Assembly (NCBI RefSeq): GCF_014230055.1 | Contig: NZ_JACHVA010000123.1 | Span: 1 to 43,715 of the forward strand | DNA length: 43,715 nt | DNA from: Puniceicoccus vermicola | GTDB lineage: Bacteria > Verrucomicrobiota > Verrucomicrobiia > Opitutales > Puniceicoccaceae | Direction of reading: 5' to 3' | Part shown: positions 1-43,715 of the stretch, piece by piece | Layout: each line of letters begins with the position of its first letter | How positions within the stretch are numbered: position 1 is the stretch's first letter | The notes under the pieces: model-generated | What the model was told of the DNA's origin: nothing | Database searches by the model: none | What the model saw: only the letters and a program-made list of their open reading frames with translations | Made by a program: the position numbers and the translations under genes

Positions 1-17
1 CGCACGTAGAATCGCTC

Positions 18-254
18 ATGATGAACCTAGAGACATGGAAACACTTTAGTTCCCGGACGCAAAAACACGAAGCCGCGCAATCAATCAGTGATCGTGAATT
101 CGATTCATTAAATCCTGGAGAGAGGTCGATGGTTGAGATGCTTCGTGAGAATTCCGGGCTCCGCCTAGAGCAGGAGCATATCGATTTTGAATATATAAAG
201 GTAGTATTTCGTTCCTGCTTTAACTTAATTGGTATGACCCAAGGACATCGGTAA
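18..254 (+). CDS. Doubtful small hypothetical ORF (78 aa)
   Basis: This is an ATG-started ORF of 78 codons next to the left side of a transposase remnant. The product is charged and glutamate-rich, with no signal peptide, membrane segment or motif I recognise. It ends about 20 bp before the IS481-type reading frame begins, so it may be a gene fragment truncated by that insertion or a chance ORF. I assign no function. Confidence 0.25.
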   Translation: MMNLETWKHFSSRTQKHEAAQSISDREFDSLNPGERSMVEMLRENSGLRLEQEHIDFEYIKVVFRSCFNLIGMTQGHR

Positions 255-272
255 CACTCTATAGTGGCATTC

Positions 273-1089
273 ATGCCATGGAGAGAGACCGAATCGATGA
301 CCGAAAAAGAACGTTTTGTAACCCTTGCGGGGACCGGCCGTTTCACGATCACGGATCTGTGTCGTGATTTTGGAATCAGCCGGAAGACCGGGCATAAATA
401 CCTGGAACGGCACAGTCGCGAAGGACGGGCCGGGTTGAAGGACAGGAGCCGCTGTCCCGGGAGCAGTCCTTCTGTAACCGAGGAGGAAGTGGAGCGTTTA
501 ATTCTTTCTGCGATCCGCTGACGGTGTGCGACCGCTACAGCCGTTATGTGATCGGCTGCAAGTGTCAGCCCAATCAGCAGTTCAAGGGGACTTTGAGAAG
601 CTGCAAAAAGCTGATGCGCTATCACGGGCTGCCGGAGGTCATCCGGGTGGACAACGGTTCTCCGTTTGCTTCCGGGTCTCTGGGCCGACTCTTGCGTCTG
701 AGCGTGTGGTGGATCGAGCAGGGAATCCGTGTCGAGTTCACGACGCCGGGATCGCCGCAGGAGAACGGGTGGCACGAGCGCACTCACCTGGACTTGGAAG
801 CCGAGGCGGTTCGGCCTCCGCCGGCGAACATGAGAGCCCAACAAAAGCGCTTCGACCGCTGGCGTCATGAGTATAATCATGATCGTCCTCACGAGGCTTT
901 GGACATGCTTTTTCCCGGCGAAGTTTACCGCCCCAGTTCCCGGCGTCTCGGCGAAACGGACAAAATACGTTACCCCGAAGACTATACCGTGAGACAAGTC
1001 AGTGAGTCGGGACACTTCTTGATCGGGGGGAGGTCAACTTCTGTCTGGGCGAGATCTACTACGGATGCAGGGTAGGGCTACGGGAATGA
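273..1089 (+). pseudogene. IS481-family transposase remnant, internally deleted and frameshifted
   Basis: The N-terminal part starts MPWRET at 273 and carries the helix-turn-helix typical of IS481 transposases (FGISRKTGHKYLERH). That reading frame stops at 521. The family sequence resumes one frame over at about 510 with CDPLTVCDRYSRY and continues through the integrase core, with IRVDNGSPFAS (second catalytic Asp) and QENGWHERTH (catalytic Glu region). Compared with the usual ~380-400 residues, roughly 90 residues are missing between helix-turn-helix and core, including the block with the first catalytic Asp. A second frameshift lies near the G-run at 1025-1030, after which the C-terminal part continues in another frame (VNFCLGEIYYG) to a stop at 1087-1089. 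It cannot encode an active enzyme. I could not define the terminal inverted repeats. Confidence 0.85.
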
Positions 1090-1350
1090 GCGGTTGTTTT
1101 TGTCCAGAATTACGCTGAAAAGCGCAAATACTGGACGAAACTCAAATGAAGTCGAAAAAGGAGAAAGAGCCCATGAACGATTTTGGGGAAGCCCTGCGCC
1201 CGACGTTCCCAGCAATCCGGAACCTGTCAACCCGTATCCATCGTTCCCCGATAATCGATTCCTTGTTTAGTCGTCGCCCGCCACGCACCCGAAATGTTCA
1301 GTGCATTGAAAAGCTGGGTGAAAGGCGATTTGCTGGATGAATGAATGCGT

Positions 1351-2217
1351 TCAGTCCTTGTAGAAATTAGAGCGGAAGGCGGTGGGGGGCATTCCTGTAA
1401 TTTCCCTGAAGCGCCGATTGAAGTTTGATAGGTTCGAAAATCCAACCGCGTAAGCGATTTCGGTAACGGATTTACGACTTCCAATTAGGATAGAGCAGGC
1501 GCGAGCGACTCGCAATTCGTTTAGGTGGCGGTGAAAGTGCCGTCCGCTTTTGTTTTTGAAGAACCGCGAGAATGCTTGGGGCGACATACCGATACCCTTG
1601 GCGATCTCAGCTTGGGTGAGGTTGGACTCCGTGAATCTAGTTTCTATTTTCCGGAGAACAGATTCTAGACGAGAATCAATATGCGCCGCTTTCTTCACTG
1701 AGAAATTCGGGGTGTTCAACCATTCATGAGAGGTGGTAATCGCGAGAGAATGGAGAAGGTCGAGCAACAACGCGATCGGAGCATCCATCTTGGTTCGATT
1801 CTCCATCCGTCGCAGTATTTCGTAGCAATTGTTGGCGGAGTATTTGGGGAAAATCGCTCCGCGCTCCGCCTGATCGAGGAGAAGACGTGTAGGGCGATTT
1901 TCAGGGAGAGCCCAAAAATTCTCCCCCCAGGCGAGCGGACGGAAATGGAGGACGGTCCATTTTGCGCCGCTTTTGTTGGAGGGATCCGAAGTGAAGGCAT
2001 GAGGTAGATTTGATCCAGTCAGCACCAGATCGCCCGGTCCATAGGGGCGCATTGCTCGACCGGAATGAAGAAGGCCCCGACCTTTCTCGATCCAGACAAC
2101 TTCGACTTCTGGATGAAAATGCCAATGGGAATCCACGCTTGGTTTGGAGAAGGTGGAAACTTTGACTCCAATCTGGCCTCCGGAAAGGGCTTCAAGCTGT
2201 GGTGGATCCGGTATCAT
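1351..2217 (-). CDS. AraC-family transcriptional regulator (cupin sensor + HTH)
   Basis: The product has 288 residues. Residues ~20-95 look like an AraC-type cupin sensor (HWHFHPEVEVVWIEKG, then YGPGDLVLTGSNLPHAF). Residues ~185-288 form the double helix-turn-helix domain, with the first helix pair around LTQAEIAKGIGMSPQAFSRFFKNKSG and the second around VTEIAYAVGFSNLSNFNRRFREITG. The family typically binds a sugar in the N-terminal cupin and activates nearby catabolic genes. The gene diverges from the deacetylase/deaminase pair at 2391-4158 across a 173-bp spacer, so these are its most likely targets. The effector is not evident from sequence, but an amino sugar fits the neighbours. Confidence 0.9.
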   Translation of the reverse strand: MIPDPPQLEALSGGQIGVKVSTFSKPSVDSHWHFHPEVEVVWIEKGRGLLHSGRAMRPYGPGDLVLTGSNLPHAFTSDPSNKSGAKWTVLHFRPLAWGENFWALPENRPTRLLLDQAERGAIFPKYSANNCYEILRRMENRTKMDAPIALLLDLLHSLAITTSHEWLNTPNFSVKKAAHIDSRLESVLRKIETRFTESNLTQAEIAKGIGMSPQAFSRFFKNKSGRHFHRHLNELRVARACSILIGSRKSVTEIAYAVGFSNLSNFNRRFREITGMPPTAFRSNFYKD

Positions 2218-2390
2218 ATCAGATGGGTCATCTTAGGTTCTGTCTGGAAGAGTCATCGCGATTATTTCTCTCACGGAGAACGTTATGATTCATGATACAC
2301 GTCTCTCGATGGATTTGTGTTAAAATAGTATTGAAACATTTGCAATAGGGTAGAAGAGAATCTGTTGACTTCGATCTATACTGAGGTCCG

Positions 2391-3194
2391 ATGAATTCTT
2401 CCCCCCCCCTCCCAACGGTTCTCGCCGCTGTAGCGCATCCGGATGACATTGAGTTCTGCTTTGCAGGCACTCTTGCTCATTTGAAAGAGGTAGGTTGTTC
2501 CGTGCATATGTGGAATCTGGCGAATGGCTGTTGTGGGGATGCGGTTCGCGGCAGAGAGGAGACCGCCAATATTCGATGGAAAGAGTCCCGAGCGTCCGCC
2601 GCGGTATTGGGCGCATACGCGCACAAACCGGTTTTTGATGACCTCGCCGTTTTCTATGATCGCCGCTCGCTCTCCATGGTCAGCGCGGTACTCCGGGAGA
2701 TTCGGCCACAGATCATCCTGACCCATTCTCCGGAAGACTACATGGAGGACCATCAGAACGTATGCCGGTTGGTGGTGTCAGCTGCCTTCAGTCGTGCTAT
2801 GCCGAACCATATGACGACTCCGGAGGTTCCGACCTATAACGATCCAGTTCGCATCTATCACGCTGCACCTCATGGCTTGCATGATAGTATGGGGAACCCG
2901 TTTCAGCCGGACCTTTTTGCTGATATCTCTACGAAAATTTCGATCAAAGAGAAGATGCTGGATTGTCACCGAAGCCAAAAGGAGTGGCTCGAGACCACCC
3001 AGGGCATGGGATCCTATGTGGATGAGATGATTGAGATTGGGCATCAGCTGGCCAAGCATAATTCTTGTCGGTTCTCCTGTGCGGAGGGTTGGCGGATTCA
3101 TCATCATCTCGGGTTCTGTCCGCGAGATTATCATCCTTTAGAATCACTGTTGCCGGACCTTGTTGAGAGTGCGCTGCGACCCGTCCATTCCTGA
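2391..3194 (+). CDS. PIG-L/LmbE-family N-deacetylase
   Basis: The product has 267 residues. The zinc-binding signature AHPDDIEF lies at ~residues 15-22, followed by the family pattern around ESRASAAVLGA and the second metal/active-site region THSPEDYMEDHQNV. The length matches the PIG-L/LmbE family, which removes acetyl groups from N-acetylglucosamine-type sugars or conjugates. There is no signal peptide, so it is probably cytoplasmic. The ATG at 2391 is the only start that keeps the whole Rossmann-like N-terminus. It lies 25 bp upstream of the NagB-like gene, suggesting a two-gene operon that deacetylates and then deaminates an amino sugar, under the divergent AraC regulator. The exact substrate is unknown. 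Confidence 0.9.
   Translation: MNSSPPLPTVLAAVAHPDDIEFCFAGTLAHLKEVGCSVHMWNLANGCCGDAVRGREETANIRWKESRASAAVLGAYAHKPVFDDLAVFYDRRSLSMVSAVLREIRPQIILTHSPEDYMEDHQNVCRLVVSAAFSRAMPNHMTTPEVPTYNDPVRIYHAAPHGLHDSMGNPFQPDLFADISTKISIKEKMLDCHRSQKEWLETTQGMGSYVDEMIEIGHQLAKHNSCRFSCAEGWRIHHHLGFCPRDYHPLESLLPDLVESALRPVHS
2401..2409 (+). repeat. Homopolymeric C9 tract in codons 4-7 of the deacetylase gene
   Basis: Nine consecutive cytosines follow immediately after the start region of the PIG-L-like gene. Gain or loss of one base would shift the frame before the catalytic AHPDD motif. Tracts this long near start codons act as phase-variation switches in some bacteria; here that is only a possibility. Confidence 0.6.
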
Positions 3195-3219
3195 ATCATT
3201 AATCTGAAACCTAGAATCC

Positions 3220-4158
3220 ATGAGCCATCCAATTAGCAAATTAGCCCCGACCTGGTGGGATTACACGACTCTCGAAAGTGATATACTGGATGATGCTGCC
3301 CGGTTGACCATTTCGGATCTCGAGCAATTGTCCCGTCCTGGGTTTTCCGTTCGCTTCTATGACTCGGTGGAAGAATTTTATGCGGCTCAAGCCCTCGAAT
3401 ACATTCAGGCCTGGCAGCAGTCGACTCCCGACAATCCCGCTGGCATCTGTGGTCCGATTGGACCGACGGAGCAACTGCCGATTGTTGCCCAAATGGTGAA
3501 CGCGTTGGAGCTCAATCTGAATCAACGCGAAGCGCATTTCTGGGGCATGGACGAGTGGGTGGATGAGCGTGGAATGCCCGTTGATTCGGATCATCCCCTT
3601 TCTTTCGCTCGCTGTGACAACGAACTTTGTTTCGACCGCATCCGTTCCGACTTGGCCATGCGGGACTCGAACAAACATTTCCCCGGTGGGGATCTTGCCG
3701 AATATACCGCGACTTACGATTCGGTTCGGTGCGTATTGATGCAGGGAGGGCAGGGGGAGATCAAGCATTGGGCCTTCAATGATCCGGTGCGTCGCGAAGG
3801 AAAATTCGAGGAGAATCCGCCCACTCCCGAAGAATATTTGGCAAAAGCGGCGCGCGTCGTGGACCTGCATCCCGTAACCATCATGCAGAATGCACGCACT
3901 TCCGGAGGAGGGAACGTCTCGCTTGTTCCCACCCGTGCTTGCACGGTTGGCCCGCGGGAAACCTGGAAGGCCGAAACCGTGAGTATCTGGCATCCGGGGC
4001 ACCATGATAATCCCTTCGGAATGCGCCTGACGGCTTTGATGATTTCAAAACGGTTTCGGAGTAGCGCGGTGCCGATGTCACTTCTTGCCGATCATCCGGA
4101 CGTGCGATTCAACTTCCTTCGGTCGGGAATTGGGACGGTAGCGGTGGAAATGCATTGA
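3220..4158 (+). CDS. Glucosamine-6-phosphate deaminase-like protein (NagB superfamily)
   Basis: The product has 312 residues and a NagB/6-phosphogluconolactonase-type fold. [20 protein letters not shown] segment is followed by [10 protein letters not shown], which matches the MDEY catalytic-Asp region of NagB. The second active-site region reads [11 protein letters not shown] where classical NagB has DGHIAFNEP. His and AFN are kept, but the Asp aligned with E. coli Asp141 is not evident and Glu148 is replaced by Asp. A related pattern occurs, as I recall, in planctomycete/verrucomicrobial proteins named 'glucosamine-6-phosphate isomerase', so this is probably a subfamily trait. It follows the deacetylase closely. 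Possible roles are deamination/isomerisation of an amino-sugar phosphate or a divergent reaction on a related sugar. Confidence 0.82.
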
Positions 4159-4185
4159 TCCTCTTGGATGGGTTCCGGCGGTAGC

Positions 4186-4207
4186 AAAGGCTGTAATGTA
4201 GGCCTTT
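4186..4207 (+). terminator. Possible weak intrinsic terminator after the NagB-like gene
   Basis: AAAGGC (4186-4191) and GCCTTT (4202-4207) can form a 6-bp stem with a 10-nt loop, ending in a short T run. It sits 28 bp after the deaminase-like stop codon and before the next gene. The stem is short, so this is tentative. Confidence 0.3.
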
Positions 4208-4265
4208 TATGAGGGGCGCTGATGTTTGGGTAGTCTGTTATCTATGTGATCTTTTTTATTAATTT

Positions 4266-5669
4266 ATGTATCGCCCTTCCAAAAAATCCCCCAACAAAAT
4301 TCTCTGGAGCATAATGCTTGGAATTCTTGGCGTTCACCTCATCGCCTTGATCGCTTTTGGCGGTTGGACTGTGTATCAGGCGGTTGTGCCGGATGACAGG
4401 ACTTTTGAGGAGCCTCCTTCTGTGGAGAAAATTGAGCGAGTGAAGCTCGAATATAAGGTGCGGATGCAGCAGCAGCAGAGAAAGTCTCAGCGCCCTAAGC
4501 AAAAGCTGCAGGTTAAGCAGATCACGGACATCAATATGCCGGATGTGGACATCCAGATGCCGAACATCAATGGTGCCGGAGGGATTGGACGTTTCGGCGA
4601 AAACGGTTTTGGCGACCTGTCGGATGGTGCGGGGCTGAATCTCGGAGCAGTTTCCGTAGATCTCTTCGATATCAAGGCAAAAGGGGAAAAGTTCCTCTTC
4701 ATTGTCGATGTTCGTAAGGATTTGTTGCAGGATGCGAAAGGGGGGATTCCTACCTACAGAGTGATCAAGGAAGATGTGATCCGCCTGATTAACGAACTGC
4801 CCTCGGGCGTTCTTTTTAACATGATTCTTTTTGATCGGGTCCGCATGGAGATCTATCAGCCACAACTAGTGGCGGCGACTGCGAGTAATAAAAAAGATTT
4901 TGAGCAATGGCTCATGCCAGTGAATTCCAGTATTAACACAACGGGGATTCGTAGGCGAAATTATGAGCCTTCGTCATTCAAGCAGCCGTTTGCGCAGAGA
5001 ATTTTATCACGCGACTCTGCGCAGAATAATGCGATGCTCATGGTTGCCGTTGCTGGGCTGGAGCAGAGGCCAGACGCGATTTACATCCTGTCCGATAGAA
5101 TGCCGGATTTGACTAATCTCTCGGAAACTGTGCGAAAATCAGAAAAAGAAATCGAACGGTCAAAGAAGGAATTCTTGGACCGTATCGAAGAGAGGACTGA
5201 GTTTGATACGGTTGAGGAATATCGAAAAGCGCGCTCAGCGACTGTCGCTGAGATCAGCAAGCGGGTGCAAGACGTGAAGCGAAAGGAAGCTGCCGCGCGG
5301 GCCAAAAAAGGTATTCCTCCACGGGTATATTCTCGAAAAGAGAATATTGAACTTAGGGACAGGGTTGAGAAGCAGGTGGCGAAAGACTTTAAGGACTATA
5401 CGCCCCCCATTTCAGGCATGGCACAGAATGAGTCTTTGACGATCTCCGAGCGGGAAACGCTGGATTGGCTCGAGCAGCAGCAGCGCCTGTTCTTTGACCA
5501 ATACGCTGACGAGCGTCCGCAATTGAATGCCATTGTCTTCCGCGGAAAAGACGAATCTGTCTCCGAAACAGAAGAGGAGGTTATCGAGCGTTTTGTGGAT
5601 ATCTTTGATGGCGACTACCGTGTGCTGGTCGGATTGGGACAAATTGATTCGTCTGCCGCCGCTCAATAA
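4266..5669 (+). CDS. Membrane-anchored protein with degenerate von Willebrand A-like domain
   Basis: The product has 467 residues. Residues ~13-40 are a single hydrophobic helix (MLGILGVHLIALIAFGGWTV) after a basic N-terminus, giving a type II-like anchor. Residues ~60-105 are basic, Gln-rich and then repetitive (INMPDVDIQMPNIN). From ~residue 137 a vWA-like beta-alpha region begins (GEKFLFIVDVRKDLL, then LINELPSGVLFNMILFD). The metal-binding DxSxS motif is replaced by DVRKD, so metal coordination is unlikely. Residues ~285-375 are highly charged and likely coiled coil. Similar anchored vWA-like proteins are common and poorly understood in Verrucomicrobiota. There is no clear operon link to either neighbour. 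I cannot assign a specific role. Confidence 0.75.
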   Translation: MYRPSKKSPNKILWSIMLGILGVHLIALIAFGGWTVYQAVVPDDRTFEEPPSVEKIERVKLEYKVRMQQQQRKSQRPKQKLQVKQITDINMPDVDIQMPNINGAGGIGRFGENGFGDLSDGAGLNLGAVSVDLFDIKAKGEKFLFIVDVRKDLLQDAKGGIPTYRVIKEDVIRLINELPSGVLFNMILFDRVRMEIYQPQLVAATASNKKDFEQWLMPVNSSINTTGIRRRNYEPSSFKQPFAQRILSRDSAQNNAMLMVAVAGLEQRPDAIYILSDRMPDLTNLSETVRKSEKEIERSKKEFLDRIEERTEFDTVEEYRKARSATVAEISKRVQDVKRKEAAARAKKGIPPRVYSRKENIELRDRVEKQVAKDFKDYTPPISGMAQNESLTISERETLDWLEQQQRLFFDQYADERPQLNAIVFRGKDESVSETEEEVIERFVDIFDGDYRVLVGLGQIDSSAAAQ

Positions 5670-5856
5670 TTCCGTAGAACCCTAACGCGAGGTGTATGGC
5701 TTCCTACGAACCACTAGGCATAATGGTTTCCGGGTTCAACGTCTGACCGGGGATATCGAATCGATCGGTCCAAGCGTTTTTGGGTTTAGCCAATCTCCGG
5801 CTTCGCTTTAATTGCTTCGGCTCGATTGAACTTTGAGATTGTTAAGTCGATCACTC

Positions 5857-6645
5857 CTATTCCGCCTCAAGGAATCCGATCGACATGAGGAATTGATCCA
5901 TTTTGTCTACGGTCCCGGCAAAGTTCTCGGGGTTGTTATAGTTGAAGAATCCATGCGGTTGTCCCTCGAATAGATAGAGGTCGCAGCGGTTCCCTTTTAT
6001 CTCCATCTGATCCTTGTAGGCTTCGGCCGTTTCGACTGGTACCAGATTATCCTTTGTCCCAAGGAGAACGATCGTGGGTGGAGTCGACTCGCGGATGTTG
6101 TGTAGAGGAGAAAACTCCTCCCAGTATTCCTTGACACGATCATAGCCGTAGCCGTTCGGCCCATTGTCAAAGACGGGATTGAAGAGCACGAGGGCATTGG
6201 GGCGACAACTCACGCTCGTATCCTCGCCCGGCTGCTCGAATCCCTCAATCATTGCGGTGGCCGCTGCGACGTGAGCTCCGGCTGAGCCGCCGCCCGCTAC
6301 AATTTGTTCGGGGTCCACTCCCAGTTCCATGGCATGTTGGCGGACCCACCGGATAGCGGATTTACCGTCGATAACCGATTCCCGAGGCGACGTTCTGTGG
6401 AGAGATTCAACACGATACTCGGCTGAGATGGCTACGATTCCGCGATATGCCAGATGTTCGCACTGCGGATAAAATTGAGCGGGCGAGCCGTTCTTCCATC
6501 CGCCGCCAAAAAAGAAGACAATTGCCGGTCGTCGGTCGGAGGTCTTGTTGGCTTTGGGAAAGAAGACGTGAAGCTGAAGTCTGGACGTGGAGACTTCCTT
6601 GTATGGAATGATCTCATGTGGTTTGAATTCCTTGGCTATGGTCAT
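5857..6645 (-). CDS. Alpha/beta-hydrolase esterase (BD-FAE/acetyl-xylan-esterase-like)
   Basis: The product has 262 residues. An oxyanion-hole region FFGGGW lies at ~45-52, the nucleophile elbow GGGSAGAH at ~118-125, and the catalytic His is in GQPHGFF near the C-terminus; the acid is probably the Asp in LGTKDNLVPVE. The family includes carbohydrate acetyl- and feruloyl-esterases. No signal peptide is visible, so it probably acts in the cytoplasm on imported, acylated sugars. It lies downstream of the sulfatase genes on the same strand but is separated from them by an IS3 remnant, so co-transcription is uncertain. Confidence 0.88.
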   Translation of the reverse strand: MTIAKEFKPHEIIPYKEVSTSRLQLHVFFPKANKTSDRRPAIVFFFGGGWKNGSPAQFYPQCEHLAYRGIVAISAEYRVESLHRTSPRESVIDGKSAIRWVRQHAMELGVDPEQIVAGGGSAGAHVAAATAMIEGFEQPGEDTSVSCRPNALVLFNPVFDNGPNGYGYDRVKEYWEEFSPLHNIRESTPPTIVLLGTKDNLVPVETAEAYKDQMEIKGNRCDLYLFEGQPHGFFNYNNPENFAGTVDKMDQFLMSIGFLEAE

Positions 6646-6719
6646 TTGAAAATGTTATGGCTTAGTTTATGAATTCGCATCGCAACCACCTTCGTGGTGG
6701 TGCTGCGCTGGCGAACCGG

Positions 6720-6980
6720 GCTCAGGTTTTTATTCAACGAGATCTCCAAGGGTTTGATCTGAATCAACTGGTCAGTCACGATCTTCTTGAGCTGATTAGT
6801 TTCCTTCTACAGTTCCTTGAGCCGTTGCATCTCCTTTACGATCAACCCGCTATCCTGCTTCTTTCAGCGGTGGTACTCCGGAGCGCTGACGCCGTATTCG
6901 CGGCATATGTCATCCACACGCATGACTTCGCTCGTGCGAAGAATGCGGATGATCTCTTCGGTTTTAGTTCTCCTTTTCAT
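6720..6980 (-). pseudogene. IS3-family OrfA (HTH) remnant with two in-frame stops
   Basis: Read on the minus strand from the ATG at 6980, the frame gives MKRRTKTEEIIRIL, then VDDICREYGVSAPEYHR, a stop at codon 39 where IS3-type OrfA has a Trp (TGA for TGG), then a leucine-zipper-like stretch RLKEL, a second stop at codon 58, and KETNQLKKIVTDQ. The helix-turn-helix and zipper order matches IS3/IS911 OrfA. No OrfB is present nearby. It is a decayed fragment between the esterase and sulfatase genes. Confidence 0.72.
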
Positions 6981-7072
6981 CTGACATTTCGGTTTTATCT
7001 GTCCGGAATATCTATCAACAGCAATAGGCCAAATTCAGGGGGGGGCTGCCAGTTTTATAACAACTGGACTCT

Positions 7073-8449
7073 CTATCCGGTCATGGTTGGCATGTCTGGG
7101 AGGTCATACATGGCGATCATGTAGGGATGGGATTCATCGTATTCGGTAAGAGGGGTAGGAATTTTAACCCTGCCAATTGGGCGCACCTCTGAACCGCGGT
7201 TTCCGGTGATTTCGTCACCGAGGCGTTCTCGCTGCTCTTGAGCGCGTTCTTCGAGTTCTCTTACAATGTCCGGGTACTGCTCGTAGACATTGGTGGTTTC
7301 GCTGGGATCCTCGGAAAGATTGTAGAGCTCGTGGTTGGGAGTGCGTTTGTCGTGCTTGCGTTTGCTGAAATGAAGCTTCCAATGGCCGATTCGAATAGCT
7401 TCCAAGTCGTGCCACAAGTAGTAATTGAATTGGTTGTTTGGGTATTCTTCTAATTGTCCGAAGAGGTATTCCGAGAAGTCTACTCCATCGATCGGAGCAG
7501 CCGGCTCGGTGGGGGTATTGGCTATGGAGGATAGTGTGGGAAGAAGGTCGATAGACCGCGCTACGCCAGAGCAGACGCGACCGGACTGAATCCTCGCGGG
7601 CCAATGAATGATGCAGGGGACTCGTTGTCCTCCCTCCCATGTCGTTCCTTTGGTTCCGCGGCACTTTCCATTGCTACCTCCTTCGTCTAGGGCGCGGGAG
7701 CCGTTGTCGCTAGTGAAGAGGATGACAGTGTTTTCGAAGAGGCCGAGTTTCTTCAAACAATCCATCAGAATCCCGGTCGACCAGTCGATGCATTCCACGG
7801 CAGCACCGTAAGCACCATTCTGAGAGCGGTTCAGGAACTGAGGGGGTACAAAAAGTGGCACATGCACGTACATGTGAGCGAGGTAGAGAAAGAATGGCCT
7901 CTCTTGATGGTTACGGATGAATTGGAGTGCCTCGTCGGTGTAGCGTTCCGTTATGCCCCGTTGGTCGGGTTGCTGCTGAATCACGGTTTCGTTGCGGACT
8001 AGGGGTAAGGGGGGATTCTTGGGGTTGTTGACTTGGCGCCCCATGTCATTGCTGTAGGGGATGCCAAAGTATTCGTCGAAGCCGTGACGGGTAGGAAGGA
8101 AGTCCGGTTGGTCGCCGCAATGCCATTTCCCAATGATTTTGGTGGCGTAGCTGGCGGATTTGAGTTGGGTGGCGATAGTGCTTTCGGTCGAACGCAGACC
8201 GACGGCGTCGCCGGGAAATAGGACAGGGTTGGAGCCGAAGCCTACTCGCTGCGGATAGCATCCGGTTAACATCGCCGCCCGCGAAGCTGAGCAGACGGGG
8301 CTCCCCATGTAGAAGTCTGTGAACTGCATTCCGCCGCGACTGAGGGCATCTATATGTGGAGTTTGGTTGAGGTGCGAACCGTAGCAGCCAAGATCTCCAT
8401 AGCCGAGATCGTCACAATTTATTAGGATGATATTGGGTTTTTGGGACAT
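7073..8449 (-). CDS. Type I (S1) sulfatase, formylglycine type
   Basis: The product has 458 residues, close to the usual length for S1 sulfatases. NCDDLGYGD at ~11-19 supplies the metal-binding aspartates. CSASR at 53-57 is the C-x-A/P-x-R signature in which Cys53 is converted to formylglycine. GKWHCGD, SDNGS and a later GTKGTTWEGG supply the other metal and sulfate-binding residues. S1 enzymes remove sulfate esters from carbohydrates, and the arrangement resembles arylsulfatase/GalNAc-sulfatase-type members, but the linkage cannot be read from sequence. It starts MSQKPNIIL with no signal peptide, which suggests a cytoplasmic enzyme. A formylglycine-generating enzyme is not encoded in this window. 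It is 171 bp downstream of a second sulfatase on the same strand. Confidence 0.93.
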   Translation of the reverse strand: MSQKPNIILINCDDLGYGDLGCYGSHLNQTPHIDALSRGGMQFTDFYMGSPVCSASRAAMLTGCYPQRVGFGSNPVLFPGDAVGLRSTESTIATQLKSASYATKIIGKWHCGDQPDFLPTRHGFDEYFGIPYSNDMGRQVNNPKNPPLPLVRNETVIQQQPDQRGITERYTDEALQFIRNHQERPFFLYLAHMYVHVPLFVPPQFLNRSQNGAYGAAVECIDWSTGILMDCLKKLGLFENTVILFTSDNGSRALDEGGSNGKCRGTKGTTWEGGQRVPCIIHWPARIQSGRVCSGVARSIDLLPTLSSIANTPTEPAAPIDGVDFSEYLFGQLEEYPNNQFNYYLWHDLEAIRIGHWKLHFSKRKHDKRTPNHELYNLSEDPSETTNVYEQYPDIVRELEERAQEQRERLGDEITGNRGSEVRPIGRVKIPTPLTEYDESHPYMIAMYDLPDMPTMTG

Positions 8450-8620
8450 TGAAAATTTTCGTTGGCGGTGTGACTTTTTAGAAGTTCAGTATCTTTTTTT
8501 GAATAGAGGCGAAAATGTGAGGAACTAGTCGTTAAAGGACTTTCGTCGCATATCTTTCCCCGAACGTTTTAGATCAAAAGTCTCGGATAGGTTTATTGAG
8601 TTCTAAAGTAGACTCTAGTT

Positions 8621-10054
8621 CTAGAGAGGAGCTGCTATGCCGAACATTGTGGGATCCTGAGGAATGGTTGCCAGAGCCCATTGCGAAAGATACCGTTTGC
8701 CTTCTGTCTGTTTCTGACGGATTCGCTGGCACGCCTGTGGCGACCATTCGTCTTTTCTGAGAAGCGGTGCCAATTCTTGGATGCGCTGGCTGGCTTCAGG
8801 CTGTCGACTCAGGTCCTCCAGTTCGTCAGGGTCGTTTTCAAGATCGAAGAGTTCCCACTCGTGGTCTCTTTGGGGATACCAGTTTAGCTTCCATTTTCCC
8901 CGGCGAATCATCCGGCTCACGTTTCCGTCACTCGGGATCATTTCTACCAAAACCTCCGATGGCCACGTCTCTTCTCCCCGGAGTCCATCCCGGAGGGATT
9001 GGCCATCGCTGGCTGGGAGAGGTGGGGCTCCCGCAATGTCGACCAGAGTGGCGGTTATATCCACGAGCGAGGCAGGTCGGGCTTCAGTTTTCCCGGATGA
9101 GAATTCATCCGGGAAAACCATAATTCCGGGGACCTTCGAGGCGGGGTCGTAAAAACAGTTTTTTGCCCAGAGACCATGGTCCCCCAGCATCTCGCCGTGA
9201 TCACTGAGATAGCAGACCGCCTGATTCTCGGAAAAAGACGAGAATCGCCAATGTTCGAGGACCCGCCCAATCTGCTCATCCAGGAATTCGACTTTGGCCC
9301 GGTAAGAGGCTCTGGCGACAGAAAGTTGGGCATCCTCCAGTGAATCGAGATCTTGTCGTGCGCGTAGAGTGGTCAGCAGGGGGTGCAATTTTTCGCCTCT
9401 CGGATCGATCTTTGGCGAGTCATTATCGGCTGTGTGACGTTCGAAATCTTTCCGGTAGGCACGGTAGGGGTCATGAGGTGAATACCACGATACAACGAGT
9501 AGGAGAGGCCTTGGATCACCCGTCTCCTCATGGTCGCGAATGATTCGGCAGGCGTTTGCTGTGACTCCCTGGTCGTATGCCAAATCGTTTGCGGGTCCGG
9601 GACCTGCGTTCTCGATCGATTCGCGGACGCCGAAAAACCCACGGGATCGATACTCGGCGCGATTGGTCCCGAGGTATCCGCCGCAAACATCCCCAAACGC
9701 GCGTTCCTGGAATCCGTGGAGCTGGTCGCCTCCGACAAAATGCATTCGTCCGCAGAGGACCGTCCGATAGCCGGCGAGGCCGAAGGCATGGGCGAAGGTC
9801 GGAATATGGGAGTGTAGCGAATCCGAGTTGTCCCAGACTTCGCAGTGGTGGCTGTAGCGAGAGGTCATAAACGACATTCTCGATGGCACGCAAATGGGGT
9901 TGTTGCAGTAGAGGTTCTCCAAACGGACGCCTTGTTCGGCGAGAGAGTCGAGTGCTGGGGTTTGCACCAAGGCGTCACCAGCACAGGAAAGCGTGCTCGC
10001 CCGATGTTGATCGGAAATCAGCAATAGAACATGGGGTTGTTTATTTTCTGACAT
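8621..10054 (-). CDS. Type I (S1) sulfatase, CVPSR type
   Basis: The product has 477 residues. ISDQHRAS at ~13-20 provides metal ligands, CVPSR at 55-59 is the formylglycine motif (Cys55), and SDHGEMLGDHGLWAKNCFYDPASKVP is the second half of the active site in the choline-sulfatase/heparan-type branch of S1. It shares little beyond the fold with the neighbouring sulfatase, so the two probably act on different linkages. There is no signal peptide. It lies 50 bp downstream of the GDSL hydrolase gene and upstream of the other sulfatase, consistent with one minus-strand transcription unit that may start with the beta-helix gene. Confidence 0.93.
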   Translation of the reverse strand: MSENKQPHVLLLISDQHRASTLSCAGDALVQTPALDSLAEQGVRLENLYCNNPICVPSRMSFMTSRYSHHCEVWDNSDSLHSHIPTFAHAFGLAGYRTVLCGRMHFVGGDQLHGFQERAFGDVCGGYLGTNRAEYRSRGFFGVRESIENAGPGPANDLAYDQGVTANACRIIRDHEETGDPRPLLLVVSWYSPHDPYRAYRKDFERHTADNDSPKIDPRGEKLHPLLTTLRARQDLDSLEDAQLSVARASYRAKVEFLDEQIGRVLEHWRFSSFSENQAVCYLSDHGEMLGDHGLWAKNCFYDPASKVPGIMVFPDEFSSGKTEARPASLVDITATLVDIAGAPPLPASDGQSLRDGLRGEETWPSEVLVEMIPSDGNVSRMIRRGKWKLNWYPQRDHEWELFDLENDPDELEDLSRQPEASQRIQELAPLLRKDEWSPQACQRIRQKQTEGKRYLSQWALATIPQDPTMFGIAAPL

Positions 10055-10104
10055 TTTCGGATGCTTACGCCTTCGTGCTGTGAAATGGAGAAAACTTCGT
10101 TCTC

Positions 10105-11019
10105 TTAATTTTGCGGTTGGTTCCCGAGCGCTTCGATTCCTTCGAACCAGACCTCAGCCATTTTCTGGTAGCCGTCGTTGGTCGGGTGATTGATGCCGTT
10201 TGAGAACAGCGTCGGGTCGATTGAGCGAAGATCATCAGTGTCGGTGAGGAAAGGGGCATATAGGTCTACCTGAGTTACTTTTCTTCCGAGTGTTTGATAC
10301 TTGGGAACGAGTGTGTCGCGAATGTAACGGTTGTAGTCCACGATTCCCGGTTGGTATCTGATTTTCGGCATAATTTGGGCGATGATGAGATGGCTGTCGG
10401 GGCTTGCGGTCGTGATCGTATCGACCAGTTTGTCGAGGCCGTTTTGATCCTGTCCGTTCGTGCCGATCTTGAGTAGAATCAGATCCGGATCGTCGGCAGC
10501 CAGCCAGGTGAGGATGTTCTTTCGTAGATAGCTGACATTCTTGCCGCCATAGCCGTTGTGTTCTGCCTGATTGAGAGTCTCTAGATCGAGAGTAGGAGGG
10601 TAGGCGGGGTCGGTATTTCTCGGGTTCCTTAGAGACTCTGGTTCTTGAGAGCTGCCAACAAATTTAAACGAATAGCCAGCTTGGGTCAGCAGGGTGTAGA
10701 GCCCGCTGCGGTAACCAGACTCCCATGCTCCGCCGGACCAGTCCGCATTCGTGTAGCCCACCGTAATGGAATCCCCCAATGGCATGATGCGCAGCGGCTT
10801 CTCCGGATCCGAGGGGGTGCTGTAGTTCGACGCCTCGGTTCGAGTTCCGGCTCGCTGTGGTTGAACAGAATCAATCGGTTCGTTTCTGCCGACGGTAGAG
10901 CTCCCGTCGGTAATTCCGTCGGTGGTGGGAGACGCGATCTTTCCGAAAATAGGAGCCGTCATCAGCAAAAGGGCGAGAATCGCGGGCGAAAAGGAAAGTC
11001 GTGTTACTGTTTTTTTCAT
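10105..11019 (-). CDS. Secreted SGNH/GDSL hydrolase
   Basis: The product has 304 residues. Residues 1-26 look like a signal peptide (basic start, then a hydrophobic run around AILALLLMTAPIFG). The four SGNH blocks are visible: block I LGDSITVGY with the nucleophile Ser (~82-90), block II around NGYGGKNV, block III KIGTNGQ with the oxyanion Asn, and block V GINHPTNDGY with the catalytic His. The family deacylates carbohydrates or other esters. It lies between the beta-helix gene (143 bp upstream) and the sulfatases (50 bp downstream), so removal of acetyl groups from the same glycan is a reasonable inference. Confidence 0.9.
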   Translation of the reverse strand: MKKTVTRLSFSPAILALLLMTAPIFGKIASPTTDGITDGSSTVGRNEPIDSVQPQRAGTRTEASNYSTPSDPEKPLRIMPLGDSITVGYTNADWSGGAWESGYRSGLYTLLTQAGYSFKFVGSSQEPESLRNPRNTDPAYPPTLDLETLNQAEHNGYGGKNVSYLRKNILTWLAADDPDLILLKIGTNGQDQNGLDKLVDTITTASPDSHLIIAQIMPKIRYQPGIVDYNRYIRDTLVPKYQTLGRKVTQVDLYAPFLTDTDDLRSIDPTLFSNGINHPTNDGYQKMAEVWFEGIEALGNQPQN

Positions 11020-11162
11020 ATAGAGTTCGGTGGTATAGTCGTCGTGCCAATATGTGGTTTTATGCAGTGGTCTAAGAGGTTATCTGGATCACCGATATCC
11101 GGCACTTCGGGAACGGAATAAACCAATCGCGCTGCATAGAGAGCCAGTGTCCTACGGTCGAA

Positions 11163-14100
11163 TCAGTCGTCCCAGTCAATAATCGTGAGACTTTTGCGGA
11201 AGGTGAATGAATCTCCATTCTGGTTCCTGACTCGAATATCATAGGTGCCCGGAGATACTTCATCGTGGCTTAACTCAAACGCAGCAAACACTTGATGGGA
11301 GTCTTGGTGATACACCGTGGCATTTAATGTGTTAGGCCACTCATCCCGTATTAGAATGATTTCGACTCCAGAATCAAAGTTGGCTCCGTTAATTTCAACG
11401 ATCGCCATACCGAAATTATCGACTGAACTCGGTATAACGCTTGTTATTTTCAATTTCGTATCGGACCGTTCGAGATTATTACGGGTATCTGTGTTATTGC
11501 TGGTAGAGTAGGCGCGCGGCGACTGCTTTGGACGCACCTCATCGTCGAGCTGAACAAACGCCGATTTCCGCGGATCCTGACCAGAAATGTCCGTGGAATT
11601 GATCATGGTATGATCGTATGGTCCCGTAGCCCGGGTAGATTGCCCCACAGTTTCTTTAAGATCTGCACGTCGTCTAGTGATTTGTGTAGTAAGGGAGGTT
11701 TCTTGGGCGTGGTTGAGCATGCCTGAGGCTGTGGACATGGAATTGTATATGTAGTCGATCTCTCCAGCACTCAATGCCCGGTTATAGACGCGATAGTCGT
11801 CTACAAGGCCGGGGAATCGCATTGGATACACGAAGCTCGAACTTCCGTTGTAGGAGGCGGCCAAAGCCAAGGGGCTGTCCGTGTTGATTGCTCCGAAATC
11901 TACTAGGCTGTTGTCATAAATACCTTGTCCGCTGGAGGCCCACCCATCATTGCTACCGTTAAGGTATCCATTTACAACTTTTCCTTCCCGATCAATTACC
12001 ATTGCAATGTGGTGCCATTCGTTTTCTGCAATTTCCGGGCTGAGTTGCACGGCAAGATGGCCGTTGCCGTCCATGACGCGGAGAACGATCTTCTCTTCGG
12101 CATTCAGCATCATGGACCATCCGTCCAGAGAGTTCTGTTGGCCACCTTTACTCGCAAGGAAACGACCGCCGGTGGCGCCATCCCAGTTGAACCAGAGCAT
12201 AATGGTCTGACTGCCGGAATCAGGATCGAGGATGTCGCCATAGGTTACATGCTGATTGCCAGTTAGTTCTAGTCCCTCGCCGTCAATGGAGGAGGCGTAG
12301 GTTGAGCCGCTTCCGAACATGGTTCCGTTGTTGCTGCCAGCACTGTCAGTAAGGTTATTGTCTAGTTTCCAATGTCCTATCAGGTTCTGCGAAACTACGC
12401 TTAGAATTACAGTCGCTTTGACCGTCTGACTGTTCCCAGATACCGCTACGTTCGCAGTATATTCGCCGATTCCAAGAGATGAGGCATCGGCTGTTATCAA
12501 TAGGTCGGATGAGCTTGCTTCATCGTAGACAGTTCCACTGGAGGCTGATGGTATCAGCCACGATGCGTCATCAATAAGCGTCCAATTCAGTGAACTAGTG
12601 CCGGCGTTTCGAATCGAGAATTGGGTGGAGGTTTGATTGCCTTCTCCGACCGTCAGTCGAATCACGCGTTGGGGTAGTTCAGGAATCGCGTCCGGTAGAG
12701 TGCCGGAGTAGGTCGTTAGATACTGGCTCCAACTATTGTTACGAAAGGCTGGGTTCCCATCTTCGGTCAACTCGTTGTAATAGGCTACCCCCGTTGAGGT
12801 GCCGTCAAAGGAATTGCTGTAGAAAACAGTATTATTGATCTGCCCGTCATTTGTGGATTGAAATTTTGAATCCACGTAGATCGCCTCAGCTGTGTTTATG
12901 AAAACATTCTTCTCAAAAACGTTCATGTCCATGCAGGGGGAAACTGTCTCATAGGCTCGAACAATCTGAATGCCTTGTTCAATTACGTTTGAGAAAGAAT
13001 TATTTCGGAATACGTTTCCTAACATTCCGGGTCCGTAATTGGATCGGTGGTCATGCATTTTGATGCCCCAACGTGCATTCGTGAAGTTGTTATTCTCATA
13101 AAGCCCGAATACGTTTGGGCGAGAAATATTGGTTCCTACTTCGTGAGATGAATTGATCCCTGCGAAAATGGCGATTCCATAACGGTAGTCGGTGACCGAA
13201 TTTCCATCGACTATCCAGTTGCTGGAGCCTTCAAACGGTTGAAATGCGGTGGATGCGATGTGCGAGGGCGAAGTGTAGCACCGATCCTTGGCGTCAAGTT
13301 GATTGTTGTAGATGGCTACGTGGTCAGCGGCGCCCAGAATTGTCAATTCGCTGGTGCTGTCCGGAATCACTCGCCAAGGTTTGTCGAGGGTGACGGTGTC
13401 GGTAGTTTCGTCGAAATCAATGACAGTTCGTGTTTGGCCCATGCCCTTGCCGTTGGCGACCACCATGCGGCGATTCCTGCCGAGACTTCCGATTTTCTCC
13501 GTTGTCAACCCGTTGATGGTGACGGTGGTTGAGGTGGATGAAGTGGGTGCGCCGAGATGATCAAAGTCGAAGCCTTCGAACATAAAGGCTTCGCCGCTAT
13601 TGGCATTAATATGGTCTTCATGGGGCCCTAGGTTGTTGGCAATGTTTTCTCCTAGGTAAATATATTCAACGGATCCTCTGTATCCGGCTCCGGTGAAGAA
13701 ACGACCCAAGAAGGATTCAGTCGCTGTGTTTCCGTAGTCTTGTGCTGTACAGTTTGTTACAGAAATTTTCCCACCTCCCCAGCTATGAATGAGAGAGATC
13801 CCAGCGTTGACGCCATAAAAATCCACGTGATCAAACGAGACTCGATCATTGCCGTACATAATGAAACCACGACCGATTACCTCACAGTCTAGAAATTTTG
13901 TGCGGTTGGCAAATAGGTGCAAGGTGCCGCTTTGCCCAAGAAGATTCTTTATACGAACTCCTTCGAAAACCGTATTACTGCTGTTCATGTCGATGACTCC
14001 GGGGTATCCAGTTCCGAGCGCATTGTTCGCATCTAGAGTCAGATTCTTGACCGTAATATTTTGATTAGGATAATCTCCTCGCAGGACCGAGTCACCGGAA

Positions 14101-15695
14101 TGGGTGCTCATCATGGTGAGGCTGGTTTCATCCATACCAGCTCCAATGACCTGAACGGAATCGGGAATGTAAATTTCGTCGCTTATATAGAAGGTGCCTG
14201 CAGGAAAGACTAGCGTTCCACTGTCACTGGGCCGCGCACCATCAAGTGTGATGTCGAGCCTGCGAACATTTGCGCCGACATCGCCTCCACAGAGGAGAAG
14301 TTGGAGTTCATATGTTTTGCCTTGGGTTACGTTGTACTGAATGATGGTTTGGTCTGGATTCGATCCCTTCGGAAAGACTTGGGTTGCCATCAGCTTTTCC
14401 AATGCGTTGTCATCTGCCGTTGATCCATAGTTGGCTGAAGCGGTATAGCGGTTGGCCTGAACGCTTAGGCCACTAACAGCAGAATATCGAGTAAACGTGA
14501 TTCCTTGGAGGACGGTGTCGCTATTCAGGCTCATATCGACGGCATAGTCATAATTGCCGCTTAGGGATAGACCCTCTCCGGGGTCGCCTCCGGTGAAATG
14601 GCTGATGCTGAAGGAGTCACTCTGTGAAGACACCTCCTTCACGGTAATAGCGCTGACAATTGGGTTGTTGTTTACCCGATTGAGAATTAGATCCGATGTG
14701 GAATCTGAGGCGGTATAGACGTATCTTACAAGCGTGCCTATGCTGCCAGAACGATAGATTGGAACGCAGCGGAGACCAGCGGCATTGTAGAGAGCCAGAC
14801 TGATTGCATCGAAGTCATCGTCGCTATCCATGCCGTCGGCCCCGTAATCTGTCGCGTTGATGGTGTACTCTGAGTAGCTGAATTCGTCTTGTACTGTCAA
14901 AGTTAAGGGATCAGACCATCCATATGTTCCGCCATGACCATTGTGCATCCAGACGGAGTAATCGCCATTGTCCAGACCACTTGGAACGGAGATATCGACT
15001 TTGTATGGGTTGACGGAAGTAACCGTTGCCCACTGTCCGTTTCCTAATGAATCCTCGATCCAGACCCAAGAATCAGTCGTCCCTTTATTGTGGCTGAGAT
15101 TGCGTCCATAGATGCTGATTGTATGTCCTGCGCTGGTCTGATCGGGGCCTACCCACCAGGCTTCGGCTTTGTTGATCATGACTGGAGCGGAGAAGCCATT
15201 GTCATTTCCTGCCCATAATAAATACGCCGAGTTCACCGGGAGGGTAGCAGGCAGACTGATTGCCGCGAGCTGGTCATCAATGCGGTGTATTTTTGGTGGT
15301 CCGAGGAAGGAGTCTTCTACGCTGGTCTGGCCATACGCCATGAACTCCGTGTCTTTGGCTGAGTCGTTGCCGACATAGTTGCTCATCCCCGATGCACTGA
15401 TAGCGAGTGAGTCGCCAGGCGCTGCGCTACGGGTAAACTCTGCGATTTCACAAGCTCCAGTAGCTGGGGATGCTACTCCGAAATCGGGATTAAACGTGTC
15501 GAAAGTGTTTGGGAGAAGGGGATTTCCAAGAGGAGTTTCGTAGTCGGTATATTCTGGCAACAGTTCTGATGGATGAGAGAGAAGCATACATGGCATCAAA
15601 ATGAGGAATAAGAGACGTTGTTTCTCTGCATGAATTATTCGCAGGGCAGAATGTAAGATCGGGGTGGGGGCGTGGGGCTGCAATCTCATGGGCAT
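11163..15695 (-). CDS. Large secreted beta-helix protein with malectin-like, BACON-like, LamG and IPT/TIG modules
   Basis: The product has 1510 residues. A hydrophobic segment near residues 28-42 suggests a signal peptide; M3 is an alternative start. Residues ~160-270 form an Ig/TIG-like region. At ~282-307 a pectate-lyase-superfamily start appears (DYGADGMDSDDDFDAIS), interrupted by ~180 residues of malectin-like sequence, then resuming at ~488 (SGTLVFPAGTFYISDEI) into a right-handed beta-helix to ~980. A BACON-like domain (~1010-1100), a LamG jelly roll (~1105-1318, from LIGHWKLDNN) and a C-terminal IPT/TIG domain (~1415-1508) follow. I see no PEP-CTERM or other sorting signal. Beta-helix proteins of this type are often polysaccharide lyases or hydrolases, but I cannot identify a catalytic residue set. 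A promoter with the shared operator lies ~240 bp upstream. Confidence 0.88.
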   Translation of the reverse strand: MPMRLQPHAPTPILHSALRIIHAEKQRLLFLILMPCMLLSHPSELLPEYTDYETPLGNPLLPNTFDTFNPDFGVASPATGACEIAEFTRSAAPGDSLAISASGMSNYVGNDSAKDTEFMAYGQTSVEDSFLGPPKIHRIDDQLAAISLPATLPVNSAYLLWAGNDNGFSAPVMINKAEAWWVGPDQTSAGHTISIYGRNLSHNKGTTDSWVWIEDSLGNGQWATVTSVNPYKVDISVPSGLDNGDYSVWMHNGHGGTYGWSDPLTLTVQDEFSYSEYTINATDYGADGMDSDDDFDAISLALYNAAGLRCVPIYRSGSIGTLVRYVYTASDSTSDLILNRVNNNPIVSAITVKEVSSQSDSFSISHFTGGDPGEGLSLSGNYDYAVDMSLNSDTVLQGITFTRYSAVSGLSVQANRYTASANYGSTADDNALEKLMATQVFPKGSNPDQTIIQYNVTQGKTYELQLLLCGGDVGANVRRLDITLDGARPSDSGTLVFPAGTFYISDEIYIPDSVQVIGAGMDETSLTMMSTHSGDSVLRGDYPNQNITVKNLTLDANNALGTGYPGVIDMNSSNTVFEGVRIKNLLGQSGTLHLFANRTKFLDCEVIGRGFIMYGNDRVSFDHVDFYGVNAGISLIHSWGGGKISVTNCTAQDYGNTATESFLGRFFTGAGYRGSVEYIYLGENIANNLGPHEDHINANSGEAFMFEGFDFDHLGAPTSSTSTTVTINGLTTEKIGSLGRNRRMVVANGKGMGQTRTVIDFDETTDTVTLDKPWRVIPDSTSELTILGAADHVAIYNNQLDAKDRCYTSPSHIASTAFQPFEGSSNWIVDGNSVTDYRYGIAIFAGINSSHEVGTNISRPNVFGLYENNNFTNARWGIKMHDHRSNYGPGMLGNVFRNNSFSNVIEQGIQIVRAYETVSPCMDMNVFEKNVFINTAEAIYVDSKFQSTNDGQINNTVFYSNSFDGTSTGVAYYNELTEDGNPAFRNNSWSQYLTTYSGTLPDAIPELPQRVIRLTVGEGNQTSTQFSIRNAGTSSLNWTLIDDASWLIPSASSGTVYDEASSSDLLITADASSLGIGEYTANVAVSGNSQTVKATVILSVVSQNLIGHWKLDNNLTDSAGSNNGTMFGSGSTYASSIDGEGLELTGNQHVTYGDILDPDSGSQTIMLWFNWDGATGGRFLASKGGQQNSLDGWSMMLNAEEKIVLRVMDGNGHLAVQLSPEIAENEWHHIAMVIDREGKVVNGYLNGSNDGWASSGQGIYDNSLVDFGAINTDSPLALAASYNGSSSFVYPMRFPGLVDDYRVYNRALSAGEIDYIYNSMSTASGMLNHAQETSLTTQITRRRADLKETVGQSTRATGPYDHTMINSTDISGQDPRKSAFVQLDDEVRPKQSPRAYSTSNNTDTRNNLERSDTKLKITSVIPSSVDNFGMAIVEINGANFDSGVEIILIRDEWPNTLNATVYHQDSHQVFAAFELSHDEVSPGTYDIRVRNQNGDSFTFRKSLTIIDWDD

Positions 15696-16162
15696 CTTTG
15701 TTTGGGGGGCGGTGGGATTTTGTATTGGGCTATGGGGTGGAGGGTAATGTTGAAAGATTAGTAGGGCCTGATCTTTTTCCAGGCGGTTGCCAGTGTCTTG
15801 TTTTTGAGGGCGTTCTCGCTTCTTAAGCTGGAGATGTTGAATGTTTGCTAAACAAGCGCTGTCGTTGGTGGGAATGACGATTGGTGCGGCCTATCTGGGG
15901 TGCAGTATTTTTTGGGCTTGATTGGCTAGAGCTTATCGATATTAAAGTGGTATTTTCTTTGGGTCGGCAGGTCAAGCGATTATTTTTATGCCCGAGTCTC
16001 AGGCTAGATCATGGCGGATGAGTTGCTTGGTCTGTGTGCTCGGAGCAGGTGAAGTTTTTGCCTGTTCGAAAGGAGATTCGGTCCGTTGGATCGTTCCGCG
16101 TTTCTGTTGTGTTTTGCATTCTCGTGTTCCCGGTATATGCGCCAGGCAAATTAATAAATAAT
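15696..16162. other. Divergent intergenic region between beta-helix and GH36-like genes
   Basis: Apart from the operator-bearing promoter at 15932-15975, nothing else is recognisable here. The part from 16034 is also open in the frame of the GH36-like gene from a GTG codon, so it may be coding if that longer start is used. No tRNA or clear terminator is seen. Confidence 0.6.
15932..15975 (-). promoter_or_regulatory. Promoter with embedded operator copy 1, reading toward the beta-helix gene
   Basis: On the minus strand, TTGACC (15975-15970) is followed by a 17-bp spacer and then TACCACTTTAATATCGATA (15952-15934). It matches the operator copies upstream of the PEP-CTERM gene and the 18-kb operon at 16 of 19 positions against copy 2. 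Transcription from here would give a leader of roughly 230 nt before the start at 15695. The divergent GH36-like gene could share control by the same site. Confidence 0.7.
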
Positions 16163-18196
16163 ATGAATCTTATGCATTCGATCGGTACAGATGGTTTCTC
16201 TATTTTTGACGCTGAGCGTGAACTCGGCTTACTTCAGCTTGGTGTGCGTGTTGACGTAGGTGGAGTATTTTATCCCGTCGTGTTCAAAGATATCACCGAG
16301 ACATCTGCGGCGGGGATATTTTATCATGGCCTTCTCCGTTGCCAGATTCGGTTGATCAAGGTTCCTGGCAGACGCGCTTACCAAATTGAGTACACGATTG
16401 AGAATCCGAGTTCACAGACTGTTCAACTGGGCGAGGTCGAAACCGGCCAGTTTGGGGATGGGGACGGAGTCAAGGTGGGTCGAGTCAGCGATTGGGATAT
16501 TCGATTTTGTCACACCGACAACCTGCGCATCGAAAGGTACCCGCACTGCCAAATGGATTTGCCTTATCTCAAGATTCCTCCGGTCGACCCGATCCATCTT
16601 GGGCGTGGCGAGGATCAGCCCTTTCCGGGAATTTACCTGACCAACCGCGAGTATGGGAACGGTATGGTCCTCGCTTCCGTATCGCAGGATCTGAATTTTC
16701 AGAGCTATCGGCTGCAGCGCTTGGGAGCATCGAGTGATCTCACCAGCTTTGGCGATTTTTCCATTTGTCACGAATTTCCGTTGTGCAATGGGTATGTTCT
16801 CGAACCGGGGAGCCGGTGCGATTTGGACGGAATCTACGTAGAACTTTTGCAGGATACCCATCCGGAGGATGCCTTTGAGGGTTATCTCGCTTTCCTTGCG
16901 GAGCGAAATGACTTCCGGGGAACCCAAACCCCGTTGCGCAGCGAAGCCTTCTACTGCTCGTGGAACTATGGACGGATGGCGGATCAGACCGCGGCGAACC
17001 AACTGCCTACGGCGGAGTTCATTGCCCAAGAGATTCCCAATATCCGTACGTATCTCCTGGACGACGGCTACACCCGGGGTTCGATCCGCGAAGATGGCAG
17101 TCGGGAGCCTTTCAACTTTCATGACGCCTTCTATCCCGATCCTGAAAACTGTGTGAACCGAGAGCGTTTTCCGAAGGGGGTGGATGGCTTTTTTGAAGAC
17201 TTGCGTAGACTTGGTCTCAAGCCCGGCATCTGGTGGTCGCCGCAGTGTGTCATTAACAGCCGTCTGCATCGAGAGCATCCGGATTGGTTTCTGCGCAACA
17301 CGGACGGCGAAACTCTGATCTTGCAGGGGTATGGCGGTACCGGGCACCTCGATCTGACTGTGCCGGGAGCTTACGCCTACACGGAAAAAGTAATCTCTAC
17401 GATTTTCGAGAAATGGGGGGCCACAGCCCTAAAAATGGATTTCTGGAGCCATGCTTTCGAGATGCGCCATCTGCGTTATTCGAAGCCCAATGTCACAGGG
17501 CCGATGGCCCGCAAACTCCTTTTCGATCTGGTTCGAAAATATATGCCCGAAGACGGGATCTTTATGACCTGTTGTGCCACCGGGATGGGAAATCCTTTTC
17601 TGGCGACTCACGCCGACGCCTTTCGCAACACGATCGACATTGGACGAGGGAGTTGGCGGGAGCAGATTCATACCAGCTTTTGGACGCTTCCCGCCCTCGG
17701 TCGAGCAGGTCGACAGAGCTATTTGCACAATAACGACAGCGTCGGGGTCAATGCCGACTGCGGCGAGGATGAAAATTTCTTCCGCCTCAATTGGTGTTTC
17801 ATCACCCAGGGCACCCAAGAGATCGGAGGCTTTCTTGAAAAGCTCCCGGTTACTTTCAAGGATGCGTTTCGCAAATACACTGACCACTGTGACCGGGGGC
17901 ACCGGTGTTTCTGTCCCGACGAAAAAGCCTGGCGTGGCGAGCCGCTCCCCGAAGTGCTCTACGTCGATTACCCTACAGGGAGCCCGAGTGCTGAACGGGG
18001 CGTTTCCAAGCACATTGCCCTCTTTAACTGGAGTGAGGCTCCACGAGTGGTAGGGGCGGTCTATGCCGCCCTCGGGATTGGCGAAGAGACCCCTCTGCAT
18101 GACTTTTGGACGGGCGAAAGGATTCAGACGAACGAGCACGGTCTTTTCGTCGAATTGCGGCCGCGCCAGTCATTGCTCGTTCAGGTAGGTCGGTGA
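16163..18196 (+). CDS. GH36-like alpha-glycosidase (clan GH-D)
   Basis: From the ATG at 16163 the product has 677 residues. An N-terminal beta-sandwich is followed by a TIM barrel: CSWNYGR and LLDDGYTRG match the start of the GH36 barrel, and ALKMDFWSHAFE contains the likely nucleophile Asp (codon at 17438). RNTIDIGRGSW contains the likely acid/base Asp (codon at 17636). GH36 enzymes are retaining alpha-galactosidases or alpha-N-acetylgalactosaminidases. I chose the ATG because the family domain begins right after it. A GTG at 16034 would add 43 residues including a hydrophobic VSVVFCILVFPVYA stretch, which could be a signal peptide, so location is unresolved. The gene is divergent from the beta-helix gene across the operator at 15932-15975. 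Confidence 0.86.
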   Translation: MNLMHSIGTDGFSIFDAERELGLLQLGVRVDVGGVFYPVVFKDITETSAAGIFYHGLLRCQIRLIKVPGRRAYQIEYTIENPSSQTVQLGEVETGQFGDGDGVKVGRVSDWDIRFCHTDNLRIERYPHCQMDLPYLKIPPVDPIHLGRGEDQPFPGIYLTNREYGNGMVLASVSQDLNFQSYRLQRLGASSDLTSFGDFSICHEFPLCNGYVLEPGSRCDLDGIYVELLQDTHPEDAFEGYLAFLAERNDFRGTQTPLRSEAFYCSWNYGRMADQTAANQLPTAEFIAQEIPNIRTYLLDDGYTRGSIREDGSREPFNFHDAFYPDPENCVNRERFPKGVDGFFEDLRRLGLKPGIWWSPQCVINSRLHREHPDWFLRNTDGETLILQGYGGTGHLDLTVPGAYAYTEKVISTIFEKWGATALKMDFWSHAFEMRHLRYSKPNVTGPMARKLLFDLVRKYMPEDGIFMTCCATGMGNPFLATHADAFRNTIDIGRGSWREQIHTSFWTLPALGRAGRQSYLHNNDSVGVNADCGEDENFFRLNWCFITQGTQEIGGFLEKLPVTFKDAFRKYTDHCDRGHRCFCPDEKAWRGEPLPEVLYVDYPTGSPSAERGVSKHIALFNWSEAPRVVGAVYAALGIGEETPLHDFWTGERIQTNEHGLFVELRPRQSLLVQVGR

Positions 18197-18200
18197 TTAT

Positions 18201-18228
18201 GAAACCCCTATCTATGCTTTGGGGTCTC
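18201..18228 (+). terminator. Possible hairpin terminator after the GH36-like gene
   Basis: GAAACCCC (18201-18208) can pair with GGGGTCTC (18221-18228) with one mismatch around a 12-nt loop. It lies just after the stop codon, and a short T-rich stretch follows some bases later. The poor T run makes this tentative. Confidence 0.3.
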
Positions 18229-18287
18229 ACTGACTGGTTTTCGGTGGGGAGCCATCCCAGGTGAAGCGTAAGAATCTAATAAAACGG

Positions 18288-18330
18288 TTGACAGCCCTCA
18301 GGGTTTAGAAATATCACATTAATAACGATA
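18288..18330 (+). promoter_or_regulatory. Promoter with embedded operator copy 2, upstream of the PEP-CTERM gene
   Basis: A perfect -35 hexamer TTGACA (18288-18293) is followed by an 18-bp spacer and then TATCACATTAATAACGATA (18312-18330). The left end TATCAC sits where a -10 element is expected (4 of 6 matches to TATAAT), so a protein bound to the 19-bp element would overlap the -10 region and the start point. That is the classic layout for repression. Confidence 0.72.
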
Positions 18331-18497
18331 TGGCGTTCCTTTCTTCATCGCTTTCCATTCCCACTGCCGGGTTCTTCGTTTTGCTCCAGAAAAAACCCTA
18401 GAGCCTAGACCGTCCTACAAGTGGCATTCATAGCGAGAATCAAGAAGGGTCGCTCTCGTCGACAAATACTTCCTCTAACCCCAAAAACGAAATCATC

Positions 18498-20243
18498 ATG
18501 AAAAAGAATTTAACTATGGCTCAGATTCTGAAAGTGAGGGCTTGGTCCCTTCGAATTCCTGCAATCGCGGTTGCGGGGGCGCTAGGAACTGCTTCGGTCT
18601 GGGCAGCGGACATCTCGTGGGATGGTTCGGGTGGAGACGATTTCTGGAGCACCGTCGGCAATTGGAGCGACAATGCCGATCCCGCTGGCGACAATATCAC
18701 CTTTAACAATACCGCAGCCGTGGGCACGGCGGGCACAGTCACCAATATTGTGGACCAGAATTACAATGTGGGTTCGCTGGTCTATGAGAACTTCGGTGTC
18801 GATACGAATTACCACACGACACAGATCAATAGTGGAGTTACGCTCAACGTTACCGGCCTTGCTTTTAACACCACTACTGAATTAGACACAAGCCAGACAG
18901 ATTTCACTGGCGATGGTGCACTCGTCTACAACAACGGTGCTGGGATAATTCAACTTGGGCGGGCCGCAAAACAGACAACTACGGTTGACATGAGCGGCTT
19001 GTCGTCGTTTACCGCGACTGCAGACCAGATTCTACTGGGAGCTAATGTCGATAGCAGCAATAGTGGCATCACAACTCTGACCCTGGCCGGGACGAACGTG
19101 ATTACTGCGAACCGTCTGCAGGCGGGCGGAATACGCCAAGATTCAGCGTTGTATCTGGGCCAATCGAACACGCTTAATATCGATGAATTGTGGTTGGGTG
19201 AAGGGGAGAGATCCGGGGGGACAACGATCAATATGGCCTTTGATTCCGGGCTCATCGACCCCAATGTGACCATACGCGATAAGGCGGGAACTGGTGGCGC
19301 CGACCTGTTGCTGGCGTGGGGAAAGTTCCCTTCGGATGGATTCTTGCATACAGCAACCATCGACCTCCGAGGTGGCTCTGTTGACGCCCAATTTGATACG
19401 GTGCAAATGGGCATGGGCCGACAAGGCATAAACGGAAACGGAAAAAGTTTTGCGACTTTCTATTTTGACGCAGGGAGCGTCCATATGAACACGGCTGTTC
19501 TTGGGCGGACGAACAGCAGCAGTAAATTTGGCGCTGGCCAAGGGAACATTTACATTAGTGGCACGGGGACACTCACAGTGGGTTTGCTTACTCTTGGGGA
19601 TAATATTGGCGGTGCCGATACCGTCGAGGAAGGAGGCTTTATCTACCTGACCGATTCTGCCATCTTTCGCGCCACCACGATTCAGGCTGGTGCGACAGTA
19701 GCCGGATCAAACCATGAGATCAATTTCACCAGCGGCACCATTGGCAATTTGAGTGGAACCGATCTGACGATCGGCAGCGATATCAAGTTGGAGCTTATCG
19801 GTACGGGTTCGCATGTCTTCGACGTGGAGGCTGGCCAGGTGGCGACGATTAACACCGATATCACTCAATCTGGGGGCGATGCCGGATTGACGAAGACCGG
19901 TGATGGTACTCTCTACCTCGCGGGTGGTGACGATACCTACAGCGGTGACACGTTACTTTTGGACGGGCTTTTCAGAACGGATACGTTCCTGACAGGTGAT
20001 TATATTTTCGAGAGTATCATGGCGACTTTTCAGGTGAATGAAGCGGCCTTGACAGTTGGGGGAGCGCAGGCTCTCTTCGGAACGCAGATTTTCAACAACA
20101 CTGGGGGTGGAACGCTGGAGGCCGTGGACGTGGGTGATTATACGCAGATTTCGATTGTCCCCGAGCCGTCTTCTGTGGCGTTGATTTTCGGTCTTTTTGC
20201 CAGTTTGACGCTACTGGGACGGCGGCAACGGCGCAGGCTCTAG
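18498..20243 (+). CDS. PEP-CTERM sorting-domain surface protein
   Basis: The product has 581 residues. The signal peptide covers ~1-36 (basic start, IPAIAVAGALGTASVWAA). The mature part begins ISWDGSGGDDFWSTVGNWS, typical of autotransporter-like beta-strand/'NWS' proteins of Verrucomicrobiota, and is rich in Thr/Gly/Asn strand repeats, predicting an extended beta-solenoid. The C-terminus has VPEPSS, a hydrophobic helix and a basic RRQRRRR-like end, the tripartite PEP-CTERM signal recognised by an exosortase, which is not encoded here. It is probably a secreted or surface-bound structural or glycan-contacting protein. It shares its promoter-operator sequence with the degradation operon, so it is likely induced by the same signal. 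Confidence 0.92.
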   Translation: MKKNLTMAQILKVRAWSLRIPAIAVAGALGTASVWAADISWDGSGGDDFWSTVGNWSDNADPAGDNITFNNTAAVGTAGTVTNIVDQNYNVGSLVYENFGVDTNYHTTQINSGVTLNVTGLAFNTTTELDTSQTDFTGDGALVYNNGAGIIQLGRAAKQTTTVDMSGLSSFTATADQILLGANVDSSNSGITTLTLAGTNVITANRLQAGGIRQDSALYLGQSNTLNIDELWLGEGERSGGTTINMAFDSGLIDPNVTIRDKAGTGGADLLLAWGKFPSDGFLHTATIDLRGGSVDAQFDTVQMGMGRQGINGNGKSFATFYFDAGSVHMNTAVLGRTNSSSKFGAGQGNIYISGTGTLTVGLLTLGDNIGGADTVEEGGFIYLTDSAIFRATTIQAGATVAGSNHEINFTSGTIGNLSGTDLTIGSDIKLELIGTGSHVFDVEAGQVATINTDITQSGGDAGLTKTGDGTLYLAGGDDTYSGDTLLLDGLFRTDTFLTGDYIFESIMATFQVNEAALTVGGAQALFGTQIFNNTGGGTLEAVDVGDYTQISIVPEPSSVALIFGLFASLTLLGRRQRRRL

Positions 20244-20386
20244 ATCGCTTTAGCTGCGAACCCTTCGGACCCAAGGTTTTTCGTTCACAGTCGAGAAACG
20301 GAAACAACTTCCGTGGATTGATAGTGGTTTTGCGGGGTTCGATCCAAGGGCGGGGAGTAGATCGTTGCTGGATTCGAGAAAATCGT

Positions 20387-20428
20387 TTGACTTACTCGTA
20401 TCATAAAAATAACACTTAAATAACGATA
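20387..20428 (+). promoter_or_regulatory. Promoter with embedded operator copy 3, heading the 18-kb operon
   Basis: TTGACT (20387-20392) is followed by a 17-bp spacer and TAACACTTAAATAACGATA (20410-20428). It agrees with copy 2 at 16 of 19 positions and has the same spacing to the -35-like hexamer. It ends 26 bp before the start codon at 20455, so the transcript leader would be short. Confidence 0.72.
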
Positions 20429-20454
20429 AGGTTAATTCCAATCTGCCCCTTTGT

Positions 20455-23400
20455 ATGAGGAAACAATCGATTTGTAGGCTGGGCTTTCTAAAGAGCTTGT
20501 TGGCGTTAGGGTGTCTCTGCGGCGGCGTATATGCTGCTGAATCGCCTCAGCTGGCCGACGCTGCCCGGATGAAGCTAACGGTTCCTAAGGCCATCCATGC
20601 ACCGATGATTGATGGCAGGCTGGAAAAAGGGGAATGGGATGATGCTTCGGCTGTGACCGGTGTGATCAGTCAGCTTGATGGCTATGCGCATCCCCGGCAG
20701 GCCGTATTCTTTTTGAGTTATGATGATCGCTACTTCTACATTGCTCAGCGATCGACAGTGTTTCCCGAGGAGTTGGTGCAAAAGGGTCCAAAGACTTGGG
20801 CTCCGAAGTGGGATCCTGATGCTTCCGACTCAAATTTTTTTGTTGGGTTGGCACCCGGACGCAAGGGCAGCGGAGATTCTTTGGGAATCTATACTTTTCG
20901 ACCTTTAGTCGAGAAGGTGAAAGATCGAAAAACCGGTGATCCCGAATGGTATTTAAGCGAGCGAGAGCTTGTTCGCGAGTATAAGACTGTGAAGTTGCCC
21001 CACCTCCTCATCCCTTGGGAATCAGGCGCTGAAATGGAAGCCAACGTTAGTGACGACGAGATTTGGATCGCTGAAATGAGGATCCCCTTGGCATCCATGA
21101 ATGTTGAAGCCGTTCTCGATGGTGAAGATTGGGGGATTTTCCTGGCTCGGGACTATTCTCAAGCAGACCAGAATGCCCTCGGAGTGTCGACAGATTGGCG
21201 ATTTGGCGGAGGTTGGAGGCACTACGGTCGGGCCTTTTTTGATCAATACCTCAAGGAAGAAGAATATCTTCGAGCGACGTTAGCCAGTGGGGTTGTGGCC
21301 GTTCAGGCGCTAGAGCTGTGGAGCCAGGAGGCTGGTATACCGACAGGGGAGACCCGATCTCGGATTCAGCTCAAGAACACCGGAAGTTTGACCAAAACGG
21401 TTCAAGTCGTTTTGAAGTCGACGGAAACGGATACCGTCACAAAAACGCTCAGCCCAGGAGCGCGTGAGAGCATTGAGCTTTTCCAGAAAGCTCCTACCTC
21501 AGGTCAGGAGATCGCGGCGAGGGTAACGGTTACTGAAGTAGGGGGTGCGACATTACTCGAGCAAAGTCTTCCACTGAAAGGTGACTTCTATAGAGACCGA
21601 AGGGAACCGTTGCCAAGTTTATCGCTTTATCCCTCTCACATGGGAGGAATAAAGAAAAATCAGGTTCTTTTTGCGTCGGGTTACGACCCGATTAGTAATC
21701 GCTTTTATGGGCGGATTGACCTGAGCAATTTCGAATCCATTAATGAGGTCGAAGAGATAGAACTTACGATTCGGAAAGGCGGTTCGGAGGAACCACTGCT
21801 TTCACTCGCACCTACGAATACTTCTCTCCCGGAAGCGGTGGTGAACTTTCACTCTTTATCCCAAAACGGCGTTGTTCTTGAGTGGCTGGCTCCAGATGAC
21901 GGCTTAGTGAATGTAGATATGGAGGCTGCGCATTGGAACAAGTCTATCCCGCCTGTAACCGACGGCGAAGCCATGCAAGTCTTACAGGTTCGGGACGGCC
22001 AGGTGAAGGTGATCATCCAGCGGGATCAATACGTAGAGCCTTGGAAATGGAAACCGTTGGTCAAGCATGGTATTGATGTTAAAAAGGGAGATCGTATTCA
22101 GTTTTACTATGATAGCTGGAAAAGTCCTGCGGTGGACCGATTCATCATGCGTGGAAATTTAACTCAAGATGTTTATGGGGTGACAAAGACCTACACTCCG
22201 GGTGGTGATTTCTCATCTACCGAACAGGGCGGAATTAACGGAGCTTGGTTCTACAAGTTTGATACAGACAAAACTACTAATCCAGATGGGGTGTATGAGG
22301 AATTGCCTCTTTCCAGCTGGGAAGTTTATCAATCCGAAGGAACGGGATGGGGTAGGGGAAAAGATCCGGGAAACAATCAGGGGTTCATTTCTCAGGTTAT
22401 CTTTTCTCCCCAAGGAGAGTTAACTTTTGATGAGGAAATTCCGGTCCTCGAACCGGGGATCTATCAAGCGACTGCGACTGCCCGTGGAGCGCAAGGGGAG
22501 GTTTTGGGGGAGTCTCGCTATAACTTCATTCGTTTTGACCACCAGAAAGATCTGCCTTGGTTGGGAAATCAACTCGGTGTTTCTAGCGACGTACAGCCGC
22601 CTTGGACGCCTATCCAATATAGACGGATCGGTGAGGGAATTGAGAAATTTTCCGTATGGGGCCGTGATTATGAGATCGAAGGAAGTGGTCTGATTCGCAA
22701 CCTCGAAGTCGCCACAGAGAGTGGATTGGACCGGGAGAAGCGTAATATCCTGGCGGGACCGATACACTTTGAGATGATTCAGAACGGCGAAGCGTTCGTT
22801 CTGAAGCCTGAGGAGAGAGTGAGTCAGGTAAAGTATGCTGAAAATGAAGCGTCGTGGGAAGGCGCGGTCAGCGAGAATGGCTGGCGTATCGAGACGGATG
22901 TTTATCTTGAGTACGATGGCTACGCGGCTCATATCGTGCGCATAATTCCTCCTGAAAGCCAGGGTTCGTCTTCAGCCGAAGCGACCGTTGAAAAATTGAG
23001 ACTAGTTATCCCTCTGAAGGAAAAGTATGCCTTCAATTTGCATGCCATAGGTGCCGGAGAAGGTCACTGGTTTCGAGCTGCGGTCAACAGCATCCCCCTG
23101 GACACCTCGAGGATTGGCCAACTCTGGCATAGCGGTCAGATGAGTGGTTCAAGCACAACGCCGCGCAGTGAAAATTACGGAAAGCCGCTAGAGGCGGGCA
23201 ATTTTCGGCCCTATGTTTGGCTGGGCGGCGCGAACCGCGGCATCGCTTTTATGGCTGATTCCGATGAAGGTTGGGTGCCTGGTGATAAAGATAGGGATGC
23301 ATCGTACAATAAGGTTGATCACCCCTCTATGGAGGTGATTCGTCAGGAGGACGGTTCAGTGGCACTGGTTCTCAATCTGGTGGCGCGTCCTTTCGCCTTC

Positions 23401-24879
23401 GATCATGAAAGAACGGTCCGTTTTTCGCTACAGGCCACTCCCATTAAGCCGGTTCCTGAGGACTGGCGGGATATCCGAATCGATCTAAACACGGCCTTCC
23501 CTGGGTTTCTTCGCGAGGACAACTACACTCGCGAATTCGGTGGAGACAGATTCCCAGGGTGGGGATGGATGGGAAACCGGATCAACGTAGATGGACAGAA
23601 ATGGGTCGATGGGCATGGGTCTACCCCTTATCCTTTAAATTGGGATCAGGCCGCATCCTACAGAGAGTATGCGGAGGAAAATCGAGATGTTGAGGTAACT
23701 CCCTACCAGGGTCTGCATTCGATTCTGAGTTTTGCCGAAGTTGATGATCCCCGCATGCCTGCAGGTAAGCAAGCTAGCGATATTTACGGATATATCTATC
23801 CACACATGTCTCACAACCACTTGGACGGAGGCAACGGCAGTGGGAGTCAAGCGGATCTGGAATATCGCTTGTGGAATTATAATGCCCGCATCCAGAAAAC
23901 AGGAATCAAGGGGATGTATTTTGATCTTACCGAGCCGGTGCTGACGGCTAATCCATACAGTGGATTTGGTTATTTTATCGACCTTCATGATCGACCCGAG
24001 ATTAATGGTAAAGTGCAAGGTGGTTTTGGCCTGACTCGTATACGCGAGTTCTTTAAACGCCTGCGTCAGCTTTTTCTGGAAGGTCCAGCTGGGGAGAACG
24101 ACCGAACCTATATCTGGTTGCACACAACCGACGGGAACACCGTTTCTGCTTACGCCTTTACCGACATTTTCTTGGAAGGGGAGAATGGTCCAAGTCTTAG
24201 CAGCAAGCAGCCCTACATCAGTGTGAAAATTCCGGCGGGGCGCATGCAGGTGATGAACAATGGCGCAGGCAAATGGGGTTTCCAGATGACCCAGCTAACC
24301 ATGCAGGACCACTCGGTCGACCACGAGATGAATCAACTAATTTTAAACAATATCCGGGGATGGTATCAACTGCATGATGTTGCCTTAGCGACATTCACAG
24401 AGCATCAGGGGATCGATCTCGATCGTAAGGCTATTTTCCTTCCGTACTGGGATCCGGATGTGGCCGAAGTTCTTTCCCCTAGAATTGAGGATGCTTACGC
24501 GTCCGCCTACCTGCAGGATAACGCTCTGGCTCTGGTCGTGGTCAACAACTCAGATCAGGCCCGCACGGTTCCGGTTTTGGTTGATCCGGCTGGCTTGGGG
24601 ATGATGGTGGGCGATGATCCTCATTATTCGGTCGAGTACGTCGTTCTGCCTCAAAAGAAAGAAAGGGAACGTCGAATCATCGAGCGCGAAAAGGGAGGTG
24701 AATCGGAAGCCATTTTGCGAGAGTTCGAAGAGAGGTGGAGTCAGATTCCAATGAAGCCTGAAATTCGAAATGTCCAAACGGATAAGCTTGGACTCATGGT
24801 CTGGATTGAGCCACGAGGCTATCGCATCATTCGGTTAGAGGCGAAGAGTAATAACTTACAGCAAGACAATGATGAATAG
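20455..24879 (+). CDS. Giant secreted CBM9/DOMON-GH123-like protein (paralogue 1)
   Basis: The product has 1474 residues. A signal peptide occupies 1-28 (FLKSLLALGCLCGGVYAA). Residues ~40-260 are a CBM9/DOMON-like carbohydrate-binding domain (IDGRLEKGEW at 52-61, FFLSYDDRYFYIAQR). A long beta-rich region follows, then from ~1010 a probable TIM-barrel part (INTAFPGF-like start, HMSHNHLDGG, GIKGMYFDLTEP with Asp1157 and Glu1160, then an RIREFFKRL helix and HTTDGNTVSAYAF). The layout resembles DUF6067/GH123-like proteins common in Verrucomicrobiota and Planctomycetes, some related to beta-N-acetylgalactosaminidases. This assignment is from pattern memory, so the activity is inferred. It is the first gene of the operon. 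A 1336-residue paralogue lies two genes downstream. Confidence 0.85.
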   Translation: MRKQSICRLGFLKSLLALGCLCGGVYAAESPQLADAARMKLTVPKAIHAPMIDGRLEKGEWDDASAVTGVISQLDGYAHPRQAVFFLSYDDRYFYIAQRSTVFPEELVQKGPKTWAPKWDPDASDSNFFVGLAPGRKGSGDSLGIYTFRPLVEKVKDRKTGDPEWYLSERELVREYKTVKLPHLLIPWESGAEMEANVSDDEIWIAEMRIPLASMNVEAVLDGEDWGIFLARDYSQADQNALGVSTDWRFGGGWRHYGRAFFDQYLKEEEYLRATLASGVVAVQALELWSQEAGIPTGETRSRIQLKNTGSLTKTVQVVLKSTETDTVTKTLSPGARESIELFQKAPTSGQEIAARVTVTEVGGATLLEQSLPLKGDFYRDRREPLPSLSLYPSHMGGIKKNQVLFASGYDPISNRFYGRIDLSNFESINEVEEIELTIRKGGSEEPLLSLAPTNTSLPEAVVNFHSLSQNGVVLEWLAPDDGLVNVDMEAAHWNKSIPPVTDGEAMQVLQVRDGQVKVIIQRDQYVEPWKWKPLVKHGIDVKKGDRIQFYYDSWKSPAVDRFIMRGNLTQDVYGVTKTYTPGGDFSSTEQGGINGAWFYKFDTDKTTNPDGVYEELPLSSWEVYQSEGTGWGRGKDPGNNQGFISQVIFSPQGELTFDEEIPVLEPGIYQATATARGAQGEVLGESRYNFIRFDHQKDLPWLGNQLGVSSDVQPPWTPIQYRRIGEGIEKFSVWGRDYEIEGSGLIRNLEVATESGLDREKRNILAGPIHFEMIQNGEAFVLKPEERVSQVKYAENEASWEGAVSENGWRIETDVYLEYDGYAAHIVRIIPPESQGSSSAEATVEKLRLVIPLKEKYAFNLHAIGAGEGHWFRAAVNSIPLDTSRIGQLWHSGQMSGSSTTPRSENYGKPLEAGNFRPYVWLGGANRGIAFMADSDEGWVPGDKDRDASYNKVDHPSMEVIRQEDGSVALVLNLVARPFAFDHERTVRFSLQATPIKPVPEDWRDIRIDLNTAFPGFLREDNYTREFGGDRFPGWGWMGNRINVDGQKWVDGHGSTPYPLNWDQAASYREYAEENRDVEVTPYQGLHSILSFAEVDDPRMPAGKQASDIYGYIYPHMSHNHLDGGNGSGSQADLEYRLWNYNARIQKTGIKGMYFDLTEPVLTANPYSGFGYFIDLHDRPEINGKVQGGFGLTRIREFFKRLRQLFLEGPAGENDRTYIWLHTTDGNTVSAYAFTDIFLEGENGPSLSSKQPYISVKIPAGRMQVMNNGAGKWGFQMTQLTMQDHSVDHEMNQLILNNIRGWYQLHDVALATFTEHQGIDLDRKAIFLPYWDPDVAEVLSPRIEDAYASAYLQDNALALVVVNNSDQARTVPVLVDPAGLGMMVGDDPHYSVEYVVLPQKKERERRIIEREKGGESEAILREFEERWSQIPMKPEIRNVQTDKLGLMVWIEPRGYRIIRLEAKSNNLQQDNDE

Positions 24880-26842
24880 TTCACTGGAGTTGACGAATAA
24901 CTACGAATTTTCTAACGGCATAATTCGGCTTAGAGTTTTTGAAAGTGACGAGGGTTATCCTCTCGTAACGATTGAGGGCGAAAATCGAGTGCAGTATGGC
25001 CCTGTTCCTTTGGTGGGGTTCGACACCCATGTCATCTTCTGTCAACGGGTAGAACGTGCGTGCCAGCCGATCCAGGTGCGTCGTTGCACTCGGATTCGAG
25101 ATGGCTTTCATTTCGAGCTTCACGATCAGTGGAGTCAGATTACCGCAGGGATTGTGCTACAGCTGGTGGGAGACCGGTTGGTTGCGACGTTCAAAACTTC
25201 GGAGCTGTATGAGCGCGAGAATGAATCTTACCGTCTCTTTAATGTGACTCTTCTGCCCGGCCTGATGCGCGTGGGCCGCGAGGGCCAGATCATTCTCCCG
25301 CTGGGGACGGGTCTCTCGATTTCTCCGGAAAAAGCCCCCGCTATGTCGGATCGGTTTTTGATTTATGGGGAGCAGCCACGTTGGGAATTGCTGCCGATGC
25401 TTCCGGTTACTTCGACAGGGGAGAATGGAAATGGTATCGTCTCGATGGCGACTCAATGCCCTGAAGATGCCAGCGTCCGATTTTGGACCGACGGTCGAGG
25501 CAACGGTGGCGTCGATATGGGTGCCTCGTTGCGTGAACACTGGATTGATCCGGTCGATCGTATGGATCGCAGTGTTGAATTCGTGCCAACAACTTTTGAA
25601 ACGGATCAACTCCATACAACCGCTCACACATTACGTCGGCATATCGTTGAAGATCTAAAAGTTAAGCCGGTCAGCGAGCAGATCAAAGAATCCGAAGCCG
25701 TTGATAAGTTGGTGCGGTCTGTCACTGGAAAGATGTTTTTTGGTGTTCTGGATCAAGGCACAGGAGGGGCAAGGTTGGGAGATCCCACTCATGGCGAATA
25801 CATCAGTAACACCACTTGCCAGGAGGCTATCGAGATCTTTCAGAAGATCAAAGCTGCTGGTGTCGATGGTTATAATAGCCAGAGCGTTGGTTACATCCCC
25901 AATGGTCATGATGGCTCCTATCCCAGTCACGATCGTTTTGATTCACGAATCGGTGGACGGGAAGGTTTTCTGGAAATGGTTGAAGAGGGCAAGAAGCTGG
26001 GCTTCACCATTAATGTCCATGACAACTACAATGAGGGGTATGAATCCTCGCCGGACTTCGATTGGAAATGGTGCTTCCACGATGTCTATTGCATGCCGCA
26101 AAAACGCGGCGCTTGGGGAGGTGGACAGGCCTATTTGTTCAATATGAAGCATCTGCCCGAGGAGATGGTGGAAGGGGCTTTGGGACGTATGAAAGGACTC
26201 GGATTGACGGGGGTCGGTTACGTGGACGCCTTGGGGAATCCTCTCTATCGGAACTATGATCCTGATCGGGGAGGACCTCGTCGAGATCATGCACAGGGAA
26301 TCGAACGCGTGCTTAAGGCGTCCGCCGACACGTACGGGGGAACTACAACCGAGTGCGGATTTCTTTATGCGGCGCGGCATTGTGTTGCGGTTTGTATGCC
26401 GGGTAATCACCGGCATATAGGGAGTGCAGTTCATCAGGCACTGCCGGTTGAGTTAAAACCGATTCCCCTGTACGCGCTATCGGTCTCGGGACTGATTCTT
26501 GTGTATAAGAAATTTGATCAGAGCAAATCTGATGTGATCGATATGTTGCTGATGGGACAGCTGCCCCACCATGGGGATACGGTGGCCCGGGATCAGGTCC
26601 AGGGTGGTCATCGGCACAAACCATTCAACGATGCTTTGGCGAAAAACATGAAGGTCGTCTATGACCTCGTCTGTGTGAAATATCGACATCTCAAAGAGCA
26701 ACAAATTCTGAGGTGGCAGTTGAATGATGATGGCTCTGAGGAAACGACTTTTGCCGATGGCACCGTGGTAAAGGCAGACCTCAGTCGAGAAACCCTTTTC
26801 ATCAACGGTGAAGAGATTTCGTTTTCTCTTTCCAAAACTTAA
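24869..26842 (+). CDS. Unclassified TIM-barrel-like protein, probable glycoside hydrolase
   Basis: The product has 657 residues and no signal peptide. Residues ~1-270 form a beta-sandwich like those preceding the barrel in many glycosidases. From ~290 an alternating beta/alpha pattern appears: KIKAAGVDGYN, FTINVHDNYNEGYE (Asp385), GVGYVDALGN (Asp453) and TTTECGF (Glu495). These lie at predicted strand ends, where catalytic acids sit in TIM-barrel hydrolases. I do not recognise the family with certainty; GH101-like or DUF5696-like proteins are the nearest impressions. Its start overlaps the previous gene by 11 bp, suggesting translational coupling (ATGATG at 24869). A cytoplasmic role on imported oligosaccharides fits. 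Confidence 0.8.
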   Translation: MMNSSLELTNNYEFSNGIIRLRVFESDEGYPLVTIEGENRVQYGPVPLVGFDTHVIFCQRVERACQPIQVRRCTRIRDGFHFELHDQWSQITAGIVLQLVGDRLVATFKTSELYERENESYRLFNVTLLPGLMRVGREGQIILPLGTGLSISPEKAPAMSDRFLIYGEQPRWELLPMLPVTSTGENGNGIVSMATQCPEDASVRFWTDGRGNGGVDMGASLREHWIDPVDRMDRSVEFVPTTFETDQLHTTAHTLRRHIVEDLKVKPVSEQIKESEAVDKLVRSVTGKMFFGVLDQGTGGARLGDPTHGEYISNTTCQEAIEIFQKIKAAGVDGYNSQSVGYIPNGHDGSYPSHDRFDSRIGGREGFLEMVEEGKKLGFTINVHDNYNEGYESSPDFDWKWCFHDVYCMPQKRGAWGGGQAYLFNMKHLPEEMVEGALGRMKGLGLTGVGYVDALGNPLYRNYDPDRGGPRRDHAQGIERVLKASADTYGGTTTECGFLYAARHCVAVCMPGNHRHIGSAVHQALPVELKPIPLYALSVSGLILVYKKFDQSKSDVIDMLLMGQLPHHGDTVARDQVQGGHRHKPFNDALAKNMKVVYDLVCVKYRHLKEQQILRWQLNDDGSEETTFADGTVVKADLSRETLFINGEEISFSLSKT

Positions 26843-26868
26843 ATCAAACAAAATTAGAAAATCGTTTT

Positions 26869-29800
26869 ATGAAGACCTACAAACTAATTTTAGCTTTAAA
26901 AATTGCTATCCTTGGAGGAAGTGTATTCGCCAATTCTTCGGCTGTAAAAAACGGTTTACAACCCGAACAAGTGGCATCTTTCGCTATTCCAAAAATGAGC
27001 CAAAGTCCCACGGTTGACGGCGTCATCGATCCCGAAGAATGGAAAGAGGCTGTGGAGATCGGCGGTGCTGTTGACCAAAGTACTGACCTGATCATCCCTC
27101 GCCCGGGTAGCTTCTATCTGGCCTGGGATCCTGAGCATATCTATATGGCGTTTCGTACCTACATTCGCGAGGGCTACAAACCTGAAATTGCGGCGGGTCG
27201 AAGTCAGGGGCAGGCATATATTTGGGATGAGGGAATGGAGCTCGGCTTTCAGCCATTGGGAATGAATCGGGCACCAGGAAATGCCGGCACCTCGTACAAG
27301 TTTTTCCTAAACGCTCTCGGGTTTTACGGGGATACCGCCCGTGTCGCACTCGGACAGCAGTCTAAAAGTTGGTCGCCGAAATTTGAGTCGAACGCGCGAA
27401 TTACCGAACCGGGCACGGCGCCTAATGGAGGTAGTTGGCTTGAGGTCGAGTTTTCCGGATCCATTGAAGATTTTGAGCTGATTGGACCCAACCAAGCCGG
27501 GGATCGATGGAATCTTATGCTCGGGATCAATCACTTTCCCAAGTGGATGCAGGCGAGAATTCCTGCTGTCGGAGCCTATTTGAATCCAGACGGATATTCT
27601 CAAGGAATCCTCGTTGAGAATACCCCGGTTGCCAAGATGTCGATGGATAGCCTCGCTAATCTCGCGTCAGATGGAACGGCCAGCATGAAAGTCGAGATCT
27701 ACAATCCCACTACTGAGCCTATTGATGCCAGGGTTGATGTAGAGGTCGGAAAATCCATCTCCAGGAAAGAAGTATTGACGGTTGCTCCTGGTGCCTCTGC
27801 GTCTTTCGAGTTGAATGAGAAGCTTCCTGAGGAAGAGGAAAGTGGATCTGTGAACTTGGAGGTATCGTATGAAGGTGGATCCCTCATGACCTACAATGCA
27901 TTTTTTGAAGTAGGAAAATATGAACGGATGTTACGACCAGTCGCCCCGCGCGACCCAACGAAGTTTTCATTTGATGGACGTTTTAATCCAGATCGATCGT
28001 GGCTGCATGTAAAAGCCGATGCATACTATCTTCCGGATCCCGATCAAGCGGATTCACTTGAGTTTACCGTCATTAAAGACGGGAGTTCGGAGCCGGTCTA
28101 TCGTGGCACTCTGGAAGAAATGGCGAACTGGTATTTTCAGGATATTGTCGAATTGCCGGAACTTGAAGTAGGAGATTATCGTATCGAGGGCGAACTGGTT
28201 CTTAAAGATGGTACTACACTGGGGCCTGTTGTAACCAAGTTTGAGAAAAAGGATGAAGCGAAAGAATTTGCCCGTTGGTGGGGTAAAACCTACGGAGATA
28301 TTGAGCGGGTACTTCCTCCCTACACCGAGATTGAAAAAGGGAAGGTTGATGATTCTTCTGTGACCTATAGTCCGCTTGGCCGAAAATACTCCCTTAACGC
28401 CCTCGGTCTTCCAACGGCACTTGATTCGGCTGGGGGAAGTGTCTTGTCCGCGCCGGCGAGAGTTGTAGTCGTTGCAGACGGGGAAGAGATTTCAATTCCG
28501 ATTGGGGCTCCTGAGATTTCTGTTGAGAAAGACTGGAAGATCGAGTTCACCGGTTCTGCTCAGGGAGCGGGCCTCGATTTTGAAGCTAAGGGGTGGTTGG
28601 AACAGGATGGTTTGGTCTATGTGGACCTCACTTATCAGCCTCGCGATGGAAAGTCCGTTATGATTGACAGCATGCGGATTGAATATCCCTTGTCCGAGAA
28701 AGATGCTGACGGTCTCCTATGCGTCGGACCTGGCGAGAATTATTCCAGTCGTTCGACGATTCTCTTAGATAATGAGAAGGAAGGTTCTCTTTGGTCTACC
28801 CACGATACCGGGGTTTCGGGATCGCAGATGACGGTTGGAAGTTTTTATCCTACCGTCTGGATCGGAAGCGAACGCCGGGGGTTTCTTTGGTGGGCCGATA
28901 ACGACAAGGGCTGGGTGCAAGCCAATGATGTTCCCGCTCATGAAGTCGTCCGTCAAGATGGCGACGTGGTGCTGATCAATCATATAGTAGGGCGACCGAT
29001 TGAACTGAATGAACCCAAGACGATTGCCTTCAGCTATCTTGCTACCCCCTTCAGACCTTTGGTTCAAGGGTTTCGAACAACTCAATCGACTGAGGATGGA
29101 ACATTCTTTGGACCGTTCCGCGGGGTGCGCGATGATTCAAAAACGGGAGAGCCTGTTTTTGTGCATCGTGGAGGCCTCGGCCACGTTAACTGGATACATC
29201 CCGAATCGCGCTATCCGGAAGAATGGGATCAGTTGTGGGAGCAGCAGCGCACGGTTGGAATTCCCGGCACGCGTTACATGGCTGCGGAAGAGTATGCGAG
29301 GGAATGGCAGTGGCGTGACCCGTATAAGGCCCGAGCCGGAACGAACCTGACCCACATGTCTTTTCAGATTATGGGATATGGACGGAAGAGCTTGGAAAAC
29401 GAAACTTACGAGTACTTTGGTGCGGCATGGGAGGGATCGCTCGATACCTGGAACGACTCTTACATTGATTATGCCATGAGCCTATTCGATTCGGCTTTTA
29501 AAAAGGGAGGTGTGTTGTCGACGTATTGGGATCTTGCCTTTCCGATCCTGTTTGAGGATCCCCTGAGCGGCCTTAGTTACTTTCTGCCCGATGGTCGGGT
29601 ACAGAAGGGATATAACGGATGGAACATCCGTCGTTTCATGATGCGCCTTCACGCCCTGCAGTATGATTCCGGATTGGTCCCCGGAGCCAATGGTCTCCAT
29701 TCCAGTAACGCCTATTTGACGGTGGCGATGCCTTGGGCCGATGCGGTCCTCGACGGAGAACGCAACTGGGAACTCGATACGACAGACCTTGACTGGATTG

Positions 29801-30879
29801 ATGTCATGCCCATCGAGCGTATGCGTTCGATGTCGGTGTCGGCGAATTGGGGTGTGAGTATTTGTTGGATGGCCAATATGTTTTCGCGGGATCCGGGCAA
29901 GATCGTAGAAAATAAGCGGATTCAGGGGCAATGGGTCTGGATGCATGACTCATGGTTGAATCCCTACATCCCGCAGCTTGGCAGTATGCCTGAGCAAGTG
30001 CTGGATTTTGGAGTGAACGATAGAGACACTGTTTATCATCCATACTGGCGGAACCATCTCGCGAGTAGTTCTAACGAGGATATTTTAGTCTCGGTGTGGG
30101 AGATGGAAGGACGAGTCATGCTTGGAATCCTAAATTATGATAAGAATCATCCGCAATCAGCTGACATCGAAATCGATTTCGAGGAACTCGGTCTAGAGCC
30201 TAATCAGGTGGTGAGCACTCGGCTTTGGTCGGATGAAATGGGGTGGGAACGTCGGGACCAGAACCGCATGCGCAGTTTAGAGCGCGACTATGAGAAGGCT
30301 CTCGCAAAGGCGGAGAAGAGAGGAGGACCAGTTCCTGCTAAGCCAGACATGGAGCCTAGAGAATATCCGCTGTCGATAGCATCAACCGAATTGGAGGGCG
30401 ATACTCTCAAAGTTCGGGACCTGGCCGGGCATCGTTTGATTCTTGTCGGACTTTCTGCGCCAGAGCCAGCGAGTGTTGAACGTGCGAAGAGCTCCCTTCC
30501 TGAATGGGCGAAGGAGGACCTTATTGTAAAGTTGAATAATGATGGCTTTGTCGATGCACGCACCCAATATCTTGCGGACGATTTGCCGGGTATCAGTGGT
30601 GAAGATGCGGAGGTGACAGTTACCATGTGGCAATTACCAGATCGTATCTTGCTTACCGTTTTTAACAATGGGGAGCGTCCGAAGGATGTAGACCTTGGCG
30701 TAGATCTGGATGCGTTGAACCTGGTTCCTGAACTGCCATGGCAGGAGTTTGTGGGTATTCGACAGATACAGGCCGAGGAGGGTGCACCTCAACCGGATCT
30801 AGACTTTTACGGTCGCTCGCTTTCGCTCAGGAAACTCAGTCCTGATGCCGGTCGAGTCGTCAGTATTCGAAGGTTCTGA
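26869..30879 (+). CDS. Giant secreted CBM9/DOMON-GH123-like protein (paralogue 2)
   Basis: The product has 1336 residues. A signal peptide covers ~1-22 (LILALKIAILGGSVFA). A CBM9/DOMON-like domain follows (VDGVIDPEEWKEA at ~48-60, FYLAWDPEHIYMAFR). The rest parallels paralogue 1: VGRPIELNEPKTIAFSYLATPFRP aligns with VARPFAFDHERTVRFSLQATPIKP of the first, and STYWDLAFP (Asp888) aligns with its YFDLTEP region. The Glu three residues after the Asp in paralogue 1 is Phe here, so substrate or mechanism may differ. The C-terminal ~200 residues form a further beta domain (SVWEMEGRVMLGILNYD). It is preceded by 26 bp after the previous stop, within the operon. Confidence 0.84.
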   Translation: MKTYKLILALKIAILGGSVFANSSAVKNGLQPEQVASFAIPKMSQSPTVDGVIDPEEWKEAVEIGGAVDQSTDLIIPRPGSFYLAWDPEHIYMAFRTYIREGYKPEIAAGRSQGQAYIWDEGMELGFQPLGMNRAPGNAGTSYKFFLNALGFYGDTARVALGQQSKSWSPKFESNARITEPGTAPNGGSWLEVEFSGSIEDFELIGPNQAGDRWNLMLGINHFPKWMQARIPAVGAYLNPDGYSQGILVENTPVAKMSMDSLANLASDGTASMKVEIYNPTTEPIDARVDVEVGKSISRKEVLTVAPGASASFELNEKLPEEEESGSVNLEVSYEGGSLMTYNAFFEVGKYERMLRPVAPRDPTKFSFDGRFNPDRSWLHVKADAYYLPDPDQADSLEFTVIKDGSSEPVYRGTLEEMANWYFQDIVELPELEVGDYRIEGELVLKDGTTLGPVVTKFEKKDEAKEFARWWGKTYGDIERVLPPYTEIEKGKVDDSSVTYSPLGRKYSLNALGLPTALDSAGGSVLSAPARVVVVADGEEISIPIGAPEISVEKDWKIEFTGSAQGAGLDFEAKGWLEQDGLVYVDLTYQPRDGKSVMIDSMRIEYPLSEKDADGLLCVGPGENYSSRSTILLDNEKEGSLWSTHDTGVSGSQMTVGSFYPTVWIGSERRGFLWWADNDKGWVQANDVPAHEVVRQDGDVVLINHIVGRPIELNEPKTIAFSYLATPFRPLVQGFRTTQSTEDGTFFGPFRGVRDDSKTGEPVFVHRGGLGHVNWIHPESRYPEEWDQLWEQQRTVGIPGTRYMAAEEYAREWQWRDPYKARAGTNLTHMSFQIMGYGRKSLENETYEYFGAAWEGSLDTWNDSYIDYAMSLFDSAFKKGGVLSTYWDLAFPILFEDPLSGLSYFLPDGRVQKGYNGWNIRRFMMRLHALQYDSGLVPGANGLHSSNAYLTVAMPWADAVLDGERNWELDTTDLDWIDVMPIERMRSMSVSANWGVSICWMANMFSRDPGKIVENKRIQGQWVWMHDSWLNPYIPQLGSMPEQVLDFGVNDRDTVYHPYWRNHLASSSNEDILVSVWEMEGRVMLGILNYDKNHPQSADIEIDFEELGLEPNQVVSTRLWSDEMGWERRDQNRMRSLERDYEKALAKAEKRGGPVPAKPDMEPREYPLSIASTELEGDTLKVRDLAGHRLILVGLSAPEPASVERAKSSLPEWAKEDLIVKLNNDGFVDARTQYLADDLPGISGEDAEVTVTMWQLPDRILLTVFNNGERPKDVDLGVDLDALNLVPELPWQEFVGIRQIQAEEGAPQPDLDFYGRSLSLRKLSPDAGRVVSIRRF

Positions 30880-30900
30880 TTGCTGTTGGAGGATGCTGAA

Positions 30901-32817
30901 ATGAATATTCGCGTTCATGATATCTTTGGAGATGGCATGGTCCTTCAGCGTGGCATAAATGTGCCGATATGGGGAACTGCCACAGAATCTCTCACCGGGA
31001 AGAGGCTGACTGTTTCGATCAATGGAGTCGAGGATACGGTTCGCATTAAGAAGGATGGCGCGTGGCGTGCGACGCTACCCCCCTTGGCGGCCGGTGGACC
31101 TTACACCTGCTCGATAACTGTTGGGGAGAGAAGTAAGCCGGAGTGCATTCTAAAAGATGTTCTTGTCGGAGATGTTTGGGTTGCATCGGGCCAATCCAAT
31201 ATGGAGTTTCCATTGCGTGACTCTGAAGATGCTGGCGCTAATATAGCGCTTGCGGAATATCCCAATCTCCGGCTTTACAAGGTTCCTCCCTTAGCTCAAC
31301 GAGCGACTAGAGTGAATCTGCGATCGGAGTGGAGAAAATGCACTCCGCGGGATGCGGCAGATTTCTCGGCTGTCGGCTATTTCTTCGGTCGTGAGCTTCA
31401 TCGCTCAGTGGGAGTGCCGATCGGCATCATTCAATCTGCTTGGGGCGGGACTCCTGCGGAGGCCTGGACTAGTGAGGATGCGTTAAAGAGTGATCCCGGG
31501 TTCGCTGAGGTCGTCGCTGACTATGAGAGGGAGTTAGCGAATCCTTCCAAGAGTAAACACGATGAGGAAGTGCGGCAATGGACTGAACGCTACGATCCGC
31601 CCGACCCCGGAAACAAAGGACTGGAAAAAGGTTGGCACCTTCCTCAGACCGATATCGACAAATGGGAGAGTATGAGTCTCCCGGGTTATTGGAGATCACA
31701 GGGGCATAATTACAGTGGTGTATTCTGGTTCTGCATGGACGTAAGCATCCCGGACAGTTGGCTGGGGTCAGATGCCACTCTGAACCTGGGTCTTGTCGAT
31801 AAGTCGGATGTTTCCTATTTTAACGGTGAACAGGTTGGCAGCATTACGATGGAAGAGCGAGCTGACGCTTGGTGTACTCCTCGCAGTTACAAGGTGCCCA
31901 AACAGATCCTCAAGGCGGGGACAAACCGTATCGCGGTGCGTGTGCGTAGCAATTTCGCCGCCGGTGGTATTTGGGGGGAACCCCAAGACCTCTCGCTCGT
32001 AAGCTGTAGTGGTGATCGTTCTCATAGAATCCCGCTTGCCGGTAGTTGGCAATTTCAGGTGGAAGCCAATTATGGAATCGTTCCTCCCCGACCGGAAGGT
32101 CCCTTGGGGGATGGCAATCGCCACTCGCCCCATATTCTTTTCGACAGTATGATAAAACCTCTGATTCCCTACGCGATCAAAGGCGTTATCTGGTATCAGG
32201 GGGAGAGCAATACCATTCGTGTTCACGAATATAGTCGTCTTTTCGCTTTGATGATTCATTCGTGGCGAAATGCGTGGAAGCTGGGAGATTTCCCTTTTTA
32301 TTTCGTTCAATTGGCGAACTATATTGCGAATGAGCAATGGGCTGAACTACGTGAAGCCCAGGCGCAAGTTCTCGCTGTGGCAAATACCGGCATGGCAACG
32401 GCAATCGATGTCGGTGATCCGGAAGACCTTCATCCTAAAAATAAAAAGGATGTGGGGAAACGTTTGGCTCGTCACGCCTTGGCGAATGAGTATGGCTTTA
32501 AGGAACTGGTGACCACTGGACCGGTGGCGCGAATCGCTACCTTGAATTCTTCCAGACTGACGGTTCAGTTTGATTCCTGTGGTGGAGGACTAAAAGCGCA
32601 GGGAAAACTTGCCGGGTTTGAGGTTTCGGTCAACGGAAAGGTTTGGCATGAGGAAGGTGCGAAACTGGATGGTGATGTCGTGGTCGTCCAATGCGTCAAG
32701 CTGAAGAATCCGAAATGGGTTCGCTACGCTTGGTGTGATAGTCCAACGTGCTCCCTTTACAACGCATCGGACCTTCCCGCTCCTCCCTTTAAACTTCTCG
32801 TTCGTAACTTGAATTAG
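30901..32817 (+). CDS. Sialate O-acetylesterase-type carbohydrate esterase (SASA domain, split by a jelly-roll)
   Basis: From the ATG at 30901 the product has 638 residues. A GGAGG at 30888-30892 lies 8 bp before it, which favours this start over the upstream TTG. The catalytic Ser is in SGQSNME (codon at 31195). A second block WYQGESNT follows, and DVGDPEDLHPKNKKDVGKRL carries the Asp/His pair. Between them (~residues 245-390) is a galactose-binding, GH2-like jelly roll (GYWRSQGHNYSGVFWF), the usual insertion in this family. These enzymes remove O-acetyl groups from sugars. There is no signal peptide, so it is probably cytoplasmic. Its last codons reappear, slightly changed, ~1.09 kb downstream in a direct repeat. 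Confidence 0.92.
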   Translation: MNIRVHDIFGDGMVLQRGINVPIWGTATESLTGKRLTVSINGVEDTVRIKKDGAWRATLPPLAAGGPYTCSITVGERSKPECILKDVLVGDVWVASGQSNMEFPLRDSEDAGANIALAEYPNLRLYKVPPLAQRATRVNLRSEWRKCTPRDAADFSAVGYFFGRELHRSVGVPIGIIQSAWGGTPAEAWTSEDALKSDPGFAEVVADYERELANPSKSKHDEEVRQWTERYDPPDPGNKGLEKGWHLPQTDIDKWESMSLPGYWRSQGHNYSGVFWFCMDVSIPDSWLGSDATLNLGLVDKSDVSYFNGEQVGSITMEERADAWCTPRSYKVPKQILKAGTNRIAVRVRSNFAAGGIWGEPQDLSLVSCSGDRSHRIPLAGSWQFQVEANYGIVPPRPEGPLGDGNRHSPHILFDSMIKPLIPYAIKGVIWYQGESNTIRVHEYSRLFALMIHSWRNAWKLGDFPFYFVQLANYIANEQWAELREAQAQVLAVANTGMATAIDVGDPEDLHPKNKKDVGKRLARHALANEYGFKELVTTGPVARIATLNSSRLTVQFDSCGGGLKAQGKLAGFEVSVNGKVWHEEGAKLDGDVVVVQCVKLKNPKWVRYAWCDSPTCSLYNASDLPAPPFKLLVRNLN

Positions 32818-32858
32818 AACGCATGAAAACCCTCGTGAGAACTGGGTTCGCTCCGTTT
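32771..32858 (+). repeat. 88-bp imperfect direct repeat, copy A
   Basis: This segment covers the last codons and stop of the SIAE gene plus a start-like ATGAAAACCCTCGTGAGAAC. It matches 33858-33945 at about 77 of 88 positions without gaps. The MKTLVRT start belongs functionally to the GH65-like gene downstream, so this copy is a duplicated operon junction. Confidence 0.88.
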
Positions 32859-32927
32859 ACGCCGGATGTGCGATCCATTAGAAAATTTCTCCTCCTCTTT
32901 GAAAAACAACTTACGCAATCTCGTCGA

Positions 32928-33656
32928 ATGAAGTCTGTCCTACTCTTCGTCCTCTTTTTCATGACATCTCTCAACGCCCAGGATTTGGAAAAGCATTTAT
33001 TCATCCTCTCGGGACAATCCAATATGGCGAGACTGAATCCGAAGCTCACTTTCACCCCGACCGTCGAAGCGGCTTTCGGAAAAGAGAATGTCGTCGTCGT
33101 AAAAGACGCGATGGGTGGACGGCCCATCCGGCTATGGTACAAAGACTGGAAGCCCAGAGAAGGAGACGAGCCGAAGGCGACCGGGGAACTCTACGACCGG
33201 TTGATGAAGAAAGTGAATGCCGCTGCCAAGGGGCAGGAGTTTGAGACCGTGACCTTTATCTGGATGCAGGGGGAACGGGATGCCAGCGAGGGACATGGGG
33301 AAGTCTACGCCGAGAGCCTGAACGGTCTCATCCACCAGCTCTCGGAAGATCTTGGGCGCGACGATCTCTATTTCGTCATCGGGCGCCTCAGCGATTTCGA
33401 TATGATGAACGTGAAATATCCCCACTGGACTATGGTCCGTGAAGCACAAGTACAACTCGCCGAAGCCAGCCCCCGAGGAACGTGGGTGGATACCGATGAC
33501 CTGAACGATGGAATCGATCGAAAGGGAAATGTCCTGGAAAACGATCTCCACTATTCACCAGAGGGATATAAAATTCTCGGCACACGCTTCGCCGAAGAGT
33601 CGATTGCATTGATCAGTGGATCCAATTCGGTAGGATCGGCTGAGAATGGAATGTAA
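32928..33656 (+). CDS. Secreted SASA-domain acetylesterase
   Basis: From the ATG at 32928 the product has 242 residues. I chose this start because it begins with a clear signal peptide (MKSVLLFVLFFMTSLNAQ). The frame is open upstream to 32823, but those codons are the leftover start of a duplicated gene junction. The catalytic Ser is in LSGQSNMAR, WMQGERDA is the second block, and DLHYSPEGYKILG carries the catalytic His. The family deacetylates carbohydrates; unlike the 638-residue SIAE it has no jelly-roll insertion and is exported. It lies between the two 88-bp repeats and appears to be inserted into the operon. Confidence 0.88.
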   Translation: MKSVLLFVLFFMTSLNAQDLEKHLFILSGQSNMARLNPKLTFTPTVEAAFGKENVVVVKDAMGGRPIRLWYKDWKPREGDEPKATGELYDRLMKKVNAAAKGQEFETVTFIWMQGERDASEGHGEVYAESLNGLIHQLSEDLGRDDLYFVIGRLSDFDMMNVKYPHWTMVREAQVQLAEASPRGTWVDTDDLNDGIDRKGNVLENDLHYSPEGYKILGTRFAEESIALISGSNSVGSAENGM

Positions 33657-33857
33657 AATCTCATAGTCTCTATTTTAAAAATTATGAAGGATATCCCGTA
33701 AGTATCTGGTTGATATGAGCTCTCTGAAAAGCGTTAACATTCACATAGATCGTTTCAGGAGAGACTGGCATTCGGCGGGGAAAGACACAGCGTGTTCCCG
33801 TCCCTTTGTAATGTCGATGAATAGGGGGATAGAGCCTTGAGGATCGAATTGGGGTGA

Positions 33858-33945
33858 ACCTTCCCGCTCCTCCTTTTAAACTTCCCGTTAAGAAATTGAA
33901 TTAGAACGTATGAAAACTCTCGTGAGAACTGAGTTCGACCCGTTT
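33858..33945 (+). repeat. 88-bp imperfect direct repeat, copy B
   Basis: This copy contains an SIAE-like C-terminal tail (LPAPPFKLPVKKLN and stop) that is not attached to a gene, followed by the true start of the GH65-like gene (MKTLVRTEFDPF at 33910). It pairs with 32771-32858. The ~200 bp between the SASA esterase stop (33656) and this copy hold no gene I recognise. Confidence 0.88.
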
Positions 33946-35973
33946 CTGCGGCCTGCATACCTTGCCAATGGTCTCGTGGGCCTACGCGTTGGACAGATCC
34001 CGTTGATCGCCGGGAGTGCTCTCGTAAATGGATATATCGGCAAAGATTGCTCAGGTGAGAGTGATACCGTCTCCGCGGCGCCTTATCCGGTGGGTGCGGA
34101 TATCGCCATCAACGGGCGATATCTTTCGGAGCGGACCGCTGCGGCGAACTTTATCGCCCAGGCGTATGACCTGAATTGTGGTGAATTGAGGTCGACTTTC
34201 GAGTATGCCTTTGAGTCGGTCGTCGCGACGGTGAAGGTTCTGACATTCTGCAATCGGACGATGCCGACGATCGTCCAGCAGCAGGTTCGTGTGTCGGTCA
34301 ATGAACCCTGTAAACTCGTCCTGCAGGCGCAGCTCGATCCACGAGGGTTGCCGGGCAAGTTACTGGACTGGCTCCGGCCCGCAAAGAGGGTTGACGGACT
34401 GTTACAGTGGGAATCTCCAGGAGGGTATAGTCGTATTGGTGCAGGTTACCATGCCACTTGTCACTGCGATGGCGAGTATCTCGACGCGATAAGAAATAAC
34501 TTCGGACATGAGCGCGATCTTCAGCTTACGCGTTTTGTGATCGATGGGGAGCCGGGAAGGGAATATTCCATGCAGCAAATCGGGGTTTTGGTGCCCAGTT
34601 TGATGCACAACGAGCCCCATCTACAGGCCATGCGCCAATTGCAAATGGCCAAGTGGTTTGAATTTGAAAAGTTACGTCAGCGTAACGCCAGTGCCTGGAG
34701 CGAGTTGTGGAAGAGCCGGATTCGCCTGGTCGGCGCAGAAGAGAAATATCAGGACCTGCTCGATAGTTCTTTCTTCTACATGCACAGCTCAGTGAATCAG
34801 GCAACACCCAGTAGTGTAGCTCCCTTTGGGCTATCACAAGACGGGTATTCCGGGCATGTCTTCTGGGATGCGGAGACGTTCATGTTTCCGGGGGTTCTGT
34901 TGACAGCACCGAGTGCGGCAAAAGCGATGATGGAATATCGTGTCCGCTGTGCACCTCAAGCTCGAATGAACGCGAAGCTTAATGGCTATGAAGGTCTGCA
35001 GTTCCCTTGGCAGAGTAGTAATGACGGTTATGAAGTAACCAGCTATTATACCGAAGGGAACGCTGAGTTGCACATCAATGTGGATATCGCTTTTGCGATG
35101 ATTCAGTATGTCAATGCGACGGGCGATGACGTTTTCTTCAAGGAACACGCGTGGCCGATAGTCAAAGGGGTTGCCGACTGGGTTGTCTCCCGTGCGGACG
35201 AGACGGATCGGGGCTACGAGATTCAGCATGTCGTGGGTATTGATGAAAGCTGTGTTAACGTGAATAATAATTGTACGCTCAATTGCGTATCAAAGATTGT
35301 GTTGCAGCAGGCGGGAGAGTGGGCTCGAAAACTGGAGTTGGTTCCGACCGAGAAGTGGGCTGAAGTCGCAGAGAAGTTATTTGTTCCGATCGATTCGGAA
35401 GAAAAATGGATTATGCCCCACGAGGGTTATGTCTATGATCCACAGAAAAAGGCAGCCCACGGAAATTTTCATGAAGGTATTTACTCGATTGAGGCCATGA
35501 TGCTTGATTTTCCTTTTGGATATCACCACAGCCCCGAGGTGGATGAGGCGACCAAGAGGCACTATATGAAGTATTTGCACACCTATATGGGGATGCCCAT
35601 GGCGGCTGCGAATGCGGTGGTTTGGGCTGCCCGCGAGGGGGAGCCTGAATTGGCAAAAGAGTTTTTGGACACCGGATATCTGTCGAGGCATTTTGAGCCG
35701 TTCAACATGATTGGCGAAACGGCCAAGTTTCGCGAAGGCAGCCCCAATGAAAATTTTGTCACGGCTCAGGGAGGGATCCTTTCGGCCGTTATTCTAGGAT
35801 TATGCGGTCTGGATATTGTCGAAGGTTCTCCCGAAGGCTGGGCCAAGCATCCGATTCGTCTTCCCGGAGACTGGGAGGCCATTGAGATTGATCGACTCTA
35901 TGCACGGGGCCGCCCCTTTAGGGTCGTCGCCAGAAATGGTGCGGAAAAAGCGGAGATTTCCTTCATAGACTGA
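33910..35973 (+). CDS. GH65-like glycoside hydrolase or phosphorylase
   Basis: The product has 687 residues. An N-terminal beta-sandwich (residues ~1-270, starting LANGLVGLRVGQIPL) is followed by an (alpha/alpha)6 barrel: GYSGHVFWDAETFMFP is the GH65 signature, GYEGLQFPWQS and YYTEGNAELHINVDIA follow, and VVGIDESCVNVNNN holds the likely general acid Glu446. GH65 contains acid trehalases, alpha-glucosidases and phosphorylases of alpha-glucobioses and related sugars. I cannot tell hydrolase from phosphorylase by eye. There is no signal peptide, so it likely acts on imported alpha-linked oligosaccharides. It follows the inserted SASA gene in the operon. Confidence 0.88.
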   Translation: MKTLVRTEFDPFLRPAYLANGLVGLRVGQIPLIAGSALVNGYIGKDCSGESDTVSAAPYPVGADIAINGRYLSERTAAANFIAQAYDLNCGELRSTFEYAFESVVATVKVLTFCNRTMPTIVQQQVRVSVNEPCKLVLQAQLDPRGLPGKLLDWLRPAKRVDGLLQWESPGGYSRIGAGYHATCHCDGEYLDAIRNNFGHERDLQLTRFVIDGEPGREYSMQQIGVLVPSLMHNEPHLQAMRQLQMAKWFEFEKLRQRNASAWSELWKSRIRLVGAEEKYQDLLDSSFFYMHSSVNQATPSSVAPFGLSQDGYSGHVFWDAETFMFPGVLLTAPSAAKAMMEYRVRCAPQARMNAKLNGYEGLQFPWQSSNDGYEVTSYYTEGNAELHINVDIAFAMIQYVNATGDDVFFKEHAWPIVKGVADWVVSRADETDRGYEIQHVVGIDESCVNVNNNCTLNCVSKIVLQQAGEWARKLELVPTEKWAEVAEKLFVPIDSEEKWIMPHEGYVYDPQKKAAHGNFHEGIYSIEAMMLDFPFGYHHSPEVDEATKRHYMKYLHTYMGMPMAAANAVVWAAREGEPELAKEFLDTGYLSRHFEPFNMIGETAKFREGSPNENFVTAQGGILSAVILGLCGLDIVEGSPEGWAKHPIRLPGDWEAIEIDRLYARGRPFRVVARNGAEKAEISFID

Positions 35974-36093
35974 CTGACGGTAGGAGAGGAGAAAAACGTC
36001 TTCTTTGTTGAACATGAATTTCCAATTTCGCTAGGCGCTTGAGAGAAATGGACCTTTTGTTTGGAGGCTAGATCGACCAAAGTGCTTGATTTC

Positions 36094-36777
36094 ATGGGAA
36101 CAGAACCATCTCAATACACGGTGCTACCCGTTCAGCGGTCTACCGGGCTCCTCGGTGACTGGGCAGGGCCGATTTGGTCCGCTGCAGAATCGGTTGAGAT
36201 CGCACACTTTTACGATAGGCCTCAAGCAACCGAGCATCGTCCGAAGACAGAGGCGAAGCTGCTTTACAGCGCTCAGGGGGTGTATCTTCATTTTCGAGTG
36301 GCGGATCGGTTCGTTCGCGCGGTCGAGCAGGGATATCACAGTTCGGTCTGTGGTGACAGCTGTGTGGAGTGGTTTGTGGAGCCTGTGGCTGGGGCAGGTT
36401 ATTTTAATTTGGAGATCAACGCAGGGGGGACGATGTTGCTCTACCATATTACGGGTCGGGCGCAGAACAGGGTTATGACGCCAGTTCCAGGCGAATGGAT
36501 GGACCAAATCTTGGTGCAGCATTCTCTTCCATCGACGGTCGAACCAGAGCTTGTAGGTGAAATCATCTGGACAATAGAGGCTTTCGTTCCTTTTGATCTG
36601 TTCCGCGCGATGCTTCCGGGACGGACGGTCTCCCCATCGGTTCAAGGGTGGCGTTGTAATTTTTATAAATGCGGCGATAAGACCTCTCATCCGCATTGGG
36701 CGAGCTGGCAGCCGGTTGGCGAGGCTCCTTTCACTTTTCATCAGCCAAACCGTTTTGCGCCAATCATCTTTGCTTAA
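36094..36777 (+). CDS. CBM9/DOMON-like carbohydrate-binding protein
   Basis: From the ATG at 36094 the product has 227 residues; a TTG at 36061 with an overlapping GGAGG would add 11. The sequence has the family-9-like pattern: GPIWSAAESVEI near the start, AKLLYSAQGVYLHFRVAD, GDSCVEWFVEP, YFNLEINAGGTMLLY and WRCNFYKCGD near the end. These proteins bind sugars through aromatic residues. It has no catalytic domain and no signal peptide, so it is a stand-alone module whose role in the operon is unclear, perhaps binding oligosaccharides in the cytoplasm. It lies 120 bp after the GH65-like gene. Confidence 0.8.
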   Translation: MGTEPSQYTVLPVQRSTGLLGDWAGPIWSAAESVEIAHFYDRPQATEHRPKTEAKLLYSAQGVYLHFRVADRFVRAVEQGYHSSVCGDSCVEWFVEPVAGAGYFNLEINAGGTMLLYHITGRAQNRVMTPVPGEWMDQILVQHSLPSTVEPELVGEIIWTIEAFVPFDLFRAMLPGRTVSPSVQGWRCNFYKCGDKTSHPHWASWQPVGEAPFTFHQPNRFAPIIFA

Positions 36778-36811
36778 ATGAGGGAGGGAAAAATCACACG
36801 AGATATTCAGT

Positions 36812-37768
36812 ATGAAGAACCTTGATTTGAGATCGGATGTAAACTGGATTAATGCCGCAGAACTCGAGGAAAAGCCGGAAGGCATGCTTCCCTTGCGATT
36901 TTCTCGGGCACTGATCGAGAGCTTTGACAATCCTTCAAAGCGAGCTGTCGCAGCTATGCAGACCTCCCTGGTCTGCGAGTTGCCTTTGGGGGTTCGAAAG
37001 GCCGAGTTTGTAGTGAATCTGCTTGATTCGGACGGATATGGTTTTGTTGGGGAGTGCTATATAGGGCCCTTCAAGCATCTGCCGAATATTCTATTTACGA
37101 AAGTAGGAGAAACCTATCGGTTCGAAGTAGAGATCCCGGCCTGGATCGAGAACGAAACGATCCGTTTCCATTTTCCAACCCATTGCACGCTGGCGATCCA
37201 GTCGATTCACGTCGAGGGAGAGAAATTCTCTCTTCCGGCTCTTTCGAGAAAGAAGCGCTGGGTGGTGCATGGAGACTCGATTACACAGGGGGCAAATTGC
37301 TCAACTCCGAGCTTGGCCTGGCCTGACATGGTTGCCCGCGAGTTAGACTGGGACGCGGTCAATCTGGGAATCGGCGGGTTCGGTGTGTTCGATCCACGGG
37401 TGGCGGAGTATGTGGGCAGTCTGCCCAGAGATTTTGTCAGTATCCACTGTGGGGCCAATTTGAATGGAAAGGAAGATCATCGGAAGAGGATCCGGCAGTT
37501 CCTGTCCATCGTGTTGGCCAATGGTTTTTCCGCGCCGTGTGTGGTGGTCACCCCCATCGTTTGCTTGACGCGTCCAGTGCAGCCAATTCGTGATCAGATT
37601 CGTGAGGTCGTGGAGAGTTTCGGTATTCCGAATCTTCGGTGTGTCGACGGATTGTCGGTCGTCGATCAGCTAAGTGCATTGAACAGCGACGGCTTGCATC
37701 TCAACGACTGGGGAGAGATTTCGTATTATCGATCAATCGTTCGAAAATTTAGAGAATGGAGCATTTAA
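36812..37768 (+). CDS. SGNH hydrolase with N-terminal beta domain (CE2-like layout)
   Basis: The product has 318 residues. Residues ~1-140 form a beta-sandwich and ~145-318 the SGNH fold: VHGDSITQGA (nucleophile Ser), NLGIGGFGVFD (block II), SIHCGANLN (block III) and DGLHLNDWGE (Asp/His block). The combination resembles carbohydrate esterases of the CE2 type. There is no signal peptide. It is preceded by a 34-bp gap and followed by a 4-bp gap in the operon. It probably deacetylates an imported sugar. Confidence 0.87.
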   Translation: MKNLDLRSDVNWINAAELEEKPEGMLPLRFSRALIESFDNPSKRAVAAMQTSLVCELPLGVRKAEFVVNLLDSDGYGFVGECYIGPFKHLPNILFTKVGETYRFEVEIPAWIENETIRFHFPTHCTLAIQSIHVEGEKFSLPALSRKKRWVVHGDSITQGANCSTPSLAWPDMVARELDWDAVNLGIGGFGVFDPRVAEYVGSLPRDFVSIHCGANLNGKEDHRKRIRQFLSIVLANGFSAPCVVVTPIVCLTRPVQPIRDQIREVVESFGIPNLRCVDGLSVVDQLSALNSDGLHLNDWGEISYYRSIVRKFREWSI

Positions 37769-37772
37769 TTGG

Positions 37773-38657
37773 ATGAGTACTTTAGAGAACCCGGGATCGC
37801 TACGACGAGTTGCGCTGTGTTTGGCCGTTATTTTTGGCGGCCTTGTTTCGCCTGCTGGGGCTGAAGTTGAGGGTGAGAAAATACAGCCCAATGAAGAGCA
37901 AAAGCTTCTCATTAATAGCATGCGGCGAGGGGTTCAGCCCGCTGATGAGCCGGTTGCTTTCTTGGACCTGGACCTTGGGGTGGTCGGGAGGCCTAATCCT
38001 CATTTCGGTGAAATTTCCGAAAAATTTCTTCGTAAGCATGAGGAACGGATGAACCGCAAAAAGGAGTCTGTCGACTTGGTCTTTCTGGGAGATTCGATCA
38101 CGGCGGGATGGACCGGGGCCGGGATCCGCACATGGAATGAATATTTTCTACAATACGATCCCGTCAATTTGGGGATCGGCGGCGAGAGGACCCAGCATGT
38201 GCTTTGGCACATCGAAAATGGGTTTTTGGACGAAATCGATCCCTGCGTCGTTGTTTTAATGATCGGGACGAATAATCTGTCCCACCATTCCAATCAGGAG
38301 ATTGCGGCGGGGATTACCCGGATTGTCGATGTCATCCACGAAAAACTTCCGAAGGCCGAGGTGCTTCTTCTAGGAATCTTTCCGCGGGGAGGAGATCCCT
38401 CCGAAAAGAGGGTTCGTGAAATTCGGGAACGAATTCGCAAGATCAATGAAACGATCTCCAAGCTCGATGACGGCGAGAAAACGAGATATCTGGATCTTTC
38501 TGCGAACTTCTTGGATGAGAGCGGACAGCTGTCGCGCGAGATTGTGCCGGATGGGCTCCATCCGAACGGGAATGGCTACCGGGTATGGGGACAGGGAATG
38601 GCTTCCGTGATCGACGAAATGATGGATTGCGATGTAAAAACTTCGGATCGCAACTAA
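37773..38657 (+). CDS. Secreted GDSL-type esterase (PAF-acetylhydrolase-like)
   Basis: The product has 294 residues. A signal peptide covers ~1-30 (RRVALCLAVIFGGLVSPAGA). The catalytic blocks are LGDSITAGW, NLGIGGERTQHVLW, LMIGTNNLS and DGLHPNGNGY. The pattern is closest to PAF-acetylhydrolase-like GDSL enzymes, which act on acetyl esters. It is the last gene of the operon and converges with the GntR-LacI regulator gene, with 47 bp between stop codons. Confidence 0.9.
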   Translation: MSTLENPGSLRRVALCLAVIFGGLVSPAGAEVEGEKIQPNEEQKLLINSMRRGVQPADEPVAFLDLDLGVVGRPNPHFGEISEKFLRKHEERMNRKKESVDLVFLGDSITAGWTGAGIRTWNEYFLQYDPVNLGIGGERTQHVLWHIENGFLDEIDPCVVVLMIGTNNLSHHSNQEIAAGITRIVDVIHEKLPKAEVLLLGIFPRGGDPSEKRVREIRERIRKINETISKLDDGEKTRYLDLSANFLDESGQLSREIVPDGLHPNGNGYRVWGQGMASVIDEMMDCDVKTSDRN

Positions 38658-38704
38658 TGTCCTCGGTTTGGATCCGGGGGTATCGGTCTGAGTCGCTCAC
38701 GCAC

Positions 38705-39850
38705 TCATTTTTTAGAGTGGTTCCTGATGACGAGTTTCGGCTTTATGAGGATAGGGTCGTTGGCTGGTGTTCGACCTTCGCTCACCTGATCAATGATCGA
38801 GATTGCTTTATTGACGATTGTTTCGAAATTGAAATCGATGGAGCTGAAGGATGCATTGCCCGCTTTACTCCATTCGGTGTTTCCGTAGCCGACAACCTCT
38901 AGGTTTGCAGCTTGAGCAGGTTTTCGGTGCAACAGTATATTCTGTGCCAGCCAAGCTTCGTAGTCGCGTAACCCGAAAATGGCAGTTGGTCCCGCTTTTG
39001 CCTTTAACTGTTTGAGGAAGGCCTTTTCGTCTAGCTCATGGTGGTGGAGGATGTTTGTCGAATGGCTTGCCAGTTTTGTCCATTCTCCTCCCATCGACTC
39101 CCATTTGTGACGGAAGTGGCAAGCTGGGTATCCTTGGTCTGGCCTGTCGGATTCGATCTGAGCGATCTGAGTGTCCGTCCCGACAAGCATTACTTTGCGG
39201 TGTCCCTGAGCCCAGAGATGTTTGGCGACCATATCTCCTCCGGCTTCTACGTCGTGAAGCACCCGATAAAGTCCTGGCCATGTCGATTCGCTTACCCATG
39301 AGAAGACTGCAATCGTCGTCTTTTGCTTCATGCCTGGGAGGTCGAACACGCTGTAGGGGAAATGTCCGCTTCCTTGAACGACCATGATTTTAGATTCGGA
39401 ATATCCGATTCTTCGAATGACTTCACCTTGCCCGCTTCCCTTTTTGGGGTCGATCCCTACTAGACTTCCAATTTTGCCGTGCTCGGCCAAGGCTTCCATG
39501 AACATGGTTAGGAGGTTGCTCCACAAATGGTCCTTTGAGTGCATGCAAAGGGAAACCACGTCTGCCATGGTAAGGGATCGATGACGTGACGCGATATAGG
39601 TGCCTGAGCCGTTTCGGAGTTCCACATAGCCCTCATTTTCAAGACGTTGCAGGGCTTGGCTGATGGGGAATGTGCTTACATTCAGCATCGCTGCCAGTTT
39701 TCGATTGGATAGCAGCCGATCTCCGATTTCTCGTTCTGGAGAGGTTATGTAATTCTTAAGCTCTTCGTAGATTCTTCTGGCTTTACTTTCTCTTTCGCCC
39801 GTGAAGCTTTTTGTCGGAATCTGATTCGGGCGCTGCGCGCTTTTCTTCAT
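38705..39850 (-). CDS. GntR-LacI hybrid transcriptional regulator
   Basis: The product has 381 residues. Residues ~20-90 form a GntR winged helix (RRIYEELKNYITSPEREIGDRLLSNRKLAAMLNVSTFPISQALQRL, then ENEGYVELRNGSGTYIASR). Residues ~100-380 form a LacI-type periplasmic-binding-like sensor (HLWAQGHRKVMLVGTD, LKAKAGPTAIFGLRDYEAWLAQN, VVGYGNTEW). Such AraR-type hybrids are usually repressors released by a sugar. Its gene diverges from the prepilin-like gene, and an operator copy lies between them with a weaker one at 39965-39983. It is the most likely binder of the shared 19-bp element and controller of the 20455-38657 operon. Confidence 0.9.
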   Translation of the reverse strand: MKKSAQRPNQIPTKSFTGERESKARRIYEELKNYITSPEREIGDRLLSNRKLAAMLNVSTFPISQALQRLENEGYVELRNGSGTYIASRHRSLTMADVVSLCMHSKDHLWSNLLTMFMEALAEHGKIGSLVGIDPKKGSGQGEVIRRIGYSESKIMVVQGSGHFPYSVFDLPGMKQKTTIAVFSWVSESTWPGLYRVLHDVEAGGDMVAKHLWAQGHRKVMLVGTDTQIAQIESDRPDQGYPACHFRHKWESMGGEWTKLASHSTNILHHHELDEKAFLKQLKAKAGPTAIFGLRDYEAWLAQNILLHRKPAQAANLEVVGYGNTEWSKAGNASFSSIDFNFETIVNKAISIIDQVSEGRTPANDPILIKPKLVIRNHSKK

Positions 39851-40061
39851 CTCGGAAAATCAAAGAGTTAGCGCAATTGCCTCTCAAGGAGCCAGCTCAG
39901 GCATTGGAGGGTGTCTTTGCGGCAATGCTGGATCCCCGCGTTCGTGTTTCGGTAGAGTTTTATCATTTGGTATCGGTGTGATATTATCCTTGATTTTCGC
40001 AGGCTAATAGCGGGAAGTCATTTTGTAAAGACTCACGATGTCCAGGTTTAAGCTTGATCAA

Positions 40062-40080
40062 TTTTGATATTAATGTGATA
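40062..40080 (-). promoter_or_regulatory. Operator copy 4 between regulator and prepilin-like gene
   Basis: On the minus strand this reads TATCACATTAATATCAAAA, 16 of 19 identical to copy 2 at 18312-18330. Unlike the other three it has no TTGACA-like hexamer at the matching distance. It lies 11 bp before the start at 40091 and ~210 bp upstream of the regulator start, so it may serve autoregulation, repression of the prepilin-like gene, or both. Confidence 0.6.
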
Positions 40081-40090
40081 TTTTCGGGTG

Positions 40091-43000
40091 ATGACTGAAG
40101 GAGTTTCGCCGCAGAGCCAAATCGATTGGGATCATAAAATGGGTTTTGCGCTGTTGGTCTCCCTGAGCCTGCTGAGCTTTTTGCTGCTAGTGACGGTCGC
40201 GCTTTCTGCTTTTCTTCGAGTCGAGACTCAAGGAGCGGAGAGCTCGCGTAATTTGACCCTGGCTCGCCAGAACGCTCTGTTTGGATTAAGCGTGGCTTTC
40301 GGTGAGCTTCAGTGCAGCCTTGGCCCGGATACGCGGGTCAATGCTCGAACGCTACTGATTGCCCGAGATGAACGGATCGCCATTTCCGATTCGGATCTTC
40401 CGGCTGCGAAGTCTCCGAAAGCATGGTGGGTTGGCGTGGTTGATTCGGACGGGGAGAGTAGTTTTCAGCGTAGCGCTGGAGAAACTCCGGTTGCTTGGCT
40501 TGTGTCGGGTCTGAAGAATAACGATTCCAATGCTCTCACGGATTCAGACCCGTTCCAGGAGAGCGGAGCGATACCACTTTTTGATGACGGAAGTATAGAT
40601 CTCGCTCTTCTGAGCGATGGTAAACCGATCGAAGGGGGAAGGGTTCCGATCCGTGGGGCAGACTCCGAAAGCGATTTTGGATCGTATGCGTGGATCGTCG
40701 ATGATGAAGGCTTGAAAGCTCAGTTGGCCCTTCGGGATCCCTTGGATGGAGGCTTGGTTGAACCCCTTGGCGGTGGGGTTTTGCCGGGTGCTTTTGACTT
40801 GGCAATTCTGGAGGGAATGGATGGCCTCTCCGGAATTCTTCCAGAGGATATGAGTTTACTCGTCGCTTTGGCTCAATTATCGGCTTTGGGCGCCGATCAG
40901 GACGTCGCCTTGGACAAGCGATTCGACTACACGACACAGTCTCTCGGGGTGCTGGCAGACGTTCGGAATGGGGGTCTTAAGCGTGACCTGACGATCGCCT
41001 TTGAGCGTGATGAGGTCTTTGACGAGGTTTTCGATCCGTTTGCAGGCGGGCGTCCCAAATTGACCCCCGCCGCTCTAACCGGAGATCCGCGACGGCAGCG
41101 GGTGCTTATGGACAGGGAGAAGTTAAGTACCTCGGACGACCTACTGCGGGGCGGTTACATCCATTGGGGTGTCTTCAACGACTATTATAATCTTAAGCGC
41201 TTCATCATGAATTTAGAGGAACCAGCTACTGGAGAAAAGGTTGCGTCTCTGGATCCCACGCTTTTCAACGCCAGCGGTTTCACTGATGCGGGCCATCCTT
41301 CCTTTCCTAATCACAAATTTTACGGAGGGGCTCTCGGTCCTCATGATATGGCTGCGGAACCGGGCGAGTATCATCCAGAGCATCCTTACGGCGACTTTTT
41401 GGTAGCAGCGAGCGATTACGGAAATGAGGTAACCTATTTTAGGGGAGAAGGGGGGTTCTCTGTCGGAGATCCTTCGGCTCGGGCTGAACTGCCGCGGCGT
41501 TCCAATGAATACAGGCATTCACCGATTACCCCGGTGCTGTCACTTCTTCAGGTGAACTCTTGGCTGGAGAAAAGACGCGACAATCCGGTTAATCCGGAGA
41601 ACGACGACCTCCTTTCAAAGGTGCAAGTATGGTCCTCTCTCTACAACCCGTATAACATTGGCGTCGACATGACAGCCAATTATGTCACGCCTGCTGGTCC
41701 GTCTGACTTGAGGAAACCGGTTCGGGGTCCGTTTCTCATGAACTACCCGGGTGTGCAGATGAACTACGGAGGTGCATTGACTGATTATTTGGAAAGAACC
41801 TATTTTATCGAGGATCCAGCCGGAGATATGAGCTTTTTTGCTTCGTTTAAAGCGTTGGATAATGCGGGCAATATTGGATTCTATACTCTTTCCGCCCATG
41901 TTGAAGGGTCTGTCCTTCTACAGCCCGGCCGTAGTCATGTGATGACCCGGATGGAAGATATAAGCGTTGCAGGAAGTCCCAGATTTTCAGGTTTTACCGA
42001 TGAGGTTGCCGATCCGACCCTTTACGGGATCAAGAGTCCAATCGACGATATCAGTACCGATTCGGAAGTTTTTGAGGCTAGCGTGGTTTGGGAAAATCCT
42101 GCCTTTTTGCATGGCTTGGATTTTCACTCTAAGCCTGTTCTCGGAGTCAGGAATCGGAACGGCGAGGTAGTCAATCGTTTGGTTCCCGATTCTGCCCAGG
42201 TTATGTTCGCTCCGTTCGCGTGGGATCGGGTTTTATGGACTTATGCTAACGAAGATTTAAGTAAAAAAAGTGAGGATGGTAAGAGGGTCCTTAAAATTAA
42301 GAAGGGGGCCGTTCCCCGACCGGGCAAGAAACTCAAAACGATAGCCCCGGTGCCTCCGAGCCGGAATGTGGTGTTGAGCGCGGAGATGAGGTTGCGCACG
42401 ACCAAGGAGCCCGGGGAGTCGGTGCCGCTCCTTGCTGCTGCGAATGTTCGGGCGATGTGGTGCAATCCCCGTTGGGATTACGGGATTAGCTCTTCAACGG
42501 ACTCGCCGATCTTGGCGGCCTACAGTATTGAGAACGAAGGCGAGACCTACGAACCCCGGGTGCAAATGAAGCCGGGAAATAATGGCCGTGGCTACTCCTA
42601 TTGGGGAGCCGGAAACGGCCCTGCGGATGGTTATGACCGAGTGATTCTCTTCGACGTGCCGCGCGTCGATCTGGTTTCGCTCGGGCAGTTGCAGCATGCA
42701 AACGCCGGACGCTTTAGTTACGAGCCGTCTTATATTGTCGGCAACTCGTACCCGAATCCCCGGATCAAGCCACTGGATCAATGGCGGGCGAGCGTGACCG
42801 ATCAGTTTAGCGGTTTCGATACGGGTCTGGACGAGGATGAAAACTGGGGAATCAGTGGATCGTTCAATCTCTATGACGCGTCGTATCTGGTCAATGAACA
42901 CCTTTGGGATAGCTTCATCTTTACGACGATCCCGCAGGTCGCCGACAACTACGGTGAGACGGGAATCGAGCCGTCCTTCGAAGAGTTGCTGAGCGGCGAG

Positions 43001-43715
43001 GCCTCTTTGCCCAATCCCCGTTTTAAGCCCTACACTCCGGGCGATTCCCAATTCACTGCGGAGGTGCTCCAGGATGTTGGCGACGAGGAGTCCGGAAGCT
43101 TCTTTCACAACGCGGGTCATCTCATGGTTGAAGGGATGTTCAATGTGAACTCGACCTCGGTCGATGCGTGGGAAGCTTTTCTTTCCGGCACGCACAAACT
43201 GCCGGTCCAGAAGCTCACCGAGAATGGTCAGATCGCCGATTTTTGGTCTTCAAGCGAAATCGAGGGAGTGCGGTTCCCCCGGGTGCAGATGGTAATGGAT
43301 AATACCAGCCCGGAGAGTCCGGCAGGGGAGGGGAACGATAGTTTCTGGATCGGCTTCCGCACGCTGAAGCAGGAAGAGGTGCGGCGCTTGGCCGAAGAGA
43401 TCGTCGTGGAAGTCCGCAAGCGGGGTCCATTTCTGAGCTTGGGCGACTTCGTCAATCGGAAGTTGGAGGACGGCGAGCTGGGAGAGGCGGGTGCGCTACA
43501 GGCGGCGATTGATCGGACGATCAACATCAGCATAGACGGGGATATCGCTGAGGAGGCCACGAATCCCTCCGTCCCCGGGCAAATGTCGCAGGCCGCCGGT
43601 TTTCCCGGCTATCTGCAGCAAGGAGATATCCTGCAGGCGCTGTCCCCGTATATGACGGTGCGCTCGGACACGTTCACGGTAAGAGTCTACGGTGATAGGG
43701 TGTCGCCCGTGACCG
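40091..43715 (+). CDS. Very large prepilin-like 'Verru_Chthon cassette A'-type protein, 3' end outside window
   Basis: An uninterrupted frame runs from the ATG at 40091 to the window end, more than 1208 codons. Residues ~17-41 are a hydrophobic helix after a short polar start (MGFALLVSLSLLSFLLLVTV), like type IV prepilin N-termini, followed by ARQNALFGLSVAFGELQ and LGPDTRVNART, features I recall from the large verrucomicrobial Verru_Chthon cassette A/PilX-type proteins. Later parts (GYDRVILFDVPRVDLVSLGQLQHAN; FWIGFRTLKQEEVRRLAEEIV; SDTFTVRVYGD) fit the same group. M17 at 40139 is an alternative start. The function is unknown; a surface or pseudopilus-like role is a guess. It may be controlled by operator copy 4. 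Confidence 0.82.
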   Translation, partial: MTEGVSPQSQIDWDHKMGFALLVSLSLLSFLLLVTVALSAFLRVETQGAESSRNLTLARQNALFGLSVAFGELQCSLGPDTRVNARTLLIARDERIAISDSDLPAAKSPKAWWVGVVDSDGESSFQRSAGETPVAWLVSGLKNNDSNALTDSDPFQESGAIPLFDDGSIDLALLSDGKPIEGGRVPIRGADSESDFGSYAWIVDDEGLKAQLALRDPLDGGLVEPLGGGVLPGAFDLAILEGMDGLSGILPEDMSLLVALAQLSALGADQDVALDKRFDYTTQSLGVLADVRNGGLKRDLTIAFERDEVFDEVFDPFAGGRPKLTPAALTGDPRRQRVLMDREKLSTSDDLLRGGYIHWGVFNDYYNLKRFIMNLEEPATGEKVASLDPTLFNASGFTDAGHPSFPNHKFYGGALGPHDMAAEPGEYHPEHPYGDFLVAASDYGNEVTYFRGEGGFSVGDPSARAELPRRSNEYRHSPITPVLSLLQVNSWLEKRRDNPVNPENDDLLSKVQVWSSLYNPYNIGVDMTANYVTPAGPSDLRKPVRGPFLMNYPGVQMNYGGALTDYLERTYFIEDPAGDMSFFASFKALDNAGNIGFYTLSAHVEGSVLLQPGRSHVMTRMEDISVAGSPRFSGFTDEVADPTLYGIKSPIDDISTDSEVFEASVVWENPAFLHGLDFHSKPVLGVRNRNGEVVNRLVPDSAQVMFAPFAWDRVLWTYANEDLSKKSEDGKRVLKIKKGAVPRPGKKLKTIAPVPPSRNVVLSAEMRLRTTKEPGESVPLLAAANVRAMWCNPRWDYGISSSTDSPILAAYSIENEGETYEPRVQMKPGNNGRGYSYWGAGNGPADGYDRVILFDVPRVDLVSLGQLQHANAGRFSYEPSYIVGNSYPNPRIKPLDQWRASVTDQFSGFDTGLDEDENWGISGSFNLYDASYLVNEHLWDSFIFTTIPQVADNYGETGIEPSFEELLSGEASLPNPRFKPYTPGDSQFTAEVLQDVGDEESGSFFHNAGHLMVEGMFNVNSTSVDAWEAFLSGTHKLPVQKLTENGQIADFWSSSEIEGVRFPRVQMVMDNTSPESPAGEGNDSFWIGFRTLKQEEVRRLAEEIVVEVRKRGPFLSLGDFVNRKLEDGELGEAGALQAAIDRTINISIDGDIAEEATNPSVPGQMSQAAGFPGYLQQGDILQALSPYMTVRSDTFTVRVYGDRVSPVT

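What the first reader, a model, noticed from the sequence alone, without database searches (positions are those of the whole stretch)
32771..33945. 88-bp direct repeat flanks a probable inserted esterase gene
The junction between the SIAE stop and the GH65 start exists twice (32771-32858 and 33858-33945, ~87% identical). The first copy leaves a dangling MKTLVRT start; the second leaves a dangling SIAE-like tail (LPAPPFKLPVKKLN). The secreted SASA esterase lies between. This suggests a new gene was added to the operon with duplication of the junction, either by recombination between homologous operons or by tandem duplication followed by replacement. The divergence of the copies means the event is not recent.
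Basis: seen in the sequence. Interest (0 to 1): 0.62.

Follow-up and report, generated by a model that had tools for sequence, protein, structure and literature searches.

The report
Esterase gene inserted with duplicated junction
An esterase gene, still attached to a scrap of a mobile element, appears to have been pasted between two enzyme genes together with an 88-letter duplication of the gene boundary that left both neighbours whole; it is a tidy example of an already described kind of gene insertion.

Summary
The SIAE-stop/GH65-start junction occurs twice (32771-32858 and 33858-33945; 77/88 identical, no gaps) and was found nowhere else in the held 5.2-Mb genome. So the insert is esterase plus IS scrap. 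Intact copies of that IS seem to make 9-bp target duplications (2 inferred pairs), and the insert has no terminal inverted repeats, so the 88 bp are not this IS's ordinary footprint. The IS scrap joins the orphan SIAE tail at a 6/7 microhomology (chance about 0.01).

Best reading: one illegitimate insertion with a long target duplication, a pattern described for restriction-modification genes ("in the order of 100 bp"). The duplication left SIAE and GH65 whole. The empty site could not be tested: no GH65 locus examined has SIAE directly before it. Duplication-then-replacement stays possible; its gene-order-swap version found no support. New member of a known kind; modest interest.

The parts
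30880..32817 (+). SIAE-type sialate O-acetylesterase gene (645 aa), intact; its last 47 bp (14 codons, stop and 2 nt) lie in repeat copy 1
   Evidence: Pfam SASA 1.2e-19 and BetaGal_ABD2; its C-terminal region lines up with the ends of the 19 homologues looked at
32771..32858 (+). Repeat copy 1: SIAE tail + GH65 start (first 12 codons). Its GH65 half departs from the family: Gly at residue 8, where the window GH65 and the 4 relatives looked at have Glu/Asp
32823..33656 (+). ORF opened by the duplicated GH65 start codon and running in frame through the esterase (277 aa)
32928..33656 (+). SASA-family (PF03629) esterase core with its own signal-peptide-like N-terminus (by eye)
   Evidence: Pfam 5.9e-27; relatives at up to 64% in the same order
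32859..33857 (+). Inserted segment, 999 bp (5' flank of esterase, esterase, IS remnant); no inverted repeats at its ends
33677..33743 (+). IS remnant, piece 1 (matches IS positions 54-118)
   Evidence: 82% over 67 nt, E 1e-10, 10 genomic copies
33738..33855 (+). IS remnant, piece 2 (matches IS positions 600-718); about 480 bp between the pieces and the last about 580 bp of the IS are missing
   Evidence: 89% over 114 nt, E 9e-34; 105/120 columns
33856..33862 (+). IS/SIAE-tail join at short similarity (IS GGATCTT, SIAE GGACCTT, 6/7)
   Evidence: chance about 0.01
33858..33945 (+). Repeat copy 2: orphan SIAE tail (33858-33904) + true GH65 start
33910..35973 (+). GH65-family glycosidase gene (687 aa); its start lies in copy 2
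   Evidence: Pfam PF03632 1.7e-45
32712..32731 (+). 20 bp inside SIAE that match the last 20 bp of copy 1 at 17/20 (copy 2: 14/20)
   Evidence: unexplained

Best explanation
A 999-bp fragment carrying a secreted SASA-family esterase gene and a broken piece of an IS4-family element was joined into the SIAE-GH65 boundary in one illegitimate event that also copied 88 bp of the target, i.e. [quoted passage not shown] Likely mechanics (inferred): either the target broke with widely staggered ends, a loose fragment was joined in and the 88-nt single strands were filled in; or a replication fork left the template just inside GH65, copied the esterase-IS fragment, and re-entered 88 bp upstream at the IS/SIAE short similarity. 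Shown: the duplication, the sharp edges, the IS scrap cut in mid-gene and fused to the SIAE tail, no inverted ends. Inferred: the 9-bp TSD of the intact IS (from contig-end flanks), that it was one event, and that the copies were identical at birth. Consequence: because the duplicated stretch spans stop and start, SIAE keeps its tail from copy 1 and GH65 keeps its start from copy 2. A gene was added inside a co-directional cluster without breaking either neighbour, and the duplicated GH65 start codon opens an in-frame ORF into the esterase.
For: 77/88 ungapped repeat, found only here; IS scrap at the right end of the insert, cut inside the transposase region and abutting copy 2; 6/7 similarity at that join, about 0.01 by chance; IS own TSD 9 bp in two matched flank pairs, so 88 bp is not its footprint; no terminal inverted repeats; of 23 loci with esterase relatives, 0 have a GH65 and 14 have a sulfatase within the roughly 1.5-kb flanks, so its place next to GH65 is unusual. 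[quoted passage not shown] also PMC1643837, PMC3031569, PMC3154945, passages); an IS between two copies of a duplication, without TSD, seen in the laboratory (PMC11708052, abstract and sections 8 and 10).
Against: No empty site and no donor locus were found, so direction (insertion against deletion) and number of events are inferred. Only one of the two joins shows short similarity; the left join cannot be judged because the donor is unknown. The IS remnant is also internally deleted, so at least one further event occurred, before or after. The 12% divergence could be original rather than accumulated. 12 of 23 esterase relatives do have a SIAE right beside them, so the esterase is not a stranger to SIAE genes, which leaves room for a shared history. 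The 17/20 match of the end of copy 1 to SIAE 32712-32731 (0 of 300 codon shuffles reach it; noticed after the fact) is not predicted by this model.
Confidence: 0.55

Rival explanations
1. Tandem duplication first, replacement later: a unit ending 12 codons into GH65 was duplicated (e.g. [SIAE-J] or [SASA-SIAE-J]); the second SIAE was then destroyed by IS insertion and deletions, leaving its last 14 codons. In the [SASA-SIAE-J] form (tandem duplication-random loss) the first SASA was also lost, turning SASA-SIAE-GH65 into SIAE-SASA-GH65.
For: Explains why an orphan SIAE tail abuts a decayed IS. A SIAE directly beside a SASA relative, downstream of it, is common in one other family of the order (12 of 23 loci).
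Against: Needs at least three events. The linked SIAEs used (six) are a separate clade of shorter proteins; holding the window SIAE with them is rejected (AU p 0.016; long branches, so not beyond doubt). No SIAE sequence is detectable in the 69 bp before the esterase.
Confidence: 0.27
2. Homologous recombination: a circle or homologous operon that already carried a diverged version of the junction beside SASA recombined into the junction, so the two copies differed from the start.
For: Would explain 12% divergence without great age.
Against: No second source of the junction in 51 other relatives, in the 181 other loci held (1.5 Mb) or, at DNA level, in 72,556 plasmid records; none of 19 SIAE homologue loci has GH65 or SASA in its flanks. 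Requires a prior unexplained duplication of the junction elsewhere.
Confidence: 0.1
3. A transposon with a very long target-site duplication (IS1634/IS1549 type, 8-514 bp) carried the gene.
For: Such long, variable duplications exist (PMC2266710 section 14), and IS1634 is a family split off from IS4 (passages).
Against: The intact IS matches the IS4 model (NF033592, 211 bits, cut-off 115) and not the IS1634 model (43 bits, cut-off 100) on its 281-aa transposase piece, and has apparent 9-bp TSDs. Insert ends have no inverted repeats and the scrap lacks both IS ends.
Confidence: 0.05
4. Assembly chimera between strains in a metagenome bin.
For: The genome is in 143 contigs and contigs end inside this IS.
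Against: Longest exact match between the copies is 16 nt and between the scrap and the IS 18 nt, shorter than usual assembly k-mers (k-mer sizes recalled, no call).
Confidence: 0.03

Closest known systems
Insertion with long target duplication (Nobusato et al. 2000; Furuta et al. 2010), Helicobacter pylori RM genes
   Same: A gene unit sits between direct repeats of about 100 bp that consist of target sequence.
   Different: Cargo is a metabolic esterase with an IS scrap, not a restriction-modification unit; the repeat spans a stop-start gene junction; no empty-site genome is available here. The two original papers were not read (Furuta not held; Nobusato not looked up), only citing passages.
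IS at the centre of a duplication (Pseudomonas fluorescens SBW25-Dup-IS, PMC11708052)
   Same: IS sequence between the two copies of a duplicated stretch, no ordinary TSD.
   Different: There the duplication is 60 kb and the IS complete; here 88 bp, and the IS is a fragment with an extra gene.
IS1634 / IS1549 long direct repeats
   Same: Long, variable-length direct repeats around an insert.
   Different: Element family and ends do not match.
Transposed genes with flanking repeats in Arabidopsis (PMC2869330)
   Same: Moved genes flanked by direct repeats over 30 bp, often matching the target site.
   Different: Eukaryote; circle-integration model drawn there (passages).

Membership tests
Insertion with long target duplication | Insert flanked by direct repeats of roughly 100 bp made of target sequence | tested here: met
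   88 bp, 77/88, consisting of SIAE tail + GH65 start
Insertion with long target duplication | Single-copy empty target in a related genome | tested here: inconclusive
   Junction DNA in none of 51 other relatives. GH65 matches at the cut-offs: itself alone in 52 relatives, 7 of 387 phylum and 3 of 372 order genomes incl. itself. Of the 8 other GH65 loci only 1 has a SIAE, downstream; of 80 genome-contig loci 2 have a SIAE, neither directly before GH65
Insertion with long target duplication | Insert lacks transposon ends (my criterion; some RM units in the literature do have imperfect inverted repeats, with short duplications) | tested here: met
   End-to-end inverted-repeat score 7, reached by 70% of shuffles
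Insertion with long target duplication | Cargo a restriction-modification unit (association in the literature, not a strict definition) | tested here: not met
   Cargo is a SASA esterase
Ordinary IS4-family transposition | TSD of 7-13 bp next to complete terminal inverted repeats | tested here: not met
   Scrap lacks both IS ends; intact copies have an inferred 9-bp TSD; family range from the PMC2266710 table
IS1634-type insertion | IS1634-family transposase and ends at the repeat borders | tested here: not met
   IS4 model far above cut-off, IS1634 model below; no inverted ends
Tandem duplication-random loss | Ancestral order SASA-SIAE-GH65 with orthologous SIAE | tested here: not met
   Six SASA-linked SIAEs are another clade, AU p 0.016; 0 of 23 SASA loci have GH65 in their flanks
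SASA carbohydrate esterase (PF03629) | Profile match above gathering score | tested here: met
   95.2 bits, cut-off 24.8
SASA carbohydrate esterase (PF03629) | Esterase activity | not testable with these tools
   GQSNM and DLHYS motifs seen by eye; motif meaning recalled

The most novel reading that the evidence does not exclude
The long target duplication is what made the insertion usable: by copying exactly the stop-start boundary it let an operon gain a gene in one step with both neighbours intact, and it handed the newcomer a ready translation start (the duplicated GH65 ATG runs in frame into the esterase). If common, this would be a general, selection-filtered route by which polysaccharide-degradation clusters grow in this group.
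Probability: 0.12. Interest if true: 0.55.

Novelty: new member of a known kind. Interest (0 to 1): 0.33.

Why it matters
This locus keeps the scar of a gene being added inside a gene cluster without breaking its neighbours: duplicated stop-start junction, added gene and truncated IS. It would extend insertion with long target duplication from restriction-modification genes to a carbohydrate-degradation gene in (by inference) Verrucomicrobiota, and it gives a searchable signature: an orphan head of gene B directly after gene A, and an orphan tail of gene A directly before gene B.

Tried and rejected
Empty-site test: GH65 searched in 52 relatives (E 1e-60), 387 phylum and 372 order genomes (E 1e-40); apart from itself the best is 36% identical. 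The eight other GH65 loci were checked for the window's genes: 1 of 8 (L019) has a SIAE, behind the GH65 with another gene between. None of 19 SIAE homologue loci has GH65 or SASA in its roughly 1.5-kb flanks. Copy 2 as DNA: no match in 51 other relatives.

IS long-TSD idea: dropped because the IS belongs to the IS4 family with an apparent 9-bp TSD.

Tandem duplication-random loss: looked attractive when 12 of 23 SASA relatives had a SIAE right beside them; dropped as the leading idea because those SIAEs fall in a different clade. L009 was left out of the 23 because it is cut at a contig end. Tree: of 32 candidate rows, the 9 whose best match was 500 residues or shorter were left out, among them the six linked SIAEs; brought those 9 back and used 13 of the 24 rows. 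The linked SIAE of L181 was in neither tree.

Composite-transposon idea (IS on both sides of the esterase): the 69 bp upstream match the IS only at score 15 (4 of 60 and 33 of 1000 shuffles as good); not convincing.

Codon and GC comparison: little information. Promoter/terminator scan: no promoter-like site (1.0 expected); 3 terminator-like sites against 1.7 expected, one of them across the IS/copy-2 join; not used. Plasmid searches: no DNA match; one 26% protein match.

Paper searches. None was a targeted search for the SIAE-GH65 case, so I do not claim that it is absent from print.

Full report
What is there. Copies 32771-32858 and 33858-33945 match at 77 of 88 positions without gaps. Each holds 2 nt, the last 14 codons and the stop of the SIAE gene, 5 nt, and the first 12 codons of the GH65 gene. 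Copy 1 completes a full SIAE (645 aa); copy 2 starts a full GH65 (687 aa). In the held 5.2-Mb genome the sequence was found only at these two places, and in none of 51 other relatives. In 10 other stretches (about 180 kb) no comparable junction repeat was found; 3 of 10 had a tandem array or 71-73% spaced repeats (those in L024 lie in sulfatase genes, those in L022 were not identified).

The insert. Between the copies lie 999 bp. An esterase of Pfam SASA (95 bits, cut-off 24.8) fills 32928-33656, and its frame is open back to the duplicated GH65 ATG at 32823. Behind it, 33677-33743 and 33738-33855 match two separate parts of a 1.3-kb element found in 10 near-identical copies in this genome (82% and 89%). 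The element encodes a DDE transposase of the IS4 family (NF033592, 211 bits, cut-off 115) with a DUF4372 N-terminal domain, split by an in-frame TAG. The scrap lacks the IS left end, about 480 bp of its middle and its last about 580 bp. Its cut end abuts the orphan SIAE tail at a 6-of-7 similarity that random pairs reach in 1% of trials.

Is the 88 bp a transposition footprint? Nine of the ten IS copies gave one readable flank at a contig end, five left and four right. Two left-right pairs share exactly 9 bp (ATACAAACT and GTAGGGTAT); the others found no partner, so 9 bp is the inferred TSD, within the 7-13 bp that PMC2266710 tabulates for IS4 subgroups (passage). Long variable repeats are known for IS1634 and IS1549 (section 14 of the same paper), but the IS1634 model scores below its cut-off, and the insert ends show no inverted repeats.

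Age and direction. The copies differ by 7 transitions and 4 transversions (K2P 0.138). Residue 8 of GH65 is acidic in the window GH65 and in the 4 distant relatives looked at, but Gly in copy 1, as expected if copy 1's GH65 half is the useless one. The IS scrap differs from the living IS by a similar amount (55/67 and 105/120 columns), but that includes any older difference between IS lineages, so the two clocks are only compatible.

Relatives. GH65: at E 1e-60, 1 of 52 relatives (itself); at 1e-40, 7 of 387 phylum genomes and 3 of 372 order genomes, itself included, none other above 36%. Of the 8 other GH65 loci so found, 1 has a SIAE, downstream of the GH65. In genome contigs the best is 42%, and none of the 80 loci kept has SIAE directly before GH65. 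The esterase is commoner: 29 of 372 order genomes at 1e-60, itself included, up to 64%. Of 23 loci examined, 14 have a sulfatase and 12 a separate SIAE within the roughly 1.5-kb flanks, none a GH65, none the IS. The linked SIAEs tested are a shorter, distinct clade. So the esterase is a frequent companion of sulfatases and of another kind of SIAE in this order; its place before a GH65 is unusual.

Interpretation. One illegitimate insertion of an esterase-IS fragment, with 88 bp of target copied, explains the repeat, the sharp edges, the truncated IS and the intact neighbours in a single step. This is the pattern named insertion with long target duplication (passages in PMC1643837, PMC3031569, PMC3874152 and PMC3154945; original papers not read). 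The discussion of PMC11708052 (section 10) sets restriction-modification genes at rearrangements in Helicobacter and Neisseria beside IS insertion at duplications, and proposes insertion into existing DNA breaks. Duplication followed by loss remains the main rival.

Left unexplained. The last 20 bp of copy 1 match SIAE 32712-32731 at 17/20, and the three bases in which copy 1 departs from copy 2 there all agree with that SIAE stretch; 0 of 300 codon-shuffled SIAE sequences match copy 1 as well. It was noticed after the fact; it could be a short conversion patch, a trace of the join, or chance.

Noticed in passing
L032:1-1295 and 9 other copies in the own genome: All 10 near-identical copies of the 1.3-kb IS4-family element match the query at 100% (4 over 1290 nt, 6 over 1234 nt), so they share an in-frame TAG that splits the transposase into about 110 and 281 residues; either the element is defective, uses readthrough, or the assembly reused one sequence.
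   Followed up: partly
G000 contigs C36/C38 and C16/C14: Matching 9-bp flanks suggest that these contig pairs are neighbours across an IS copy.
   Followed up: no
32712-32731 and 32839-32858: 17/20 match between an internal SIAE stretch and the end of repeat copy 1, better than that of copy 2 (14/20).
   Followed up: partly
40088-43714 (+): 1209-aa ORF running off the contig end, no Pfam or NCBIfam match at 1e-3, with an N-terminal hydrophobic stretch like pilin-type proteins (likeness by eye).
   Followed up: no
L005:2208-2777 (-), genome G035: Next to a SASA relative, a 189-aa ORF with a sulfatase N-terminus joined to what looks like a sulfatase C-terminus, as if the middle had been deleted in frame (judged by eye).
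   Followed up: no
L019:1863-2432, genome G227: Tandem array of a 168-bp unit, three copies.
   Followed up: no
7073-10054, 20455-39850: Window is a carbohydrate-degradation region: two sulfatases, GH123-N-like proteins, DUF5696/GH101-like, SIAE, SASA, GH65, CBM9, two GDSL esterases, GntR regulator.
   Followed up: no
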